Shown here: positions 1 to 64,000 of the stretch, in pieces
Layout: every line of letters starts with the position of its first letter
How positions within the stretch are numbered: position 1 is the first letter of the stretch
Assembly (NCBI GenBank): GCA_017501255.1
Contig: JAFVXE010000034.1
Span: 1-64,000 of the forward strand
Reading direction: 5' to 3'
Length of the DNA: 64,000 nt
DNA from: Clostridia bacterium
GTDB lineage: Bacteria; Bacillota; Clostridia; Christensenellales; Aristaeellaceae
Program-made: the position numbers and the translations under genes
Notes under the pieces: model-generated
Told to the model about the DNA's origin: nothing
Seen by the model: the letters and a program-made list of their open reading frames with translations, nothing else
Databases searched by the model: none

Positions 1-3000
1 ACTGGTCTGGATGTGTACAAGGCTGGTACGAAGATCACCTACACCGTGGACGAGGTAACCCTCGGTGAGGATGGCAAGTATGTGAGCTATAAGCCCGATG
101 ATTACACGAAGGAGATCACTGGTACTGCGGCTGCCGGCTTCCTGGTAACCAACAAGCATGAGCCTGAAAAGATTACCATCTCCGGTACCAAGACCTGGGA
201 TGACGCAAACGATCAGGATGGTATCCGTCCCACCAGCATCACCATCAACCTGCTGGCCAATGGCACCAAGCTCACCAGCAAGAATGTTACCGCCAACGAC
301 GGTTGGAAGTGGAGCTGGACCGGCCTTGACAAGTACAAGGATGGCAAGGAAATCGAGTACACCATCACTGAGGATGCGGTGAACGGTTACAAGACCGCCA
401 TCAACGGCTATGATGTGGAGAACACGCATAAGCCTGAACTGGTCGAGGTTGTCGGTTCCAAGACCTGGAACGATGCTGATAATCAGGACAAGAAGCGTCC
501 CGAAAGCATCACCATCAACCTGCTGGCTGACGGTGAGAAGATCAACAGCCAGACTATCAAGCCCGATACCAATGGTAACTGGCCCGGCTGGAAGTTCGAG
601 GATCTGCCCAAGTTCAAGGCAGGCAAGGAGATCAACTACACCATCACCGAGAACGCTGTTGCCGGATATACCACCTCGGTTACCGGCTACAATGTAGAGA
701 ACTCCTACAAACCCGGTGTTACCAGTGTGACTGTCTCCAAAACCTGGGATGATGATAATAACCGCGACGGTATCCGTCCCACCAGCATTACCTTCAACCT
801 GCTGGCTGACGGTGAGAAGTTTGGCAGCAAGACCATCACGCCCGATGCCGATGGTAACTGGCCCACTTGCACCTTCGATAACCTGCCCATCAACAAGGTT
901 GGCAAGGTTGGTCAGAAAGTGATCTACACTGTGACCGAAGATGTTGTGGATGGCTATACCGCCACCTTCGAAGACGATGCTGCTACCGGTTATGTATTCA
1001 CCAATACCCATAAGATCACTACCACCAATATCTCCGGCACCAAGACCTGGGATGACGCAAACGATCAGGATGGTATCCGTCCCGAAAGCATCACCATCCG
1101 TCTGCTGGCCAATGGCACTGCCGTTCGCAGCGCAGAAGTGAAGGCTGATGAAAAGGGCGAATGGAAGTACACCTTCACTGATCTGCCCGTCAATGAGAAT
1201 GGCAAGGCAATTACCTATACCATCTCCGAAGATCCCATTACCCTCAGCTCCGAAAAGACCAAGACTGGTTACACGACCACGATCGACGGCTTCAACGTGA
1301 AGAATACTCATGTGCCTGAGACTACGGAAGTGACCGTCACCAAGGATTGGGATGACGCTGACAACCAGGATGGCAAGCGTCCTGAAAGCATCACCATCCG
1401 TCTGTATGCCAATGGCAATGAGGTGGATAGCGAAACCATCTCTGCTGATGCGAATGGCAAGTGGAGCTTTACCTTCACCGATCTGCCCAAGTTTGCAGCC
1501 GGTAAGGAAATTGTCTACACCATCAGTGAAGATGCTGTGGATAAGTACACCACCGAAATCGACGGCTTCAGCGTGACCAACACGCACGTGCCCGAGACCA
1601 CGGAAGTGACTGTCACCAAGACCTGGACCGACGCTGATGACCAGGATGGTTATCGCCCCGATAGCATTATCATCAACCTGTTTGCCAATGGCGAAAAGGT
1701 GAAGAGCGAGACCATCTCCGTTGATACGGAAGGCAATTGGAGCCATACCTTCACCGAGCTGCCCAAGTACGCAGCCGGCAAGGAGATTGCCTACACCATC
1801 ACCGAAGAAGCAGTGGCTGAATACACCACTGTCATCGACGGCTTCAATGTGGAGAACACCCACAAGCCCGAAGTGGTTGAAGTGTCCGGTACCAAGACCT
1901 GGACCGACGCCGACGACCAGGATGGTTATCGTCCCACCTCCATCACCATCAACCTGCTGTCTGACGGCCATGTGGTCAAGACTGCTGTCGTCACTGAGGC
2001 CGATGGCTGGAGCTGGAACTTCACCGAGCTGCCCAAGTATCGTGATCAGGGTGTCGAAATCGTCTACACCATCACCGAAGAAGCAGTGGCTGAATACACC
2101 ACCGACATCGCCGGCTATGATGTGACCAACACCCACGAGCCCGAAGTGGTTGAAGTGTCCGGTACCAAGACCTGGGCCGACGCTGATAACCAGGATGGCA
2201 AGCGTCCTGCCTCCATCACCATCAACCTGCTGGCCGATGGCGTGATCGTCAAGACCGCCACTGTCACCGAGGCCGATGGCTGGAGCTGGAACTTCACCGA
2301 GCTGCCCAAGTATCGCGATCAAGGTATCGAAATCGTCTATACCATCACTGAGGTTGCGGTGGCTGAATACACCACCCAGATCAACGGCTATGATGTGACC
2401 AACACCCACGAGCCCGAACTGATCGAGGTTGCCGGTTCCAAGACCTGGAACGACGCCGACAATCAGGATGGCAAGCGTCCCACCAGCATTGTGATCAAGC
2501 TGATGGATGGCGCTACCGTGGTGAAGGCGCTCACCGTTACCGAGGCTGACGGCTGGAAGTGGAGCTTCACCGACCTGCCCAAGTACCGTCCCGGCGCTGT
2601 AGGCGATGAGATCAAGTACAGCATCGTTGAGGAACTGGATCAGGCCAGTGCTGCTGAATACACCGCCACCGTGGATGGCTACAACATCACCAACAGCTAC
2701 ACTCCCGAAACCGTTCAGATCTCCGGTTCCAAGACCTGGAACGACCTGAACAACAAGTACCTCAAGCGTCCCGATAGCGTGACCATCCGCTTGCTGGCTG
2801 ATGGCACGGAAATCGACCATAAGGTGGTTACCGAGGCCGACAACTGGAGCTGGACCTTCACTGGCTTGCCCAAGTACAAGGCTGGCGAAGTTGGCAAGGA
2901 AGTCGTGTACACCATCACGGAAGATTTGGTTACCGGCTACATCACCACGGTTGAGGACTACAACGTTACCAATGCGATGAACATGGTTGAGTTCATCAAG

Positions 3001-4215
3001 ACCGATGAGCAGACCGGCAAGCGGTTGGCCGGCGCCAAGTTCGCTCTCTACGAGGGCGCTCTGGGCACCTACGATGAAAGCAAGCCCGTCGAAACCTGGG
3101 TATCCGATCTGAATACCAAGATGCTCACCGGCCTGAAGGTTGGTCAGACCTACACCATCGTTGAAACGGAAGCGCCCTCCGGCTACGCCATGATGACGCC
3201 CTTCCAGTTCACCGTGCAGCTGACCGACATCCCCGGCACCTACCGTGCCTTCTCCGTCAGCAACTGCCACGTGTATCGTTTCCGCAAGCTGGATAGCTCC
3301 AACAACGGTCTGGTATACGGCGCCAAGCTGGCTGTGCTGGATGGCAACAATGCTGTTATTGAAAGCTGGGTAACCAGTGATGCCAACGGCGGCTGGCACG
3401 AAATTGCTGATCACCGTCTGGTGGCTGGTAAGGAATACACGCTGGTTGAATTGGAAGCTCCCTTCGGATATGAGCTGGCCGATCCGATCACCTTCTCTGT
3501 GGATGAAGAAAAGGGTATGTTGGTTGTCAACGACAGCTACACTGCCAAGGCAGAAGTGGTCATGTATGACAGCCCCATCCCCGAAGCAACGCCCACGCCC
3601 GAACCCACCACCACCTCCTACAGCGTAACCAAGCGTTGGGAGGATAAGGACAACGTTCTGGGTCTGCGTCCCAGCAGCATCACGGTGCATCTGTACCGGA
3701 AGCTGCGCACCGAGGCGGAGTATCCTGCCGCTGCCTTCATGACGGTTCATATGAACAGCAATGGCAAGAACGTTTGGAACTTCACCTTCGAGGATCTGCC
3801 GCGCCGCAGCGAGGATGGCATCCTGTATGACTACACCATCGTTGAGGAGCCGGTAGAGGGCTATGTGACCTCTTACCTGAACAATGGTAAGACGATCGTG
3901 AACAGCATCCCCGAGGAGGACTTCCCGCCCACGCCTACGCCCACCCTGCCCTATGTGACGCCTACTCCCAGCCCGATGCCTCGCGTGCCTGCCGGCGTGC
4001 AGTTCATCGATGGCGAGTGGATGTACATCGATGAATACGGTATCCCGCTTGGCGGTATCCCGCTGACCGGTGATAACACCAACTTCATCCTGTGGGGTAT
4101 GGCCATTGGCCTGCCGCTGCTGGTTGCCGCTCTGGCTGCTGTGGAAATCCGCCGCCGCAAGAAGCTGCTGGCTGCTGCTGAGCAGGAGGAAGAAGTGGAA
4201 GACTTCGAGGAGTAA
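1..4215 (+). CDS. Cna-B repeat LPXTG-like surface adhesin (5' end outside window)
   Basis: The reading frame is already open at base 1, so the N-terminus lies upstream. The visible ~1404 residues hold ten Cna-B type repeats of about 90 residues, each opening with a K-T/D-W-x-D motif followed by RP and closing with a YTITE-like motif. Two SpaA/prealbumin-like domains follow (roughly residues 1000-1190, from VEFIKTDEQTGKRLAGAKF), then an eleventh Cna-B repeat (VTKRWEDKDN), a Pro/Thr-rich stretch, the sorting-like motif IPLTGD, one membrane helix and RRRKK. Such repeats are known to self-stabilise by Lys-Asn/Asp isopeptide bonds and to act as rigid stalks. Wall attachment by a sortase is inferred; a sortase gene lies immediately downstream. 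An acidic tail (EQEEEVEDFEE) beyond the basic cluster is unusual. The ligand is unknown. Confidence 0.9.
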   Translation, partial: TGLDVYKAGTKITYTVDEVTLGEDGKYVSYKPDDYTKEITGTAAAGFLVTNKHEPEKITISGTKTWDDANDQDGIRPTSITINLLANGTKLTSKNVTANDGWKWSWTGLDKYKDGKEIEYTITEDAVNGYKTAINGYDVENTHKPELVEVVGSKTWNDADNQDKKRPESITINLLADGEKINSQTIKPDTNGNWPGWKFEDLPKFKAGKEINYTITENAVAGYTTSVTGYNVENSYKPGVTSVTVSKTWDDDNNRDGIRPTSITFNLLADGEKFGSKTITPDADGNWPTCTFDNLPINKVGKVGQKVIYTVTEDVVDGYTATFEDDAATGYVFTNTHKITTTNISGTKTWDDANDQDGIRPESITIRLLANGTAVRSAEVKADEKGEWKYTFTDLPVNENGKAITYTISEDPITLSSEKTKTGYTTTIDGFNVKNTHVPETTEVTVTKDWDDADNQDGKRPESITIRLYANGNEVDSETISADANGKWSFTFTDLPKFAAGKEIVYTISEDAVDKYTTEIDGFSVTNTHVPETTEVTVTKTWTDADDQDGYRPDSIIINLFANGEKVKSETISVDTEGNWSHTFTELPKYAAGKEIAYTITEEAVAEYTTVIDGFNVENTHKPEVVEVSGTKTWTDADDQDGYRPTSITINLLSDGHVVKTAVVTEADGWSWNFTELPKYRDQGVEIVYTITEEAVAEYTTDIAGYDVTNTHEPEVVEVSGTKTWADADNQDGKRPASITINLLADGVIVKTATVTEADGWSWNFTELPKYRDQGIEIVYTITEVAVAEYTTQINGYDVTNTHEPELIEVAGSKTWNDADNQDGKRPTSIVIKLMDGATVVKALTVTEADGWKWSFTDLPKYRPGAVGDEIKYSIVEELDQASAAEYTATVDGYNITNSYTPETVQISGSKTWNDLNNKYLKRPDSVTIRLLADGTEIDHKVVTEADNWSWTFTGLPKYKAGEVGKEVVYTITEDLVTGYITTVEDYNVTNAMNMVEFIKTDEQTGKRLAGAKFALYEGALGTYDESKPVETWVSDLNTKMLTGLKVGQTYTIVETEAPSGYAMMTPFQFTVQLTDIPGTYRAFSVSNCHVYRFRKLDSSNNGLVYGAKLAVLDGNNAVIESWVTSDANGGWHEIADHRLVAGKEYTLVELEAPFGYELADPITFSVDEEKGMLVVNDSYTAKAEVVMYDSPIPEATPTPEPTTTSYSVTKRWEDKDNVLGLRPSSITVHLYRKLRTEAEYPAAAFMTVHMNSNGKNVWNFTFEDLPRRSEDGILYDYTIVEEPVEGYVTSYLNNGKTIVNSIPEEDFPPTPTPTLPYVTPTPSPMPRVPAGVQFIDGEWMYIDEYGIPLGGIPLTGDNTNFILWGMAIGLPLLVAALAAVEIRRRKKLLAAAEQEEEVEDFEE
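172..2980 (+). repeat. Ten tandem Cna-B coding repeats
   Basis: About 270-300 nt units repeat ten times inside the adhesin gene. Each begins near a KTW/KDW-encoding stretch. Some neighbouring units are almost identical at nucleotide level, for example around 1880-2100 and 2150-2400, which suggests recent expansion. Such an array is prone to copy-number change and to assembly error. Confidence 0.85.
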
Positions 4216-4254
4216 TCCACGAAACAAATGAATACCCGGTTCGGATGAACCATC

Positions 4255-4285
4255 AGGGGAGTCGCTGAAAAGCGGCTCCCCTTTT
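4255..4285 (+). terminator. Rho-independent terminator of the adhesin gene
   Basis: A 12-bp stem (AGGGGAGTCGCT with AGCGGCTCCCCT, one G-T pair) closes a GAAA tetraloop and is followed by TTTT. It lies 40 nt after the stop codon. Confidence 0.85.
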
Positions 4286-4304
4286 CGTGTGTGGGTGAAG
4301 GTGA

Positions 4305-4390
4305 GGCAGGGGGACGCAGTCCCCCTGCACCCCCTGCTAAAGGGATCATATCCCTTTGGAATCCCGGTTCTGCCGTGCTTTGCACGGCAG
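4305..4390 (-). repeat. Modular hairpin repeat, copy 1 (reverse orientation)
   Basis: Three successive hairpins: a GGCAGGGGGA/TCCCCCTGC stem, an AAAGGGAT/ATCCCTTT stem followed by GGAATCCC, and TGCCGTGC-n3-GCACGGCA. This is the reversed module order compared with copy 2. It is nearly identical to the copy at 35707-35790. The interval between this copy and copy 2 (4391-4508) is AT-rich and I see no gene in it. Confidence 0.75.
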
Positions 4391-4508
4391 GTGGGGATGG
4401 ATAATCTATGTGAATAAAGATTCAATATTTGCTAATTCGATATTGCGAAAGAACAATAAATAATAAATAAAGAACAAATCAAAGAAACAAAACGTCCTAT
4501 ATTCTCCT

Positions 4509-4590
4509 TTGCGCCCATGAAATGGGCGCAAGAAAGGGATTCCAAAGGGCCATTGGCCCTTTGGCGGGGTGCAGGGGCAGCGCCCCTGCC
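4509..4590 (+). repeat. Modular hairpin repeat, copy 2
   Basis: Reference copy in forward orientation. Module A is the palindrome TTGCGCCC-n7-GGGCGCAA. Module B is GGGATTCC followed by an AAAGGGCC/GGCCCTTT stem. Module C is a GTGCAGGGGC/GCCCCTGCC stem. It lies just upstream of the sortase promoter. Confidence 0.8.
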
Positions 4591-4628
4591 TCACTCCCAG
4601 CCATCATCTTTTCTTTTCTGAAAAGGAA

Positions 4629-4637
4629 TGGTATAAT
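4629..4637 (+). promoter_or_regulatory. Extended -10 promoter for the sortase gene
   Basis: TGGTATAAT is a perfect extended -10 (TGnTATAAT), 30 nt upstream of the chosen start. The matching -35 position is weak (T-rich), as expected for extended -10 promoters. Confidence 0.65.
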
Positions 4638-4667
4638 AAAGCAAAGCTGTGCCTGAGGAGGGTGCTT

Positions 4668-6887
4668 ATGGCAAAGAAAACGAAAAAACCAAGCGGCTTT
4701 GGCGGCTTGTATGTGATGATTGCAATCTGTGTTGCGTGTAGTTGTCTGGCTGTTTTTGGCCTGATGGGTAAGTTGGAAACCTATCAGGAAAGCGAGGATA
4801 CTTATGCGGATTTGCAGCAGGCAGCTTTGACCATCGTATCTGAAGAGGAAGCTGCCCAAGAGGCTGCTTCGCCCATGCGTACCATTTCGCCGCAGGAACT
4901 GCTGGCTGCCAAGGAAAGCGGCGAAATGCAGTATTCCAGCGGTGATTCCGATGAACCGGTGCCGTCCTTCAGCCCCACGGGTGAAGTGACGGAAAGGGAG
5001 TCCCAAGGGCCGGAGGAAGAAGAAAACGTGCTGGATGAAGCGCTGGTTTGGATGCTGAAAAACCAGACAGAGGATGAACTGATCACCGACCGTCCCAGAG
5101 CGACCGCCACGCCTGCGCCTTCCCAGACCCCTGCGCCTGCTGCAACGGAAGTTGTTGCGGAAGCAACAGCTGAACCTGTGCAGGAACCAACGGAAGCACC
5201 GCTACCTGATACCGGGTTGCAGACGCTTGCCCCGATGGTGACGGAAGCGCCTGCGGCTGCCAGCGAACCAGTGGTAACACCTCAGGCCACTCCTGCTGCC
5301 ACCGCCGAGGATGGCACGGTTGTGACGATTGAACCCGCCAACACCGATGCAGCAGTGAGCACACCGGCCCCCACCCCCGAACCCACCAATACCCCGGAAC
5401 CAACCCCCACGCCCACCATGACCCCGGTGCCCACCCCCACAGTGCCGCCGTATATTCCCACCAGCGGCATCAGCATGGAGCGGGCGGTGACCATTACCAG
5501 CGCCCGCTATTCGGTGGATTTCGACTATCTGACCACCATCAATGACGAGGTAGTGGGCTGGATTTATCAGGAAGGCACGCCCATTAACTATCCGGTGCTT
5601 CGTGGTGAGGATAATGAATACTACCTGACCCACCTGTTCAATGGTGTGGTCAACTCCTCCGGCTCTGTGTTCATGGACAGCGGCAATTCCGCCGCCTTCA
5701 TTGACAGCGCAACCTATCTGTACGGCCACCACTCCAAAGGCGGCGGTATGTTCGCCACGTTGAGCGAATATCTGGATCCGGCTTATTATGAGGCCCATCC
5801 CCAGTTCCTGCTGGTAACGCCCTTTATGGATTATCAGGTGGATGTGTTTGCCGGTATGGCAACGCTGGTGGAGGACGAGGTAAGCTGGCGGCCCAAGACG
5901 CTGGAAACCGAAGCGGATATGAACGAGTTCCTTGACTTGATTATGTCTCAGAGCTTCATTCAGGCGCCGGAGGATAAGCTGCCCCAGTGGGGCGATAAGC
6001 TGCTGGTGCTGGTCACCTGTACCAACATCCGCAGCGATCAGCGCTACGTGATTTACGGGCGTATGCGGCCCATTGTGTATCAATCCGACGATGAGAGCGT
6101 GAACGCTTCCAAGCAGGAGATGGATCAGCGGCCGACAGAAAACGGCTATGTGACCATCGATGGCGTGGGCACCTTTATGACCTATGCCCAGAACGATGAA
6201 CTCTGGCGCAAGATGCGCTATGAAGCGGGCGGCGTGAACAAGTACCGCAACTTCGGCGATGGCGGCTGCGGCCCCACGGCGGTAGCCATGGCGATTGCCA
6301 ACCTGTGCCCGGTGGAGGAACTGCCCCGCCTGATCGGTTATGCCAATACAGAGGTGGGCTATACCTTCTGCGATTGTTCAGTGAACCGGTATTTCTGCAA
6401 CCATAAGCACGCCCAGTATCAGCTGAGACGGGGCGAGGAATTCCTGCGGTATATGCCGCTGGCGGTTGCCAATTTTGCCACCGGCAATAATATCTGGGAG
6501 ATCAAGTCCCGCAGTGCCAACAGCGGCACCAATATGCGCTTCCTGGAAAAGATCTGCGCCATTTATGGAATCCGTGTCAGCGTTATTGAGGATGTGGATG
6601 AGCTGATCCGGCGCATGGAGGAAGAAAAGGTGGACGGCATCAAGCGCATGGCCATCAGCTGCGCCATCAAGGGCAGCCCCTTTACCAAGAATGGTCATTT
6701 CGTGCTGATCTGCGGGCTGGATGATGAGTATCTGTACTTCCTTGACCCGCTGCGGCGGGATGACTACAGCGATTGCGATCGCAAGGGCTATGCGGAGGTG
6801 CTGGCGCCGGGCGTGGTGCGCATCAGCCGGGAAAACGCCCATGATTGCAATCTGATCCCCTTCTACCTGTTGGAAAAGGTACAGTAA
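4668..6887 (+). CDS. Class B sortase fused to a C39-like cysteine peptidase
   Basis: 739 residues; start chosen at ATG 4668 behind GAGGAGG. Order: short basic N-terminus, one membrane helix (~residues 11-33), an acidic then long Pro/Thr/Ala/Glu-rich linker to ~residue 265, a class B sortase domain (~270-470), and a papain-like C39_2-type domain (~500-739). Visible sortase residues are His354 or His355 in YGHHSKGGGMF, Cys451 in LVTCTN and Arg459 in DQRY. The second domain shows Cys534 in GDGGCGPTAVAM, His677 in KNGHFVLICG and Asp693 in FLDP, a complete Cys-His-Asp triad. A single-pass, outward-facing membrane enzyme is inferred. The upstream adhesin is the obvious candidate substrate. The C39 part could trim precursors, cleave peptidoglycan peptides or process the sortase itself. 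The two assignments are strong; the purpose of the fusion is unknown. Confidence 0.9.
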   Translation: MAKKTKKPSGFGGLYVMIAICVACSCLAVFGLMGKLETYQESEDTYADLQQAALTIVSEEEAAQEAASPMRTISPQELLAAKESGEMQYSSGDSDEPVPSFSPTGEVTERESQGPEEEENVLDEALVWMLKNQTEDELITDRPRATATPAPSQTPAPAATEVVAEATAEPVQEPTEAPLPDTGLQTLAPMVTEAPAAASEPVVTPQATPAATAEDGTVVTIEPANTDAAVSTPAPTPEPTNTPEPTPTPTMTPVPTPTVPPYIPTSGISMERAVTITSARYSVDFDYLTTINDEVVGWIYQEGTPINYPVLRGEDNEYYLTHLFNGVVNSSGSVFMDSGNSAAFIDSATYLYGHHSKGGGMFATLSEYLDPAYYEAHPQFLLVTPFMDYQVDVFAGMATLVEDEVSWRPKTLETEADMNEFLDLIMSQSFIQAPEDKLPQWGDKLLVLVTCTNIRSDQRYVIYGRMRPIVYQSDDESVNASKQEMDQRPTENGYVTIDGVGTFMTYAQNDELWRKMRYEAGGVNKYRNFGDGGCGPTAVAMAIANLCPVEELPRLIGYANTEVGYTFCDCSVNRYFCNHKHAQYQLRRGEEFLRYMPLAVANFATGNNIWEIKSRSANSGTNMRFLEKICAIYGIRVSVIEDVDELIRRMEEEKVDGIKRMAISCAIKGSPFTKNGHFVLICGLDDEYLYFLDPLRRDDYSDCDRKGYAEVLAPGVVRISRENAHDCNLIPFYLLEKVQ

Positions 6888-6901
6888 CAAAGGAGAAACC
6901 A

Positions 6902-9238
6902 ATGGAAGCAATGATTGGTCTGAGCCAGCGGGATGTGGATGAGCGCATCCGGGCTGGTTTGAGCAATGAAATGCCAAAGACCAAAGACGGCGGCGTAGGA
7001 ATCATCCTGCGCCGCAATCTGTTGACGTTGTTCAATTTGCTCAATGTGCTCATGGCATTGGCCCTGATTTTGGTGGGCAGTTACCGCAACCTGCTGTTCA
7101 TGGGTGTGGTGATTTCCAATGCGCTGATCGGTACTGTGCAGGAATGGAGGGCTAAGCGCACCCATGACCGGCTGGTGCTGCTCAGCGAAGGCAAAGTGAC
7201 CGCCATCCGGGATGGACAGCGGGTACAGCTGGCATCCTCCCGGCTGGTTCAGGATGATGTGGTGATTCTGAGCCGGGGCGATCAGGTACCAGCAGATGCC
7301 AAGGTGCTGGAAGGCACGGCTTCGCTGGATGAATCCCTGTTGACTGGCGAGAGCGCATCGGTGGGCAAAACCACGGGGGATACGCTGTATTCCGGCAGCT
7401 TTGTGAAAAGCGGGCGGATGGTGGCGCAGCTGACCGCCGTTGGGGCAGCCAGCTATGCCGGCAAATTGCAGCTTTCCGCCCGGAAGGTGAAGCATGGCAA
7501 AAGCCGCCTGATGGGCGATCTGCAAAAGCTCATCCGGGTGGTGACGGTGATTTTGCTGCCGGTGGGAGCGCTGCTGTTCTGGAAGCAATACGGCGTTTTG
7601 CGGCTTTCTTTGGAGGACAGTGTGACCAAAACAGTGGCATCCGTGCTGGGCATGATTCCGGAAGGGTTGATGCTGCTGACCTCCGTTGCGCTGGCAGCGG
7701 GCGTGGTAACCCTCGGCCGGAAGGATACCCTGGTCAACGAGCTGTATGGTATCGAGACCCTTGCCCGGACAGATGTAATCTGCATGGACAAAACGGGTAC
7801 GTTAACCGGCGGCGCTATGCAGCTGGAAGAGATTCTTCCCTTTGAAGGCTGGACGGAAGCGCAGATCCGCCAGCGGCTGTACGGTCTGCTCAGCGCTTTG
7901 CCGTCCGATTCGCCCACCAATGCTGCCCTTGCGGAGGCCATCGGTGCAGAAGATGCTGATCGTGCATTGGAAGTGATCCCCTTTTCCAGTGAACGGAAAT
8001 GGTCTGCTGCCAGACTGGCAACGCTGGGTACGGTCGTAATGGGTGCGCCGGAGCGTTTGTGCAGCGGTCAGTGGCTGGATGCGGCACAGGCAGAGGCGGC
8101 CAAGGGGTTGCGGGTGCTGGCTGTGCTCACTGGCGATGGGTGGCCCTCGCCGGAGACGGAAATTCCAGAAGATTTGCAGCCCATGGCGCTGGTCACCCTC
8201 AGCGATTCCCTACGCCCCCAGGTGCAGGAAACTATCCGCTATTTTGACGGGCAGGATGTGCGCCTGTTGGTGATTTCCGGCGACAGCCCGGTAACCGTCG
8301 CCCGTGTGGCAGCGGATGCCGGTCTGCCGGATGCGGAGAAAGCCGTGGATTTGTCGGCGATTCCGGGAGAAAAGGATTATACCGCCCTGAGCCGTGACTA
8401 TACGGTGTTCGGTCGGGTATCCCCGGAGGATAAGTGCGGTTTGGTACGGGCTTTGCAGGCGGATGGTCACAGCGTTGCCATGATTGGCGACGGTGTGAAT
8501 GATATTCCCGCCCTGAAAGCAGCGGATTGTTCCATTGCCATGGCCGGGGGCAGCGATGCCGCCAGCCGGGTGGCGCAGATGACCCTGATGGGCGGCGGTT
8601 TTGAGGCCATGCCCCAGATTCTTTTGGAAGGCAGGCGGGTGATCAATAACATCACTCGGGCAGCGGCACTGTTTCTGGTGAAGAATATTTTCTCCCTGCT
8701 GTTGTCGCTGGCCATGCTGGCGCTGCCGTTTGCCTATCCCTTCGCCCCCATTCAGCTGACGCTGATTTCCACCCTGACGGTGGGCTTCCCCTCCTTTGTG
8801 CTGGCATTGCAGCCCAACAAGGAACGGGTTCGGGGCAGTTTTCTGCGCAATGTGATTGCCCGGGCACTGCCCGGGGGATTGTGCGTATCGCTGCTGTCGG
8901 TGGGCATTATGCTGCTGAGCAAGCCCCTTGGTTATGGAGAGGATGTGTGCGCCACCCTGTGCACGCTGGCAGGGGCTATTTCCGGCTTTGTCACCCTGTA
9001 CCTGACCTGTCGCCCGCTGGATGGCATCCGTACTGGTTTATTGGCGGTGGTGGCGGCGGGACTGACAGGCGCAGTGCTGCTTTTTCCCCAAGTGTTCTAT
9101 CTGGTGCCGCTGGATCGGATACAGCGGTTTGTGCTGGCTGGATGCGCCGTATTGTGCGTGCCGTTGCAGGTGGGGCTGGGCGCTTTGATCCGTGGGTTTC
9201 GCAAGGAACAGACCGGCAGAACAGCGGTACAGGGCTGA
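6902..9238 (+). CDS. Cation-transporting P-type ATPase, CtpE-like
   Basis: 778 residues; ATG 6902 with AAAGGAG eight bases upstream, 14 nt after the sortase-fusion stop, so probably co-transcribed. Visible P-ATPase signatures are LLTGES (actuator domain), DKTGTLT with the phosphorylated Asp296, and GDGVNDIPALKAADCSIAMA in the hinge. The membrane motif IPEGLMLLTS and the following LVNELYGIETLAR resemble the CtpE group, reported to move Ca2+ in mycobacteria; there is no CPx metal motif and no N-terminal metal-binding domain. About eight to ten membrane helices are expected. Substrate (Ca2+ or Mg2+ more likely than heavy metals) is inferred from family resemblance only. Confidence 0.88.
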   Translation: MEAMIGLSQRDVDERIRAGLSNEMPKTKDGGVGIILRRNLLTLFNLLNVLMALALILVGSYRNLLFMGVVISNALIGTVQEWRAKRTHDRLVLLSEGKVTAIRDGQRVQLASSRLVQDDVVILSRGDQVPADAKVLEGTASLDESLLTGESASVGKTTGDTLYSGSFVKSGRMVAQLTAVGAASYAGKLQLSARKVKHGKSRLMGDLQKLIRVVTVILLPVGALLFWKQYGVLRLSLEDSVTKTVASVLGMIPEGLMLLTSVALAAGVVTLGRKDTLVNELYGIETLARTDVICMDKTGTLTGGAMQLEEILPFEGWTEAQIRQRLYGLLSALPSDSPTNAALAEAIGAEDADRALEVIPFSSERKWSAARLATLGTVVMGAPERLCSGQWLDAAQAEAAKGLRVLAVLTGDGWPSPETEIPEDLQPMALVTLSDSLRPQVQETIRYFDGQDVRLLVISGDSPVTVARVAADAGLPDAEKAVDLSAIPGEKDYTALSRDYTVFGRVSPEDKCGLVRALQADGHSVAMIGDGVNDIPALKAADCSIAMAGGSDAASRVAQMTLMGGGFEAMPQILLEGRRVINNITRAAALFLVKNIFSLLLSLAMLALPFAYPFAPIQLTLISTLTVGFPSFVLALQPNKERVRGSFLRNVIARALPGGLCVSLLSVGIMLLSKPLGYGEDVCATLCTLAGAISGFVTLYLTCRPLDGIRTGLLAVVAAGLTGAVLLFPQVFYLVPLDRIQRFVLAGCAVLCVPLQVGLGALIRGFRKEQTGRTAVQG

Positions 9239-9290
9239 CCAGTCAAGCCAAGCAACGCAATGATTCCATCAATCAAATCAAGAATAAACA

Positions 9291-9338
9291 AAGCGGAGCT
9301 GTTGCAATCACAAGGATGCAGCAGCTCCGCTTCTTTTT
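9291..9338 (+). terminator. Terminator after the P-type ATPase
   Basis: A 15-bp stem (AAGCGGAGCTGTTGC with GCAGCAGCTCCGCTT) with a 12-nt loop is followed by CTTTTT. It sits between convergent genes and may also act on the opposite strand. Confidence 0.85.
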
Positions 9339-9344
9339 GATGGT

Positions 9345-10007
9345 TTATTGCTGGTTGAGCCGGTCGATCAAAGGGCACAGATCATGGAGACTGTCAAGGC
9401 AGGTATCCACATAGGGAGCAAGCTCCTCTGTGAAAGGCAGCAGATCGGGGATCATGATGCTATGAACGCCAGCAGCCCGGAGGCTCTTGACACCATTGCG
9501 GCTGTCCTCGATGCCCACGCATTCCGAAGGGGTCAGACCGAGGCGGCGGGCCGCTTCCTGATAAATATCCGGGGCAGGCTTGCCATTGGGTACCTCAATA
9601 CCGCAAACCGTAGCATCGAATACATCCCGCAGTTCAGGGGTGTTGCTGAGATAGCATTCCACCACGGGGCGCTGGGTGCTGGTGGCAAGGGCGATTTTGA
9701 TGCCCCGGGCTTTCAGGCCTTGCATACACTCGGTCAGGCCGGGCTTGCGGGGCAGCTGACCGGCTTTGGCGATATCCAGAAAGGAATCCAGAAATTGCTG
9801 ATGGAAAGCGTCGAAGGGGAAATCCTGACCGTATTCCTCCAGCAGAATCTGGCGGCTCAGGTGTTCGTTCACACCCAACAGCCGGTGGTACAGGGCGGTA
9901 TCCATGCTCTGGCCGAAGGCCTTGGCTGCTTTGGGCATCAGCTCCTGGCCGAGGGTTTCCGTATCAAAGAGCACGCCGTCCATATCAAAAAGGGCTCCGC
10001 GTATCAT
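9345..10007 (-). CDS. HAD-superfamily phosphatase/phosphoglucomutase-like hydrolase
   Basis: 220 residues from ATG 10007 behind AAAGGATGA. HAD motif I is FDMDGVLFDTE (nucleophile and acid/base Asp), motif II is LATSTQRP, the motif III lysine lies in NGKPAPDIY, and motif IV is GIEDSRNGVKSL. The helical cap between motifs I and II fits the beta-phosphoglucomutase/CbbY/Gph subfamily. It probably acts on a small phosphorylated metabolite in the cytoplasm; the exact substrate cannot be told from sequence. It has its own strong promoter and no operon partner. Confidence 0.85.
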   Translation of the reverse strand: MIRGALFDMDGVLFDTETLGQELMPKAAKAFGQSMDTALYHRLLGVNEHLSRQILLEEYGQDFPFDAFHQQFLDSFLDIAKAGQLPRKPGLTECMQGLKARGIKIALATSTQRPVVECYLSNTPELRDVFDATVCGIEVPNGKPAPDIYQEAARRLGLTPSECVGIEDSRNGVKSLRAAGVHSIMIPDLLPFTEELAPYVDTCLDSLHDLCPLIDRLNQQ

Positions 10008-10059
10008 GGGGGGGTCATCCTTTCGGGGAAAATCATTGGGAAATCCTAACAACAGGCAT

Positions 10060-10088
10060 ATTGTATCATAATGTATTATACCTGTCAA
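10060..10088 (-). promoter_or_regulatory. Sigma-A-type promoter of the HAD gene
   Basis: On the minus strand TTGACA (10083-10088), a 17-nt spacer and TACAAT (10060-10065), about 50 nt upstream of the start. The rest of the interval up to 10175 shows no gene. Confidence 0.8.
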
Positions 10089-10175
10089 GAATTTGTATTA
10101 TATTGTATTACTTTTGAATGAGTTTACAGCGTAAAACCGGGAAAAGGCAATACAAAGGCACCGTGTAGCCGCATC

Positions 10176-11792
10176 TCAATCGTCTTCCAACCCTGCCAAC
10201 AATCCGTCCACCGCAGCGGAAACGATGCCGCCGGCGTGTCCTGCGCCCTCGCCCAGAGGATACAGGCCGCCGATGGGGCTTTCCCGGCGTTGGTTGCGCA
10301 GCATCCGCAAAGGGGCGGAGGAACGGGTTTCCGGAGCCGTTAGAACAGCATCCGGGTGGTCGAAGCCACGGAGGCGGCGGGCCAGCTGGGGAATGGCCAG
10401 CTTGAAGTTGTCAATCACATAGGAGGGCAGGCAGCAGCGGATTTCGCCCATCTCCACACCGGGCAGGTAGCTGGGCTGCACCTGTCCGAAAGCCTTTGTG
10501 GGACGGTTTTCCAACAGGTCGCCCACCCGCTGGCAGGGGGCCTTGAAGCCGCCGGTCTGCCGGAAAGCGGCGGTTTCCATCTCCCGCTGGAACCAAACAC
10601 CGGCCAGAGGATGATCGCTGCCATAGTCTTCCGGGCGAATGCCCACCAGCAGGGCCGCATTGGCATTGCGGCTGTCACGGGCATGGTAGCTCATGCCGTT
10701 CACATTGACCCCGTCCTGCTCCGCTGTGGCGGCAATCACCTGCCCGCCGGGGCACATACAGAAGGTGTACACGCCCCGCTGGTCGGGGGTATGGGCATTG
10801 AGCTTGTAATCAGCCTGGGGCAGTGCCGGGTGCCCGGCTGCTTTGCCGTACTGGGCCCGGTTCACATGGCTTTGCAGATGTTCAATGCGTGCGCCCACGG
10901 CAAAGGGCTTCTGCTCCATGGGCAGACCCAGCTCGTACAGCCACTGGTAGGTATCCCGGGCGCTGTGCCCAATGGCCAGATAGACCCGGTCGGCGGCGAA
11001 TTCCTCGGTTTGCCCGTCCTTTAGGCAGCGTACAGAAGCCACTTTGCCGTCCTTCAGGGTAAGGCCGGTCAGGGTGGTGGCAAAACGTACCTCGCCCCCC
11101 AGCTGGATGAGCCGTTCCCGGGCGTTTTTCAGCACAGGGCGCAAAAGGTCGGTACCGATATGGGGCCGCTGGGAGGTGAGGATATCCTCCGGCGCGCCGC
11201 AGGTATGCAGGGTTTTCAGCACGGTTTTGATGTGCGGATTGCTCAGGCCGCAGGTGAGCTTGCCATCGGAGAAAGCGCCAGCGCCCCCCTCGCCGAAAAG
11301 CACGTTGCTTTCCACATTCAGATTGCCGCCAGCCTCAAAGGCAGCGATATCCTTGGCACGCTGGTCCACGGGCTGGCCACGCTCCAAAAGGATGGGCCGT
11401 GCGCCCCGCACCGCCAGCGCAAGGGCGCAGAACAGACCGGCAGGTCCGGCCCCCACCACCACGGGCTGCAACGCATTCTTGGGCCATGGCTGGGTTTGCA
11501 GGGTGAATACATCGTCATCCGGTTCCGCTTTGGTGACCAGTGCGATTTGATTGGGCCTGGATGCGGCGGCGATGCGCTCCTCCCGCTTGGAATCCGTCAG
11601 GGAGACATCCACCGTCAGGGTGAAGTGTACATCACCCTTGTCACGGGCATCCACGCTGCGCTTTTTCATGCTGGCTTCCCGGATGGCATCCACGGGCAGC
11701 TTCAGGGCTTTGGCGCAGGCTTTTTTCAGAATATCCGGCGAAAGACGCTGCATTTCATCCAGCGTCAGGTGGATCTGGTGTAAACGGAGCAT
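10176..11792 (-). CDS. FAD-dependent dehydrogenase/oxidoreductase, COG2509 family
   Basis: 538 residues. An N-terminal ~100-residue domain precedes a Rossmann FAD-binding motif VVVGAGPAGLFCALALA at residues 110-126. FGEGGAGAFSDGKL and a C-terminal GEGAGHAGGI motif that binds the FAD end follow, the pattern of the COG2509 'uncharacterised FAD-dependent dehydrogenase' family. Length and architecture are typical for that family, whose substrate is not established. It starts 25 nt after the stop of the giant actin-like ATPase gene on the same strand, so it may be the last gene of that operon, although COG2509 genes are common and also occur alone. Confidence 0.85.
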   Translation of the reverse strand: MLRLHQIHLTLDEMQRLSPDILKKACAKALKLPVDAIREASMKKRSVDARDKGDVHFTLTVDVSLTDSKREERIAAASRPNQIALVTKAEPDDDVFTLQTQPWPKNALQPVVVGAGPAGLFCALALAVRGARPILLERGQPVDQRAKDIAAFEAGGNLNVESNVLFGEGGAGAFSDGKLTCGLSNPHIKTVLKTLHTCGAPEDILTSQRPHIGTDLLRPVLKNARERLIQLGGEVRFATTLTGLTLKDGKVASVRCLKDGQTEEFAADRVYLAIGHSARDTYQWLYELGLPMEQKPFAVGARIEHLQSHVNRAQYGKAAGHPALPQADYKLNAHTPDQRGVYTFCMCPGGQVIAATAEQDGVNVNGMSYHARDSRNANAALLVGIRPEDYGSDHPLAGVWFQREMETAAFRQTGGFKAPCQRVGDLLENRPTKAFGQVQPSYLPGVEMGEIRCCLPSYVIDNFKLAIPQLARRLRGFDHPDAVLTAPETRSSAPLRMLRNQRRESPIGGLYPLGEGAGHAGGIVSAAVDGLLAGLEDD

Positions 11793-11817
11793 AGAACCTC
11801 CATGTTCGGTTTGATGA

Positions 11818-14800
11818 TTACAGTTCCCACATCCGGCGGATAGCTTCCATGCAGCGGACGGCGGCGGTCAGGTCGTCGTCGGTCTGCTGGTGCATCTCGT
11901 TTTCGTATACAGTCGCCAGCTCCATTTCAGCGCTGGGCATCAGGGCGGGGGAACCATCGGCGGTTTTGTGGTGGTACAGGCCGCCCAGCAGTCTTTCGGC
12001 TGCCTGGGGGAACAGCTTGATAAAGCTCAGCAGATAATCCCGGAGCAGGTTGGGCCGCTGGCTCACCGGCATATCGGGGAAGGTGGCATTCCACTTTTCC
12101 ACGCTGCGCAGGGTGCTCAGCAGCATCCCATCGTCGCTGATGAGGCCGGAGGCCACTTCCAGCTTGGGTTCACGGCTCTGCACCGGCAGCAGCACCCGCA
12201 GGGGATGGCCGGGCTTGAGGACGTTCAAAGCCAGCTGACAGAGTTTGTTGCGGCTGTCTGCGCCGATGGTGTTCAGGAACTGGCCGCCGTTACCGGCGAT
12301 GCACAGCTCCATGCGGGCGGGCAGCAAAGGCGCCAAATCTGCATCCTGACCGGCCCGGTGCAGCATCACGCCGCACAGATAGAACAGGAAGCCAAGGCCG
12401 AGAAGAAGCAAGCATTCGGTGTAGCACAGGCTGCCGTGGTTGCGCTCATCCTCCAGTGCTTTGGCAATCTGCTCGGGATAGGATGCGAAAAAGTCATCCA
12501 TCAGCAGCATACATTTCTGGCGGCTGCGGCTGGAAGCCACGCCTTTGCGCATGGTCTGGCACAGGGCGGCAGCGGCAGCCTTCACCTCAGGATCTGCCTT
12601 CTGGAAATCCGCCTCAAAATCGTCGATATGGCCCTGGGCAATGGAGGTGAACAGCATCTGGCGGCAGCCCAGCAGCAGAGAGGCTTCCGCAGCAGCGCTG
12701 CCGGAGGCATTCAGCCACAGGCTCAGGTCGGCGGTGCCGCCGCCGATATCCAGATTCAGATAGCCGCCGGTGGCATTCACTTCGTTACGGCTGCGGAAAT
12801 ACAGGCCCGCTGCCTGGTTTTCGGTGGCATAGAGAACAGAGGGGGTGCCCTGGGTCAGCGGCAGGCCGGATTCGTGGGATACCTCCCGGGCAAGGCCACG
12901 CATCAGGTTCAGATAGCCTTCCTGACGGTGGGGCGGCATGGCATTGGGGGTTGAGATGCGCCAGCTGATGGAGGGTGCCCCATGGAGACGGGCGGATAGG
13001 CTGGCTTGCAGCATCACTTGTTTGAGCATCAGCCGCAGGCAGGCCATCACCCAGGATTCTTCGCTCCATTTCAGGTCGTAGTAGAGGGTTCCCTCGTTCT
13101 TTTCGTACAGGGTGCGCAGGCTGGCAGGATAGTAAATATGGCCGTCGATCAGCGGGCGCTGCCACTTTTCGGGATCGTCGGAGAACAGATCCATCACGCT
13201 GTAGAAGGTGGCCTCCCGCTGGCTGCCGTAGAGCATGGCAGAGGGGGCGATCAGTTCGTTCTCCAGCGCAGAAAGGGGGGCAGGGTCGGGGCTGATGAGG
13301 ATACCGTGGAGGCCGCCCGGCAAAGAGGCAGGCTGAATCCGGTCTCCCTGCCGGAGCATGACGGTGGTGGAAATGCTGCCGAAATCCAGACCCACAGCGG
13401 CGGCGGAATCCCGGCGGATCCGGCGGGCGGGCAGATCATTGGGCAGTACGCCAGCGGACAGGCTGCCCAGACGGATGGGCAGATAAGCCGGGAAGGTGCC
13501 GGTAGACAGGGTCTGCCAGCGGCGCAGCTGGGTGGAAGGGGCAGCGTCCGGGGCAGTGCGCGTTTCGCCTGCGATCCATTGATCCTCATGAAGGGCGCAT
13601 ACCTGCACATCTCCGGGCTGGTGGGTATGAACAAAGTACTGCTTCCACACATCCCCCTGCAAGCGGATGTTGGGCCAGACGGTGACCATGGGCAGCTGCG
13701 CCGCAGGGAAGCGGAAGGCAGCGCCTTTTTCCGGCTGGGGTTTCAGGGGATAGTTGCGGCACAGGATGACGGCGGTGGAGGTGCCGTCGGGCATCTGCCG
13801 GTGAATGCGTAGGGAAACATCGATGGACTGTCCATCTTCGTTCCACTGGGCAGAGAGGTCTTCCAAGGGAAGCGCAGGGGCTGGGTCAGCAGTCATCAGG
13901 GATTTTGCCAGCGCTGGGCTGACCGGCGGCAGGAAATACAGGGCGGGCTGACCCTTGCCGGTGGGCAGGGCGCAGGCGGTGGTCAGTTGCAGATCGCCGA
14001 AGGGAGAACGGGTTGCGCCTTCCATCAGCATCAGGCAGTCGGACAGCGGCTCCCGGAGAGCTTCCTCCTCCTGAATGCCCAGTTTTTCCCGCAGAAGGGC
14101 ATGGGCAGCCATGCGTTGCCCATCCTCCGGGTAGGTCAGGGTGATGCGCTGGCGGGCGGGCGCCGTGGCATTCTGATAAATCTGCTGCCACTCCTGAATG
14201 AGGGCAGGTACCTTGTCCATCATGCCGGTGCGGCCCTGAATCTGGGCGTGGAGCTGGCCAAGGGTGGCGGCCATATGGCTGCGCCATTCCGGGTCGAAAC
14301 GATCCAGCAGATGGGTTTCCTTGGCAATGGCCGCCAGGGCTTCCGCTTCGCCCTCTGCGCCGGTGGGTTCCAGCAGGCAAACGCTGCTGAGACGGGCAAA
14401 GGGCACGCCGTTGTAGGTGTAGAAGGTCTGAGGCTGGGCGGCGGGCAGCTGGGCATTGGCCGGCAGATAGGCCCGCAGCAGGGGATTCTGTCGTGGGTCG
14501 GTATCCTGCGGGGTCTGGGTGTGGCAGGCAATGCGGCAGGTGTCGCCGGTGCGGTTCAGCAGCCCGTAGGCAGCCTGTACCCGGGTGCGCAGCTGGAAGA
14601 TGGCTTCGCTGTCACCACTGAGCAGCTTTTCACGCCAGGGCTGGCGGGTGGCCAGCAGGTCATCCACAAAGCGGTTCAGGGGGGAGCACAGCCGGGCGGC
14701 CGGGTCATACAGCGGGCTCTGGCAGGCGCTGTCTTCGCACAGGGTCATGAGAAGCCGCAGCCGGGGCAGCAGCAGGGACAGCTGCTGTTCATCCAGATAG

Positions 14801-15462
14801 GCGCAGGGATCCAGAAAACGCTTGTGCTGACGGTCGTACCAGCGCACCGGGGTGGGCAGGATCTGGGATAAGTCATCCATATCCGCCGCCGGGGTGAGAA
14901 TGGTCTGGCGGGACAGAAGGCACAGGGGGTACCGTGCGTTGTGCTCGCCGTCCTGACGGGTCAATACGGCCACTTGCAGGCCGTCCCGGGCCCGAACAGG
15001 GGTCATGGCCCCCAGCACCATGGCGGCAAAGTTGCCGGAGCGCTCGCTCATGGGCTCGATGGTCAGGGTGGGGCAGCCAGGGGTGCGCTCCATGTCCTCC
15101 CAGAGCAACAGCAGGGCCAGCAGGGCACGGAAATCGATCATTTCCTGATGTCTCATGGCCAGTTCGTTGGGCAGGCGGCTCAGGCGGCGCAGCTGCTGTT
15201 CCGCTGCCAGCACATCTGGGATGGCAAAGCCCACATCCAGCCCGGGGGTCTGCATATTCTTGGCCATGCTTTCCAGCCATTCGTGGGGCTTCTGGCTGCC
15301 ATCGGTCTGCAATCCGGGCACGGAACGGTAGCCCATGTGGAAGCCTTCATCCATATGGGGCAAAAGGGTGGTATAGGATGTGCTCTTGTCCAGCGCGCGC
15401 TTGCGCTGATCTTCGCTGAGGTAAGCCGTGGTTTTGCGGCTTTGCTTGTCTTTTCGTTTCAT
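11818..15462 (-). CDS. Giant actin/Hsp70-fold (ASKHA) ATPase with long N-terminal region
   Basis: 1214 residues. The start is ATG 15462, overlapping the upstream tubulin-like gene's stop as ATGA, which implies translational coupling. Residues 1 to ~690 match nothing I recognise. From ~690 an actin/Hsp70-like nucleotide-binding fold begins: phosphate-1 motif VGLDFGSISTTVML (690-703) and phosphate-2 motif LNLDIGGGTADLSLWL (~902-917), with typical 210-residue spacing. There is no signal peptide or membrane helix, so it is cytoplasmic. Members of this superfamily are chaperones, filament formers or sugar kinases; sequence alone does not choose. Pairing with a tubulin-like protein, a membrane protein and a lipoprotein suggests an envelope-associated machine. 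A relation to the SrfB family of large ASKHA proteins is possible but unverified. Confidence 0.75.
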   Translation of the reverse strand: MKRKDKQSRKTTAYLSEDQRKRALDKSTSYTTLLPHMDEGFHMGYRSVPGLQTDGSQKPHEWLESMAKNMQTPGLDVGFAIPDVLAAEQQLRRLSRLPNELAMRHQEMIDFRALLALLLLWEDMERTPGCPTLTIEPMSERSGNFAAMVLGAMTPVRARDGLQVAVLTRQDGEHNARYPLCLLSRQTILTPAADMDDLSQILPTPVRWYDRQHKRFLDPCAYLDEQQLSLLLPRLRLLMTLCEDSACQSPLYDPAARLCSPLNRFVDDLLATRQPWREKLLSGDSEAIFQLRTRVQAAYGLLNRTGDTCRIACHTQTPQDTDPRQNPLLRAYLPANAQLPAAQPQTFYTYNGVPFARLSSVCLLEPTGAEGEAEALAAIAKETHLLDRFDPEWRSHMAATLGQLHAQIQGRTGMMDKVPALIQEWQQIYQNATAPARQRITLTYPEDGQRMAAHALLREKLGIQEEEALREPLSDCLMLMEGATRSPFGDLQLTTACALPTGKGQPALYFLPPVSPALAKSLMTADPAPALPLEDLSAQWNEDGQSIDVSLRIHRQMPDGTSTAVILCRNYPLKPQPEKGAAFRFPAAQLPMVTVWPNIRLQGDVWKQYFVHTHQPGDVQVCALHEDQWIAGETRTAPDAAPSTQLRRWQTLSTGTFPAYLPIRLGSLSAGVLPNDLPARRIRRDSAAAVGLDFGSISTTVMLRQGDRIQPASLPGGLHGILISPDPAPLSALENELIAPSAMLYGSQREATFYSVMDLFSDDPEKWQRPLIDGHIYYPASLRTLYEKNEGTLYYDLKWSEESWVMACLRLMLKQVMLQASLSARLHGAPSISWRISTPNAMPPHRQEGYLNLMRGLAREVSHESGLPLTQGTPSVLYATENQAAGLYFRSRNEVNATGGYLNLDIGGGTADLSLWLNASGSAAAEASLLLGCRQMLFTSIAQGHIDDFEADFQKADPEVKAAAAALCQTMRKGVASSRSRQKCMLLMDDFFASYPEQIAKALEDERNHGSLCYTECLLLLGLGFLFYLCGVMLHRAGQDADLAPLLPARMELCIAGNGGQFLNTIGADSRNKLCQLALNVLKPGHPLRVLLPVQSREPKLEVASGLISDDGMLLSTLRSVEKWNATFPDMPVSQRPNLLRDYLLSFIKLFPQAAERLLGGLYHHKTADGSPALMPSAEMELATVYENEMHQQTDDDLTAAVRCMEAIRRMWEL

Positions 15463-17555
15463 AGGGTGCGATCCTCCATGACGGCGGCCAGCAGCGTGGC
15501 GGTAAAGGCAGCCATGACGCCGCCGGGGGTCTGGCTCTTGCACACGCCGCCCCCCAGCGCAGCAATGGCATAGGGCGTGGTGCGCCGGTCGGGTACGGGG
15601 CTGAGAATCAGTTTGTTCAGCTTCTTTTGCAGGGTGAGGGAGGAGCGGCTCATGGCATCCGAATCCCGGTCCTCCGGGTCAGTACCGAACTGGGTGAGCA
15701 GCTGGGAAAGGGCATTCATCAATTCCGCATTCAGCAGACCGTTGGCGGGTACTTCTCCCTTGCGCACGGAGGCAGGGGCCGGGTAATGGGCAGGCAAGTC
15801 CGCACGGACGGCAGCCCGGGCATCCTCTTCCACCAGATGCAGCCGCAGGGCCAGTTCATCCCGCAGAAGGCGCAGGGAGGCCAGCTTTTCCTCCTGACGG
15901 CGCACATCCTCCGGGGAGGTCAGGTGCCGCTCCTGATGGGTGAGCCGGTGGAGAATCTCCTCCTGGTCGGCCACCACCTGATCCTGATGGGCCAGCTGTT
16001 CCCGGGCCGTATGCCGGGCGGAAACCAGCATTTCCAGCCAGCTTTCGCCGCCAACCAGGGGCAACAGCCGGTCGCATTCGCTCTGGGCGGAGGCTCTGTC
16101 GTGAAGCAGATCATCGTACCCGGCAGCCTGAGGATCGGTCATCTGCTGCTGCGCCCGCTTGAGGATGGACTGGCGGTAAGCAGCGGCGGCTTCCTCCTGC
16201 AGGGTTTCCTCCTGCTGGCGGGGACGCATGGTAGGCGGAATGGTGCGGGTGAGCTGCACCATCCAGTTGGCATAGAAATTGAAGAACTGATACAGGGCGG
16301 TCAGCAGCTTTTCCAGCTGATCCCGCTGGGTGGCGTTCATACGGTTGATATCGGAAAAATAGGGGGCGGTGTAGCCGATGTTCTTCGCTTCCCTGCCGTT
16401 GCCGCTGATGAGCTTGCGCAGGGTGGGGTAGCATTCGCCAAAGAACAGCCCGGCGGCTTTCAAAAGCCCGCCGTAGCCGATGCGGTAGCGTTCGCCGTCG
16501 CTGTCGAAGCTCTGCCAGCAGAAATCCGGGGTGTGCCACTGGTAGTAGTAGCAATCCATGTTGTGGGCGTGCTCGCCCCGCATGGGGGTACGCATGAAGG
16601 CTGCGATACAGCGGGTGGCCAGCCATTCCAGCATATGGGCGTCGTTTTCCTGGCTCTGGGAGCCGGTGGAGTAGATGCGGGTCTGTACAAAGGCTTCCGG
16701 GGGCAGGCCCAGTAGGTACATGGCGTCGAATACGCCGTCCCTGTCCTCCTCGCTGGAGCGTATCATGCCGGTCATGCCGTAGTACTGCAAAGCGGTGCGG
16801 GCCTTATCCGGGAAGTCCGCACTCTTGACCACGATTTCCAATTCCTCATTGTGGGAGGACGGGGGTACTTTGTAGTAGGGCAGCATCAGCATGGAAGCCA
16901 GCTCGAAACGGCGCTGACGATCCTGAAAACGCTGGTGCAAAAACCGGGCCAGGGCGGGGATGCCGCTGGCGCCCGTGCCGCCGAAAATACTGCCGCAGAG
17001 AATCACCTTCACCTGCTCACCGGCAGCGATTTCCGCATCCATCTGATCCAGCAGGGCGTTCATTTCGTCCGGCTGTCCGGCAGCCCGCAGGCCATCCAGA
17101 GAGGATAGCAGGTCGGAGAAGAACAGCACGCCCAGATCCGGGTGGCCACGGAAACCCTCGCTGTATTCCAGGGAGGCCTCCGTTTTGCTGAACAGGGTGC
17201 GGCTCAGCAGCCTGTCACCGGCGTGGTTTTCCGTCATCCGCTGGACGGAGGTGGCCCGGCGGCTCAGGTTCATATTCCAGCGGCGAAGATCCAGCTGGGT
17301 CTGGAAGCCGCGGCGCACCTGCTGGCTTTGCTCAAAGGCACGTCGCACCTGCTCATAAGCTTCACAGGCACGGCCTGCACGGGTGGTGTTGCCGCAGGCG
17401 GAGTCCACGTCCACGCTGAGCAATGTGAGCTTGGGCAGGGAAACCTGCTTCCCTTCCGGCGTGACGGTATAGAAGGCGTCGGCAGCGGCGGCGTAGACGA
17501 TGCTTTCCAGAATCTTGTTGCCGGTGCCGCCGATGGCCAGTACATAACAGCCCAT
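15459..17555 (-). CDS. Tubulin/FtsZ-superfamily GTPase (Tubulin_2-like)
   Basis: 698 residues. The N-terminus CYVLAIGGTGNKILES gives the first nucleotide-binding loop. CGSIFGGTGASGIP at 187-200 corresponds to the tubulin/FtsZ signature GGGTG[S/T]G. LSVDVDSACGNTT near residue 50 resembles the next tubulin-fold loop. These match the distant Tubulin_2-type family rather than FtsZ itself, which is ~380 residues and has a different tail. Residues ~510-600 are charged and heptad-like, consistent with a coiled coil, and the C-terminal ~60 residues are Ala/Gly-rich. It lies 18 nt after the membrane-protein gene and overlaps the ATPase gene by 4 nt. GTP-dependent polymerisation is plausible but only inferred. 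Confidence 0.8.
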   Translation of the reverse strand: MGCYVLAIGGTGNKILESIVYAAAADAFYTVTPEGKQVSLPKLTLLSVDVDSACGNTTRAGRACEAYEQVRRAFEQSQQVRRGFQTQLDLRRWNMNLSRRATSVQRMTENHAGDRLLSRTLFSKTEASLEYSEGFRGHPDLGVLFFSDLLSSLDGLRAAGQPDEMNALLDQMDAEIAAGEQVKVILCGSIFGGTGASGIPALARFLHQRFQDRQRRFELASMLMLPYYKVPPSSHNEELEIVVKSADFPDKARTALQYYGMTGMIRSSEEDRDGVFDAMYLLGLPPEAFVQTRIYSTGSQSQENDAHMLEWLATRCIAAFMRTPMRGEHAHNMDCYYYQWHTPDFCWQSFDSDGERYRIGYGGLLKAAGLFFGECYPTLRKLISGNGREAKNIGYTAPYFSDINRMNATQRDQLEKLLTALYQFFNFYANWMVQLTRTIPPTMRPRQQEETLQEEAAAAYRQSILKRAQQQMTDPQAAGYDDLLHDRASAQSECDRLLPLVGGESWLEMLVSARHTAREQLAHQDQVVADQEEILHRLTHQERHLTSPEDVRRQEEKLASLRLLRDELALRLHLVEEDARAAVRADLPAHYPAPASVRKGEVPANGLLNAELMNALSQLLTQFGTDPEDRDSDAMSRSSLTLQKKLNKLILSPVPDRRTTPYAIAALGGGVCKSQTPGGVMAAFTATLLAAVMEDRTL

Positions 17556-17573
17556 AGGTTCTCCTTTCCGCCG

Positions 17574-18215
17574 TTACAGGCGTTTGAAAAATGCGTGTTT
17601 GCCGCTGATGGCAGGGGGGGCAGCCAGTCGGAAGCAGACCATGGCAGCCAGCACATTCAGCCCGTAGGCAGGAAAATACACAAGATAGTCCCACAGGGTG
17701 CGGCCAAAGATATGCTGAACGCCGCACAGCCAGACAATGAGCGCTGTCATCGCATTGACGGCCATGATCAGCACCATGTTCAGCCGGTAGGTGCGTTTGG
17801 CACGGCGGCTCAGCTTGGCGGCGTTGATGGCCTTGGAATGGCGCATCCGCCACCACAGCTGGATGATCAGCGTAACGGCCCATGCCAGCAGGAAGCAGAT
17901 GGCAACAAACAGCCGCCAGTGGTCATCCCGCAGGGTGAGGGCAGCCTGCCAGAGGGCCGGGTCGCTGGCAGTAGGCAGGGCCGCTTCCGCAGCCGCTGCT
18001 TCCAGCGGTGCAAGATGCAACGGCAGCAGCTTCACAAGGGTATCCGCAATGGCGGGGGCGGTATTTGCCAGCTTGAAGGGATACACCAGAAACAGCCCTG
18101 CATACTGCCACATTAGGGGCAGTGCAAAGCAGATCAGGTAGCACAGAAGCGGCTTGAGACCGCCGGAGGTGCGCAGGCGCAGCCGTTTGGCGGGCTTGGC
18201 AGCGATGGTGGACAA
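17574..18215 (-). CDS. Four-helix membrane protein of the tubulin-like locus
   Basis: 213 residues. Four hydrophobic segments at about residues 23-45, 103-122, 144-166 and 175-198; a basic N-terminus (KPAKRLRLR) and a basic loop (RMRHSKAINAAKLSRRAKR) between helices 2 and 3 should be cytoplasmic. I recognise no family. Thirty bases separate it from the lipoprotein gene and 18 from the tubulin-like gene. Its position between a surface lipoprotein and two cytoplasmic NTPases makes it the natural membrane anchor of the system; that role is inferred from context. Confidence 0.75.
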   Translation of the reverse strand: MSTIAAKPAKRLRLRTSGGLKPLLCYLICFALPLMWQYAGLFLVYPFKLANTAPAIADTLVKLLPLHLAPLEAAAAEAALPTASDPALWQAALTLRDDHWRLFVAICFLLAWAVTLIIQLWWRMRHSKAINAAKLSRRAKRTYRLNMVLIMAVNAMTALIVWLCGVQHIFGRTLWDYLVYFPAYGLNVLAAMVCFRLAAPPAISGKHAFFKRL

Positions 18216-18244
18216 GGCGGGTTCCTCCTTCCGGTGAGGGGCGC

Positions 18245-20317
18245 TCAGGTGAGGGGCAGCTGGTTCTGGGGCGCTACGAAAACATCCAGCTGGAAGTAGA
18301 CAAAGGGCAGGGTATCGATAGCGGCGGCATCCCGCAGCTGGGTGAACAGTTCACTGAGGCGGGGGGCGGCGTATACAGGGGGACAATCGGGAATCACCGT
18401 CTCCCGGTAGGTTTTGCCGGAGGTATCACCCCAGGCGTGCCAGAACTGACCGGGTACGTTGTCGCTGGTACGGCTGTGCTCGGTAAGGGCATCGGCCATC
18501 TGCTGCCAGGCGGCGATCTGTTCGTTGGTGATCACCGCATTCCACTGGCTGATCCAGTCAACGGCGGGCCAGCTGAGCTGCTGCCCGGTAATATCCGCAC
18601 GGAGCAGCAGCCGGTAGTAACCGGGGGTCAGGTCGGCGGCATTGCAGGTGAAAGCCGCTTCCAGGGTTGTGCCGTCTGCGCTCAGGCTCAGGGGCTGGGC
18701 GGTGAAGGGCAGGGCGCCGGTTTCATCCGTATAGGTGAATTGATAGACGGTATCCCGCAGCGTCAGGGACTGGACGCCCTGGGCGGGCTGATAATCCGGG
18801 GTGTTGGGCAGGGTATCCGTCAGCAGCAGGGAGGAAACCCCTTCGATGCGCAGGCTGGACAGCTTGCTGGTATCCAGCTGGAGGCCGCCCTCCAGCGCAT
18901 TTACCGGCCAGGAAACCGCAATGCGGCAGGTGCCGCTCTGGTCGCTGGCCAGCGCCACGGTGGGCTGGGCCTTGTCGGTGAGCAGCATACCGGTGCCGTT
19001 GGTCAGGGCGATGGCAGCGCCATCGTTGGTGTAGGTATCCACTCCGTGCCGCTGGATGGTGGTCTGCTCATAGGCAAAGGTGAAGGGCTGCTGGGTGATG
19101 GTCTCTCCGCCGATGGAATAGGTCAGCTGGCCTTTTTCCGGACCCCGGAGCCCCTTGAGGGCCGGGTCGGTATCCAGCTTCTGGTTCAGGGCGGCTGTGT
19201 AGCTTTCCACCTGCGCCGGGCTGCCGATGACCAGCATCAGCAGGGTGCGGGGCATGGGCAGGGGCCCTTTGACCAGGTTCTTGTTCTGCTGATAGTCCAG
19301 CCGTCCCCAGATGAAGGGCTGGGAAAGGTCGGCAGCGTTGATGGTGTGAATCTGGCCCAGATAATCCAGCTTGAGGGCATAGAGCTGCACAGAAAGCCCC
19401 TGATCAAAGATGCCCCGTTCACTGAGCAGCTGCTGGAGGTAATGCACCGGCGTGCCGTCAATGGCGGTGCCGGACAGGCGGCGCAGGGTCAGGGGGTCGC
19501 AGGTGATTACCGACAGGCGGCTCAGATCCAGATTGGCAATGGACTGCATCAAGGGGCTGAAATCATCCGTCAGCAGGCGGCGGATAGCATCCGGGTCAGC
19601 CTTGGCATCGTAGCTGGCGATGAGGCTGTCCAGATAGTCGCTCATGGGCTGAAGCTGGTCAGGGTTTTCCAAAAGCGCTTTCTGCCCCTTGGCCAGCAAG
19701 GCGGGCAACTGGTTCATCTGGGGACTGTAGAGGGAGTAGAAGCTGCCCTCCATGTTTTCTGCGGAAAAGGAGGAAAACACGGTGGGCATGGGGTCGATGG
19801 CATAGGTGAGCAAGTCCCGGCGCAGGGAGCGCAGGCTGGCGGCGCTGCCTTCGGTGGCAAGACCGCTGGAAAGCAGATCCTCATCGGTGATGTGCTCGTT
19901 GCCGCTGCGAAGGACCCGCACACGGCTGCCCTCAGCTGCGGACAGCATATTCCGCAGCAGGTTTTCATACCAGCCGGTTTCGTTTTCGTAGCGGTAGTGG
20001 AAGCCGCCCTCCCGGTAGCGCTTGCTGCGGTGGGGATACAGGCTCTCGGCGGAAGGGTTCACGCCGCCCATCACCTGGGAGGCATCCAGCCAGAGATCCA
20101 CCTGCAAAGGGCTGTTCTGACCGGCGGCAGCGGAAGGCTGCAAGGCAGCAATTTCGGCGGCAGGCATCACAAGCTGGCGCAGATCCGGCAGATTGGATGC
20201 GCCTGTGGGCTCCGTGGGGGTGAAAGCAGCTGGCAGCGTTTCCATCAGGGAACAGCTGCACAGGCAGAAAAGGGCGGTAAGGCAGGCAAGGAACTTGAGC
20301 GTTCGTCCAAGGCGCAT
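18245..20317 (-). CDS. Large lipoprotein of the tubulin-like locus, possible vWA-like segment
   Basis: 690 residues with AAGGAGGGG before the ATG. A lipoprotein signal (hydrophobic residues 9-20, lipobox LCSC with Cys22) predicts attachment to the outer face of the membrane. Right after the linker, VDLWLDASQVMGG (residues 76-88) resembles the DxS-type metal-site strand of von Willebrand A folds, but the full MIDAS set is not obvious to me. The C-terminal half looks beta-rich. I recognise no named family. As first of the closely spaced set it would be the extracytoplasmic sensor or ligand-binding part. The start and lipoprotein call are strong; the fold is uncertain. Confidence 0.78.
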   Translation of the reverse strand: MRLGRTLKFLACLTALFCLCSCSLMETLPAAFTPTEPTGASNLPDLRQLVMPAAEIAALQPSAAAGQNSPLQVDLWLDASQVMGGVNPSAESLYPHRSKRYREGGFHYRYENETGWYENLLRNMLSAAEGSRVRVLRSGNEHITDEDLLSSGLATEGSAASLRSLRRDLLTYAIDPMPTVFSSFSAENMEGSFYSLYSPQMNQLPALLAKGQKALLENPDQLQPMSDYLDSLIASYDAKADPDAIRRLLTDDFSPLMQSIANLDLSRLSVITCDPLTLRRLSGTAIDGTPVHYLQQLLSERGIFDQGLSVQLYALKLDYLGQIHTINAADLSQPFIWGRLDYQQNKNLVKGPLPMPRTLLMLVIGSPAQVESYTAALNQKLDTDPALKGLRGPEKGQLTYSIGGETITQQPFTFAYEQTTIQRHGVDTYTNDGAAIALTNGTGMLLTDKAQPTVALASDQSGTCRIAVSWPVNALEGGLQLDTSKLSSLRIEGVSSLLLTDTLPNTPDYQPAQGVQSLTLRDTVYQFTYTDETGALPFTAQPLSLSADGTTLEAAFTCNAADLTPGYYRLLLRADITGQQLSWPAVDWISQWNAVITNEQIAAWQQMADALTEHSRTSDNVPGQFWHAWGDTSGKTYRETVIPDCPPVYAAPRLSELFTQLRDAAAIDTLPFVYFQLDVFVAPQNQLPLT

Positions 20318-20353
20318 ACAGACCCCTCCTTCATTGGTAGTCTATGGCTGCGG

Positions 20354-21727
20354 TCAGCGCCGCATTTGACCCATTTGGTCGTATAGGTTCAGATAGGCTT
20401 CGTAACGCAGGTTTGCACCGTACTGGGCAGCCCGGGCAATGCAGAACAGGGGATCCTTGGGGTCATCGCACAGGCGGCGCACAGCGTCGGCAGCGGCGGC
20501 GATGTTGCCGGTGGGCACGGTTTCGCCGGTTTGGGGAATCACCAATTCGGGCATGGCGGTGCAATGGTAGCAGATCACCTGCGTACCGCAGGCCATGGCT
20601 TCCAGAAGGGTCATGCCCATGGTTTCGCCCTGGCTGAGGGAAATGCAGACATCCGCAGCCGTGTAGAGCACGCACAGATCCTTCACGTTGGCGGTGCGGG
20701 GCAGACCCAGCATATAGTAGGGCAGCGCATTGATCTGGGATTCCGTCAGCCCCACCGGCACCACGCAGTAGTCCTCGCCCAGCTCACGGGCCAGTTCGAT
20801 CAGATCCTGCAGGCCCTTGCGCTCATCCCACACCGCCGCCACGCTGAGCACCAGCCGCCGCCCGTTCAGCTCATCCAGCCCGTAGAACAGGGCGATATCC
20901 TGCATATGCCGTTCATCGGCGCAGGGGGCGAAGGTGTTCAGGTCGATGCCGTTGGGCAGGGCATAGATGGGATAGCGGCCTAAGAAGGAGCGGCTGGCCT
21001 GCTCCTTGAGCCACTGGGAGGGGGTGGTGAAAACCAGGTTCCGCAGCCCGGTGATCAAGTCCTTTTTTTCGGTGAAGTTGCGGGCGCTCTGGTCCCGGAG
21101 CAGGCTGATGGGGTAGGTCTTTTTCAGGGGACAGTGGTTGCAGCGCTTCTGCCACAGGTTACACTGGGTGGGCGCATGGGGGGAGGGAGCATCTTCCTCG
21201 TTCAGATAAGGCTCTATGGGATAGTGGTAGTAGGCGCAGTGACCGGTGTAGGGCCAGCAGTCATGCAGTGTCCATACCACGGGAATGTCGGTTTCTTGCA
21301 GATAGGCAAACAGGGTGGGCAAATGCAGGTAGTAGCCATGCAGGTTATGCAGGTGAATCAGATCCGGGTCAAACTGCCGGAGCTGTTTGATGAAACGTCG
21401 GGTGGCGTGGCGGCTGTAAAAGCCGCTGCGGTCGGTGATGCGGCTGAGACCGGCGTGAATGAGCACGCCCAGAGAAGTGGAATGATGGTGGATCAGCCGG
21501 GTGAGTTTGCCAAAGGCGCGCTTGGGTGCGGCGCTGCGGCGGTAGGAAAGGGACAGGGTTCCATCGGGGGTATCGCCCACTCGGAGGCTGGGAATATCCG
21601 GCGCAGGGGTGCCCCGGCTGTAGCACAAAAGCACCTGATGCCCCTCCTTTTGAGCAAGGCGGCACAGGTCGGTGGCGATGCGGCCGGTGGACAGGTTGGC
21701 AGTAACGTTGATGTGAGCGATACGCAT
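20354..21727 (-). CDS. Family 4-type (GT-B) glycosyltransferase
   Basis: 457 residues from ATG 21727 (GGAGG upstream). The N-terminus MRIAHINVTANLSTGRIATD is typical of GT4 enzymes, and the C-terminal half has the nucleotide-sugar E-x7-E motif in GETMGMTLLEAMACGTQV. A Cys/His cluster (HCAYYH ... CNLWQKRCNHCPLKK, ~residues 150-190) is common in one polysaccharide GT4 subgroup. It probably adds a sugar to a cell-surface polysaccharide at the cytoplasmic membrane face. The gene ends 36 nt before the lipoprotein gene, so it may be the first gene of the tubulin-like operon. Confidence 0.85.
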   Translation of the reverse strand: MRIAHINVTANLSTGRIATDLCRLAQKEGHQVLLCYSRGTPAPDIPSLRVGDTPDGTLSLSYRRSAAPKRAFGKLTRLIHHHSTSLGVLIHAGLSRITDRSGFYSRHATRRFIKQLRQFDPDLIHLHNLHGYYLHLPTLFAYLQETDIPVVWTLHDCWPYTGHCAYYHYPIEPYLNEEDAPSPHAPTQCNLWQKRCNHCPLKKTYPISLLRDQSARNFTEKKDLITGLRNLVFTTPSQWLKEQASRSFLGRYPIYALPNGIDLNTFAPCADERHMQDIALFYGLDELNGRRLVLSVAAVWDERKGLQDLIELARELGEDYCVVPVGLTESQINALPYYMLGLPRTANVKDLCVLYTAADVCISLSQGETMGMTLLEAMACGTQVICYHCTAMPELVIPQTGETVPTGNIAAAADAVRRLCDDPKDPLFCIARAAQYGANLRYEAYLNLYDQMGQMRR

Positions 21728-21779
21728 AAGCCGGGATAACCTCCAATGGGGGACGGCGGGAGCACATCCCCGGCAATGA

Positions 21780-21818
21780 TTTGCAGGCGGGCTGCATGAA
21801 CACAGGCCCGCCTGCAAA
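21780..21818. other. Perfect 13-bp inverted repeat between rubrerythrin and glycosyltransferase genes
   Basis: TTTGCAGGCGGGC pairs with GCCCGCCTGCAAA across a 13-nt loop. There is no clear T-run, so it is a weak terminator for the rubrerythrin gene or a processing hairpin before the glycosyltransferase message. Confidence 0.55.
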
Positions 21819-21828
21819 GGGATGTTAC

Positions 21829-22371
21829 TTAGAAGTTTTCAGCGTGGATCATGAAATAGGCCTTGGGATGCTTGCAAACGGGGCACAGTTCGGGGGCCTT
21901 CTTGCCGATAACGATGTGGCCGCAGTTGGAGCATTCCCAAACCATATCGCCTTCCCGGCTGAACACCAGGCCGCCTTCCACATTGGCCAGAAGCTTGCGG
22001 TAGCGTTCCTCGTGCATCTTTTCGATGGCGGCCACCTTCTCAAAGAGAATGGCGATCTCGGTGAAGCCTTCTTCCCGGGCTTCCTTGGCCATGGTGGCGT
22101 ACATATCGGTCCACTCGTAGTTTTCGCCGTCGGCAGCGTCCTTCAGGTTCACTTCGGTGGAGGGCACTTCGCCGTCGTGAAGCAGCTTGAACCAGATCTT
22201 GGCGTGCTCTTTTTCGTTGTTGGCGGTTTCCTCAAACAGCTTGGCAATCTGCACATAGCCGTCCTTGCGGGCCTTGGAGGCGTAGTAGGTGTACTTGTTG
22301 CGGGCCTGGCTCTCGCCGGCAAAGGCGGTCATCAGGTTGGCTTCGGTCTTGGTTCCTTTGATGGGTTTCAT
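21829..22371 (-). CDS. rbr: Rubrerythrin
   Basis: 180 residues with an AGGAGG site. The N-terminal ferritin-like four-helix domain has the diiron ligands ([38 protein letters not shown]). The C-terminal rubredoxin-like domain has two CxxC pairs (WECSNCGHI and [11 protein letters not shown]). Rubrerythrins reduce hydrogen peroxide in anaerobes using electrons from rubredoxin/NADH. All key residues are present, so a working cytoplasmic peroxidase is expected. It starts 76 nt after the secreted hydrolase-like gene on the same strand. Confidence 0.97.
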
Positions 22372-22447
22372 GTGGTTGTTCCTCCTGTCTGTTATTTGGG
22401 TTTCATATTGGTGCCGCAGTTAGGGTATCCCTGCGGATCAAAAACGA

Positions 22448-23476
22448 TTACCAGGTAGCGCCAAAGCCGAACACGGACCAGTGATCGGTGTGCAGCTCAT
22501 ACTGGCACAGAGGGTCGGTATGCTCGCTTTCGGGCAGCATGGACATATTTTCCTGCAAGTGCTTGCGGGTATCGGTGGTAATCTGGTGGTTGGACTTGTT
22601 GCTGTCGTACAGGTAGGTGTACCGCTTGACGGTGTTGGACATATTGCCCTCCACCGTGGTAACGGCGTAGATGCCGCCGCCCCGGTCCTCCACCTCCACC
22701 ACAGAACCGATGTGGGTGGTCAGATAGGCTTTGCTCATATCCACGTAGATGACGGTATAGCCGGGCTTGGGCACGCCCACAAAACGGCCCAGCTTGTTGA
22801 AGCCGTCGTACTGGTTGCCCACCTGACCTTCCCGGAAGAAAACATTCGTATAGTCGCCTTCCGGGTCGATATCCTTTTCTTCGATGGGGTCAAAACCGGC
22901 GGCGTTGGCGCAGTAGATGGTGAACACCGAGCACCAGCCCACCTCTTTCTTCTTGCGGTAGTACCACTTGGCGTACTGGTTGTACTTGGGCAGCCGCTGC
23001 CGGGCCACGGAATAGTACTCCCGGTTGAGCACATAGACGTAGTTCTTGGCGATCTCGCTCATGGATTCATCGGAGACGGATACCAAGATGGATTTCTCAC
23101 CCTCCGGGGACTGCCAGCGCACGGTGGTTTCGCCGCTGGCTTTGCCGGTCATCAGGCCGTCCTGGGCTACCGTGACGATGCTTTCGTCATCGGAGGAAAA
23201 GGCGCCCTCCGGGGCGGGCAGCGGCGTTTCGGCCTGCTCATCAAAGGGGATCACGCCGGGAGATACATAGGGAAAGTAGGCGCTGTTGCCGGTGCGCAGC
23301 TGGTAACATCCGGCGGTAATGGCAGCCTCGGCAGGGGTTTGCAGCTGGCTGAGACGCTCCGCAAACAGGGCATCGGTTTCCTCATCCGCAAAGGCGGCGG
23401 GCATCAGGCAGCAAAGGGCCAGCACCAAAGCGGCGAGGCGGCAGAGGGGCCGGTGGGAAAAGTCATTGTGAAACAT
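22448..23476 (-). CDS. Secreted protein with Big2-like and CHAP/NlpC-like domains
   Basis: 342 residues from ATG 23476 (AGGAGA upstream). A signal peptide ends near PAAFADEET. A Big2-like bacterial Ig segment (~residues 85-130: DDESIVTVAQDGLMTGKASG) precedes a ~180-residue CHAP/NlpC-P60-like domain with a candidate catalytic Cys in VGWCSVFTIYCANAAG and His in THIGSVVEVEDR, followed by a GGGIYAVTTVEGN strand. This pattern is that of cell-wall amidases or endopeptidases acting on peptidoglycan peptides. The hydrolase assignment rests on motif spacing alone. It has its own extended -10 promoter. Confidence 0.75.
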   Translation of the reverse strand: MFHNDFSHRPLCRLAALVLALCCLMPAAFADEETDALFAERLSQLQTPAEAAITAGCYQLRTGNSAYFPYVSPGVIPFDEQAETPLPAPEGAFSSDDESIVTVAQDGLMTGKASGETTVRWQSPEGEKSILVSVSDESMSEIAKNYVYVLNREYYSVARQRLPKYNQYAKWYYRKKKEVGWCSVFTIYCANAAGFDPIEEKDIDPEGDYTNVFFREGQVGNQYDGFNKLGRFVGVPKPGYTVIYVDMSKAYLTTHIGSVVEVEDRGGGIYAVTTVEGNMSNTVKRYTYLYDSNKSNHQITTDTRKHLQENMSMLPESEHTDPLCQYELHTDHWSVFGFGATW

Positions 23477-23527
23477 AGGATTGTTCTCCTTTGGAAGGGT
23501 GCTGTTGGGCATAAAAATTCACCTTGT

Positions 23528-23536
23528 ATTATAGCA
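23528..23536 (-). promoter_or_regulatory. Extended -10 promoter for the secreted hydrolase-like gene
   Basis: On the minus strand TGCTATAAT, an extended -10, about 50 nt upstream of the start; the -35 position (TGTTCA) is poor. Confidence 0.6.
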
Positions 23537-23601
23537 TAAACCGCACCTTTTGAACAGAGGCACAAACAGCCCGATTGCCACTGGATACACCGGCGCAAAT
23601 A

Positions 23602-23610
23602 TGGTATGAT
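23602..23610 (+). promoter_or_regulatory. Extended -10 promoter for queH
   Basis: TGGTATGAT (TGn plus TATGAT) about 55 nt upstream of the TTG start; divergent from the promoter at 23528-23536. Confidence 0.5.
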
Positions 23611-23663
23611 AGGCATACGAATGGATTGCTTGATCCGCAGTTTGCCAGAGGAGGAGAATCCTT

Positions 23664-24218
23664 TTGAATCTGTTGTTGCATATCTGCTGCGCCCCCTGCG
23701 CCATCATGTGCGTGAAGACCCTCCGGGAGGAGGGCATCGAGCCGGTGGGCTACTGGGATAATCCCAACATTCATCCCTACACCGAGTTCCGCACCCGCCG
23801 GCAGACGCTGGAGGAATATGCCCGCAGCATTGACCTGAAACTGATCATCGGCGGCAAATACGGCCTCCGGGCATTTTTAGACGATGTCAGCGGCGATTAT
23901 ACCGGCCGCTGCCTCAACTGCTACCGGATGCGTTTCCGCTCGGTGGCGAAATATGCGGCGGAGAACGGCTTTACCCATTTTTGCTCCACCCTGTTCGTCA
24001 GTCCCTACCAGAACCACGAGCTGATGATTCAGGCGGCACAGGCGGCGGCGGAGGAATTCGGGGTCGCCTTTCTGCACCGGGATTTCCGGCCTTATTTCCG
24101 CCAGGGGCAGGAGGAGGCCCGGGAACTGGGGCTGTATATGCAGAAGTATTGCGGCTGCATTTTCAGCGAGGAAGAGCGCTACCAGAAGCGCAGGAAAAAG
24201 CGGGAGGCGGAGGCATGA
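23664..24218 (+). CDS. queH: Epoxyqueuosine reductase QueH
   Basis: 184 residues beginning at a TTG codon placed by a strong AGAGGAGGAG site. Motifs of the QueH (former DUF208) family: LLHICCAPC at the N-terminus, NPNIHPYTEF, RCLNCYRMR and a final KYCGCIFSEEER. QueH reduces epoxyqueuosine in tRNA to queuosine using an iron-sulfur cluster, replacing QueG in many anaerobes. The conserved cysteines are all present. Its stop overlaps the birA start (ATGA). Confidence 0.93.
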   Translation: MNLLLHICCAPCAIMCVKTLREEGIEPVGYWDNPNIHPYTEFRTRRQTLEEYARSIDLKLIIGGKYGLRAFLDDVSGDYTGRCLNCYRMRFRSVAKYAAENGFTHFCSTLFVSPYQNHELMIQAAQAAAEEFGVAFLHRDFRPYFRQGQEEARELGLYMQKYCGCIFSEEERYQKRRKKREAEA

Positions 24219-25048
24219 AGCCGGTGGAGGAACTGAGCGCACAGGCACTGCTGAATGGGCTGGATACCCGCTGGGCAGGCCGGGGCGTGGTGGCATATGC
24301 GCCGGAGATGCCCTCCACCAACGCCGTTCTCAAGGAGATGGCAAGGGAAGGAGCACCCCACGGCAGCGTGGCGGTGTGCCATCATCAGACGGCTGGCAAA
24401 GGGCGCATTGGCCGCAGCTGGGAAACCCCTCCGGGGGAAGCGCTGACCTTTTCTGTGCTGCTCCGGCCCTGCATTCGGCCGGAGGAAGCCCAGCTGTGCA
24501 CGCTGGCGGCGGCGCTGGCAGTGGTGCGCACCATCCGGGCTCTTTGCCCCGGGCTTGCGCCCCGCATCAAATGGCCCAATGATGTGGTCATCGGGCAGGG
24601 CAAGTGCTGCGGAATCCTCAGTGAAATGGGCATGGCCGATGGCACCGTGGCCTATGTGGTCACCGGTGTGGGCCTGAATGTGAACCAAAGCGCATTCCCC
24701 GCAGAACTGGCGGATAAGGCGGTTTCTCTGCTGGGGGAAATGCGCAGGGGGGGCTATGCCGGTGACAGGTTGAGCCGCACCGCTTTGCTCCAGCGGTTCC
24801 TCAGGGAGCTGGAGCCCATTATGGAAGCGATAGAACAGAATGGTTTTGCCGCCATCCGACAGGAATATGAAGCCGAATCCGCCACCATCGGGCAGCGGGT
24901 GCAGGTGATTTCCCTTGCGGAAACCTATACCGGCCTTGCCCGGGGCGTGGATGAGACCGGGGCGCTGCTGGTGGAGCGGGAGAATGGCGAGCGCTGTCAG
25001 GTGCTGTGCGGGGATGTATCCGTCCGGGGCCTGATGGGCTATGTGTGA
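24215..25048 (+). CDS. birA: Biotin--[acetyl-CoA-carboxylase] ligase
   Basis: 277 residues, overlapping queH by 4 nt. Catalytic-domain signatures of BPL/LplA enzymes are visible: STNAVLKEM, TAGKGRIGRSWETPPG (adenylate-binding GRxGR-like loop), RIKWPNDVV and GILSEMGM, with a C-terminal SH3-like domain (VDETGALLVERENGERCQV). The N-terminal DNA-binding domain of bifunctional BirA is missing, so this is a ligase without the repressor function. It attaches biotin to carboxylase carrier proteins in the cytoplasm. Confidence 0.93.
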   Translation: MKPVEELSAQALLNGLDTRWAGRGVVAYAPEMPSTNAVLKEMAREGAPHGSVAVCHHQTAGKGRIGRSWETPPGEALTFSVLLRPCIRPEEAQLCTLAAALAVVRTIRALCPGLAPRIKWPNDVVIGQGKCCGILSEMGMADGTVAYVVTGVGLNVNQSAFPAELADKAVSLLGEMRRGGYAGDRLSRTALLQRFLRELEPIMEAIEQNGFAAIRQEYEAESATIGQRVQVISLAETYTGLARGVDETGALLVERENGERCQVLCGDVSVRGLMGYV

Positions 25049-25104
25049 TGAATGTACAGCCGGGAGACCGGCCCTAAGATGATTGTTGAAAAGAGGAAAT
25101 GCCA

Positions 25105-26412
25105 ATGACGATGGAAAAACGCAGAGGGCTGTGGCTGCTGGCACTGTGCCTTGTGGGGCTTATGATGCTGGTGTTCAACATCCTGACCCCCATGATCTGC
25201 GATGATTACCGCTATGCCTTCAGCTTTGCCACCGGGGAGCGGCTTTCTGGCATCGGGGAGATTCTGCCTTCGCTGGCAGCCCATGGCCATGTGCTCAACG
25301 GGCGGTATGCGCCCCATTTCTTTGTGCAGCTGTTCAATCTGCTGCCGGGCATCTGCTTTGATGTGGTCAATACGGGGGTGTTTTTGCTGCTGATGGTTGG
25401 TGTGTACCGGTTGGCGAAGGGTTCCCGGAAATGGGACTGGCTGCTGTTGGGCGGCGTTTTTGGCGCATTGTTCCTGCTGCCCCCGGTATTCGGGCAGAAT
25501 ATGCTGTGGATGGCGGGTTCCTGCAACTATCTGTGGCCTGCCGCTGTGATGGTGTGGCTTTTGAAACCCTTTGTGGACAGGGTTTGCAATGAAGATGTGC
25601 AGCTGAAATGGTGGAGCGTTGCCCTGATGGTTGCGGGCGGCTTCCTTTTTGGCAACAGCAGCGAAAACCTGTCCGCTGCCGGCCTTTTGATGATGGGCCT
25701 GTGCATCCTGTGGCAACTGATTCGCCGGAAGAAAACCGGGCTGTGGATGTGGCTCACCGCTGCCGCCACGCTGGCAGGCTGGCTGCTGCTGATGCTGGCC
25801 CCGGTGGACAAGCCCACCGCCTCCGAAGAGGGCAGCCTGATGGGCGTGCTGCTGGAGCGGTTCAGTCAGGTAACCGGGCTGTGGCTGACCCATCTTGGCG
25901 TGTTGACGGCTGTGTTTGCAGTGCTTGTGTGCATCGGCTGGGACAAGCTGCCCGGAGAACGGGTGGCAGCCGCTGTGATGCTGGCGGTGTGTGCCCTGTG
26001 CTGCCATATGGCAATGATTGTATCCAACTACATCCCGGAGCGGGTGCTGTTCGGCCCCATGCTGCTGATGCTGTGCGCCTGCGGCCTTGTGCTGCCGGGG
26101 CTTGAACAGTATGCGGAACCCGTCCGGCGGGGGCTGTGCCTGGGCCTGTGCCTGCTGGCGGTGATGAACGCTGTGTCCGCTCTGCCCCAGACCTATAACC
26201 GGCATCAGCTGGCCAAGGCCCGGGATCAGCAGATGATGGAGGCTGCCGCTGCCGGGGAGACGGAGGTTTCCACCTTCGGCGTGCTGGGGCGCACCCGGTA
26301 CGATGCCTATACAGGCCTTCTGGAAATGAGCAGCGATGCAGAAAACTTCGCCAATGTGGCCTATGCTGCCTACTACGGCGTGGACAGCGTGGTTGTGGAA
26401 CGGGTGGAGTGA
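25105..26412 (+). CDS. Polytopic membrane protein, DUF6056-like
   Basis: 435 residues. ATG 25105 is preferred over ATG 25099 because AGAGGAAA lies at proper distance only from the former. About ten membrane helices run along most of the length; an early acidic CDDYRYAFSFATG and a NMLWMAGSCNYLWP loop resemble DUF6056/GT-C-like glycosyltransferase membrane proteins. A role in surface glycan assembly is possible but not shown. The C-terminal ~60 residues are soluble. It sits between birA and acpS; the stop is 4 nt before the acpS start. Confidence 0.65.
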   Translation: MTMEKRRGLWLLALCLVGLMMLVFNILTPMICDDYRYAFSFATGERLSGIGEILPSLAAHGHVLNGRYAPHFFVQLFNLLPGICFDVVNTGVFLLLMVGVYRLAKGSRKWDWLLLGGVFGALFLLPPVFGQNMLWMAGSCNYLWPAAVMVWLLKPFVDRVCNEDVQLKWWSVALMVAGGFLFGNSSENLSAAGLLMMGLCILWQLIRRKKTGLWMWLTAAATLAGWLLLMLAPVDKPTASEEGSLMGVLLERFSQVTGLWLTHLGVLTAVFAVLVCIGWDKLPGERVAAAVMLAVCALCCHMAMIVSNYIPERVLFGPMLLMLCACGLVLPGLEQYAEPVRRGLCLGLCLLAVMNAVSALPQTYNRHQLAKARDQQMMEAAAAGETEVSTFGVLGRTRYDAYTGLLEMSSDAENFANVAYAAYYGVDSVVVERVE

Positions 26413-26416
26413 CAAA

Positions 26417-26788
26417 ATGAAGGGCATTGGTTTGGATTTGTGCGAGATCGCCCGGTTTGAGCGCATTCTGGAGAAGGGCGATGGCTTCCTGCGCCGGTAT
26501 TTTACAAAGGAGGAACAGGCCTATCTGGCAGGGCGTGGCCATATGGCTGCCCAGAGCGCAGCGGCCATGTTTGCTGCCAAGGAAGCCTTTTTGAAGGCCG
26601 TGGGTGCAGGTGTCGGCGGGGGCATTGCCCTCAGTGAAATCGGTGTTGCCCATGAGGAAAACGGACGACCGGCGTATGTGCTCACCGGAGCCGCCCGGGA
26701 GGCCATGAACCGGCTTGGGGCAGAGACAGCGTGGCTGTCCCTGAGCCATGAAGCAGGGATGGCAGCAGCGGTCTGCGCGGTGGAGTAA
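26417..26788 (+). CDS. acpS: Holo-[acyl-carrier-protein] synthase
   Basis: 123 residues, the usual AcpS length. GIGLDLCEIARFERIL at the N-terminus carries the Mg-binding Asp, and FAAKEAFLKA carries the second acidic motif and substrate Lys; LSLSHE near the end completes the family pattern. It transfers phosphopantetheine from CoA to acyl carrier protein for fatty-acid synthesis. Starts 4 nt after the upstream membrane-protein gene, so probably translationally coupled. Confidence 0.96.
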   Translation: MKGIGLDLCEIARFERILEKGDGFLRRYFTKEEQAYLAGRGHMAAQSAAAMFAAKEAFLKAVGAGVGGGIALSEIGVAHEENGRPAYVLTGAAREAMNRLGAETAWLSLSHEAGMAAAVCAVE

Positions 26789-26835
26789 CGATGCGGCTGT
26801 TGAGCCGCTGCAATTATCTATTGCAATACAAGAAA

Positions 26836-26889
26836 AGAACCTCCGAGAATGTTCATGGGCAATGCCCCAACATCCTCGGAGGTTCTTTA
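26836..26889 (+). terminator. Terminator after acpS
   Basis: Twelve perfect pairs AGAACCTCCGAG/CTCGGAGGTTCT, continued by an imperfect upper stem, then TTTAT. Confidence 0.85.
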
Positions 26890-26910
26890 TATACGATTAT
26901 CTTATTCCCT

Positions 26911-26993
26911 TTGCGCCCATGCAATGGGCGCAATGAGTGGGTGCAGGGAGCCTTGCTCCCTGCCGGGGTTTCCAAAGGGGCGGCGCCCCTGCC
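26911..26993 (+). repeat. Modular hairpin repeat, copy 3
   Basis: Module A TTGCGCCC-n7-GGGCGCAA, then GTGCAGGGAG/CTCCCTGC, a partial TTCCAAAGGGG block and AGGGGCGGCGCCCCT. The modules are in a different order from copy 2, showing that units recombine. It fills the space between the acpS terminator and the convergent ABC permease gene. Confidence 0.75.
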
Positions 26994-27008
26994 TCGTCCC
27001 CCTCCCTC

Positions 27009-28085
27009 TTACCGGCTTCCCTTGTCATAGGGGATGCCTTCCGCCTTGGGAGCACGGGAACTCTTGGAGGTGAAGGCCAGCACGATCAGGGTGATCAGGT
27101 AGGGCATGAGACGGTAGAAGTTGGGGTTGATGTTCAGTTCCTTGAGGAAGTGGATCTTCTCGCCAGCGCCATTGAGGACGAACAGGCTGCCGTAACCGGC
27201 GGCAATGCACTTGAACAGGCCGAACAGCAGCGCTGCACCGGCGATGCCCAGGGGCTTCCAGTTGCCGAAGATCATAACCGCCAGCGCAAGGAAACCGAAA
27301 CCGGCCACGTCGCCGTTGGCGGTGCAGTTGGTGGTGGTCAGGGCATAGACAAAGCCGCCCATGCCAGCCAGTGCACCGGAGATGCACACACCGGCATAAC
27401 GCATCTTGAACACGTTGATGCCCAGGCTGTCCGCTGCCTGAGGATTCTCGCCGCAGCTGCGCAGGCGCAGGCCGAAGCGGGTCTTGTAGAGGATGACGGA
27501 CATGATGACGAACACCAGAATACAGATGTAAGTGGCGGGGTACACCTTGTTGACGAAGGTTTCAAACAGGAAGCCGGGCTTGTCCAGACGGCCGTAGCCG
27601 AACATGGCTTTCTTGAGCATGAACCAGCCTGCGCTGTCGCCGGAAGCCATCTGCAATGTGTTCTGGTTGGCGATGAGACGCACGAAGAACAGCACCAGAG
27701 CGGGAGCCAGCAGGTTCAGGGCGGTGCCGCCGATGGTCTGGTCCGCTTTCAGGTTGATGGCAGCAAAGGCCAGAAGCAGCGAGAACAGGGACCCCAAAGC
27801 GGCAGCCACCAGCATGGTCAGCAAAGCGAAACTTTGCAGGCCAACCCAGTTCTTGGCCTGATACACAGCCTCAAACCAGCCCCACTGCTGCACCAGACGC
27901 ACAAACAGAACACCGATGAATGCGCCGAAGATCATGATACCTTCCAGCGCCAGGTTGATGATACCGCTGCGCTCGGCGTATACGCCAGCCAAAGCCACGA
28001 TCATCAGGGGAACAGCATAGATCAATGTCTGCTGGATGAGGTAAACCGTACTGTCCGAGGTCAGATTGCTAAGGAAGGTGCTCAT
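27009..28085 (-). CDS. ABC transporter permease, nucleoside/BMP-type (NupQ-like)
   Basis: 358 residues, about nine to ten membrane helices. The N-terminal AGVYAERSGIINLALEGIMIFGAF is the hallmark of the second permease of BMP-type nucleoside/simple-sugar uptake systems (YufQ/NupQ family), and GINVFKMRYAGVCISGALAGMGG lies in the coupling region. It overlaps the upstream permease gene by 4 nt. Together with the next two genes it makes a purine-nucleoside-type importer; substrate is inferred from family. Confidence 0.88.
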   Translation of the reverse strand: MSTFLSNLTSDSTVYLIQQTLIYAVPLMIVALAGVYAERSGIINLALEGIMIFGAFIGVLFVRLVQQWGWFEAVYQAKNWVGLQSFALLTMLVAAALGSLFSLLLAFAAINLKADQTIGGTALNLLAPALVLFFVRLIANQNTLQMASGDSAGWFMLKKAMFGYGRLDKPGFLFETFVNKVYPATYICILVFVIMSVILYKTRFGLRLRSCGENPQAADSLGINVFKMRYAGVCISGALAGMGGFVYALTTTNCTANGDVAGFGFLALAVMIFGNWKPLGIAGAALLFGLFKCIAAGYGSLFVLNGAGEKIHFLKELNINPNFYRLMPYLITLIVLAFTSKSSRAPKAEGIPYDKGSR

Positions 28086-29551
28086 ACGTTTTCCTCCTCC
28101 TCTCCGGCAGATTCAGCAATGGGGGCGGGTTCCTCCACGGGTTCGGCTACAGGGATTTCCTGCACCGCCTCAGCGGCAGCTTCGAAAACCGGCTCCGCTG
28201 CCACGGTTTCCATGGCTTCGGCAACGGGCGCTTCTTCCACTGCGTCCGCAACCGCTTCTTCATCCGGTTGGGCCGCTTCCTGCGCAGGCGCTTCTTCCGC
28301 TGCCGCAGGTTCCGCATTGGCATCGGACTCCAGCAGGGTATCGGCCTTGCGGCGGCGCTTGCCCAGCATGGTCTTGATCAGCAGGGCAAAGGCGCTCATG
28401 TACACGATCACGGCGATGATAACGTCGGTGATGTACTCGTTAAAGGCGGTGAATTTGGTCAGCTGCAAGCCGCAGATATCCAGCATGGACATGAAGATAC
28501 CGGCGAAGATGACGCCGATGGGATGGTTGGAGGCCAGCAGGGCCACGGGAATACCGTTGAAGCCAACGGCGGGCAGCTGCTGGTAGGTGGTCCAGAAGAA
28601 CTCGGTGTTGCCGCTGAGGGAATACAGAGCGCCGGCAGCGCCAGCCAGAGAACCGGCGATGGCCATGCTCAGCACGATGTTGCGCTTGTCCTTGATACCG
28701 GCATAGCGGGCGGCGAAACGGTTGGAACCGCAGGCCTTGAGCTGATAGCCGAAGGTGGTGCGGGTGAGGATCACATACACGATCACCGCCAGAAGAATGG
28801 CGATGATGATGCCGCCGTTCACCTGCGAATTGGGGAAGATCTTGTCCAGCCCCATCTTGGAGGTTTCCACGTTGTTGAAGCTGGTTTTGTAGATGTAGCT
28901 GGTCTTGGTGCCTTCGATCAGGTTCTTCAGGTTGGAGATATCGAATGCCCAGGTGACCAGATTGGCAGCGATCCAGTTGGTCATGATGCAGGCCAGCACT
29001 TCGTTGATGTTCAAAAGGGATTTGAGCATACCGGGAATAGCGCCCCAGATGGCACCGGCCATCATGCCGCCCAGCAGCGCCAGCGTCCAGACCAGCCATG
29101 CGGGGAAGATGAGGGTGGGGGCGATGCCCTGTGCCACCTGCCAGTCGTACAGCGCACCGCCGCCGGTGGAAAGACTCAGGGCGATGAACAGGGTGGCGCA
29201 GGTACCCGCCAGATACTGGCCGGGTGCGCCGATGTTGAACAGGCCGGTCTTGAAAGCCACTGCCACGGAAAGACCCGTCAGGATCAAAGGCGTGGCACGG
29301 AACAGCATATTGCCGATATTGGTGGGGTTGAAGCCGAAGGTCAGCGCGCCGGAAGCATCACGGCCAATGGAGAACAGACCGGCGTTGACCAGCTGGATGC
29401 CCTCCCAGGTGCCCTTGGGGCTGATGGCCGGGCTGAACAGACCCACGAAGAAAATCAGGATACTGCCGGCCAGCAGACCGATGAGAATGGAAATGACCGA
29501 CGCCAGCACGGAGCGGATGCCGGATTTCTGGAAAAAGGATGTCTTATTCAT
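28082..29551 (-). CDS. ABC transporter permease, nucleoside/BMP-type (NupP-like) with acidic tail
   Basis: 489 residues. Residues ~1-395 are a YufP/NupP-like permease ([27 protein letters not shown]). The last ~90 residues are an Ala/Glu/Pro-rich, strongly acidic tail ([20 protein letters not shown]) absent from the family core and probably disordered in the cytoplasm. It pairs with the NupQ-like permease to form the membrane channel. Overlap with both neighbours indicates one operon. Confidence 0.87.
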
Positions 29552-31095
29552 TTATTCCGCCACCTCCTGCCGCTTTGCGCCTGCCATGTACAGACCCAGT
29601 TCCTCCACGGTGATCTGCTTGGGATCAAATTCGCCCACAATCTCGCCCTCGTACATCACAAGGATGCGGTCGCTGAGGTTCATAACCTCGTCCAGTTCCA
29701 GGGAGACCAGCAGAACGGCCTTACCGGCGTCCCGCTGCTTGACCAGCTGACCATGGATGTACTCAATGGCGCCAACGTCCAGACCACGGGTGGGCTGCAC
29801 GGCGATGATCAGAGGCTTGTCCCGGTCGATTTCGCGGGCTACGATGGCCTTCTGCTGGTTGCCGCCGGACATACTGCGCACAGTGGTTTCCGCACCCTGA
29901 CCGGAGCGCACGTCGTACTGCTCAATCAGCTCGTCAGCGTACTTGCGAACCTCGTCAAACCGGATGAAACCGGCCTTCTGGAAGCGGTTTTCGTTGAACC
30001 GCTGCAGCACCATGTTCTGCTCCAGGGTGAAGTCCAGCACCAAGCCATGCTTGTGACGGTCTTCGGGAATGTGGCTCATGCCGGCGTCGCTGCGCTGCTG
30101 CACGGGCGCATGGCTCACATCCTGGCCCATCAGGGTGATGGAACCGGCAGAGGGCTTTTCCAGACCTGTCAGAGCGTGCACCAGGTCGGTCTGACCATTG
30201 CCATCGATACCGGCAATGCACAGAATTTCGCCAGCACGGGCGGTGAAGCTTACGTTATGCACCGCATCCCGCTTGTACAGCTTGGAAGGCACGCACAGGC
30301 CCTTCACTTCCAGCACAGCCTCGACGGGGTTGGCTTCGTCCTTCTCCACCTCCAGCTGCACGGGGCGGCCTACCATCATGCGGCTCAGTTCGGCCTTGGT
30401 GGTTTCTGCGGTGTTGACGGTGCCCACATAGCGGCCCTTGCGCAGTACGGTAACCCGGTCGGATACCGCCATGATCTCGTTGAGCTTGTGGGTGATGAAC
30501 AGGATGCTCTTGCCTTCCTTGGCCAGACCACGCATGATCTCCATCAGTTCGTCGATCTCCTGAGGGGTCAGCACGGCGGTGGGCTCGTCAAAGATCAGCA
30601 CCTCGTTGTCACGGTAGAGCATCTTCAGGATCTCCACACGCTGCTGCATACCAACGGTGATGTCCTCAATCTTGGCATCCAGGTCCACCTTCAGGCCGTA
30701 GCGCTGGCTGAGGTTCTTGACCTTTTCACGGGCAGCCTTGCGCTTGAGGAAGCCCAGTGCGCCCACATCCTCTGCGCCCAGAATGATGTTATCCAGCACC
30801 GTGAACACATCAATCAGCTTGAAGTGCTGGTGCACCATGCCGATGTGCAGGGCAGTGGCATCGTTGGGGTTGTTGATGGCAACCACCTGACCATCCTTTT
30901 TGATAACGCCTTCTTCCGGCTGATACAGACCGAACAGCACGCTCATGAGGGTGGATTTGCCTGCGCCGTTTTCGCCAAGCAAAGCATGGATCTCGCCCTT
31001 TTTCAGCTGCGGGTGATGTCGTCGTTGGCCTTGATGCCGGGAAATTCCTTGGTGATGTGCAGCATCTCAATCACGTACTGAGGAACGTCATTCAT
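29552..31095 (-). pseudogene. ABC transporter ATPase (NupO-like), apparent 1-nt frameshift near 31010
   Basis: A good start (ATG 31095 after GGGAGGTGAG) encodes MNDVPQYVIEMLHITKEFPG and continues to DDITRS-stop. The remaining ~477 codons are in another frame beginning at QLKKGEIHALLGENGAGKST. Adding one base next to 31010/31011 would restore DDIT-LQ-LKKGE. The body is intact: two ATPase halves with Walker A GENGAGKST, a [14 protein letters not shown]-type signature and a Walker B followed by DEPTAVL. Either the gene is freshly disrupted or the assembly lost a base; the healthy permeases and the intact body favour a sequencing error or a very recent mutation. The family supplies ATP-driven energy to nucleoside import. 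No BMP-type binding-protein gene is in the window. Confidence 0.85.
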
Positions 31096-31155
31096 GCGCA
31101 CTCACCTCCCTTTCTGTTATTTCGACGGAGTGTGCCGAGTTTTTTAGATAGTATC

Positions 31156-31184
31156 ATTATATAGGGAAAGATGGGAAAATGCAA
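31156..31184 (-). promoter_or_regulatory. Promoter of the nucleoside ABC operon
   Basis: On the minus strand TTGCAT (31179-31184), 17-nt spacer, TATAAT (31156-31161), about 60 nt upstream of the ATPase start. Confidence 0.7.
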
Positions 31185-31210
31185 GGAGGGGATGGTGCTG
31201 TTCCGCAGTC

Positions 31211-31293
31211 TGCCAAGGGCGCTGCCCTTGGAACCCGCCAAAGGGCCATTCGCCCTTTGGAATCCCGGTGTTGCGCCCACTTCATGGGCGCAA
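31211..31293 (-). repeat. Modular hairpin repeat, copy 4 (reverse orientation)
   Basis: Order C-B-A: CCAAGGGCGCTGCCCTTGG, then a CCAAAGGGC/GCCCTTTGG stem and GGAATCCC, then TTGCGCCC-n7-GGGCGCAA. It lies upstream of the nucleoside operon promoter, within the 957-nt interval before pheS. Confidence 0.78.
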
Positions 31294-31462
31294 GGGTGGC
31301 TATTTTGTGCACGTGGCTGTCCTTTCGTTCTGCGAATTATGTCATTTTGCGGATGCAATATGCACGTGTGCTGAGCAGAAGCCCAGCATCAGGTCAGCTA
31401 TCTGCCGGATCTCTGATGCAATGTGCGCACATATACAAATGCTCATTCCGTTCCCCACCCCT

Positions 31463-31527
31463 TTGCGCCCATTTTATGGGCGCAAAACCGGGATTCCCAA
31501 GGGATGAAATCCCTTGGGCGGGGTGCA
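31463..31527 (+). repeat. Modular hairpin repeat, copy 5, fused to structured element S1
   Basis: Modules A (TTGCGCCC-n7-GGGCGCAA) and B (CCCAAGGGAT/ATCCCTTGGG) are intact. The expected module C is replaced after GGTGCA by the longer element S1. The 31294-31462 stretch between copies 4 and 5 shows no gene I can support. Confidence 0.75.
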
Positions 31528-31654
31528 GGGCGACGGAGGGAAGCGCGTGCCCAGTGGGCACAACGCCAAAGGCGTTAGCGACCCGTAGTCGTCAACCGAA
31601 GCAAGTACAGGCCACGGCAGTGGACTGTACGCCGACTGAGGTTGCGGAACAGAG
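31528..31654 (+). repeat. Structured element S1 (pairs with S2 at 60569-60690)
   Basis: GGGCGACGGAGGGAAG, then three hairpins: GTGCCCAGTGGGCAC (31547-31561), AACGCC-AAA-GGCGTT (31562-31576), and a 26-nt stem-loop at 31605-31630 (GTACAG...CTGTAC with inner CCAC/GTGG). S2 has the same order and lengths, but the second hairpin's stem is changed at five of six pairs with pairing kept. Function unknown; possibly a small RNA, a processed leader or a mobile hairpin element. Confidence 0.7.
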
Positions 31655-31690
31655 CCCCTGCCCGTCCCCCGTCCATCCCGCAACTTCCCC

Positions 31691-31719
31691 TTGCAAACCC
31701 TCCCCCGGCGTGCTATAAT
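31691..31719 (+). promoter_or_regulatory. Promoter of the pheS T-box transcript
   Basis: TTGCAA (31691-31696), 17-nt spacer, TATAAT (31714-31719) with an upstream TGC making an extended -10. Transcription should begin near 31726. Confidence 0.82.
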
Positions 31720-31725
31720 ACCTCC

Positions 31726-31990
31726 AATCGGCGATGAGGAAGAACAACGCCCGATCAACAGATCTCTGCCAGAGAAGGCGGTATGCGCTTTGCGTATGCT
31801 GAAAGCCGCCCAGGAAATCTGCGGGAAATTCGCTTCCGAGCTTTTCCTCCGAAACAGCAGTAAGAGGAAACGGGTGGGCTCCGTTACAGGCGAAAAGCGC
31901 ATCGGGAAAGCTGTTTCCCCGTGCGGAATTTGGGTGGTAACACGCGGCAATATGCCTTCGTCCCATACGGACGGAGGCTTTTTCTTTAGC
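31726..31990 (+). promoter_or_regulatory. T-box riboswitch (phenylalanine specifier) controlling pheS
   Basis: A ~260-nt leader ends 60 nt before pheS. It carries the conserved T-box TGGGTGGTAACACGCGG (31931-31947), an upstream AGTAAGAGGAAACGG/CCGTTA segment, and the terminator stem GCCTTCGTCC/GGACGGAGGC (31954-31978) with a T-run. The probable specifier is TTC at 31829-31831 (context GGGAAATTCGC), a Phe codon, matching the downstream synthetase. In this class uncharged tRNA-Phe stabilises the antiterminator, so pheS is induced by phenylalanine starvation. Confidence 0.93.
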
Positions 31991-32052
31991 AGGAAAAACG
32001 CTGTTCTCAAATTCAATCACATTAAGGGATCGAACCAAAAGGAGGAACTCAC

Positions 32053-33081
32053 ATGGCAATCGTGGATACCCTGCGGGAGATTACCCAACGGGTGGAAAAT
32101 GAACTGAAAGCCACCGACACCTCTGCTGCGCTGGATGCGCTGCGGGTTACGGTGCTGGGCAAGAAGGGCGAACTGACCGCTCTGCTCAAGGGCATGGGTC
32201 AGCTGGCCCCGGAGGAGCGTCCCAAGGTGGGCGCTCAGATCAACGAGGTGCGGGAACACCTGACCAACCTGATGGCTGATCGGGAAACCGCCATTAAAAA
32301 GGCCGAGCGGGAAGCTGCGCTCAAGGCTGAGACCATCGATGTGACCGAGCCCCGCAAGCTGCCCAGGGTGGGCAGCGCCCATCCCATCACGCTGGTGATG
32401 GATGAGCTGATCGAGTGCTTCTCCGGCCTGGGCTTCGAGGTGATGGAAGGCCCCGAAGTGGAGCTGGATCACTACAATTTTGAGCTGATGAACCTGCCCA
32501 AGAACCATCCCGCCCGTGATGCGCAGGATACCTTCTACATGGACGACAACATCGTGCTCCGTACCCACACCAGCCCCATGCAGGCCCGTGCCATGCTCAC
32601 CCGTAAGCCCCCCATCCGCATCATCTGCCCCGGCCGTGTGTACCGTGCCGATGAACTGGATGCCACCCATAGCCCCGTGTTCCATCAGATGGAGGGTCTT
32701 GTGGTGGATGAGAACATGAGTATGTCCGATTTGCGCGGCACGCTGGAAGCCTTCGCCAAGAAGCTCTACGGCAACGATGTTTCCACCCGTTTCCGCCCCA
32801 GCTTCTTCCCCTTCACCGAGCCCAGCGCAGAGGTGGACCTGACCTGTACCGCCTGCCACGGCAAGGGCTGCCGCATCTGTAAGGATACCGGTTGGGTCGA
32901 GGTTCTGGGCTGCGGCATGGTCAACCCCAAGGTGCTGGAAATGTGCGGCATCGACTCCACCAAGTACTCCGGCTTCGCTTTCGGTATCGGTCTGGAGCGT
33001 ATCGCCATGAAGCGCTTCGGCATCACCGACCTGCGTATGCTCTATGAAGGCGACGCCCGCTTGCTCAGTCAGCTGCGGTAA
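32053..33081 (+). CDS. pheS: Phenylalanine--tRNA ligase alpha subunit
   Basis: 342 residues, standard bacterial length, with AAAAGGAGG before ATG. Residues ~1-100 form the N-terminal coiled coil. The class II catalytic core includes GSAHPITLVMDEL, the motif 2 region (TSPMQARAML ... CPGRVYRADELDATHSPVFHQMEG), and the C-terminal motif 3 GFAFGIGLERIAMKRFGI. The enzyme charges tRNA-Phe as an alpha2-beta2 tetramer with PheT. Controlled by the T-box just upstream. Confidence 0.98.
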   Translation: MAIVDTLREITQRVENELKATDTSAALDALRVTVLGKKGELTALLKGMGQLAPEERPKVGAQINEVREHLTNLMADRETAIKKAEREAALKAETIDVTEPRKLPRVGSAHPITLVMDELIECFSGLGFEVMEGPEVELDHYNFELMNLPKNHPARDAQDTFYMDDNIVLRTHTSPMQARAMLTRKPPIRIICPGRVYRADELDATHSPVFHQMEGLVVDENMSMSDLRGTLEAFAKKLYGNDVSTRFRPSFFPFTEPSAEVDLTCTACHGKGCRICKDTGWVEVLGCGMVNPKVLEMCGIDSTKYSGFAFGIGLERIAMKRFGITDLRMLYEGDARLLSQLR

Positions 33082-33097
33082 TCGAGGGGACGAATGT

Positions 33098-33172
33098 GGG
33101 GCGCTGCCCCACGCCCCGGCAGGAGGCAGTGCCTCCTGCACCTCCGGTCTGCGTCCATTCCATGAGCGCAGG
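33098..33172 (-). repeat. Modular hairpin repeat, copy 6 (reverse orientation), between pheS and pheT
   Basis: GGGGCGCTGCCCC, GCAGGAGGCAGTGCCTCCTGC, then a decayed module A (CTGCGTCC-n7-GAGCGCAGG). A further pair of small stems (TTCCCGTGAGGGA and CAGCGAAGCTG) follows at ~33214-33250. Such an insertion between two subunit genes is unusual. Confidence 0.7.
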
Positions 33173-33312
33173 GGGGAGATACTTGTTTGGATGGGAGACC
33201 TCCAAAAGGCTCCTTCCCGTGAGGGAGGGAACTGTCAGCGAAGCTGACTGAGGGTAGCCCAATGTATCGTACTATCACTCAACTGTTTCACCATATATAG
33301 GAGGCCATTCCT

Positions 33313-35703
33313 TTGAAACTTGCAATGAATATGATCCGGGAGTATGCGGACATCCCCGTTTCTCCCAAGGAATACGAAAGCCGGATGATCATGTCCGGTA
33401 CTGCCGTGGAAGGCGTGGACGACATCTCCGGCGGCATTGAAAAGGTCGTTGTGGGCCGTGTGCTCACCTGCGAAGACGTGGAAGGTACCCATCTGCATCA
33501 GTGCACCGTGGATGTAGGCGGCGAAGAGCCCCTGCACATCGTCTGCGGCGCACCCAATGTGAAGCCCGGCGTGCTGGTGCCCGTGGCGCTGGACGGCTCC
33601 AAGCTGCCCGGCGGCATCAAAATTAAGAAGGGCAAGCTGCGGGGCATGGTATCCGAAGGGATGCTGTGCGCTGCCACCGAGCTGAAGGTGCCCCAGGAAC
33701 TGTACCCCAGCGTGGGTGACGAGGGCCTGCTCATCTTCAACGAGGACTATCCCGTGGGCAGCGATGTGCGCCCCATCCTTGGCATTGACGATTACGCCGT
33801 GGATTTCGAAATTCTGGCCAACCGTCCCGACTGCCTCAGCGCCATCGGTATCGCCCGGGAAACCGCGGCTGCTTTGGGCACCACCTTCAAGGCTCCCGAT
33901 ACGTCCGTGGTGGAAGCCGGCGGCAACATCAACGATGAAGTCAGCGTCCGTGTGGATGACTACGAAGGCTGCCCCCGCTATGCCGCCCGTGTCATCAAGA
34001 ATGTGCGCATTGCGCCCTCTCCCATGTGGATGCGCAAGTACCTGCACGCCGCCGGTCTGCGTTCCATCAACAATATCGTGGATATTACCAACTACATCAT
34101 GCTGGAGTACGGTCATCCCATGCACGCCTTCGACCTGAGCAAGGTCCGGGGCCGTCAGATCATCGTGCGCCGTGCTGCCGAAGGCGAAAAGCTGACCACC
34201 CTGGACGGCGTGGAGCGTGACCTGCGCACTGCCGATCTGGTGATCTGCGACGCTGAGGCTCCCACCGGTTTCGCCGGTATCATGGGCGGCGAGGAATCCG
34301 AAATTACCGAAGCCACCACCGAAGTCATGTTCGAGTGCGCTTCCTTCGACCGCACCAGCATCCGTCTGTCCGGCCGTGCCCACGGTATGCGTACCGATGC
34401 CAGCGGCCGCTTCGAGCGCGGCGTGTGCGCCGCTACCGTTATGGAAGCGCTGGACCGTGCCTGCCATCTGGTCAACGAGCTGAACGCCGGCGATGTGGTT
34501 TCCGGCTGCATCGACCTGTACCCCAACCCCAAGCCCCAGCAGACCATCGTGGCCGATCCCGAGCGCATCCGCATCCGTGCCGGTGTGCAGATTCCCGATC
34601 AGGCCATGCTGGATATCCTCACCAAGCTGAACTTTGAAGTGGAAATGGCGGACGGCAAGATCATTGCCAAGGTGCCCGCCTATCGTGAGGATCTGGACGG
34701 CGAAGCCGACATCTGCGAGGAATGCCTGCGTATGTATGGCTACGAGCACATCGGTGCCACCCCCCTCCACGGCCTGACCACCCAGGGCGGCGTCAGCCCC
34801 ATGAAGGCCATGAAGAACCGCATCGGCAAGATTCTGCAGGGCCTGAGCTATCTGGAGATCATGAACTTCAGCTTTGTGGGCGTGAAGGAGATTGCCAAGC
34901 TGGAACTGCCCCAGGACGACTGGCGCATGGATCCCATGCCCATCCGCAATCCTCTGGGTGAGGATACCGCCGTTATGCGCCCCACGCTGGTGGGCAGTAT
35001 GTGCAAGACCCTGTCCTACAACATGAACCACGCCACCGAGGCTGCCAACCTCTACGAGATGGCTGCGGTGTTCGATCACCACAACCTGACCGAGGAAGGC
35101 CTGCCCACCGAAACCCAGACCCTGTGCATGGGTTCCTACGGCGAGGATGCGGACTTCTTCTCCGTGCGCACCGCTGTGGAAGCCGTGCTCCGTGCCTTCG
35201 GCATCCAGTGCGAAGTGGAAGCCGGCGGCGAAGTGTACCATCATCCGGGCCGCTGCGCCAAGCTGGTGCGGGGCCGTCAGGTGTTCGCCGTCATCGGCGA
35301 GGTGCATCCCACCGTCCGGGAGAACTTCGATATGCCCAAGCGTGCCGTCATTGCTGAAGTGAACCTGCAGCAGCTGCTGGAGATGGGCAAGCCCATGGGC
35401 GAAATGAAGCCCCTGCCCCGTTTCCCCGCCATGAGCCGCGACCTGGCTCTGGTGATGAAGGAAACCGTGCTGGTTGGCCCCCTGATGGCCGATATGCGCA
35501 AGGCTGCCGGCAACCTTTTGGAGAACATCGAAATGTTCGACGTGTACCGTGGCGCTCAGATTGGCGAAGGCAACAAGTCCGTGGCCTTCTCCCTCACCTT
35601 CCGTGCCGCCGACCGCACCCTCATCGATGAGGAAGTGCAGAAGGCCGTAGACAAGGTGATGAAGGTCTGCGCTGAGAAGTACGAAGCGAATATCCGTGGG
35701 TGA
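33313..35703 (+). CDS. pheT: Phenylalanine--tRNA ligase beta subunit
   Basis: 796 residues, beginning at a TTG codon placed by TAGGAGG. Domain order: N-terminal B1, tRNA-binding EMAP-like domain (~40-150), B3/B4 editing domain (~205-400), B5 (~400-475), a catalytic-like core, and the C-terminal FDX-ACB anticodon-binding domain (~700-796, from PLPRFPAMSRDLALV). It pairs with PheS; the beta subunit binds tRNA-Phe and edits Tyr-tRNA. The 231-nt gap to pheS is filled with hairpin repeats, so the usual tight coupling of the two genes is absent. Confidence 0.97.
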   Translation: MKLAMNMIREYADIPVSPKEYESRMIMSGTAVEGVDDISGGIEKVVVGRVLTCEDVEGTHLHQCTVDVGGEEPLHIVCGAPNVKPGVLVPVALDGSKLPGGIKIKKGKLRGMVSEGMLCAATELKVPQELYPSVGDEGLLIFNEDYPVGSDVRPILGIDDYAVDFEILANRPDCLSAIGIARETAAALGTTFKAPDTSVVEAGGNINDEVSVRVDDYEGCPRYAARVIKNVRIAPSPMWMRKYLHAAGLRSINNIVDITNYIMLEYGHPMHAFDLSKVRGRQIIVRRAAEGEKLTTLDGVERDLRTADLVICDAEAPTGFAGIMGGEESEITEATTEVMFECASFDRTSIRLSGRAHGMRTDASGRFERGVCAATVMEALDRACHLVNELNAGDVVSGCIDLYPNPKPQQTIVADPERIRIRAGVQIPDQAMLDILTKLNFEVEMADGKIIAKVPAYREDLDGEADICEECLRMYGYEHIGATPLHGLTTQGGVSPMKAMKNRIGKILQGLSYLEIMNFSFVGVKEIAKLELPQDDWRMDPMPIRNPLGEDTAVMRPTLVGSMCKTLSYNMNHATEAANLYEMAAVFDHHNLTEEGLPTETQTLCMGSYGEDADFFSVRTAVEAVLRAFGIQCEVEAGGEVYHHPGRCAKLVRGRQVFAVIGEVHPTVRENFDMPKRAVIAEVNLQQLLEMGKPMGEMKPLPRFPAMSRDLALVMKETVLVGPLMADMRKAAGNLLENIEMFDVYRGAQIGEGNKSVAFSLTFRAADRTLIDEEVQKAVDKVMKVCAEKYEANIRG

Positions 35704-35706
35704 TGA

Positions 35707-35790
35707 GGCAGGGGGACGCTGTCCCCCTGCACCCCCTGCCAAAGGGATTTTTTCCCTTTGGAATCCCTTTGCTGCGTGCTTTGCACGGCA
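35707..35790 (-). repeat. Modular hairpin repeat, copy 7 (reverse orientation)
   Basis: Order C-B-A as in copy 1, with which it is almost identical: GGCAGGGGGA/TCCCCCTGC, CCAAAGGGA/TCCCTTTGG and a TGCGTGC-n3-GCACGGCA module. Confidence 0.78.
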
Positions 35791-35814
35791 GAGGGAATAT
35801 AGTTGAATAATGAA

Positions 35815-35862
35815 AGAACCTCCGAAGTTGTCAGCAAAGGCTTTCAACTTCGGAGGTTTTGT
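35815..35862 (+). terminator. Bidirectional terminator between pheT and the monooxygenase gene
   Basis: A 14-bp perfect stem AACCTCCGAAGTTG/CAACTTCGGAGGTT followed by TTTTG on the plus strand and by a T-rich tract on the minus strand. Confidence 0.85.
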
Positions 35863-35872
35863 GTGTTGTTTG

Positions 35873-36169
35873 TTATGTGGCCTTACCTTCAAACCGCTCC
35901 ACCCGCAGGTGCAGTTTATATTTGTCCCGCAGGGCAGCGATCTGTTTCATCATGGGAGATTTGTGGTGGAAATCCAGCGCAGCCTGATCCCGCCACCGGT
36001 CGATGAGCAAGACGGTTTCAGGGTCTTCCATGGGCAAATAGTATTCGTAGCGTTCGTTGCCCTCTTCTGCCCGGATGGCTTCCACCAGTCCGGATGACAT
36101 CATTTCCTCAGCAAAGCGGCGTGCGTTGCCGTCCTTACCGGTATAGTACAGATGAACCGTAATGCTCAT
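35873..36169 (-). CDS. Antibiotic biosynthesis monooxygenase (ABM) domain protein, YgiN-like
   Basis: 98 residues, the full size of a one-domain ABM (dimeric alpha/beta barrel) protein. MSITVHLYYTGKDG, EEGNERYEYYLPMEDPETVLLIDRW and HHKSPMMKQI follow the YgiN/ABM pattern, including the central E-x-W-like strand and the conserved His before the last helix. Such proteins bind quinol, haem or small aromatic ligands; the ligand here is unknown. It stands alone between hairpin repeats. Confidence 0.8.
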   Translation of the reverse strand: MSITVHLYYTGKDGNARRFAEEMMSSGLVEAIRAEEGNERYEYYLPMEDPETVLLIDRWRDQAALDFHHKSPMMKQIAALRDKYKLHLRVERFEGKAT

Positions 36170-36200
36170 GAAACGTCATCCCTCTGTATGTTTTGATTTT

Positions 36201-36273
36201 CTGCCGTGCAAAGCACGGCAGTGAAGGGTCAAGGGGCATTGCCCCTTGCGGGGTTTGGGGCAGCGCCCCAACG
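36201..36273 (+). repeat. Modular hairpin repeat, copy 8
   Basis: CTGCCGTGC-n3-GCACGGCAG, then CAAGGGGCATTGCCCCTTG, then TTGGGGCAGCGCCCCAA, in forward module order. It lies between the xylosidase gene end and the monooxygenase gene start. Confidence 0.78.
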
Positions 36274-36291
36274 TCCCCCTTTCGTCCTCTG

Positions 36292-38262
36292 TTACCACAG
36301 CACCTCGCTGGCGGCCTCTGCCGTGGCAAACGGCCCGGGCAGGATGTCCATGCCACGGTGGTTGCCGTTGTAGTCCCGGTCGAAGGTGATGGGGGAGCCG
36401 TCGTTGTTCTCAAAGCGCTGTTCCGGCTCAAAGGCGCAGCCGAGGATATCGGAGGTAATCATGCCGCAGCGGAAATCACCAATGATCTCGGGCAGGTTGG
36501 TCTTGAGGCGGTAGGAACCGTTTTCCTCGATCAGGTCAACAATGGGCATATCTTCCTTGACCAGATTGGACTTCTCGTTCTTCCAGGGCTTGGCGCCGTG
36601 GAGGTACACGTTGCCGTCGATCCATACGGGCAGGTGGCTGCGGTGATACTTCTCCAGCTTGCCCATGTCGGGACGGGCCACATCCATATCGAACCAGGAG
36701 ATCCACTCGTCGTAGGTGGGGTATTCATCGAAGCACCAGGTGCCCACCAGACGCTCGTTTTCGGCAGGACCGCCCCGCTTGACGGGTTCATCGGCGGGAT
36801 GCTCCTGCACGAAGATGTTGTTGTAGAAGCGGTCGTCGCCGTGGAGGATGGTCATGAAACCGGCCACCTCGGTGCGGTGACGGATGTGATAGGGGGTGTA
36901 GCGGTCGCCGGTGCCGCCGCCCACGAAGGTGAGGGTGCCCATCATCAGGTTGTGCACCATGGCCACGCCTTCGGTGGCGATGCGCAGGCTCACCTCGGAC
37001 AAAAGGATGTTGTTATCGATGAGGGTGGGGCCGTGGCCCACTTCCACAAACAGATCCTGACTTTCCATGCCGCCCTCGGCCCAGTCGCAGAAAGCGGGGC
37101 GCTCGTTGTGGTGCAGCAGGTTCTGGGTGATGCGGGTGCCCTGAGGCTGCCAGTCGCACCAGATGCCCATGGTGCAGTGGTGGATGTGGTTGCGGCGCAT
37201 GGTCACATCGATGGCGGCGTGGAGCTTGATGCCGGCGATTTCAGCGCCGCCCAGCTCCTGCATATTGTTGATGTGGTGAATGTGGTTGTTCTCGATGAGG
37301 GAGAACACGCTGCCCATGCGGCCTACGATGCCGGTCTGCTCGCAGTGGTGGATGTGGTTGCGGCGGATGATGTGGCTGCCCACTTTTTCCTTGAGCCAGC
37401 CGTGATACTGACCCCGGCACACGGCGTCCCGCTCCATCTGGGTAGCGCTCTTCACGTGGCGCACGGTGAAGTAGTGGTCATTCTCCGGATCGTAGTACTT
37501 GCCCAGGGAGATGCCGCAGCACTTGGAATTGGAAATATCGCAATCCTCAATGATCCAGCCCTTGCTCCAGTGGGGGCCCACCATGCCGTCCTGGAAAGCA
37601 GCGGGAGGCGCCCAGGTGGTGGCGGCCTTCTCCACCTTGAAGCCGGAGAAGGTGATGTAGCCCCGGCCGGTCTCTTCGGGGAAGAAACAGCGGCGGCGCA
37701 CGTTGATCTCGATCTTCTGGGTGTTGGGGTCAATATCGTGGAAGTTGGCGTAGAGGACGGTCTGGTTGCCTTCCTGCACGCTGATCCACTTGTAGATGGA
37801 ATATTCCGGCTCCCAGCTGGGCTTGTACACTTCGCCGGCCTTCATTTCTTCCATGGTGAGGGCTTCGTACATCATGCGGTCGTTCAGGTAAACGCAGCCG
37901 GCATGGCGCACGGTGGGGGCGAAGTACCAGTCGCCGAACACTTCGGTGGTGTAGGGGTTGAAGGAGCCAAAGATGCCGTTGTCCACCCGGTTTGTCCAGA
38001 TGCCATCGCCCAGGGGCTGCCAGCCGGTCAGCTCCTCAGCGCCGGTGATGACCGCGCCCAGCGGAACTTCGCTGCGGTAGGTGATGCGGGCGTCCTCGGT
38101 GCCGCCGTTGGCGGGGCTGACGTACTCCCGGTAGATGCCGGGGGCCACGATGACTTCATCGCCGGGCTTGGCGATCTTGGCAGCGTCGCTGATCCAGCGG
38201 AAGGGGCGGGCTTTGGAGCCGTCGCCTTCCCGGGCTGCGGACTGGTTGACGTAATAGATCAT
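36292..38262 (-). CDS. GH120-family beta-xylosidase-like protein (right-handed beta-helix)
   Basis: 656 residues from ATG 38262 behind AAGGAGG. No signal peptide, so probably cytoplasmic. From memory of the GH120 beta-xylosidase of Thermoanaerobacterium, several stretches match: FGSFNPYTTEVFGDW, WSKGWIIEDCDIS, AEIAGIKLHAAIDV and RTEVAGF. In that enzyme an Asp acts as nucleophile and a Glu as acid/base; equivalents here would be Asp370 in WCDWQPQGTR and Glu407 in LFVEVGHGP. Many NNHIHH-like beta-helix rungs run through the middle. A 14-residue insertion separates the two residues relative to the recalled enzyme. It probably releases xylose from imported xylo-oligosaccharides. It has its own promoter and no operon partner. 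Confidence 0.82.
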   Translation of the reverse strand: MIYYVNQSAAREGDGSKARPFRWISDAAKIAKPGDEVIVAPGIYREYVSPANGGTEDARITYRSEVPLGAVITGAEELTGWQPLGDGIWTNRVDNGIFGSFNPYTTEVFGDWYFAPTVRHAGCVYLNDRMMYEALTMEEMKAGEVYKPSWEPEYSIYKWISVQEGNQTVLYANFHDIDPNTQKIEINVRRRCFFPEETGRGYITFSGFKVEKAATTWAPPAAFQDGMVGPHWSKGWIIEDCDISNSKCCGISLGKYYDPENDHYFTVRHVKSATQMERDAVCRGQYHGWLKEKVGSHIIRRNHIHHCEQTGIVGRMGSVFSLIENNHIHHINNMQELGGAEIAGIKLHAAIDVTMRRNHIHHCTMGIWCDWQPQGTRITQNLLHHNERPAFCDWAEGGMESQDLFVEVGHGPTLIDNNILLSEVSLRIATEGVAMVHNLMMGTLTFVGGGTGDRYTPYHIRHRTEVAGFMTILHGDDRFYNNIFVQEHPADEPVKRGGPAENERLVGTWCFDEYPTYDEWISWFDMDVARPDMGKLEKYHRSHLPVWIDGNVYLHGAKPWKNEKSNLVKEDMPIVDLIEENGSYRLKTNLPEIIGDFRCGMITSDILGCAFEPEQRFENNDGSPITFDRDYNGNHRGMDILPGPFATAEAASEVLW

Positions 38263-38372
38263 ATGATTGTCCTCCTTGACAGACCTGTTGCGCCGGGGCG
38301 TGGTTGGATGCAGACAGAGAGCTTGCTGTCGGGAAAGAGTTTCGATTGTGCGCAACGGGTTCGTTTTTTGTT

Positions 38373-38401
38373 ATTATAGCAGGATGGATGGGGTTTGTCT
38401 A
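38373..38401 (-). promoter_or_regulatory. Promoter of the GH120 gene
   Basis: On the minus strand TAGACA (38396-38401), 17-nt spacer, TATAAT (38373-38378) preceded by TGC, so both a good -35 and an extended -10. A ~110-nt leader follows. Confidence 0.8.
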
Positions 38402-38465
38402 TGCTGTTTTTGCAGGGAGGCAGGCAGGCTTTGTTGATGCGGCGGCAATGGTGAGATTGGTATGC

Positions 38466-38498
38466 AAAAAACCGGGCTGAGTGTACAGTCCGGTTTTT
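38466..38498 (-). terminator. Terminator after trmO
   Basis: Stem AAAAACCGGACTG/CAGCCCGGTTTTTT with one G-T pair, ending in a T-run on the minus strand, 23 nt after the trmO stop. Confidence 0.82.
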
Positions 38499-38520
38499 GA
38501 TGGAGTATTCGTGTTATCAA

Positions 38521-38976
38521 TCAAAAGTACTCCGCCATCAGCCGCTCCACCCACTCCGGCACCTGTGCGTCCCTGCGGTCGTACACCGGATAATAGGGCT
38601 TGATATCCAGCACCGGCGTGCCGTCCACTGCATCCAGCCCCTTGACGGTGAAGGAATCCTCGTTGACAGCCACAATCTGAACGGCGGTCAGCCCGATGGG
38701 GTTGGGTCTGTCCTTTGCCCGTTGGGCAAAAATGCCCGTAAGCGGCATATCCTCCCGGTTCTGGGGGCGACGCTGCAGGTGCTTTTCAGGCTGGTAAGCA
38801 GCTTTGTGCAGATAGGTGACAATGATGGCATGGGAAAACGCATCCAGGCCCATCAGACCGCTAAGGTATGCCGGTTCCAGCTGGATGGTGGAAAGCTCGT
38901 TGCCCCAGGAATGATCTTTCTTTTCGGCTACGGTATTGTGCACCCAGCCGATGGGCCGCATCTGGATGGTCTGCAT
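38521..38976 (-). CDS. trmO: tRNA t6A37 N6-methyltransferase TrmO (TsaA/YaeB family)
   Basis: 151 residues. MRPIGWVHNT opens the beta-barrel typical of the UPF0066/TrmO family, and DRPNPIGLTAVQIV is its S-adenosylmethionine-binding signature; LDAVDGTPVLDIKPYYP is the conserved C-terminal motif. TrmO methylates N6-threonylcarbamoyladenosine in tRNA. It follows the M28 peptidase gene by 14 nt, so the two are probably co-transcribed. Confidence 0.9.
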   Translation of the reverse strand: MQTIQMRPIGWVHNTVAEKKDHSWGNELSTIQLEPAYLSGLMGLDAFSHAIIVTYLHKAAYQPEKHLQRRPQNREDMPLTGIFAQRAKDRPNPIGLTAVQIVAVNEDSFTVKGLDAVDGTPVLDIKPYYPVYDRRDAQVPEWVERLMAEYF

Positions 38977-38990
38977 AGCGTTTTCTTTCC

Positions 38991-39908
38991 TTACAGCTGG
39001 CTGGCAAACCGGCTCAGGCTTTCGCCCAGGAAATCCAGATTCGCCTGCTCACAGACCGTATCCTTTTTGGTGTGGATCTTGTCCACATAGTAGCCGATCG
39101 CCTTGGCCTTGTTGCAGGCGCACACGGCAATGCCCCGCTTGAACATCATCTGGTCGGAGGGATAGATGGCGGTTTCCATCTTGTCCATATGGGGAATGCG
39201 GCCCTGCTGCGCTTCCACAGCTTCACAGAGCAAAGCATACTGGGGCAGGGCACGGGTCTTTTTGTTGGTAAAGAAGAAGATGTGCTCGCCGTCGCCTACG
39301 CAGTCCAGATTGATGAGCAGCCCGTTCTTCTTGAAAGCCTTATGGGTGGAGGCATAGGCGGAGGAACCCAGCATTCCCTTTTCCTCGTTGTCAAAGAGGA
39401 TGAAGGCGGCTTTGCTGCGATCGCTTTCCGGCAGGCGGCTCATGATCTCCATCACGGCGGCAACGCCGGAGGTGTTGTCGTTGGCGCAGTTCTTGTTGGC
39501 AGGGCCAAACATCATCAGGAACAGGATGCCATAGCAGACCGCAATGGCCAGAAGGGCAGACAGCATGGGGTTTCTGGTCAGGAATCCGACGGTGCCGCCC
39601 ACCACTGCGCTCAGAATCAAGAACACCGCTACCAGCAGCAGCTGGTAAAGGAGATAGAAAAAGAGATTCTTCGGGGTGAGGAAGTTGGGGATAGGCATCA
39701 CGGCGGGAGTGTCGTAATGGGCGGTGTAGGTGACTTTGGCGGTTTCCGGGTCACCGATGATGATATTGTTGTTGGAACCCTTGGTGTGGATCTGGCTGGC
39801 ATAGCCCATCTGCTCAGCCTGAAGCTGGAACCAATCCCGGAAAGCCTGTTTCTGGGCCTTGGATTTGCGGATGGGATGGGCCTCTAAAAGGGTTTGGATA
39901 AAGCTCAT
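38991..39908 (-). CDS. M28-family metallopeptidase with membrane-helix insertion
   Basis: 305 residues from ATG 39908; the GTG at 39920 is too close to AGGAG to be used. M28 zinc ligands are visible: His and Asp in TAHYDTP, Asp in NDNTSGVAAV, Glu pair in FDNEEKGMLGS and Asp in LDCVGDGE. Between the first two motifs a ~65-residue hydrophobic insert (NLFFYLLYQLLLVAVFL ... AVCYGILFLMMFG) should form two membrane helices, tethering the catalytic domain. M28 enzymes remove N-terminal residues from peptides. The side of the membrane on which it works is uncertain; there is no signal peptide, so a cytoplasm-facing enzyme is more likely. Confidence 0.82.
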   Translation of the reverse strand: MSFIQTLLEAHPIRKSKAQKQAFRDWFQLQAEQMGYASQIHTKGSNNNIIIGDPETAKVTYTAHYDTPAVMPIPNFLTPKNLFFYLLYQLLLVAVFLILSAVVGGTVGFLTRNPMLSALLAIAVCYGILFLMMFGPANKNCANDNTSGVAAVMEIMSRLPESDRSKAAFILFDNEEKGMLGSSAYASTHKAFKKNGLLINLDCVGDGEHIFFFTNKKTRALPQYALLCEAVEAQQGRIPHMDKMETAIYPSDQMMFKRGIAVCACNKAKAIGYYVDKIHTKKDTVCEQANLDFLGESLSRFASQL

Positions 39909-40097
39909 GGGGAAAATCACTCCTGATCAATGAATGTTGTATACAGAATACAATGGCTATGGTAGCACGTTCTTCCGGTTGTGGCAAGCGCAGGGAGGCG
40001 GAAAACCCGCCCCGGATGCTTCCAAACATCAGCGCAGGGACCGAAGAGCATGGATTCGGAGTTTTGGATCCAAAATTGTTCTCAAACGGTATTTCGA

Positions 40098-40126
40098 TTG
40101 ACAAGCAGCAGCACTCATGATAGGAT
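40098..40126 (+). promoter_or_regulatory. Promoter of the amino-acid ABC transporter operon
   Basis: TTGACA (40098-40103), 17-nt spacer, TAGGAT (40121-40126) preceded by TGA, which makes an extended -10. Confidence 0.72.
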
Positions 40127-40186
40127 AAGGGCAATTCATCACGCTAAAGTGTTGAATTGGAGAATGAGAATGTGGAGGGTAAACCC

Positions 40187-40972
40187 ATGATGAAGAAGAT
40201 TCTGGCCATGCTGATGGCAATGATGATGATCCTGTCCCTGACCGCTGCCACCGCCGAGAGCGCCAGCGATAAGCAGTACGTGCTGGATAAGGGCGTGCTG
40301 GTGGTTGGTATCACCGATTTCGCTCCCATGGATTACAAGGATGAAAACGGCGAGTGGATCGGCTTTGACGCTGATGTGGCCCGTGCTTTTGCCGCCGAAC
40401 TGGGCGTGAACGTCGAGTTTGTGGAAATCGACTGGGACAACAAGATTCTGGAGCTGGACGGCCAGACCGTTGACTGCATCTGGAACGGCATGACCCTGAC
40501 CGACGCCGTGCTGGCTGCCATGGAATGCTCCAATCCCTATATGAACAACGCTCAGGTGGTCATCGTGCCCGCCGATAAGGCCGACCAGTATCAGACTGTG
40601 GAAAGCCTTGCCGAGCTGAGCTTTGCCGCTGAGGCTGGCAGCGCCGGCGAAGCCGTGCTGAACGATCTGGGCCTCAATGTGACCCCCGTGACCGCTCAGG
40701 CTGACGCTCTGATGGAAGTGGCCGCCGGCACCTCCGACGCCGCCGTGATCGACTCCCTGATGGCTGCTGCCATGATCGGCGAAGGCACCAACTATGCCCA
40801 GCTGACCTACACCATCGGTCTGAACAGCGAAGAGTACGGCGTTGGCTTCCGCAAGGGTTCCGAACTGGCTGCCGACCTGAACGCTTTCCTGGTGAAGGCC
40901 TATGCTGACGGCTCCCTGATCACCATCGCTGAAACCTACGATGTGCAGGTGGCTCTCATCGAGCAGAAGTAA
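40187..40972 (+). CDS. Amino-acid ABC transporter substrate-binding protein
   Basis: 261 residues; start chosen at ATG 40187, six bases after GGAGGGT. A signal peptide (KKILAMLMAMMMILSLTAATAES) is followed by a SBP_bac_3 domain with the ligand-pocket opening LVVGITDFAPMDYKDENGEW and IGFDADVARAFAAELG; GMTLTD and GTSDAAVIDS continue the family pattern. It should bind a polar amino acid for import. There is no lipobox cysteine, unlike most such proteins in monoderm bacteria. The permease and ATPase genes follow. Confidence 0.9.
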   Translation: MMKKILAMLMAMMMILSLTAATAESASDKQYVLDKGVLVVGITDFAPMDYKDENGEWIGFDADVARAFAAELGVNVEFVEIDWDNKILELDGQTVDCIWNGMTLTDAVLAAMECSNPYMNNAQVVIVPADKADQYQTVESLAELSFAAEAGSAGEAVLNDLGLNVTPVTAQADALMEVAAGTSDAAVIDSLMAAAMIGEGTNYAQLTYTIGLNSEEYGVGFRKGSELAADLNAFLVKAYADGSLITIAETYDVQVALIEQK

Positions 40973-41019
40973 TCCAACCATCCCGTCACCGGCGGCCTGT
41001 GCCGCTGATGATTCCTGTG

Positions 41020-41180
41020 CCGGAGAGGTTCATTAGGGGCGGATCTCTCCGGTAACTCCCTGTTTTTTGAGGGATTTTGCGCCGCTGCCTTTCCTCCTGA
41101 TGGGCAGGGGCACTTCCGGCCTGACCGACAACTGCCGATCCCGCCGGGTCGTTGAGGGGAAGCCGCTTGGCGGTTTCCCC
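41020..41180 (+). promoter_or_regulatory. Hairpin pair between binding-protein and permease genes, probable attenuator
   Basis: First stem CCGGAGAG/CTCTCCGG (41020-41052), then a CCCTGTTTTTTGAGGG stretch. Last, GGGGAAGCCGC/GCGGTTTCCCC (41156-41180) followed by CCTTT. Such partial terminators commonly keep binding-protein transcripts more abundant than permease transcripts; that role is inferred. Confidence 0.55.
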
Positions 41181-41242
41181 CCTTTCCGCTTTTATTGGTT
41201 TTCTGTAAATCCACTTTGCTACCAAAAGAAAGTTGGCTGACC

Positions 41243-41941
41243 ATGCAAGAGTTGTTCCAGCAGATTTCCCAGCAGATGCCCATTGTTTTCAAGGCGCTGA
41301 ACGAAGGCTTTGCCCAGACTTTGCGCCTGTTTTTCGTCACCCTTGCGGGCGCGCTGCCCTTGGGCCTGATCATTTCCTTTGGCTCCATGAGCAAATTCGG
41401 GCCCATCAAGTGGCTTACCCGTATGTTCGTGGGCCTCATCCGCGGCACCCCGCTGATGATTCAGCTGCTGATCTTTTTCTACTTCCCCGGTCTGGTGCTG
41501 GGCAAGAATATCTGGGGCAGCGGCGAGACCGGCCGCTTTACCGCAGCGGCCATCTCCTTCATCATCAACTATGCCGCCTATTTTTCCGAGATTTACCGGG
41601 GCGGCATTCAGGGCATCCCCGTTGGTCAGGAGGAGGCCGGTCTGGTGCTGGGCATGAAGCCCGGTCAGATTTTCTTCAAGGTGAAGCTTTTGCAGATGAT
41701 CAAGCGCATTGTGCCGCCCATCTCCAACGAGATCATCACGCTGGTGAAGGATACCTCCCTGGCCCGCATCATCGCTTTGCAGGAGATCATCTGGGCCGGT
41801 CAGGCTTTTATGAAGGGCCGCAGCGGCATTTCCGGCGCTATCTGGCCCCTGTTCTTCACCGGTATCTACTATCTGGTGTGGAATGGCGTGCTCAGCTGGC
41901 TGCTGGGACGGCTGGAAAAGAAACTGGATTATTTCCGTTAA
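41243..41941 (+). CDS. Amino-acid ABC transporter permease (HisM/ArtQ family)
   Basis: 232 residues, ATG 41243. After a short amphipathic start (QISQQMPIVFKALNEGFAQTL) come about five membrane helices with the signature EEAGLVLGMKPGQIFF, the EAA loop that contacts the ATPase, and TLVKDTSLARIIALQE near the end. It forms the membrane channel for the binding protein encoded upstream. The ribosome-binding site is weak (AAAGAAAG), consistent with lower expression than the binding protein. Confidence 0.9.
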   Translation: MQELFQQISQQMPIVFKALNEGFAQTLRLFFVTLAGALPLGLIISFGSMSKFGPIKWLTRMFVGLIRGTPLMIQLLIFFYFPGLVLGKNIWGSGETGRFTAAAISFIINYAAYFSEIYRGGIQGIPVGQEEAGLVLGMKPGQIFFKVKLLQMIKRIVPPISNEIITLVKDTSLARIIALQEIIWAGQAFMKGRSGISGAIWPLFFTGIYYLVWNGVLSWLLGRLEKKLDYFR

Positions 41942-41954
41942 GGAGGGGAAGCAG

Positions 41955-42743
41955 ATGGCGATTTTGCAAGTGGAAAACATCCAAAAGAGCTTTGGGCAGA
42001 CCAAGGTGCTGGACGGCATCAGCTTCACCATGGAAAAGGGCGATGTGCTCAGCATGATCGGCTCCTCCGGCAGCGGTAAAACCACCCTGCTGCGCTGCCT
42101 GAACTTTCTGGAGCGTCCCGATGGCGGGCGCATCCTGATGGGCGACGAGGTGCTCTTTGATGCCGCCGACCGGCAGACCCACAAGGAAAGCGAGATTCGC
42201 AAGAAACGGCTGCATTTCGGGCTGGTGTTCCAGAATTTCAACCTGTTTCCCCAGTATACGGCGCTGGAGAATGTGATGCTGGCACGGGAACTGCTGGCAA
42301 AGGAGCAGCCGGACTGGAAACAGAATCGCCGTACCATCCGCAAGGAGATCGAGGAAGCTTCCGTGGAATTGCTGATCCAGATGGGGCTGAAGGATCGCAT
42401 GGGCAACTATCCCCATCAGCTGTCCGGCGGCCAGTGCCAGCGTGTGGCTATTGCCCGTGCGCTGAACCTGCACCCGGATATCCTCTGCTTTGACGAGCCC
42501 ACCTCCGCCCTTGACCCGGAACTGACCGGCGAGGTGCTGAAGGTCATCCGGGAGCTGGCAGAACACAATACCACCATGATCATCGTTACCCATGAGATGT
42601 CCTTTGCCCGGGATGTGGCCAGCAAGGTGATTTTCATGGATGAGGGCAAGATCTGCGAAATGGGCGATCCGCAGGAGGTCTTCGGCAATCCGCAGATGGA
42701 GAGAACCAAGCAATTCCTGGCCAATTACGCCCAGCAGGGATAA
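41955..42743 (+). CDS. Amino-acid ABC transporter ATP-binding protein (GlnQ/HisP family)
   Basis: 262 residues, 13 nt after the permease gene with AGGAGGGG upstream. Walker A GSSGSGKTTLLRC, Q-loop FQNFNLFP, signature LSGGQCQRVAIARAL, Walker B ILCFDEPTSALD and switch His in VTHEM are all intact. A ~15-residue insert (AKEQPDWKQNRRTIRK) lies before the signature helix. It powers uptake through the neighbouring permease. Confidence 0.93.
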   Translation: MAILQVENIQKSFGQTKVLDGISFTMEKGDVLSMIGSSGSGKTTLLRCLNFLERPDGGRILMGDEVLFDAADRQTHKESEIRKKRLHFGLVFQNFNLFPQYTALENVMLARELLAKEQPDWKQNRRTIRKEIEEASVELLIQMGLKDRMGNYPHQLSGGQCQRVAIARALNLHPDILCFDEPTSALDPELTGEVLKVIRELAEHNTTMIIVTHEMSFARDVASKVIFMDEGKICEMGDPQEVFGNPQMERTKQFLANYAQQG

Positions 42744-42763
42744 AAAACAGCATACAAAAGCAA

Positions 42764-42807
42764 AAAAACCAGCGGACATTCCCGTGCAGGGAACATCCGC
42801 TGGTTTT
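42764..42807. terminator. Bidirectional terminator between the ABC operon and the next gene
   Basis: AAAACCAGCGGA pairs with TCCGCTGGTTTT, giving A-rich and T-rich flanks on both strands; it separates convergent genes. Confidence 0.85.
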
Positions 42808-42829
42808 GTCTGTTTCTCTTTGCTTTTCC

Positions 42830-43480
42830 TTAATCCGCTACGGCCGCAGGCTCCCGGAAATTCTCCAGCATCCAGCTGAGCAGCTTGATGGTGTTGTCAT
42901 CATTACCGCCGGTGATGAGCACGCTCATAAAGTGATCGTCCCCGTACAGGTTGTGATCCATCAGGCCCGGCATGGCATTCATGGGGATGCCGCACAGCCA
43001 TTGTTCGCCGGTCTCCGGCTCGGTCACATAGCAGTCGGTCAGGTCGATGCCGTCCAGGTTCAGCGCACCGCTGTCCACGTAGGGCTGCAGGTTCATCATG
43101 GTGCCGTTGTTGGCCATGTTGAGGAATTTTTCCCGGCTGAGGGTGTACAGATCGCCCTCTCCGGCAAAGCTCCAGGTGGTCAGCTGCATATCGCCGTAGC
43201 CTTCATCCATCACCAGATATACGAAGGATACCTCCTCCATCTCCGGCAGCACTTCCTGATGGGCGCGCTCCAGCAGCGCATCGGCAGCCTCGCCGTTATC
43301 CATCATGTAGCCGGCATAGAACCATTCTACCTTCAGGTGGGGCGGGCTTTGATAGTGAGTGACGGTGTGCACCAGATTCCAGCCCAGAATGGCCAGCACC
43401 AGCACCAGGGCATAGATCCACCAGGCATAATGAAAATGGTTCTGAATCCGGCGTTTGGTAATGGGCATTTCGATTTTCAT
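42830..43480 (-). CDS. Single-pass membrane protein of unknown function
   Basis: 216 residues. A basic N-terminus (ITKRRIQNHFHY) and one membrane helix (~residues 19-37) are followed by a ~175-residue outside domain with mixed alpha/beta character (VSFVYLVMDEGYGDMQLTTW, SREKFLNMANN). The segment from KVEWFYAGY to LQPYVDSG vaguely recalls solute-binding-protein lobes, but I cannot assign a family. It has its own promoter at 43578-43607 and ends at the shared terminator. Confidence 0.6.
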   Translation of the reverse strand: MKIEMPITKRRIQNHFHYAWWIYALVLVLAILGWNLVHTVTHYQSPPHLKVEWFYAGYMMDNGEAADALLERAHQEVLPEMEEVSFVYLVMDEGYGDMQLTTWSFAGEGDLYTLSREKFLNMANNGTMMNLQPYVDSGALNLDGIDLTDCYVTEPETGEQWLCGIPMNAMPGLMDHNLYGDDHFMSVLITGGNDDNTIKLLSWMLENFREPAAVAD

Positions 43481-43577
43481 GGTATTGCTCCTTCGATTGA
43501 TGAAAACTGTGTGCCTGCGCCAAAGAAAAAAGACGGGGCAGGCTGCGCCGGTAAAGTCCGGCGTTCTGTTCCCGTCT

Positions 43578-43607
43578 ATTATAAGCCGAAAGAAAGGGGT
43601 TTGTCCA
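43578..43607 (-). promoter_or_regulatory. Promoter of the unknown membrane-protein gene
   Basis: On the minus strand TGGACA (43602-43607), 18-nt spacer, TATAAT (43578-43583), about 95 nt before the start. Confidence 0.68.
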
Positions 43608-43615
43608 TAGGCGTA

Positions 43616-44185
43616 TCAGCCGCCGATGTGCTCAGCCTCCCACTCCTGACGCAGAATGGCGTGCATACAGGCATCCACGATGCCCTGATTGCTCCAGTCC
43701 GCCTGACGGAGCACCGCCTCGGGCTGAATGCCGCACTTGGTCATCACCCGGCCGGAGGCGGGATTGTTGGGGTCGTGCTGGCTTTCGATGCGGTTGGCTC
43801 CCACGTCTTCAAACAGGAAGGCCATCACCCGGCGAAGGGCTTCGGTCATGTAGCCCATGTTCTGCCACGGACGGCCGATGCAGTAGCCGATGTGCATCTT
43901 CTGGGTGCGGTCATCCTGCTCCACCACGGAGATGGTGCCCACCGCTTCGCCCACATCCGCTGGAACGATGGCCCATTGGTAGAAATCCGGCTGCTGATAG
44001 CTGTTGATCCAGTCGGTGAGCACCATGCGGGTCACATCCTGGGTGGGATGCGCAGGCCAGCGCAGGTACTTGGTCACCTCCGCATCGCTGCACCAGTTGC
44101 GGAAAGCAGCAGGAATGTCCCCTTCCTCAAAGCGGCGAAGGGTGAGCCGGGGTGTGACGAGGGTACGGGTACCCAGATGGTTCAT
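43616..44185 (-). CDS. GNAT-family N-acetyltransferase (RimJ/RimL-like)
   Basis: 189 residues. The pattern is that of Acetyltransf_3: TPRLTLRRFEEGDIPAAF at the N-terminus, IGYCIGRPWQNMGYMTEALRR as the acetyl-CoA-binding region, and ANRIESQHDPNNPASGRVMTKCG. It probably acetylates a protein N-terminus or small amine in the cytoplasm; the target is unknown. It starts 37 nt after the aldolase gene on the same strand. Confidence 0.85.
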   Translation of the reverse strand: MNHLGTRTLVTPRLTLRRFEEGDIPAAFRNWCSDAEVTKYLRWPAHPTQDVTRMVLTDWINSYQQPDFYQWAIVPADVGEAVGTISVVEQDDRTQKMHIGYCIGRPWQNMGYMTEALRRVMAFLFEDVGANRIESQHDPNNPASGRVMTKCGIQPEAVLRQADWSNQGIVDACMHAILRQEWEAEHIGG

Positions 44186-44222
44186 GGCATATGTCTCCTT
44201 TTGCTGTGATTGGGCTGCCGGA

Positions 44223-45080
44223 TCAGGCCTTGCCCTGAGAGCCGAACAGCAGCATCTTCTTCATGGTTTCCGCCTTGACGGCTTCCACCTGCAGGTTCAT
44301 CAGGTCGGTCATGGCGCATTTGTCGGACTGCACCGCCTCCCGGATGGCACGGGCGCCGGCTACGTTGATATCGGTGAAAATGTTCATCTTGGCAATGCCG
44401 CACTGGATGGCCTGACGGAAATCATCGTCGCTGAGGCCGCTGCCGCCGTGGAGCACCAAAGGGGTTTCCGGAATGGCTTCCCGGATGGCAATGATGCGGT
44501 CATAGTCCAGCTTGGGGGTGAAGCGGTAGGCACCATGGGCGGTACCCACGGCAATGGCCAGAGCATCCACATGGGTCTTGTTCACGAAATCCTTGGCCTG
44601 CACCGGGTCGGTGTAGAAAGCGGAGGGATCCTGCATGGTGGGGTCGTCCTCCATGTGGTCGTTGTCGCCCACATGGCCCAGCTCCGCTTCCACGGTGGCA
44701 CCGAAAGCATGGGCAATGCGGGTCAGTTCGGCCAGCTTGCGCACGTTTTCCTCGTAGGTGTCGGTGGAGCAGTCGTACATGAGGGACGTAAAGCCCAGTT
44801 TCAGGGCTTCCATGCACTTTTCAAAGGTGAGGCCGTGGTCGTAGTGGAGCACCACGGGCACATCGGTGCGCCGGGCCATGTGCTTGATGGCATCGCAGAC
44901 GCATTCCAGCGGGGAGAAGGGCAGCAGGATTTCAGCGCTGCCCATGATGACGGGAGAGCGCAGTTCCTCAGCAGCGCCGATAACGCCCCGGGCCATCTCC
45001 GTATTGAGGGCATTGAACAAACCCACGGCATAGTGTTCCTTCTGGGCTTTGGGCAGAACCTGATTCAGATTGACAAGCAT
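44223..45080 (-). CDS. Class II (zinc) ketose-bisphosphate aldolase
   Basis: 285 residues from ATG 45080 behind AAAGGAG. Zinc and catalytic motifs of the FbaA/GatY/KbaY family are present: VVLHYDHGL, EAELGHVGDND, GTAHGAYRF and LVLHGGSGLSDDDFRQAI, ending in KMNIFTDI. It splits a ketose-1-phosphate or 1,6-bisphosphate into dihydroxyacetone phosphate and an aldehyde. The next gene upstream encodes a sugar kinase that could supply the substrate; whether this is fructose, tagatose or a pentulose phosphate cannot be told. Confidence 0.9.
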   Translation of the reverse strand: MLVNLNQVLPKAQKEHYAVGLFNALNTEMARGVIGAAEELRSPVIMGSAEILLPFSPLECVCDAIKHMARRTDVPVVLHYDHGLTFEKCMEALKLGFTSLMYDCSTDTYEENVRKLAELTRIAHAFGATVEAELGHVGDNDHMEDDPTMQDPSAFYTDPVQAKDFVNKTHVDALAIAVGTAHGAYRFTPKLDYDRIIAIREAIPETPLVLHGGSGLSDDDFRQAIQCGIAKMNIFTDINVAGARAIREAVQSDKCAMTDLMNLQVEAVKAETMKKMLLFGSQGKA

Positions 45081-45185
45081 GGTGGGGACTCCTTTTTTGT
45101 TGATTGCATCGAAAGCCGGGATGCATAGCACATTCCGGCATTATTTGCAGCGAAAAACAGAAAACAACCGATTTTTCTTTTCCCC

Positions 45186-45276
45186 TTGCGCCCATGAAAT
45201 GGGCGCAATACGCGGGATGCTTAAGGGTTCCCTGAACCCTTAAGCAGGGGGTGCAGGGGGACAGCGTCCCCCTGCC
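45186..45276 (+). repeat. Modular hairpin repeat, copy 9
   Basis: Module A identical to copy 2, module B with a changed but still paired stem (CTTAAGGGTTC/GAACCCTTAAG), and module C GCAGGGGGA/TCCCCCTGC. It lies between the aldolase and sugar kinase genes. Confidence 0.8.
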
Positions 45277-45281
45277 CTTCG

Positions 45282-46397
45282 TTACCACCCGTTCCTGATC
45301 CGCTCCCGAAGCTCGCTGAGGGGCTTGAGGCCGCTGAGGGCATCGTAGGCTTCCACGCAGCAGGCGCCGGTGGCGGCAGCCAGCTGGATGCACTCCTGAG
45401 GCGGGCTGCCCTCCAGCATGGACAGCAGGAAGGCGGCGATGCTGGTATCGCCTGCGCCGGTGCCGGAGAGTACTTTGGCGGGCTTGAAGCTGGGCTGGAA
45501 GGTGCACTGGTCTGCCCACTGGGCGGGAGAGATGCCGCTGCGGCTGCCCACGGCGGATAATGCCGCTTCACCGGCGGTGCGCAGGTACATACCGGGTGCG
45601 CCGCATTTCAGCAGCACCACCCTGGCACCAAGGGCGAGGCAGTCCTCGGCCAGAGGGGCAATGTCCGTTTCCGGGTCAAGAATGCGGGTGATCTCGTTTT
45701 CGCCGGCCCGCTGGAGCCACTGGTTGTAGCGGGGACGATCCAGCATGAAGCACAACTCCTCAATGCTGGGTACGAAGAAATCCACATAGGGCAGCACCAG
45801 GCTGAGGATGGCACGCCAGTCCAGCTGTCCCGCTTCGGAGGCAGGATCGATGGCTGCCATATCCAGTGAGGTGGAAAGCCCCAACAGCTTGGCACGGCGG
45901 AAGAGGGACACCAGCTCATCGCCGTTGTTTTCGTACATCCGGCGCATGAGGGGCGGGTAGCCGAAATGCAAATGATCGGCATTTTCCAGCATACGCTCGG
46001 GAATATCCCGGGAAATGAAGGTGTCGTTGACACCGGGATGATGCAGGAAGATGCGGTCCACGCCCGGGGGCGCAATAACCACGGAATAGGAACTGGAACC
46101 GGATTTGTCCACCAGAAGGCCGTCCTCTGCGCCGTACTTGCGCAGCCGGTCGGTGATCATAGCGCCAAAGGGGTCGTCGCCCACCTTACCGGCCAGCTGA
46201 ACATCTGCGCCCAGCAGTTTCAGGGCCAGACCGGTGTTGGCCACGGAGCCGCCGGTATGGATATCCGCAGCGTCCACATGGGTCAGCTTGCCGGGGGACA
46301 GGGCTTCGGCAAAGGAAAGATGGGCATGGGGAAATACCGGGGTCACATCGATGCAGATGTGTCCGGCAGAGATAATGCGTTTGGATGGTTGATTCAT
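45282..46397 (-). CDS. PfkB-family carbohydrate kinase
   Basis: 371 residues. N-terminal IISAGHICIDVTPVF, the GG motif in HTGGSVANTGLALKLLG, and the C-terminal signature LSGTGAGDTSIAAFLL with the catalytic Asp. A ribokinase-fold enzyme phosphorylating a sugar; it is longer than ribokinase (~300), with inserts near residues 150 and 230. Next to a sugar isomerase and an aldolase, it probably makes a ketose phosphate. The sugar is not determined. Confidence 0.88.
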   Translation of the reverse strand: MNQPSKRIISAGHICIDVTPVFPHAHLSFAEALSPGKLTHVDAADIHTGGSVANTGLALKLLGADVQLAGKVGDDPFGAMITDRLRKYGAEDGLLVDKSGSSSYSVVIAPPGVDRIFLHHPGVNDTFISRDIPERMLENADHLHFGYPPLMRRMYENNGDELVSLFRRAKLLGLSTSLDMAAIDPASEAGQLDWRAILSLVLPYVDFFVPSIEELCFMLDRPRYNQWLQRAGENEITRILDPETDIAPLAEDCLALGARVVLLKCGAPGMYLRTAGEAALSAVGSRSGISPAQWADQCTFQPSFKPAKVLSGTGAGDTSIAAFLLSMLEGSPPQECIQLAAATGACCVEAYDALSGLKPLSELRERIRNGW

Positions 46398-46443
46398 GGG
46401 TGTTTGCTCCTCTCAGGAGGATGGGAAGTGACAAGCGGAATAT

Positions 46444-46477
46444 GGAAGAAAAGCCCGGTGGGAATACCCAACCGGGC
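46444..46477 (-). terminator. Terminator after the sugar isomerase gene
   Basis: GCCCGGT/ACCGGGC with an inner GGG/CCC stem, then TTTTCTTC on the minus strand, between the isomerase stop and the kinase start. Confidence 0.75.
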
Positions 46478-46495
46478 GATGGACACAGTAAGGAC

Positions 46496-47530
46496 TTATT
46501 CCAGCCCCATCAAAAGGCGCATGGTGTACATTTCCAGACCTTCAAAGTCGCGCTTGGCCACCAGCTCGTCCCGCAGGGCGTAGTCGAAACGCTCAGCCTT
46601 CTCTTCCAAAGCCTTGAAGATATTCAGGCTGTTTTCCAGATGCTTGTAGCTGTCCTCGTTAGTGGTAGTGCGCATGGCCTTCACGTCCAGACCCACGTAC
46701 TCGCCGTTCTTGCCGTAGCCGTTCTCCAACAGCACACGAACCTGATTGAAAGCCACACGGAGATTCTCCACGCCGAAGGACTTGTCCTGGTCAAACTTGA
46801 TGCCGTTCTGGTCGTTGAGGTGGACGGTGAACAGCTTGTCAAAAGCCATGGCAAAGCCGATCTCGTGGGCAGGATCCAGACCCGCCAGCATGGCGTGGGC
46901 GCTTTCCAGATTGCCGCCCACACGCTTGGGATCCTTGGTGGCGGCGGATACAGCCAGCACGTGACCCATGGTGCCGCAGATGGAGCGGTCGATGGGCTCG
47001 TTGGGCTTGGGCTCGATGCAGATGCGGATGGTGGGGTCATAGTCCAGCATCTCGTCGATGGCGCTGACCAGCTGCTTGGTGGCCCATACGGGGCTCTTGC
47101 TTTCGGCGCAGAGGGTGCCTTCACGGGCCAGCCAGAGCACGATCAGGTCGCAGCCCAGCTCCCGGGCGATATCGATGGAGCGGAAGGAACGCCACATGGC
47201 GAACTCCCGGTCTTCCTTGCGGGTGGACATATAGCCGCCATCGATGGTGTGGGGATCCATCCACAGACGGGGAGCCACGAACTCGGCCTTCAGGCCGTAC
47301 TTGTCCAGAAGCGCCTTTACCTTGCGGGCCTCGGCCTTGATCTCTTCCTCGGTCAGGTCGTTCATGCCCGGCACAGCGTCGTCATCGTGGAACTGGATGG
47401 CGGAGAAGCCGATTTCGGCAAAGCGCTTGATCTTTTCCTCGAAGGAGATCTCATCACGGGTGGCGGGGCCGTAGGAATCGGCGCCGGAGTGGACATTCCA
47501 CGGACCTACAGAAAACTTGAACTTGGACAT
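46496..47530 (-). CDS. Xylose isomerase-like sugar isomerase (class I/actinobacterial type)
   Basis: 344 residues from ATG 47530 (GGGAGGAAA upstream). TIM-barrel motifs follow class I xylose isomerase: catalytic His and Asp in QFHDDDAVP, metal ligands in IEPKPNEP, Glu and His in NLESAHAMLAG, and Asp ligands in HLNDQNGIKFDQD and LDVKAMRT. The usual WGGREG motif is changed to WLAREG, which may alter substrate choice. Length is somewhat below typical (~390). It should interconvert an aldose and ketose, D-xylose/D-xylulose being the first guess. A strong promoter precedes it. Confidence 0.85.
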   Translation of the reverse strand: MSKFKFSVGPWNVHSGADSYGPATRDEISFEEKIKRFAEIGFSAIQFHDDDAVPGMNDLTEEEIKAEARKVKALLDKYGLKAEFVAPRLWMDPHTIDGGYMSTRKEDREFAMWRSFRSIDIARELGCDLIVLWLAREGTLCAESKSPVWATKQLVSAIDEMLDYDPTIRICIEPKPNEPIDRSICGTMGHVLAVSAATKDPKRVGGNLESAHAMLAGLDPAHEIGFAMAFDKLFTVHLNDQNGIKFDQDKSFGVENLRVAFNQVRVLLENGYGKNGEYVGLDVKAMRTTTNEDSYKHLENSLNIFKALEEKAERFDYALRDELVAKRDFEGLEMYTMRLLMGLE

Positions 47531-47615
47531 AGCGGTTTCCTCCCTAAAATGTTTGGTTTGGTGTATATGGTTTTCTCTCCAATGAACGGCGGGCGTAGCG
47601 CCGCTTGTTGATACT

Positions 47616-47644
47616 ATTATAGAATGAAAAGCGGATTTTGGCAA
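47616..47644 (-). promoter_or_regulatory. Promoter of the sugar isomerase gene
   Basis: On the minus strand TTGCCA (47639-47644), 17-nt spacer, TATAAT (47616-47621), ~90 nt before the start. Confidence 0.82.
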
Positions 47645-47670
47645 GAGATCCAATGGATACAATGCAATGA

Positions 47671-47704
47671 ACACAAAATGTCCCGATCTGTGGCAGATCG
47701 GGAC
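47671..47704 (-). terminator. Terminator after the GH31 gene
   Basis: An 11-bp perfect stem GTCCCGATCTG/CAGATCGGGAC with a 3-nt loop, followed by ATTTTGTGTT on the minus strand. Confidence 0.85.
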
Positions 47705-47740
47705 AACGGGTCGTCCAAAGGAGCAAAATTCAGAAGACCG

Positions 47741-49816
47741 TCAGGCAATGATCACCTTCCCGCCATCCACCCGCAGTCCGTTCCCGACGGCAACGCCCTT
47801 GCCGTCCTTCACTTCCAGGGTGATGGCAGTCAGCCCATCAGTCAGCACGGGCTTGGTGGTATAGCCGTCGTCATTATACAGCTGGTAAGCGGCATCCTTC
47901 TCCACCCAGCCCAGCAAAGTCAGGTTGGTAAAGTCCACCTGCTCCACCCATTCGCCGCCGTGGCTCAGGGGGATGATGCAGCCTTTGCGGATGAACAGGG
48001 GCATTTCGTTCAGGTCCAGATCAATCCAGTGGCGGCCCTTTTCCATGGGAATGAGGCAGTAATCCTCTGCCGAGCGGAAGCGCACCAGCAGCATATCCTC
48101 CGGCAGGTACACGTTGCGGCCACGGGCATTCTGCTCATACACCGGGGCGATCATGCACTCCTTGCCCAGCATGACCTGATCCTCAATGCGCAGGCAGGCG
48201 GGGTCGTGGGGATAGTCGAAGGACAGGGGACGGAACATACTGCCGCCGGTGAGGGCGCATTTCATGAACTCGCTGTACAGGTAGGGCAAAAGCGCATAGC
48301 GCACGGTGAGGATGTTCTTCATATCCTCCTGCATCCCGAAGCGGTAGATTTCCTGATCCCGGGTGTGCAGGGCGGAATGGTTGCGCATCAGGGGCGTGAA
48401 CACACCCAGCTGCAGCCAGCGCAGCAAAAGATCCTCCGTGGTGTTGCCAGAGAAGCCGCCCAGATCGGCGCCGGTGTAGAGGAAGCCGCACATATTGAGG
48501 GAGGGCAGCATTTTCAGGTTCATCAGGATGTGGCTCCACCAGGAGGTGTTGTCGCCCTGCCAGACGCCGCCCCAGCGGTGAGCGCCGATGTGGCTGGCAC
48601 GGGAGAAGATCAGGTGGCGTTTTTCAGGATTGTAGCTGGTGAGGCCCTCGTGGGCGGCACGGGTCATGAAGCCGCCGTACAGGTTGTGCACCCGGTCGTG
48701 GCGCACGGTCTGACCGGCAAACTGGTGGTAGAAGCTCTCGTAGTCCTCCCGCTTGTTCTGCATTCCCATGAGCACGTCCTTCAGGTGGAAGAAGGCGTCC
48801 AGACCCAGGTTCATGTCCATCAGCCGGGTCAGCTCCTGGCGGGCTTCCACAATGCCCTTTTCGGAGTAGAACAGGGCGGGCTCGTTCATGTCGTTCCAGA
48901 AGCCCTCAATGCCCTGATCCATCAGCCCATGGTACTTTTTGCCGAACCACTGGCGCACCTCAGGCTGGAAGAAATCCGGGAAATAGCTGCGGCCGGGCCA
49001 CACAGCGCCCACAAAGGGGGTGCCGTCCTCATAGGTGCAGAAGTAGCCGTTTTGCAGGCCTTCGTCGCAGACTTCATAGCCCTCCTGCTGCTTGATGCCC
49101 GCATCGATGATGGGAATCAGCCGGATGTTTTCTTCCTTCATATCGGAGCACAGCTGTTTCAAATCCGGGAAGGATTCCTGGTTCCAGCTGAAATCCTTGT
49201 AGTCCACCATGTAGTCGATATCCAGGCACACGCCGTCCAGGGGGATGTGGCGATCCCGGTGCTCCTTGACGATGGTGCGCACTTCCTTGTCGGCAGCGTA
49301 GCCCCAGCGGGACTGGATGTAGCCGAAAGCCCACTTGGGCGGGATGTAGCACGGGCCGATCAGCTGGCGGAAGGCCGCCACGATGCCGCTCAGGCTGTCC
49401 TCTTCGATGACCACAACCCGCAGATCGCCATTGACGCTGGTGATGGTGGCGGTATCGGCGCTGGTGTAGCCCAGATCGAAGATCATCTCGCCGGGGTCAT
49501 CAAAGAACACGCCGAAGGCCTTTTCGCCGTCGTAGAAAATCAGGAAATTGTGGGAAGCGTAGAGGGATTCCTTGTTTTCGTGATGGGAAAACTCATCGGT
49601 GTTCCAGCTGCGGTAGATGTGGCCCCGCTTGTTGATGCCCCGGACGGTCTCGCCAAGGCCGAAGATCAGGTCATCCTTGCCCAGCTTGCGGGTAAAGGTG
49701 ACGCTTTTTTCGGATGTGGAAACCGCAAAGGGATGAAGAGCGTCCGTGGAGAGGGGAACGTCCACAACAAGAGCCTCGGTGGGCAGGGGTGCGCCATAGT
49801 CGAATCTGCGGATCAT
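47741..49816 (-). CDS. GH31-family alpha-glycosidase (alpha-glucosidase or alpha-xylosidase)
   Basis: 691 residues from ATG 49816. N-terminal beta-sandwich (FGLGETVRGINKRG), then the (beta/alpha)8 core with the nucleophile Asp309 in GFWNDMNEPALF and the acid/base Asp422 in VWQGDNTSWWSH; the preceding SRASHIGAHRW and following GADLGGFSG are family signatures. C-terminal beta domains end the protein. No signal peptide, so intracellular. It removes alpha-linked glucose or xylose from oligosaccharide ends. Proximity to the isomerase gene and the GH120 gene slightly favours xylose-containing substrates. Confidence 0.92.
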   Translation of the reverse strand: MIRRFDYGAPLPTEALVVDVPLSTDALHPFAVSTSEKSVTFTRKLGKDDLIFGLGETVRGINKRGHIYRSWNTDEFSHHENKESLYASHNFLIFYDGEKAFGVFFDDPGEMIFDLGYTSADTATITSVNGDLRVVVIEEDSLSGIVAAFRQLIGPCYIPPKWAFGYIQSRWGYAADKEVRTIVKEHRDRHIPLDGVCLDIDYMVDYKDFSWNQESFPDLKQLCSDMKEENIRLIPIIDAGIKQQEGYEVCDEGLQNGYFCTYEDGTPFVGAVWPGRSYFPDFFQPEVRQWFGKKYHGLMDQGIEGFWNDMNEPALFYSEKGIVEARQELTRLMDMNLGLDAFFHLKDVLMGMQNKREDYESFYHQFAGQTVRHDRVHNLYGGFMTRAAHEGLTSYNPEKRHLIFSRASHIGAHRWGGVWQGDNTSWWSHILMNLKMLPSLNMCGFLYTGADLGGFSGNTTEDLLLRWLQLGVFTPLMRNHSALHTRDQEIYRFGMQEDMKNILTVRYALLPYLYSEFMKCALTGGSMFRPLSFDYPHDPACLRIEDQVMLGKECMIAPVYEQNARGRNVYLPEDMLLVRFRSAEDYCLIPMEKGRHWIDLDLNEMPLFIRKGCIIPLSHGGEWVEQVDFTNLTLLGWVEKDAAYQLYNDDGYTTKPVLTDGLTAITLEVKDGKGVAVGNGLRVDGGKVIIA

Positions 49817-49909
49817 GGGTTTCACGCCTTTCAGGGAGTCGGATGGTGGATAAAGATAAGCAATGATGAGGTATTGCGCCGGTTTTGCCGGGTTTGGATC
49901 AATTTGCGA

Positions 49910-49917
49910 AAACGTTT
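49910..49917. promoter_or_regulatory. Possible LacI/CcpA-type operator in the GH31 promoter
   Basis: The palindrome AAACGTTT, with a central CG as in LacI-family operators and cre sites, lies within GCGAAAACGTTTGTC just downstream of the -10. Symmetry does not extend beyond 8 bp, so this is a weak call. Confidence 0.35.
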
Positions 49918-49928
49918 GTCCTGAGGAT

Positions 49929-49956
49929 ATTATACACGGTTTTCTGCAAAATACAA
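49929..49956 (-). promoter_or_regulatory. Promoter of the GH31 gene
   Basis: On the minus strand TTGTAT (49951-49956), 16-nt spacer, TATAAT (49929-49934). Confidence 0.65.
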
Positions 49957-50010
49957 GACGGATGGGAAGAAAGGTTTTTCCTGCATCGTTAAATGAAAGG
50001 ACAGCGCCTA

Positions 50011-50039
50011 TTGACACCGCATGGCAAACACGATAGCAT
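50011..50039 (+). promoter_or_regulatory. Promoter of the threonine aldolase gene
   Basis: TTGACA (50011-50016), 17-nt spacer, TAGCAT (50034-50039). A 7-bp inverted repeat GGAATAA-n6-TTATTCC follows at 50046-50065 in the presumed leader. Confidence 0.72.
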
Positions 50040-50097
50040 ACAATTGGAATAATGTTGCTTATTCCGCAAATCATACCATAAGCGAGGTTTTTGACCC

Positions 50098-51129
50098 ATG
50101 ATTCATTTTGAATGCGACTATGCCTGCGGCGCCCATCCTGCTGTGATGCAGGCACTGATGATGAGCAACGAAGAACAGCACTGCGGTTACAGCGAGGACG
50201 AATGCTGCGAAAACGCCCGGCAGCTGATCCGTCAGCTGTGCCAGAGCCCCGATGCGGCGGTGCATTTCGTGGTGGGCGGCACTCAGGCCAATCTGCTGGT
50301 GATCAAGGCCGGCCTGCGCTCCTTTGAAGGCGTGCTCTGTGCCGATACCGGCCACATCAACGTGCATGAGACCGGCGCAGTGGAAGCCACCGGTCACAAG
50401 GTGCTGCCGCTGCCTCCGGTGGATGGCAAGATCAATGCGCAGCAGGTCAGGGAAGCGGTGATGCTCCAGCGGGAGGATGCTTCCCATGAGCATATTGTGC
50501 GCCCTGCCATGGTGTATATCAGCCACCCCACGGAAATCGGTACCCTGTATACCAGAGAGGAACTCACCGCCCTGTCCGACACCTGCCATGAGCTGGGGCT
50601 GAGCCTGTTTGTGGACGGCGCACGCCTGGGTTACGGTCTGGCTGCGGATGAGCAGGTGGACCTGCCCTTCCTGGCCAGCGTCAGCGATGCGTTCTACATC
50701 GGCGGCACCAAGTGCGGTCTTCTGTTCGGCGAGGCGATCGTCATCACCAATCCCGCCATTGCCCGGGATTTCCGCTATCACATCAAGCAGCGGGGGGCCA
50801 TGCTGGCCAAGGGCCGCCTGTTCGGCGTGCAGTTTGAAGCCATGCTGAAGGACAACCTGTATGTGGAAGCCTCCCGCAAGGCCAACCGGCAGGCGCAGCA
50901 GATCAAGCAGGCCTTTATGGACAAGGGGTATTCCCTTTTCTGCGATACGGTTGCCAATCAGATTTTCATCGTTCTGCCCAACGAAGCCATTGCTGCTTTG
51001 AAGGAAAAGTATGTGATCACCTACTGGGGCAAGGTGGATGAGCAGCACGCTGCCGTGCGGCTGGTCACTTCCGTGTGTACCCGGGATGAGGATGTGGCTG
51101 CTTTGCTTTCCGATATTGCCGCCCTGTAA
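50098..51129 (+). CDS. Low-specificity L-threonine aldolase-like PLP enzyme
   Basis: 343 residues. Fold type I PLP motifs: HFVVGGTQANLLVIKAGL, HINVHETGAVEATGH, SHPTEIGTLYTREEL, LFVDGARLGYGL, and the PLP-binding Lys in YIGGTKCGLLFGEA. This is the beta-eliminating lyase/threonine aldolase family, which splits L-threonine or beta-hydroxy amino acids to glycine plus aldehyde. Length is typical. Monocistronic by context. The following gap to 51380 holds only the next promoter and A-rich sequence. Confidence 0.9.
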   Translation: MIHFECDYACGAHPAVMQALMMSNEEQHCGYSEDECCENARQLIRQLCQSPDAAVHFVVGGTQANLLVIKAGLRSFEGVLCADTGHINVHETGAVEATGHKVLPLPPVDGKINAQQVREAVMLQREDASHEHIVRPAMVYISHPTEIGTLYTREELTALSDTCHELGLSLFVDGARLGYGLAADEQVDLPFLASVSDAFYIGGTKCGLLFGEAIVITNPAIARDFRYHIKQRGAMLAKGRLFGVQFEAMLKDNLYVEASRKANRQAQQIKQAFMDKGYSLFCDTVANQIFIVLPNEAIAALKEKYVITYWGKVDEQHAAVRLVTSVCTRDEDVAALLSDIAAL

Positions 51130-51274
51130 AAAGTTGTTTCGGGAAAAGATGACAGATTGTTACAAAACGCACAATGGGTTGTGGGTGGCTTCCTATCGGC
51201 ATACAACCTGTGGAATCCTTGGAAAACCAGCAAAAATTCGCTGCAAATTCAAACAAAATCCAAACAAAAAAGTG

Positions 51275-51303
51275 TTGACAATGTAACAAAACTGTAATAT
51301 CAT
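51275..51303 (+). promoter_or_regulatory. Promoter of the secreted peptidoglycan-binding protein gene
   Basis: TTGACA (51275-51280), 17-nt spacer, TATCAT (51298-51303), ~78 nt upstream of the start. Confidence 0.8.
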
Positions 51304-51380
51304 AACCGTGAAAACATGGCTTTTCATGGGGAGGGGTATGCCTTTCCCTGCATATACCAGGAATTTTCGGAGGTCTGCGT

Positions 51381-53966
51381 ATGGAAATGAGGAATCTTCA
51401 ATACAAGGGGTATAGCGTCCGGCGGCGGATTCTGGCGCTGGCGCTGGCTCTGTGCCTTTGCATGGGGCTTGTTCCTGATGCGTTGAGTGCGGAAAGCGTG
51501 GGCAACAATCCTGCCGCCCTGACCCGCTCGGCTCAGAAATACTTTGTGCAGGTTCCCGCTTCCGGCGCAGTCTTTTTCACCGGCATCACCTATGGCACGG
51601 GTACGCAGATCACCGTGCCTGCGGGTACTGTGTGTCAGTTGGTGAGCGATAACTATTACACCGTCACCGAAGGCGGCGTAGCCACCAAGTACTATGCCCT
51701 GTATTACAACAACATCCAGTATCAGGTGCGTATGGCGGATGTGACGCTGCTGACCGAGGCTCAGCTGAATACCTACATCCAGAACAACATCTGGAAGGCC
51801 AGCACCCACGCCACCCTGAAGCAGAGCCTGAATTTGCAGGGCGATGTGCGTGTGTATGCCCTGCAGCTGGCGCTTACCAAGCTGGGCTACTATTCCACCG
51901 TGCTGGACGGCGACTACGGCCAGAAAACCGATGATGCGGTGTACAAGTTCCAGAAGGCTGCCGGCCTTTCCCGGGACGGCGATGCAGGCCCCATCACCCA
52001 GGCGGCCCTGTATTCCATGGTCACCGGCACCACCATCACCCCCAGCACCGGCAGCAGTTCCTCCACCGGTTCCGGCCTGGTTACCGGCACCACCGGCACC
52101 CTGAAAACCAGCGCTTCCGTCAACCTGCGTGAGAAGGCCTCTAAAACTTCCGGCCGTCTGGATATCGTTCCCATCAATACCACACTGACCTATTTCGATA
52201 CATCCGTCAGCGGCAATGTGACCTGGTATAAAGTGGTCTATAACGACCTGACCGGCTGGATCATGGGCACCTATGTGAAGGCCACCGGCACCACTTCCAG
52301 CGGCACCACCGGCAGCACGGGCACCGCTGTGGCCCTGGGCACCCTGAAGACCATCGATCAGGTGAATATCCGCAAAACTGCCAGCAAGTCCGCTGTGCGT
52401 CTGGGCATCGTGCCCAAGGGCATCACCCTCAGCTTTACCGATACCGCCCAAATCGGCAGCGTTACCTGGTACAAGATCACCTACGGCGGTGAAACCGGCT
52501 GGATCATGGGCACCTACACCAACCTGAACGCAGGCGGCGGCGGTGTGCCCAGCGGCAGCAACATCGTTACCGGCAAGGTGAATATCACCAAACCCGGCAC
52601 GGCGGTGCGCCTCACCCCCGGCGGCAAGCGCAGCGGCACTCTGCTGGCCAAGGACAGCATTGTGGATCTGCTGGATTCCCCGGTCACCAGTGGCAGCTAC
52701 ACCTGGTACAAAGTGAAGCTGGCCAATGGCCTGATCGGTTATGTGCGCGGCGACTGCGCCACGGCCACCACCACCGGCAGCACCATCGGCGGTGTTTCCG
52801 GCCCCACCACCACCAAGAAGTTCATCCGGCTGCCTGACGATACCGCCTTGCTGAAGACCATCGGTTCTTCCGAAGGCTCCGTCATCGCTCCCAAGGGCGC
52901 AGTGCTGATGCTGGTCAGCAACACCAATACCACCAAGGACGGCGTGGAATACTGCCAGCTTTATTACGAAAGCACCCCCTACTATGTGCCCTATGGCAAG
53001 GTATCCTCCGGCGTGATGGATGATACCGCACTGGCTGCCCATGTGCTGAGCCTGTGGAACCAGAATTTCACCGGCCGTATGGAAGATGACAACACCCTGG
53101 TGGGCGATACGGATGTGTACGCCATGCAGGTGGCTCTCTACGTGCTGGGCTACTATACCGGCGAGCTGGACGGCTCCTACGGCGATGCCAGCGAAGCGGC
53201 TGTGCGCAACTTCCAGCGCAAGCAGCAGGGCGTGGAGATCGACGGCATCATGGGCCCCCAGACCTGGCCGCTGATGGCCGCCCAGGCCAAGCTGGTCTCC
53301 AATGGTTCCACCACGTATAATCCCGGCGCTTCCGGCGGCAGCACGGTGGTGGAGCCTGAGTTCGGCACCGTCTACAAGGTCAAGAAGGCCAGCTGGAATT
53401 ACGATGACAACGGCGCAGAGCTGTTCCCCAAGTTCACCACCGCTCAGGTGATGGATGTGGAGACCAACAAGGTGTTCACCGTCTACCGCTGGGCTGGCGG
53501 CAGCCACGCCGACTGCGTACCCTCCACCGCCAACGATACCAAGATTATGTGCGATATCGTGGGTGCCAAGTACCAGAGCCAAAGCCCCACTTCCGAGCAG
53601 CTCAAGAAGATCAAGGAAGATACCAAGAACAACAATGCCACCTACTGCTGGCCGGACTTCAACGGCAATATGGGCGGCACCAACATCGGCTCCAAGTGGG
53701 ACCGCCGCGCCGCATGGCTCAACGTCAACGGCACCGTGTACTGCGTCAGTATCTACGGCTATCCTCATGGCTGGATGGATGACGGCAAAGAGTCCTCCTT
53801 CACCAAGAAGGGCTACGAGAAGCAGAACAACTACTACGGCATGATGTGTATCCACTTTGTGGGCAGTAAGACCCACGGCGGCAATGCCATCAACAGCGAG
53901 CATCAGGATGCCATCAACAAGGCCTACACCGAGGCCAAGAAGCGCTGGGGCACGCTGGTGGAGTAA
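51381..53966 (+). CDS. Secreted multidomain protein: SH3-like, peptidoglycan-binding x2, unknown C-terminal domain
   Basis: 861 residues; ATG 51381, six bases after GGAGGT. Signal peptide to ~residue 37. Then: an SH3-like unit (~50-120), a PG_binding_1 domain (~150-215: QLALTKLGYYSTVLDGDYG), three bacterial SH3 units (~238-300, ~318-380, ~396-460) separated by Gly/Ser/Thr linkers, a second SH3-like unit (~480-545) and a second PG_binding_1 domain (~575-635: QVALYVLGYYTGELDGSYG). A ~200-residue C-terminal domain (660-861) has conserved-looking His/Cys positions (GGSHADCVPS, YPHGWMD, CIHFVGSKTHGG). The SH3-like plus PG-binding pair is an internal duplication. It is probably a wall-bound enzyme or sensor; I cannot name the C-terminal domain. 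Confidence 0.82.
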   Translation: MEMRNLQYKGYSVRRRILALALALCLCMGLVPDALSAESVGNNPAALTRSAQKYFVQVPASGAVFFTGITYGTGTQITVPAGTVCQLVSDNYYTVTEGGVATKYYALYYNNIQYQVRMADVTLLTEAQLNTYIQNNIWKASTHATLKQSLNLQGDVRVYALQLALTKLGYYSTVLDGDYGQKTDDAVYKFQKAAGLSRDGDAGPITQAALYSMVTGTTITPSTGSSSSTGSGLVTGTTGTLKTSASVNLREKASKTSGRLDIVPINTTLTYFDTSVSGNVTWYKVVYNDLTGWIMGTYVKATGTTSSGTTGSTGTAVALGTLKTIDQVNIRKTASKSAVRLGIVPKGITLSFTDTAQIGSVTWYKITYGGETGWIMGTYTNLNAGGGGVPSGSNIVTGKVNITKPGTAVRLTPGGKRSGTLLAKDSIVDLLDSPVTSGSYTWYKVKLANGLIGYVRGDCATATTTGSTIGGVSGPTTTKKFIRLPDDTALLKTIGSSEGSVIAPKGAVLMLVSNTNTTKDGVEYCQLYYESTPYYVPYGKVSSGVMDDTALAAHVLSLWNQNFTGRMEDDNTLVGDTDVYAMQVALYVLGYYTGELDGSYGDASEAAVRNFQRKQQGVEIDGIMGPQTWPLMAAQAKLVSNGSTTYNPGASGGSTVVEPEFGTVYKVKKASWNYDDNGAELFPKFTTAQVMDVETNKVFTVYRWAGGSHADCVPSTANDTKIMCDIVGAKYQSQSPTSEQLKKIKEDTKNNNATYCWPDFNGNMGGTNIGSKWDRRAAWLNVNGTVYCVSIYGYPHGWMDDGKESSFTKKGYEKQNNYYGMMCIHFVGSKTHGGNAINSEHQDAINKAYTEAKKRWGTLVE

Positions 53967-53971
53967 GATTG

Positions 53972-54044
53972 TTGCGGGGCGCTGCCCCACACCCCGCAAG
54001 GGGCAGTGCCCCTTGACCCCGCACTGCCGTGCTTTGCACGGCAG
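53972..54044 (-). repeat. Modular hairpin repeat, copy 10 (reverse orientation)
   Basis: GGGGCGCTGCCCC, CAAGGGGCAGTGCCCCTTG, then CTGCCGTGC-n3-GCACGGCAG. It starts 6 nt after the upstream stop codon. Together with the terminator and copy 11 it fills the 345-nt interval to the next gene. Confidence 0.78.
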
Positions 54045-54069
54045 GTTGGAATTGTGTTGAGTAGATAAA

Positions 54070-54120
54070 CCCTTCGGAGTTGTTGATTGCACAACGCACA
54101 GACAACTCCGGAGGGCTTTT
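54070..54120 (+). terminator. Terminator after the secreted protein gene
   Basis: A 14-bp stem CCCTTCGGAGTTGT/ACAACTCCGGAGGG with one G-T pair, then CTTTT. Confidence 0.85.
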
Positions 54121-54154
54121 CCATTGATCTCTCCATTGTATATCATTTTCCCCT

Positions 54155-54232
54155 TTGCACCCATGAAATGGGCGCAATGAGTGGGTGCAGGGAGCAAGGC
54201 TCCCTGCCGGGTGTGGGCAGAGCCCACAAACC
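54155..54232 (+). repeat. Modular hairpin repeat, copy 11
   Basis: Module A with one changed base (TTGCACCC-n7-GGGCGCAA), GCAGGGAGCAAGGCTCCCTGC, then GTGTGGGCAGAGCCCACA. It lies upstream of the ATPase gene. Confidence 0.75.
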
Positions 54233-54311
54233 CTCCTCCCCCCGCAGTTCTATCCCGCCCGATTGGCTCATATCCTGATAGAGAAACGAAAAAATCCAAG
54301 GAGGATGCGGG

Positions 54312-55355
54312 ATGAGCGAGATTCATCTGTTTGCCGGGGGAAACACTGCCCAGGGGTTTTATTCCTGTTTTGAGGATATTCTGCCCCCGGCGCAGCGGCG
54401 GCGTATGTTCTATATCAAGGGCGGCCCGGGGGTGGGCAAAAGCACGTTGATGAACCGGGTGGCAAAGGCTGCCACGGAGGCGGGTCAGCCGGTGGAATTC
54501 TTTCACTGTTCCTCCGACCCGGACAGTCTGGATGGCATTGCACTGCCACAGCTGGGCTGGGCCATGATGGACGGCACGGCGCCCCATGTGTATGACCCGG
54601 TGATTCCCGGTGCCAGGGATACGCTGCTTTCGTTGGGGGATTTTCTGGATGAGGATGCCATGCGGCCCAAGGCGAAAGAGATTGACCGTTTGCAGCAGGA
54701 AATCTCCCAGCGGTTCCGGCGGTGCTACCGGTTTTTGTCGGCGGCGGGGCAACTGGGCAAACTGTGCGGAGCGCCTTACGAGCTGCGCAAGGATGCCCTG
54801 CACCAGCTGGCACAGGAATGGACGGCGGACCTGCCCCGCCGGGGCGGCCATGGCAGCTGCCGGAGACTGTTCTCCTCCGCATTTACCCCCAAGGGGCTGG
54901 TGGATGTGCTGCCTTTGGATGGCCTTCGTGTGCAATGGGTGGAGTGCCCGCAGACCAACTGCCTGACGCCCCTGTGGCAGGAGCTGAGCTGGACGGCCTG
55001 CTGGCGGGGCCTGCCGGTGGTGCATCTGCTCAATCCCCTGTGGCCGGAGGAACTGGACGGCGTGCTGCTGCCCAATCAGAAACAGCTGTTCCGTACTTGT
55101 TTGCCCAAAACCCGCCCGGATGCAGTGCCGCTGGAAACGTGGACGAAGGGGGACTGGGCCGCCGAGGGGTCGGACAAGGAGCAGAATTACGACCGAAACG
55201 CCTTCGAGCTGATGCTCCAGCGGGCGCTTGAACAGCTCACCTGCGCCAAAAAACTGCATGATGAGCTGGAAAGCCACTATGCAGGCCACATGGATTTCCT
55301 TGGCTGGCAGCAGAAGCTGGATAAGGTGCTCTGTCAGCTGAAAGCGTCGCTGTAA
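54312..55355 (+). CDS. P-loop ATPase of the PRK06851 type, function unknown
   Basis: 347 residues, AGGAGGATGCGGG before the ATG. Walker A is IKGGPGVGKSTLMNRVA at ~residues 37-53. The following EFFHCSSDPDSLDGIALPQ and MMDGTAPHVYDPVIPGA are the characteristic motifs of this clostridial family, as I recall it. A helical, charged middle region (AKEIDRLQQEISQRFRR) and a second conserved half (PKGLVDVLPLDG) follow. No partner gene is obvious; function is not established. Confidence 0.75.
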   Translation: MSEIHLFAGGNTAQGFYSCFEDILPPAQRRRMFYIKGGPGVGKSTLMNRVAKAATEAGQPVEFFHCSSDPDSLDGIALPQLGWAMMDGTAPHVYDPVIPGARDTLLSLGDFLDEDAMRPKAKEIDRLQQEISQRFRRCYRFLSAAGQLGKLCGAPYELRKDALHQLAQEWTADLPRRGGHGSCRRLFSSAFTPKGLVDVLPLDGLRVQWVECPQTNCLTPLWQELSWTACWRGLPVVHLLNPLWPEELDGVLLPNQKQLFRTCLPKTRPDAVPLETWTKGDWAAEGSDKEQNYDRNAFELMLQRALEQLTCAKKLHDELESHYAGHMDFLGWQQKLDKVLCQLKASL

Positions 55356-55473
55356 TCAGCATCGGTAACAAATACAAAAGACCTAGCCGGCAAAAATACG
55401 GTAAAAAGACCAAAATCACAGCCCGGAATGGTCTTGCAGGAGGGGAACACCCTTTCCTTTCGCCATAAAGTAT

Positions 55474-55481
55474 GCTAAAAT
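55474..55481 (+). promoter_or_regulatory. Extended -10 promoter upstream of rimO
   Basis: TGC followed by TAAAAT, about 70 nt upstream of the rimO start; -35 position T-rich and poor. Confidence 0.5.
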
Positions 55482-55483
55482 GA

Positions 55484-55528
55484 TATGCGGAGGCACAGCG
55501 CCCTTGCTGAGCTTCCGCATTCCTTTTT
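55484..55528 (+). terminator. Terminator-like hairpin in the rimO leader
   Basis: ATGCGGAGGC pairs with GCTTCCGCAT (one mismatch), followed by TCCTTTTTC, located between the promoter and the ribosome-binding site. It could attenuate the rimO-pgsA-pncC transcript. Confidence 0.5.
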
Positions 55529-55544
55529 CGTTGGAGGCATTCCA

Positions 55545-56855
55545 TTGGCAAAGGTTGGATTGATATCGTTGGGTTGCAGCAAAAACCGGGTGGACAGCGA
55601 ACTGATGCTGGCCATTCTCCGGGATGCAGGGCATACCCTCACCGGCGATGAGCGCAAAGCGGAGATTCTCATTGTGAACACCTGCGGCTTCATCGATCCT
55701 GCCAAGCAGGAGAGCATCGATACGCTGCTGGCGCTGGCAGAGTACAAGGAAACCGGCTGCTGCAAGCTGCTGGTGGCTACCGGCTGCCTGGTGCAGCGGT
55801 ATGAGGAGACCCTCCGGGAAGAAATGCCGGAGATCGACCTGTTCCTTGGCGTGGGCGAGTACGACAAATTGCCCCAGGCCATTGAAGAAGCCATGGCAGG
55901 CCAGCGTCCCAGCTATACCAAGCTCAACCAGCAGGTGCTCTGCGGCGATCGGGTGCTTACCACCCCGCCCTATACCGCCTACATCCGCATTGCGGACGGC
56001 TGCGACAACCGCTGCACCTACTGCGCCATTCCGTTGATCCGGGGCGGCTTCCGCTCCCGGGACATGGAGGATGTTTTGCAGGAAATCGCCGATCTGGCGG
56101 CGCAGGGTGTCCGGGAACACGTGCTCATTGCCCAGGATACCTCCCGCTTCGGCATGGATACCCACGGCAAGTCCCTTTTGCCGGAACTGATGACCCGGGC
56201 GGCGGACATTCCCGGCGTGGAATGGCTGCGGGTGCTCTACACCTACCCGGACGAGGTGGACGACGAACTGCTCACCGCCATGGCATCCAGGCCCAACATT
56301 TGCCGCTATCTGGATCTGCCCCTGCAACACGCCAACCCCGAGATCCTCCGGCGGATGAATCGCCGGGGCGATATGGATAAGACCCGTGCCCTTCTGAAAA
56401 AAGCCCGGGAGATGGGCTTTATCCTGCGCACCACCTTCATCACCGGTTTCCCCGGCGAAACGGAGGAGCAGTTTGAAGAGCTGATGGATTTCATTGAGGA
56501 TGTACGCTTTGACCGTCTGGGCGCTTTCGCCTACTCCCCGGAGGATGACACCCCCGCAGCGGAGATGGACGACCAGATCGACGAGGACATCAAGGAAGAC
56601 CGCCTGGACCGGCTCATGACCGCCCAGCAGCAGATTTCGCTGGAGCGCAACGAAAGCCGCATCGGCGAGGAAACCCTTGTGCTGGTGGAAAATGTCCGGG
56701 GGGATGGCACCGGCACGGGCCGCAGCTGGGCCGAAGCGCCGGAAACCGACGGCGTGATTCTCCTCAGCGGCGTAGATGAAAACGATATTGGCACTTTTGT
56801 GAAAGCACGGATAACCGATGCACAGACTTACGACCTTCTGGGGGTGAAGCTATGA
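55545..56855 (+). CDS. rimO: Ribosomal protein uS12 methylthiotransferase RimO
   Basis: 436 residues beginning at a TTG codon eight bases after GGAGG; MAKVGLISLGCSKNRVDSE is the classical N-terminus. UPF0004 cysteines (LGCSKN, NTCGFID, ATGCLVQ), the radical-SAM motif CDNRCTYC, the ITGFPGETEEQFEEL motif and a C-terminal TRAM-like domain are all present. It adds a methylthio group to Asp of ribosomal protein S12, using two iron-sulfur clusters. The stop overlaps pgsA. Confidence 0.96.
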   Translation: MAKVGLISLGCSKNRVDSELMLAILRDAGHTLTGDERKAEILIVNTCGFIDPAKQESIDTLLALAEYKETGCCKLLVATGCLVQRYEETLREEMPEIDLFLGVGEYDKLPQAIEEAMAGQRPSYTKLNQQVLCGDRVLTTPPYTAYIRIADGCDNRCTYCAIPLIRGGFRSRDMEDVLQEIADLAAQGVREHVLIAQDTSRFGMDTHGKSLLPELMTRAADIPGVEWLRVLYTYPDEVDDELLTAMASRPNICRYLDLPLQHANPEILRRMNRRGDMDKTRALLKKAREMGFILRTTFITGFPGETEEQFEELMDFIEDVRFDRLGAFAYSPEDDTPAAEMDDQIDEDIKEDRLDRLMTAQQQISLERNESRIGEETLVLVENVRGDGTGTGRSWAEAPETDGVILLSGVDENDIGTFVKARITDAQTYDLLGVKL

Positions 56856-57400
56856 ATCTGCCCAACAAACTTTCCCTGGCCCGCATTGGCAGCGTGCCGG
56901 TGATCACATTGCTGCTGATGATGGATAATGTGATGTGGGCACGGTATGCGGCGCTGTTTCTGTTCATTGCCGCAGCCATCACCGATTTTGTGGATGGTCA
57001 TATCGCCCGCAAGTACAATCTGGTCACCAACTTCGGCAAGTTCATCGATCCCGTGGCAGACAAGCTGTTGGTGCTTTCCGCTATGGTGATGCTCAGCTGG
57101 CACACTTTGCTGCCTGCGTGGATCGTGGTGGCAGTGCTGTTCCGGGAACTGGCGGTGGACGGCCTGCGGCTGGTGGCTGTGGAGCAGGGCAAGGTGATCG
57201 CTGCCGGTAAGCTGGGCAAGATCAAGACCACCGTGCAGATGATTATGATCATTTCCCATCTGGTGTATTTCGCCAAGTTCCCGCTGCTGCATTATCTGGC
57301 TTACTGGCTGATGATTCCCTCCCAGATCGCCGTGCTGGTGATGACCATCTGGAGCGGCGTGGATTATTTCATCCGTAACAAAGAGGTGCTCCATGGCTGA
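56852..57400 (+). CDS. pgsA: CDP-diacylglycerol--glycerol-3-phosphate 3-phosphatidyltransferase
   Basis: 182 residues, overlapping rimO by 4 nt. The CDP-alcohol phosphatidyltransferase motif D-x2-D-G-x2-A-R-x8-G-x3-D-x3-D is present as DFVDGHIARKYN...GKFIDPVADK. About five membrane helices. It makes phosphatidylglycerophosphate, the first step to phosphatidylglycerol and cardiolipin. Confidence 0.95.
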   Translation: MNLPNKLSLARIGSVPVITLLLMMDNVMWARYAALFLFIAAAITDFVDGHIARKYNLVTNFGKFIDPVADKLLVLSAMVMLSWHTLLPAWIVVAVLFRELAVDGLRLVAVEQGKVIAAGKLGKIKTTVQMIMIISHLVYFAKFPLLHYLAYWLMIPSQIAVLVMTIWSGVDYFIRNKEVLHG

Positions 57401-57872
57401 TTTACAGACCATCAGCGCAGAGGTGGTACGCACCTTTCTGGAAAAAGGCCTGACCTTTGGCACCGCCGAAAGCCTCACCGGAGGCATGATTGCCGCATCG
57501 GTGGCCGGGGTATCCGGCGCATCCGCCGTGCTCATGGGCGGCGTGGTCAGCTACGATGCCCGGGTGAAGCACGAACTGCTGGGCGTGGAGCAGCAGATCA
57601 TTGACACCGTAGGCGTGGTCAGCGAACCCTGCGCCCGCCAGATGGCGCAGGGAGCAAAAGCAGCCCTGAAAGTAGATGTGGCCGTCAGCGCCACGGGCAT
57701 TGCAGGCCCCACCGGCGGCACCCCGGAAACTCCCGTGGGCACCGTGTTCATCGGTGTGGCATGGGCTGGGGGCGTGAAGGTGGACGAGTGCCACTTCACC
57801 GGCGACCGCCAGTCTGTGCGGGAGCAGGCGGCAGCCCATGCGCTGAGGATGGCGCTGGCAGTTGCCGGGTGA
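57393..57872 (+). CDS. pncC: Nicotinamide-nucleotide amidohydrolase PncC (CinA C-terminal domain)
   Basis: 159 residues, overlapping pgsA by 8 nt. Family motifs are GTAESLTGGMIAASVAGVSG, GGVVSYDARVKHELLGV, VSEPCARQMAQGA and ATGIAGPTGGTPETPVGTV. It lacks the N-terminal molybdopterin-like domain of full CinA, so it is the stand-alone deamidase that recycles nicotinamide mononucleotide. The rimO-pgsA-pncC(cinA)-recA order is common in Bacillota. Confidence 0.93.
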   Translation: MADLQTISAEVVRTFLEKGLTFGTAESLTGGMIAASVAGVSGASAVLMGGVVSYDARVKHELLGVEQQIIDTVGVVSEPCARQMAQGAKAALKVDVAVSATGIAGPTGGTPETPVGTVFIGVAWAGGVKVDECHFTGDRQSVREQAAAHALRMALAVAG

Positions 57873-57944
57873 TTGCAGAGGCAATCCCTCATCATTTTAT
57901 ATCAATCGCATACTACCCAAACTACATATAGAAGGAGAAGCACC

Positions 57945-59078
57945 ATGGCAGCCAAGAAAGATACCAAAAAAGAAACCGCCAAGGAAGCCGCAAAGGCAGA
58001 GGCCCTGCGCGAGGAGAAAATGAAAGCGCTGGAAAGCGCACTGGCTCAGCTGAACAAAACCTACGGCAAAGGCGCAGTCATGAAGTTTGCGGATGCCGCC
58101 GCAGACCAGAACCTGCAGGTGATTTCCACCGGCTGTCTGGAGCTTGACCTGGCGCTGGGCGTGGGCGGTCTGCCCCGTGGCCGTGTGGTAGAAATCTATG
58201 GCCCGGAATCCAGCGGTAAAACCACCGTTGCCCTCCATGCTGTTGCTGAAGCCCAGAAGCTGGGCGGTGTGGCGGCCTTCATCGATGCCGAGCACGCCCT
58301 TGACCCGGTCTATGCCCGCAAGCTGGGCGTGGATGTGGACAACCTGTACATCGCTCAGCCCGATACCGGCGAGCAGGCTTTGGAAATCTGCGAAGCCCTG
58401 GTCCGCAGCGGCGCTGTGGATATCGTGGTTATCGACTCCGTTGCCGCACTGGTGCCCCGGGCCGAAATCGAAGGCGAGATGGGCGACAGCTTCGTGGGTC
58501 TGCAGGCCCGCCTGATGTCCCAGGCCCTGCGCAAATTGACCGGCGTTATCTCCAAGACCAACGCCGTGGCCATCTTCATCAACCAGCTCCGTGAAAAAGT
58601 GGGCGTTATGTACGGCAACCCCGAAACCACCACCGGCGGCCGTGCCCTCAAGTTCTACGCCAGCGTCCGTCTGGATGTGCGCCGTGGCGAGCAGCTGAAA
58701 AACGGCTCCGAGGTTGTGGGTAACCGCACCAAGGTCAAGGTGGTCAAAAACAAGGTGGCTCCGCCCTTCCGCACCGCCGAGTTCGACATCATCTACGGCG
58801 AGGGTATCTCCACCGAGGGCACCCTGCTGGATATGGCCGTGGAGCGCGACATCATCCACAAGAGCGGCGCCTGGTTCAGCTATGAGGATCAGCGCATCGG
58901 TCAGGGCCGTGAAAACGCCCGCCTGTTCCTCAAGAACAATCCCGACATCGCCAAGAAGATCGATCAGGTGATCCGTGAGGAAGCCGCTGCCGATCTGCAG
59001 GCCAAGCTGCAGGGCAACCCGCCTCCCGTATCCGAGGATGAGGAAGATCCGGATCTGGCGCTGCTGGATGAGGAATAA
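57945..59078 (+). CDS. recA: Recombinase RecA
   Basis: 377 residues from ATG 57945 (GAAGGAGAAG upstream). Walker [13 protein letters not shown], Walker [12 protein letters not shown], loop L1 [21 protein letters not shown] and [18 protein letters not shown] are intact, with an acidic C-terminus ([14 protein letters not shown]). A Lys/Glu/Ala-rich extension of ~20 residues precedes the core. Homologous recombination and SOS coprotease. I see no clear SOS box in the 72-nt gap before it. Confidence 0.98.
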
Positions 59079-59351
59079 ACCAAGGTTTTTCTGCGGGTGA
59101 CGATGGAGAAGGACCCGGGCTGGTCTGCATAGACGCACATCTTGCGCCTTTGGCGCTCGCTGTGCTTGCGGGTTCGGCGCTGCGGCGCGTGGGTGCAAGG
59201 CTCTGCCTCGCGCTCCGGCAGGAAACTGAGTTTCCTGCACCTTCCCCTTTTTCCTCCCCGCACCATTGCCGCCCTTCTGCATAGGGTATACCATTCCCGA
59301 ACAGCCTAAGGGCAGCCATATACAGTTTGAAGAAGAAAGAGGTTATGGACA
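59079..59351 (+). other. recA-asd intergenic region with hairpins and asd promoter
   Basis: It holds TGCGCCTTTGGCGC-like and GGCGCTGCGGCGC stems (59140-59190) and GCAGGAAACTGAGTTTCCTGC (59218-59238), resembling module C of the hairpin repeats. A promoter TTGCCG-17-TACCAT lies at 59266-59294. No gene is supported. Confidence 0.5.
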
Positions 59352-60446
59352 ATGCAGAGTTATCGTGTAGGTATCGTCGGCGCCACTGGTATGGTGGGTC
59401 AGCGTTTCATGCTGCTGCTCAAGGATCACCCCTGGTTTAACGTGGTTTGCGTGGCTGCTTCCGCTTCCAGCGCTGGCAAGCGCTACGAGGAAGCGGTGGC
59501 AGGCCGCTGGGCTTTCCCCGCTGAACCCATCCCCGAGAAGGTGAAGGACCTGATCGTGCTGGATGGCGCAGATGTGGAAACTGTTGCCGCACAGGTGGAT
59601 TTCGTCTTCTGCGCCGTCAGCCTGAACAAGGAAGAGACCAAGGCTCTGGAAGAGAAGTACGCCAAAGCTGGCGTGCCCGTTGTCAGCAACAACAGCGCCA
59701 ACCGTCACACCCCCGACGTGCCCATGCTGATCCCCGAGATCAACGGCAAGCACGCTGAGATCATCGCTGCCCAGCGCAAGCGTCTCGGTACCGAGACCGG
59801 CCTGATCTCCGTCAAGCCCAACTGCAGCATCCAGAGCTACGTGCCCGCCCTGTGGCCCCTGATGGAGTTCGAGCCTGAAATCGTCATGGTGTGCACCTAT
59901 CAGGCCATCAGCGGCGCTGCCAAGACCTTTGAGCGCTGGCCCGAGATGGTGGATAACGTGATCCCCTACATCGGCGGCGAGGATGAGAAGAGCGAGCGGG
60001 AACCCCTCAAGATCTTCGGTCACATCGAAGGCGACCAGATCGTGGATACCGCCATGCCCCGCATCAGCGCCCAGTGCCTGCGTGTGGCCTGCTCCGATGG
60101 TCACATGGCTGCCGTCAGCGTCAAGTTCAAGAAGAAGCCCACCATGGAGCAGATTCTGGAACGCTGGGAGAATTGCAACGCCAACACCGCCACCGCCGGT
60201 CTGGGCCTGCCTTCCTCCCCCGAAAAGTTCCTCACCTATTTCGATGATCCCTCCCGCCCCCAGACCCGTCTGGACCGTGACCTGTACAACGGCATGGGCA
60301 TCTCCATCGGCCGTCTCCGTGAGGATCCCATTCTGGACTACAAGTTTGTCTGCCTGAGCCACAACACCGTCCGTGGCGCTGCCGGCGGCGGCGTGCTGGG
60401 CGCTGAATACCTGTGCAAGATGGGGTATATCAAGCACCGGGTGTAA
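59352..60446 (+). CDS. asd: Aspartate-semialdehyde dehydrogenase
   Basis: 364 residues; ATG 59352, AGAAAGAGG upstream. N-terminal VGIVGATGMVGQRF binds NADP; SVKPNCSIQSYVPALWPLM carries the catalytic Cys, and ACSDGHMAAVSVKF follows. The ~360-residue form with GRWAFP and GEDEKSEREPLK is of the archaeal/fungal-like Asd type rather than the E. coli type. It reduces aspartyl phosphate to the semialdehyde feeding lysine/diaminopimelate, threonine and methionine. Confidence 0.95.
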   Translation: MQSYRVGIVGATGMVGQRFMLLLKDHPWFNVVCVAASASSAGKRYEEAVAGRWAFPAEPIPEKVKDLIVLDGADVETVAAQVDFVFCAVSLNKEETKALEEKYAKAGVPVVSNNSANRHTPDVPMLIPEINGKHAEIIAAQRKRLGTETGLISVKPNCSIQSYVPALWPLMEFEPEIVMVCTYQAISGAAKTFERWPEMVDNVIPYIGGEDEKSEREPLKIFGHIEGDQIVDTAMPRISAQCLRVACSDGHMAAVSVKFKKKPTMEQILERWENCNANTATAGLGLPSSPEKFLTYFDDPSRPQTRLDRDLYNGMGISIGRLREDPILDYKFVCLSHNTVRGAAGGGVLGAEYLCKMGYIKHRV

Positions 60447-60454
60447 GGGAGTGA

Positions 60455-60530
60455 TTCGGGGCGCTGCCCCGAACCCCGGCAGGGGGCAAGGCCCCCTGCA
60501 CCCGCTCATTGCGCCGTTTCACGGCACAAG
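60455..60530 (-). repeat. Modular hairpin repeat, copy 12 (reverse orientation)
   Basis: TTCGGGGCGCTGCCCCGAA, GCAGGGGGCAAGGCCCCCTGC, then TTGCGCCG-n5-CGGCACAA. It starts 8 nt after the asd stop. Confidence 0.75.
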
Positions 60531-60568
60531 GGGGGGATAGATACGGTACTGATCCTCCCTTGTGTAAA

Positions 60569-60690
60569 GGGCGACGAAGGGAAGTGTGTGCCCAGTGGGC
60601 ACTTGCGCGAAGCGCAAAACGACCCGCAGTCGGGGAGTGAAACGAGTGCAGGCCACGGGAGTGGACTGCACGACGATTGAACGACCGGAG
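60569..60690 (+). repeat. Structured element S2 (pairs with S1 at 31528-31654)
   Basis: GGGCGACGAAGGGAAG, GTGCCCAGTGGGCAC (60588-60602, identical to S1), TTGCGC-GAA-GCGCAA (60603-60617; stem changed but paired compared with S1), CGACCCGCAGTCG, and a 26-nt stem-loop at 60646-60671 (GTGCAG...CTGCAC, inner CCAC/GTGG). It fills most of the asd-dapA interval; 60691-60793 shows nothing else except the dapA ribosome-binding site. Confidence 0.7.
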
Positions 60691-60793
60691 GTGGCACGGC
60701 GAAGCCGTGTCGGAGGGATTGTCTGTAGCCGTCACCTACCGGCTATGAACATTTCTCCACAACCCTCGTTTCGCTGATTTTTGGAGGTTTGTT

Positions 60794-61678
60794 ATGGCTT
60801 TTACACCTTTGTTCAGGGGCGCCGGCTGTGCGCTGGTAACGCCCTTCACCAATGGTCAGGTGGATGTGGATCAGCTGCGTAAGCTGGTCAACTGGCAGAT
60901 TGAACAGGGCACCGCTGCGCTGGTTGCCTGCGGCACCACCGGCGAACCCGCCACCATGACCATGGAAGAAAAGGAACTGGTCATCCGGGAAACCGTTCAG
61001 ACCGCTGCCGGTCGTGTGCCGGTGATCTGCGGCACCGGTTCCAACAACACCATGGCGGTCATCGAGACGGAAAAGCGCTTCCGTGATCTGGGCTGCGCTG
61101 CCCAGCTGGTGGTGACTCCCTACTATAACCGCACCACTCAGGAGGGCCTGTACCGGCACTTCATGACCATTGCGGAAAATACCGAGCTGCCCATTATCCT
61201 GTATAATGTGCCCAGCCGCACCAATGTGGATATCTCCGCTGCCACCCTGCGCCGTCTGGCAGCTTCCGACCGGTTTATCGCCTTGAAGGAAAGCTCTGCT
61301 GCCATTAACGCCGTTATGGCCAAGATGGAAGCCATCGAGGGTAAGCTGGCCTTGTACAGCGGCAGCGATGATATGGTCTATCCCTTCCTGACCATCGGCG
61401 GTGATGGCGTTATTTCCGTCATCAGCGACGTGGTGCCTGCCGAAATGGCAAAGCTGTGCAGCCTGTACTTTGAAGGCAAGCAGCAGGAAGCCCTCAGGCA
61501 GCAGATTCGTCTGCTGGCGCTGAACAACGCCCTGTTCCACGAAGTGAGCCCCATTCCCTGCAAGTATGCCATGGAAAAGCTGGGCCTGTGCAGTGGCGAA
61601 CTGCGCCTGCCGCTGGTGGAAGCCAGCGAGGAAACAAAGGCCATGATGGATGCGGCGCTGGCGGGTTTGGGTCTCTGA
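60794..61678 (+). CDS. dapA: 4-hydroxy-tetrahydrodipicolinate synthase
   Basis: 294 residues, TTTGGAGG before ATG. TIM-barrel signatures: ACGTTGEPATMTMEE, GTGSNNTMAVIE, the Tyr in YNVPSRTNVD and the Schiff-base Lys in IALKESSAA; YSGSDDMVYPFLTIGGDGVISV completes the pattern. It condenses pyruvate with aspartate semialdehyde, the first committed step of diaminopimelate/lysine synthesis. Confidence 0.97.
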   Translation: MAFTPLFRGAGCALVTPFTNGQVDVDQLRKLVNWQIEQGTAALVACGTTGEPATMTMEEKELVIRETVQTAAGRVPVICGTGSNNTMAVIETEKRFRDLGCAAQLVVTPYYNRTTQEGLYRHFMTIAENTELPIILYNVPSRTNVDISAATLRRLAASDRFIALKESSAAINAVMAKMEAIEGKLALYSGSDDMVYPFLTIGGDGVISVISDVVPAEMAKLCSLYFEGKQQEALRQQIRLLALNNALFHEVSPIPCKYAMEKLGLCSGELRLPLVEASEETKAMMDAALAGLGL

Positions 61679-61759
61679 TGAGTCGTCGAAAAACTTGCCT
61701 GTGGCGACTTTTTCGATGAGGCTTGCACCGTTTGCCGCTCGGGGTTCTTTGACAATTTT

Positions 61760-61797
61760 CACAGACCTGTGTATGGAAATGCACAGGTCTGTGTTTT
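61760..61797 (+). terminator. Terminator after dapA
   Basis: A 12-bp perfect stem CACAGACCTGTG/CACAGGTCTGTG with a 10-nt loop and TTTT. A second inverted repeat (TCGAAAAA...TTTTTCGA) lies at 61686-61717. Confidence 0.88.
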
Positions 61798-61818
61798 CAA
61801 AAGGAATTCACAAACTGT

Positions 61819-61922
61819 TTGCGCCCATGAAATGGGCGCAATGATGGGATTCCAAAGGGATGAAATCCCTTTGGCAGGGTGCAGGGGCAGCGCCCCTGCC
61901 AAGGTTTGGGGCAGCGCCCCAA
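61819..61922 (+). repeat. Modular hairpin repeat, copy 13 (four modules)
   Basis: Module A identical to copies 2 and 9; B CCAAAGGGAT/ATCCCTTTGG; C GCAGGGGCAGCGCCCCTGC; plus D TTGGGGCAGCGCCCCAA as in copy 8. It is the most complete copy and lies between the dapA terminator and dapB. Confidence 0.82.
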
Positions 61923-61956
61923 TACCTCCATTTACATATCAAAGGAGGACAACCCC

Positions 61957-62718
61957 ATGAAGATCATTCTTGGCGGCGCTATGGGCCGCCTTTGCCGGGA
62001 GATCGCAGCGGAAGCGATCAGTCACGGCGACCAGATTGTGTATGGTATGGATATTGCCTATACGGATCAGGCGATGGATTTTCCCATGGCCAACAGCTAT
62101 CAGCAGATCGACTGCGAAGCCGATGTGCTGGTGGACTGCTCCCGTCCCGATGGACTGAGCGATCTGCTCAGCTTCATCAAGGCAAAGAAAATCCCTGCGG
62201 TGATCTGCACCACAGGTTTCACCGATGCGGAGCTTGCGCAGATCAGCGAGGCGGCAAAGGAACTGCCCATTCTGCGCAGCGGCAACATGAGCCTTGGCAT
62301 CAATGTGCTGGAGCACTTGGTGGCGCAGGCTGCCCGGGCGTTGGGCGACGGGTATGATGTGGAGATCATCGAGCGCCATCACCGGATGAAGGTGGACAGC
62401 CCCAGCGGCACTGCGCTGATGCTGTATGAAGCCGTCAAAAAAGGCACAGGCGCAGAAAAGACGCCTGTGCATGGTCGGTATGGCCGCAATGAGAAGCGCA
62501 CCAATCAGGAAGTGGGCATCCATGCGGTGCGTGGCGGCACGGTCACCGGCGAGCATGAGGTGGCGTTCTACGGCATGGGCGAGGAGATCATCCTGACCCA
62601 CCGGGCCGAGAACCGCAGTCTGTTTGCCCGTGGCGCTGTGCGTGCGGCGGCGTTTTTGAAGGATCAGAAGCCGGGGTTGTACAACATGAGCCATGTGGTG
62701 GCGGACATTCTGGGCTGA
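61957..62718 (+). CDS. dapB: 4-hydroxy-tetrahydrodipicolinate reductase
   Basis: 253 residues, AAAGGAGG before ATG. ILGGAMGRLCREIAAEA is the NAD(P)-binding loop (GxxGR). DCSRPDG and CTTGFTDAEL follow, and EIIERHHRMKVDSPSGTAL carries the catalytic His and Lys. HAVRGGTVTGEHEVAFYG is the C-terminal signature. It is slightly shorter than typical (~267). Separated from dapA by a terminator and a hairpin repeat, so it may be transcribed separately. Confidence 0.95.
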   Translation: MKIILGGAMGRLCREIAAEAISHGDQIVYGMDIAYTDQAMDFPMANSYQQIDCEADVLVDCSRPDGLSDLLSFIKAKKIPAVICTTGFTDAELAQISEAAKELPILRSGNMSLGINVLEHLVAQAARALGDGYDVEIIERHHRMKVDSPSGTALMLYEAVKKGTGAEKTPVHGRYGRNEKRTNQEVGIHAVRGGTVTGEHEVAFYGMGEEIILTHRAENRSLFARGAVRAAAFLKDQKPGLYNMSHVVADILG

Positions 62719-63033
62719 TCAGCGCTGGGTGCGCACATAGGCGTCCAGATAGGCCAGCATTTCCTTCATGGTGTCCAGCTGCCGGTCGTTGAAGGGCGTT
62801 TCCGTATTGATCAGGGCGGTGCGCTCCAGGCTGAGGGAAAGCAGATAATCGGTGGATACATCCAGCGCATTGGCAAGCGCCACCAAGGTTTCCAGGCTGG
62901 CCTGACGGTTGCCCCGTTCCAGATGGCCGATGTAGGAAGGGCTGACGCCGATCATGTTGGCCAGCTCGCCCTGGGTGATGTTCAGGTATCTGCGCTGAAT
63001 GCGGATGCGACGGCCAATATCTTCGTAGTCCAT
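62719..63033 (-). CDS. XRE-family helix-turn-helix regulator
   Basis: 104 residues. Residues ~8-62 form an HTH_3 domain (IRIQRRYLNITQGELANMIG, SPSYIGHLERGNRQASLETLVALANAL); the C-terminal ~40 residues are likely helical. It is a small DNA-binding protein of SinR/Xre type with unknown target. Its stop codon directly abuts the dapB stop (convergent, no gap). Confidence 0.88.
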   Translation of the reverse strand: MDYEDIGRRIRIQRRYLNITQGELANMIGVSPSYIGHLERGNRQASLETLVALANALDVSTDYLLSLSLERTALINTETPFNDRQLDTMKEMLAYLDAYVRTQR

Positions 63034-63081
63034 AATTTACCTCACTGAATTCACATAATGGTTGGATGACAAAAGATCCGA

Positions 63082-63117
63082 CGGAGCGCATGGGCTTTCA
63101 CGGCCTGTGCGCTTTTT
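63082..63117 (+). terminator. Plus-strand hairpin with T-run between XRE and Gx_transporter genes
   Basis: GCGCATGGGC/GGCCTGTGCGC imperfect stem followed by TTTTT on the plus strand; could stop antisense read-through from dapB. Confidence 0.4.
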
Positions 63118-63617
63118 CATATCTTGGGAAAACGCTGAATGACGGCCTTGGCAGCCACGCCGGTGGCCAGACCCGTCACCATGCCGATGAGCATGAGAAT
63201 GGCCATATAGACCAACAGACCGGGGGTTTGCAGAATGATCATGGCAAGGCCCACCTGCCCCACGTTATGCAACAGGCCGCCTGCCATGCTGACCACCACG
63301 GGACTGAACTGGCGGGAACGGCTGAGCAGGATCATGCCGGTAAGGCTGACCACGCCGCCGGCGGCTGCGTACATCATGGAGGAAGGATTGCCAAACAGAA
63401 AGCCGCTGAGCAGGATCTTCAGCACCATCAGCAAAAGGGCACTGGGCACATCCAGCAGATACAGGGCGAAAAGCAAAACGCCGTTGCTGAGCCCCAGCTT
63501 CACGCCGGGCAGCCCGGGCACAGGCAGGCGGCTTTCCACAAACCCAAGAATCAGCATCAGGCTCAGCATCAGGCCCATCAGAGCCACACGCTGGGTCTTT
63601 TGGCGGGTGTTCTTCAC
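63117..63617 (-). CDS. Gx transporter family membrane protein
   Basis: 166 residues, about five membrane helices. VALMGLMLSLMLILGFVESRLP, PGVKLGLSNGVLLFALYLLD and FLFGNPSSMMYAAAGGVVSL match the Gx_transporter family, often labelled heptaprenyl diphosphate synthase component I and related to ECF-type S components. It overlaps the NusG_II-domain gene by 4 nt, the usual pairing. Transport substrate unknown. Confidence 0.87.
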   Translation of the reverse strand: MKNTRQKTQRVALMGLMLSLMLILGFVESRLPVPGLPGVKLGLSNGVLLFALYLLDVPSALLLMVLKILLSGFLFGNPSSMMYAAAGGVVSLTGMILLSRSRQFSPVVVSMAGGLLHNVGQVGLAMIILQTPGLLVYMAILMLIGMVTGLATGVAAKAVIQRFPKI

Positions 63618-64000
63618 GATGCGGAATCCTCCAGTACGATGATGTTGTTTTGCTGACCGCCGGGCAGCAGTTCCACAATCAGCTTGTGGGGCAGGCAGAT
63701 GATCTGCCCGCCAAGGGGGCGGAAATCAAGGATATCCAAGGATGCAGTGCCCTGTGAAACACAATCCTGGGTGGAGCAGTCGGCGCTGTCCATGTGGATG
63801 CTGCTGGGGGTTACGTGCAGGATGTTGTAGCTGCCGTCCGGATGGGTAAAGGTATACTCGCCCATTGCGACCAAGGGCACCGGCGCATAGGTGAAACCAT
63901 CCGCCCGGATAGACAGCCACGCAGTATCGGCGGGAACTTCCACCGGCATGGCCTTGTCGCCGTTTGGGATGATCAGCCCTTCCGTGGCGGTGATGGTCAG
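63614..64000 (-). CDS. NusG domain II-containing protein (5' end outside window)
   Basis: The frame is open to the window edge; the internal ATG at 63949 is probably not the start because codons upstream continue without a stop. The visible ~128 residues have the NusG_II pattern: GEYTFTHPDGSYNILHV, the paired cysteines DCSTQDCVSQG and GGQIICLPHKLIVEL. Such proteins are membrane-anchored and found next to Gx_transporter and FMN-binding genes. Role unknown. Confidence 0.85.
   Translation of the reverse strand: MTITATEGLIIPNGDKAMPVEVPADTAWLSIRADGFTYAPVPLVAMGEYTFTHPDGSYNILHVTPSSIHMDSADCSTQDCVSQGTASLDILDFRPLGGQIICLPHKLIVELLPGGQQNNIIVLEDSAS

Follow-up and report, generated by a model that had tools for sequence, protein, structure and literature searches.

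The window analysed here is a stretch of 64,000 nt from a gut-type Clostridia bacterium of the family Aristaeellaceae (GenBank assembly GCA_017501255.1, contig JAFVXE010000034.1); its genes and gene elements described below lie on the forward strand. It begins with a Cna_B adhesin gene (1..4215) whose N-terminus is lost at the contig start and which, by Pfam, encodes 11 Cna_B and two SpaA domains; all 11 Cna_B matches found in the window's genome fall within this gene. The adhesin ends in an extended sorting signal (3997..4173) made up of DGEWMYIDEYGIPLGGIPLTGD, a hydrophobic stretch and RRRKK, which scores 103.7 bits with the signal profile described below. The next gene is an uninterrupted ORF encoding 739 aa (4668..6887, stop codon 6885-6887), the sortase B-C39 fusion gene that is the subject of this study, and next downstream is a P-type ATPase gene (6902..9238), whose best specific model reached 254 bits against a cut-off of 615.5 (query 6905-9235). 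Reading the sequence upstream of the fusion ATG (4668) revealed a Shine-Dalgarno-like AGGAGGG (4656..4662) and an extended -10-like promoter element, TGGTATAAT (4629..4637), the latter absent from the output of the site scan. A terminator-like hairpin of 12 pairs separates adhesin and fusion (4255..4282); this is weak evidence, given that the hairpin scan returned four terminator-like sites where 4.7 were expected. With a hairpin and a promoter-like element intervening, co-transcription of the two genes is not a given. A GC-rich palindromic repeat, GGGGTGCAGGGGCAGCGCCCCTGCC, occurs at 4566-4590 in this intergenic region and a second time, far from it, at 61876-61900 (zero and one mismatch, none expected).

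The two heads of the fusion protein

The predicted protein starts with a transmembrane anchor, recognised by hydrophobicity (residues ~13-32; 4704..4763), followed by a linker that is 29% Pro+Thr (4767..5510), a class-B-type sortase domain (residues 282-466; 5511..6065) and a C39-like papain-fold peptidase domain (residues ~481-739; 6108..6884). AlphaFold2 modelled the ectodomain, both heads together, with a pLDDT of 90.6 and a pTM of 0.86. An initial annotation, made from the sequence alone, had described a membrane protein with a Pro/Thr linker and two cysteine active sites in one chain; anchor and linker were found, every active-site residue that it named is present at the number given, and both folds are predicted. 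We take the window protein to be a membrane-anchored surface enzyme with two heads, a sortase and a papain-like peptidase. The domain order is kept in the 28 fusions described below, so this architecture is not due to chance.

The sortase head matches the sortase superfamily model PF04203 (28.3 bits, above the 26.6 cut-off); its class B assignment by NCBIfam narrowly missed (TIGR03064; 152.5 bits, 1.25 bits short of the naming cut-off of 153.75), and we therefore use the label class-B-type. A phmmer search against the PDB matched sortase B (E 5.3e-26). In structural comparison, the domain model superimposed on S. aureus SrtB with Z 24.1 (191 aa, 3.0 A) and on S. pyogenes Spy0129 with Z 21.9; its best 16 structural matches are all class B (Z 19.0-24.1), and the next sortase, of class A, scored 11.9. 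The window fusion retains the catalytic set His354 (5727-5729), Cys451 (6018-6020) and Arg459 (6042-6044). The initial annotation had allowed either His354 or His355. The catalytic residue is predicted to be His354, because this position is His in 14/14 sortase-intact fusions, whereas position 355 is His in eight, Asn in five and Tyr in one; the Spy0129 structure is described as having resolved the same HH ambiguity in favour of the first His (PMC3019223). Two further residues of the domain, Trp407 and Pro439, are specific to the fusions. Trp407 is present in all 28, dead sortases included, and in one of nine stand-alone SrtB rows; Pro439 is fixed or nearly so among fusions and occurs in none of those nine rows. 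Since both are fixed or nearly fixed in fusions and rare in stand-alone SrtB, they may mark a contact with the C39 domain.

The second head scored 20.8 bits with PF13529 in the whole protein and 24.5 as a domain alone, on either side of the cut-off of 24; 34 of 35 aligned relatives of the domain match the same model at E<=0.01. The initial annotation had named the lack of a papain-like fold as a finding that would overturn it. On the contrary, the AlphaFold2 model of the domain is confident (pLDDT 94.8, pTM 0.93) and resembles PCAT1 (Z 11.9, 136 aa, 2.5 A), ComA (11.6), PeiR (11.6) and staphopain (11.2). The active-site residues Gln508 (codon at 6189), Cys534 (6267), His677 (6696) and Asp693 (6744) are all intact in the window fusion, and across 47 aligned C39 rows, whose stand-alone members are 19 of 64 (L072 not among them; the C39 tree uses the same sample), they are kept in 47, 44, 47 and 46, respectively. 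Pfam found no ABC domain in the window protein, which accordingly falls outside the classical C39 transporters (PF03412). Most of the 47 rows also retain a C-x-C-x6-C-x3-H motif (C568, C570, C577 and H581 in the window; 6369..6410). Cys and His replace one another in the motif of L046, L067, L068 and L162, and the motif residues are lost together in L153 and L154. Because such swaps and joint loss fit what is expected of a metal site, we regard this putative knuckle as a probable one. The predicted fold and conserved residues make it likely that the C39 head is an active endopeptidase.

Distribution of the fusion and of its dead sortases

We searched 308 genomes of the bacterial family to which the window belongs with a profile of the C39 domain. 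The search gave 93 places with a strong match (E<=1.5e-30; the next was at 3.3e-12): 28 are fusions, spread over 19 genomes, 64 are stand-alone genes and one is a truncated copy (G036, L061; excluded from the 28). Fusion state was called from the locus sequences examined and, for the remaining places, from open-frame length. Within the window's genus, a fusion occurs in 14 of 17 genomes. At order level, 11 of 396 genomes matched at E<=1e-15, all of them from the window's family, and at phylum level the only match among 398 genomes was the window's own. A search of GTDB contigs for one conserved peptide pattern returned 34 loci. Their titles denote clostridial MAGs in every case except L112 ('bacterium'); one of the loci is from Candidatus Limiplasma stercoravium. 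Set A1 consisted of 22 of 38 C39 stretches, and set A2 of the 21 fusions among the 34 GTDB loci plus the window. We conclude that the fusion is a conserved but narrow family. A viral origin found no support, since none of 159 pattern matches among viral contigs was confirmed as a relative; nor did a plasmid origin, as none of 25 plasmid records covered 80% of the query and the five records listed matched the sortase part only. On the C39 tree the fusions do not form a single clade, although the starred branches still allow one origin.

The fusions exist in two states. Sortase His and Cys are both kept in 14 of the 28 and both lost in the other 14; no fusion has lost both heads. Among sortase-intact fusions the N-terminus is visible in 13, and all of these carry a hydrophobic anchor and then a linker 105-302 residues long, whereas in the 14 dead-sortase fusions a hydrophobic stretch is followed by a short segment of 0-40 residues. 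An A-x-A lies near that stretch in 11 of the 14 dead-sortase fusions, compared with 4 of the 13 sortase-intact ones. Given the hydrophobic stretch, the short segment after it and the frequent A-x-A, the dead-sortase fusions look secreted. The reciprocal loss also occurs: in three sortase-intact fusions (L047, L049 and L050) the C39 Cys is replaced by Ser, corresponding to two changes on the tree, and each of these genomes holds a paralogue with the sortase dead and the C39 head intact (L051, L055 and L054, respectively). More generally, of nine genomes in the window's genus that have a sortase-intact fusion, seven, among them the window's own, also have a dead-sortase paralogue. Sortase state changes once on the combined tree and twice on both the C39 and the sortase tree; grouping the dead-sortase rows together was not rejected (p-AU 0.17, 0.32 and 0.37), so that one loss and several are indistinguishable.

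Losses in the dead sortases are concentrated at a few positions. All 14 fusions are open across both domains, the residues specifically lost are His354, Cys451, Tyr308 and Met361, and Arg459 is kept in 12 of 14. A profile built from ten of these dead sortases (set A5) still matches SrtB structures (E 3.7e-32). In all five dead-sortase pairs dN was lower than dS, a rough estimate given that dS was infinite in one pair and above 2 in two; the ratio of sortase to C39 dN was 0.89-1.61 in these pairs, compared with 0.49-1.22 in four pairs in which neither head is dead. By these measures the dead sortases look to be under selection.

Two further observations concern individual genomes. In G018, a TAG lies in frame within the C39 part of the sortase-intact fusion of locus L046; apart from a single in-frame TAG each, fusion and neighbouring adhesin (L046:7603 and L046:12891) have open frames. 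Genome-wide recoding of TAG is unlikely, because the listed ABC-domain rows of this genome show no internal stop. The window's genome encodes on another contig (C10, L007:6172-9576) a further sortase B-like domain that lacks the catalytic His and Cys, with LSTVT in place of the LSTC of SrtB (PDB SrtB, E 3.4e-10); this protein of ~1135 aa has a long N-terminal part, one membrane segment and the sortase-like domain at its C-terminus.

Adhesins with an extended sorting signal

The initial annotation had pointed to the neighbouring Cna_B gene and proposed a survey of other Clostridia for fusion and neighbour; in the 308 genomes the association recurs at sortase-intact loci. An upstream gene is visible at 11 of these and encodes Cna_B domains at 10 (all but L046); four genes on each side of the 14 dead-sortase fusions include no Cna_B gene. 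The P-type ATPase, by comparison, is the downstream neighbour at 13 of the 28 fusion loci whether the sortase is intact or dead. The adhesin tails have in common the signal DGEWxYIDEYGxPLGxVPxTGD, which is in the gene directly upstream at 10 of the 11 loci and one gene further upstream at L038, and which also ends adhesins that are unlinked (L200-L204) or lie at a contig edge (L205). Within it, PLGG is found in the window and in L040, L041, L199 and L201, which proves nothing about double-glycine cleavage. A pilus-like cluster (L044:8461-19998) comprises a class C sortase, a backbone pilin, a Cna_B pilin and, last, the fusion. The PLG-type signal is confined there to the Cna_B pilin adjoining the fusion, and the tails of two other pilins are plain LPPTGG/LPVTGG. 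Some adhesins are very large: one in G006 (contig C17; L207 and L208) has an open frame of 9171 codons, and a scan of three pieces of it gave 79 Cna_B stretches.

We built a profile of the signal from 10 of the 11 adhesins adjoining sortase-intact fusions (set A4; the adhesin of L038 is without signal) and searched the 308 genomes. Strong matches (86.9-110.3 bits; the next scored 31.6) lie at 18 places, eight of them from outside the query alignment, and are spread over 13 genomes. Twelve of the 13 genomes hold a sortase-intact fusion, out of 14 genomes that have one, and none of the five genomes with dead-sortase fusions only has the signal (Fisher p 1e-18, uncorrected for relatedness of the genomes). 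This association is helped by related genomes and by a query built from adjacent genes, and the independent-pairs test on the combined tree yielded one pair only; because sortase state changes once on that tree, the link to adhesins amounts to one independent contrast. The exceptions involve contig ends: G152, 66% complete, has the signal without a sortase-intact fusion, the signal gene being at a contig end, and G155 and G156 have a sortase-intact fusion at a contig end without the signal. Because the catalytic residues are intact, an adhesin gene is adjacent and the signal co-occurs, the sortase head very probably attaches Cna_B adhesins with this signal to the wall.

Proposed attachment and cleavage, and their separability

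Our reading, held with moderate confidence, is of a two-headed enzyme in which the sortase attaches adhesins and an independent C39 head most likely clips surface proteins. The sortase head would cleave Cna_B adhesins at the extended signal and link them to the wall, while the C39 head, a separate active site with relatives in a family of secreted proteins, would work independently of it. Its targets might perhaps include the same adhesins near their anchor, which would place attaching and releasing on one chain. This is suggested by the nearest working parallel, in C. difficile, where SrtB is reported to anchor the CnaB adhesin CD2831 and ZmpI to cut it just upstream of the sorting motif (PMC4591827). 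That system likewise combines a class B sortase, a CnaB adhesin and a protease, but as described it uses two separate proteins and a zinc metalloprotease, whereas the fusion is one chain with a cysteine peptidase; only the logic is comparable. Against attach-and-release stands the far wider spread of C39 than of signal-bearing adhesins. Action of the C39 head on the same adhesins is therefore something we put forward tentatively. Its first target is probably elsewhere, because the C39 Cys is replaced in 3 of 14 sortase-intact fusions although adhesin genes adjoin them, and the domain is kept in five signal-less genomes and at 64 stand-alone places.

The alternative that we take most seriously, while thinking it rather less than probable, goes further and holds the C39 head to be unrelated to adhesins: a general secreted-type peptidase, displayed through fusion to a sortase with which it shares only an address, and directed at host, competitor or wall peptides. 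The 64 stand-alone relatives fit this, many of the 19 rows inspected having signal-peptide-like N-termini, as do the C39 residues conserved in the 14 fusions that have a dead sortase and no adjacent adhesin gene, those of the five signal-less genomes, and the presence of PeiR, a wall isopeptidase, among the best structural matches. However, the sortase-fold scaffold and Trp407 persist in 28/28 fusions, including those with a dead sortase, suggesting that the two domains function jointly. An unlikely elaboration of attach-and-release would have an ancestral two-headed enzyme divide its labour among paralogues in G014, G015 and G016, with a membrane-bound, C39-dead sortase attaching adhesins and a secreted C39-pseudosortase releasing them, its dead sortase docking on the sorting-signal region.

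The initial annotation had suggested that protease and transpeptidase trim and attach adhesins in one step. Two active sites per chain, a confident joint ectodomain model and an adjacent Cna_B gene speak for such a coupled reaction, but the heads are lost singly: the three fusions with a C39 Ser lie beside a Cna_B gene, and 14 have a dead sortase and keep C39. An obligate coupling is not supported in view of these losses, and we consider a single coupled reaction very improbable. The two activities appear separable because in these relatives the other head is kept, although in the genomes of L047, L049 and L050 the paralogue could provide C39 in trans. We give hardly any credence to the view that the dead-sortase forms are decaying copies whose pattern has no functional meaning, since the faster evolution of the sortase domain in some dead pairs is outweighed by open frames, dN below dS, the retained match to SrtB structures and the concentration of losses at four positions.

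The preferred two-headed enzyme can be set beside known systems for each of its parts. It resembles the class B sortases S. aureus SrtB and S. pyogenes Spy0129 in fold, His/Cys/Arg set, N-terminal anchor and adjacent adhesin or pilin genes; unlike them, it has a C-terminal papain-like domain and a long Pro/Thr linker, its presumed substrates carry an extended signal of the PLG type, and the active site is dead in 14 of its relatives. With the C39/C39_2 peptidases (PCAT1, ComA, 3erv) the second head shares the papain-like fold and the Gln/Cys/His/Asp set; it differs in having no ABC transporter, ~100 residues beyond the C39 core, the knuckle and the fused sortase. C39_2 members are described in a review as single-domain peptidases (PMC10318531). 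The doubled motif just before the anchor in the adhesin signal recalls NCBIfam LPXTG_double (NF033073), a weak match at 20-23 bits, under the 48-bit cut-off, to which the signal adds the DGEWxYIDEYGxPLG extension. For the pseudosortases there is a precedent in S. pyogenes SipA, reported to be a catalytically dead processing-enzyme fold with a peptide cleft, kept for surface assembly (PMC4049620); as described, it has a signal-peptidase fold and no fused peptidase.

Both domains are of known kinds. What is apparently new is their fusion, together with its pseudosortase forms and the reciprocal loss of the heads: we found no description of any of these in our searches of an open-licence paper library. 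Sortases and papain-like peptidases have each been well studied, and here they are found on a single chain. If our reading is correct, the family would be a natural example of attaching and cutting activities that first came together and later parted. It would also provide a set of dead sortases for which surface conservation indicates a role other than catalysis, and its predicted sorting signal would be amenable to testing with short peptides.

Follow-up and report, generated by a model that had tools for sequence, protein, structure and literature searches.

The minus strand of the window, by which we mean the whole 64,000-nucleotide stretch of gut bacterial DNA analysed here, carries a set of four genes in which a predicted tubulin-type GTPase (TUB) is encoded beside a giant protein modelled with an actin/Hsp70-type fold (ASK), together with a lipoprotein (LIP) and a membrane protein (TM). 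The two folds and the linkage of the genes are well supported; the function is something we infer. It is possible, if on balance doubtful, that TUB and ASK make up a fixed, co-assembled complex on the membrane under a vWA-like LIP, and that this complex represents an undescribed cytoskeletal system found in at least three phyla.

The locus and its proteins

In the order of transcription the set consists of LIP (18245-20317, 690 aa, with an N-terminal alpha/beta part and a C-terminal beta-sandwich), TM (17574-18215, 213 aa, TTG start), TUB (15459-17555, 698 aa) and ASK (11818-15462, 1214 aa from ATG). LIP and TM are separated by 29 nt and TM and TUB by 18 nt, and the TUB and ASK genes overlap in the sequence ATGA. 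The locus is real, and its coordinates are those given in the first-pass annotation. A gene for a GT4-type glycosyltransferase (20354-21727, minus strand), absent from that annotation, lies 36 nt upstream of LIP and is co-directional with it.

TUB has both glycine loops of the tubulin superfamily, the T1 loop GGTGNK (residues 9-14; 17514-17531, minus strand) and CGSIFGGTGASGIP, the signature (T4) loop being GGTGASG (residues 192-198; 16962-16982, minus strand). The window protein matches Tubulin_2 (PF13809) with an E-value of 1.6e-5 and 24.8 bits, against a Pfam cut-off of 27. Among 32 relatives of TUB, 26 match Tubulin_2 (best 4.6e-8); the FtsZ/Tubulin GTPase model recognises 19. When the TUB family profile was compared with a clostridial FtsZl1 profile, made from eight proteins of seven clostridial loci, hhalign gave an E-value of 4.8e-8 over 191 columns spanning the T1 to T4 loops. 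Judged by these profiles, TUB is a divergent FtsZl1/Tubulin_2 member, as expected from the first-pass assignment of the 698-residue protein to the tubulin superfamily. PDB searches gave no match with the single TUB sequence and no useful match with the TUB profile. Profile searches found no FtsZ_C domain in TUB or its relatives, and the only PF12327 match in the genome is a true FtsZ on contig C5. Since the true FtsZ lies elsewhere in the genome, TUB is not the division tubulin.

ASK contains the motifs VGLDFGS (from residue 690), LNLDIGGGT (from 902) and CIAGNGG (from 1054), and its predicted ASKHA (actin/Hsp70/FtsA superfamily) domain, with phosphate-1, phosphate-2 and adenosine motifs, covers residues 686-1119 (12106-13407, minus strand). 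An AlphaFold model built with 35 sequences had a pLDDT of 86.6, and the N-terminal 685 residues are for the most part confidently folded in it. Residues 686-1113 of the model aligned with MreB with a VIA Z-score of 22.6 (rmsd 3.2, 284 residues aligned), and the same domain gave Z-scores of 22.1 with MamK, 20.5 with DnaK and 19.9 with FtsA. The top Foldseek match of ASK was DnaK/Hsp70 (E 9.5e-8, probability 1.00). A PDB profile search matched Hsp70 weakly, and the single sequence had no match in the PDB. According to the model, then, the C-terminal domain has the actin/Hsp70 fold that had been claimed for the 1214-residue protein. Of the profiles that had been named for checking the two NTPases, Tubulin_2 recognised TUB, and neither SrfB nor any Pfam ASKHA model recognised the window ASK. 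The Pfam SrfB model in fact matched no member of the ASK family, and a relationship with SrfB was set aside, such a result not being proof of unrelatedness.

The two remaining proteins appear to be envelope components. The window LIP has a lipobox (L-C-S-C22) and a degenerate MIDAS of the vWA type, VDLWLDASQVMGG (D78-x-S80-x-V82), which keeps D78 and S80 without the third MIDAS residue; it also contains SVITCDP, and its alignment with the shorter LIPs of other Clostridia runs over their length. Cyanobacterial LIPs have an intact MIDAS-type motif (DGSGSM) followed by a TD motif (TDLE), as in one example with YLDGSGSMLGYVK and VIITDLQQ. A set of LIPs from cyanobacteria and from loci L097 and L098 scored 34.1 in hhalign against vWA; 40 column-shuffled controls reached at most 18.3, and unrelated profiles gave 13 to 17. 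With the vWA-type metal-site motif intact in cyanobacteria, LIP is probably vWA-like and degenerate in the window copy. Pfam finds no vWA domain in the LIPs, and Foldseek and VIA returned weak matches to the C-terminal beta-sandwich with Z below 6; no vWA chain appeared in these fold searches, a result that does not count against such a fold. As the fold search is thus uninformative and Pfam silent, 'vWA-like' is the right strength for the assignment. TM is predicted to have about four transmembrane helices, two of its four hydrophobic stretches being strong and the other two weaker.

Conservation, natural fusions and neighbouring genes

The order LIP-TM-TUB-ASK is common to Bacillota, Cyanobacteriota and Bacteroidota. 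Single-sequence searches of 200 genomes sampled from the host family found TUB in 41 and ASK in 64. Genes at the loci were called by codon usage. A scan of genome contigs yielded 32 loci, 28 of them from Bacillota; the complete order was present in 25 of these 28, and the other three are cut by contig ends. The second-round profiles used for the gene order drew in part on the loci that they were then run against, and for those loci the E-values are partly by construction; hits had been obtained in a first round as well. The full set also occurs in two further clostridial families, in one of which TUB is split into two frames; in the other, at L097, the set is followed downstream by MotA/ExbB-like and OmpA-like genes. 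TUB was found in 21 of 292 sampled cyanobacterial genomes. Of 26 cyanobacterial loci, every one has TM ahead of TUB, 24 have ASK after it, and 23 have LIP adjacent, often divergently transcribed. The hosts include cultured strains (Picosynechococcus PCC 73109, PCC 7003 and PCC 8807, and Gloeothece PCC 7822), which make the gene set testable; the copies in these two genera are on plasmids, and their genes are mostly annotated as hypothetical. In a Prevotella, too, the order is kept: a lipoprotein bearing an SGSM motif comes first, then a four-helix protein recognised as TM by position and helices rather than by profile, then TUB and ASK. The gene order is therefore conserved well outside the host genome, in other Clostridia, in Cyanobacteria and in a Prevotella.

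TUB and ASK are also found as a single open frame, of 1721 residues in genome G185 and 1692 residues in G163, and these natural fusions belong to two lineages. In a third genome (G107) a frame of 896 residues joins TUB to part of ASK. The coupling of the four genes suggested in the first-pass annotation is thus borne out by a shared order in three phyla and by the fusions, and the joining of a tubulin fold to an actin fold in one natural protein makes direct cooperation between the two, outside cell division, testable.

In 14 relatives a GT4 homologue is the next gene upstream of LIP, and the GT4 gene is likely to be the first gene of the operon in the host genus; the glycosyltransferase may also be a neighbour only. 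In a reduced form, type C, the profiles find no LIP or TM. In seven type C loci from four genera TUB-ASK is preceded by genes for a nucleotidyltransferase and for a protein like GDP-mannose dehydratase, and in six of the seven a polyprenyl sugar transferase is also present upstream. Such glycan neighbours are specific to the host family and were not noticed at the cyanobacterial loci. At most of the seven loci the glycine and phosphate motifs have decayed. The alignment of types A and B with two members of type C and the cyanobacteria shows GGTGxxG as invariant; the remaining type C members have lost it. Since the GTP and ATP motifs decay at several type C loci (L056-L058 and L048), nucleotide cycling is not always needed.

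An ASK tree was made by a quick method, and some of its branches are long and some of its forks have little support; in it the types fell into separate groups, A and C together, and the cyanobacterial proteins formed one group. ASK, LIP and TM had no match at any of seven ordinary clostridial Tubulin_2 loci (eight proteins). The ASK-linked TUB therefore represents a separate branch with partners of its own.

A proposed membrane scaffold and its alternatives

The reading we favour, tentatively and as something less than probable, is that TUB and ASK form a chromosomally encoded, nucleotide-controlled and membrane-anchored scaffold resembling FtsZ-FtsA, which serves the assembly of the envelope or of surface glycans in the host family. 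TUB and ASK would bind each other in the cytoplasm and, by analogy with FtsA and FtsZ, one of them might recruit the other or control its assembly; polymerisation of the scaffold would be part of the scheme. TM would tie the pair to the membrane. Outside the cell LIP, through its vWA-like metal-dependent domain, would connect the complex to an envelope partner, and in the host family the complex would position or regulate the building of surface glycan or envelope material. An envelope or glycan role is suggested by the lipobox of LIP, the GT4 gene upstream, the type C sugar genes and the MotA/ExbB-like and OmpA-like genes at L097. Against the scaffold reading stand the motif decay at several type C loci, the restriction of the glycan neighbours to the host family, and the chance that the glycosyltransferase is a neighbour only. 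The broader role suggested in the first-pass annotation, membrane remodelling or envelope assembly, is plausible because of the lipoprotein, the membrane protein and the neighbouring glycan genes, all of which bear on it indirectly.

The main rival, which we consider unlikely, is signalling of a conflict or immune type, in which by analogy LIP or TM would sense an insult and TUB and ASK would assemble and set an effector threshold. This would accord with the published parallels among DO-GTPase/GAP1 systems (Kaur et al. 2020, PMC7159879), with a caspase domain fused to TM beside TUB-ASK in Xenococcus (L083; Peptidase_C14, E 6e-20), with the plasmid location of some cyanobacterial copies, and with a patchy distribution outside the host family and paralogues in one genome. 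However, no DO-GTPase or GAP1 was recognised in the genes scanned, the four window proteins had no match in PADLOC, and no variable effector gene is evident at the clostridial loci. The chromosomal position is moreover stable across the host genus, and TUB matched nothing in 50,697 phage records.

A general machine for membrane remodelling or vesicle formation, as proposed for the FtsZl1-vWA operons and with no specific role in glycan assembly, seems to us a little less probable again. Profile comparison places TUB in the FtsZl1 branch of tubulins, and the vWA-like lipoprotein, the membrane protein and the OmpA-like partner at L097 would all suit such a machine, but no dynamin, ESCRT or BAR domain was recognised, the FtsZl1-vWA proposal itself comes from genome context, and the conserved glycan genes of the host family suggest a narrower role. 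Still more improbable is that the role of ASK towards TUB, or towards a LIP complex, is that of an Hsp70-like chaperone or assembly factor, with TUB serving as a switch that forms no polymer. DnaK/Hsp70 did come first in the Foldseek search, and Hsp70 was found, weakly, in the PDB profile search, but VIA ranks MreB and MamK highest, Pfam recognised no Hsp70 substrate-binding domain in ASK, and no GrpE or DnaJ partner was seen among the neighbours scanned. Plasmid partition of the TubZ/ParM kind and a canonical divisome role were both rejected on the grounds of chromosomal location, a separate FtsZ and the lack of any recognised DNA-binding adaptor.

Comparison with known systems

In the divisome a tubulin-fold GTPase, FtsZ, works with a membrane-linked actin-fold ATPase, FtsA. 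The pairing of TUB with ASK is similar, but the proteins belong to separate families, ASK has an extra N-terminal region of 685 residues, and the genome has its own FtsZ. With MreB, MamK and Hsp70, the C-terminal domain of ASK shares its predicted fold and nucleotide motifs, ASK being far larger. NCBIfam gave no match, and no description of the present gene set was found in the accessible literature, subscription papers and supplements lying outside its scope.

In the systems predicted by Kaur et al. (2020) to act in biological conflict, vWA and membrane proteins are linked either with tubulins or with HSP70 and GrpE. These two themes are described as not overlapping in the DO-GTPase systems, which are reported to be nearly absent from cyanobacteria (PMC7159879). 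The present set resembles the DO-GTPase/GAP1-N2 systems in combining tubulin-like and Hsp70-fold proteins with a vWA-like protein and membrane association, but differs from them in having no TRAFAC GTPase or GAP1 and in occurring in cyanobacteria. Neither DO-GTPase nor GAP1 was present among the four window proteins or the two flanking genes, neither was recognised in the scanned neighbours of relatives, and no P-loop GTPase or Ser/Thr kinase was recognised among the adjoining genes scanned.

The closest parallel is with the FtsZl1-vWA operons, for which Makarova and Koonin proposed, from genome context, a role in membrane remodelling or vesicle formation (PMC2875224); a literature search found no tested function for them. 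The likeness to published tubulin-vWA systems noted in the first-pass annotation holds for these operons, both in the profile comparisons and in the vWA-like character of LIP. The two share a tubulin branch, a vWA-like membrane-associated partner and membrane proteins, and one locus related to the present set includes an OmpA-like protein. The main text of the 2010 paper makes no mention of an ASKHA partner (PMC2875224). What is new in the present set, in contrast to those operons, is a giant ASKHA protein as core partner within a fixed four-gene order, and this partner marks a branch separate from the FtsZl1-vWA operons of 2010.

Fusions within the operon

The tubulin-like GTPase and the ASKHA ATPase are joined in a single protein of approximately 1700 residues at two related loci (L048 and L049), both in genomes that are close to complete. 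These fusions have lost the tubulin signature loop, the T4 glycine loop that reads GGTGASG in the window copy. At the Xenococcus locus L083 the membrane protein is fused to a caspase (Peptidase_C14) domain, immediately ahead of the GTPase and ATPase genes (L083:6708-7985); the same genome carries two more copies of the operon, both with the lipoprotein.

Genes downstream of the operon

At a locus from another clostridial family, the quartet is followed by a MotA/ExbB-like gene (E 8e-5) and an OmpA-like gene (E 1e-5; L097:13514-15974). A conserved gene pair lies 3′ of the ATPase gene in cyanobacteria (L125-L131). One protein has a Cys-rich, zinc-ribbon-like motif at its N-terminus, the other is a membrane or coiled-coil protein, and both appear to have a C-terminal domain in common.

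Other loci in the window

Positions 22448-23512 encode a secreted Big_2-domain protein, with a rubrerythrin-like gene downstream, in a gene neighbourhood kept across the genus. Positions 1-6887 are a surface-protein locus: a 1404-residue frame, still open where the window begins, carries Cna_B repeats, and a protein with a sortase domain comes next.
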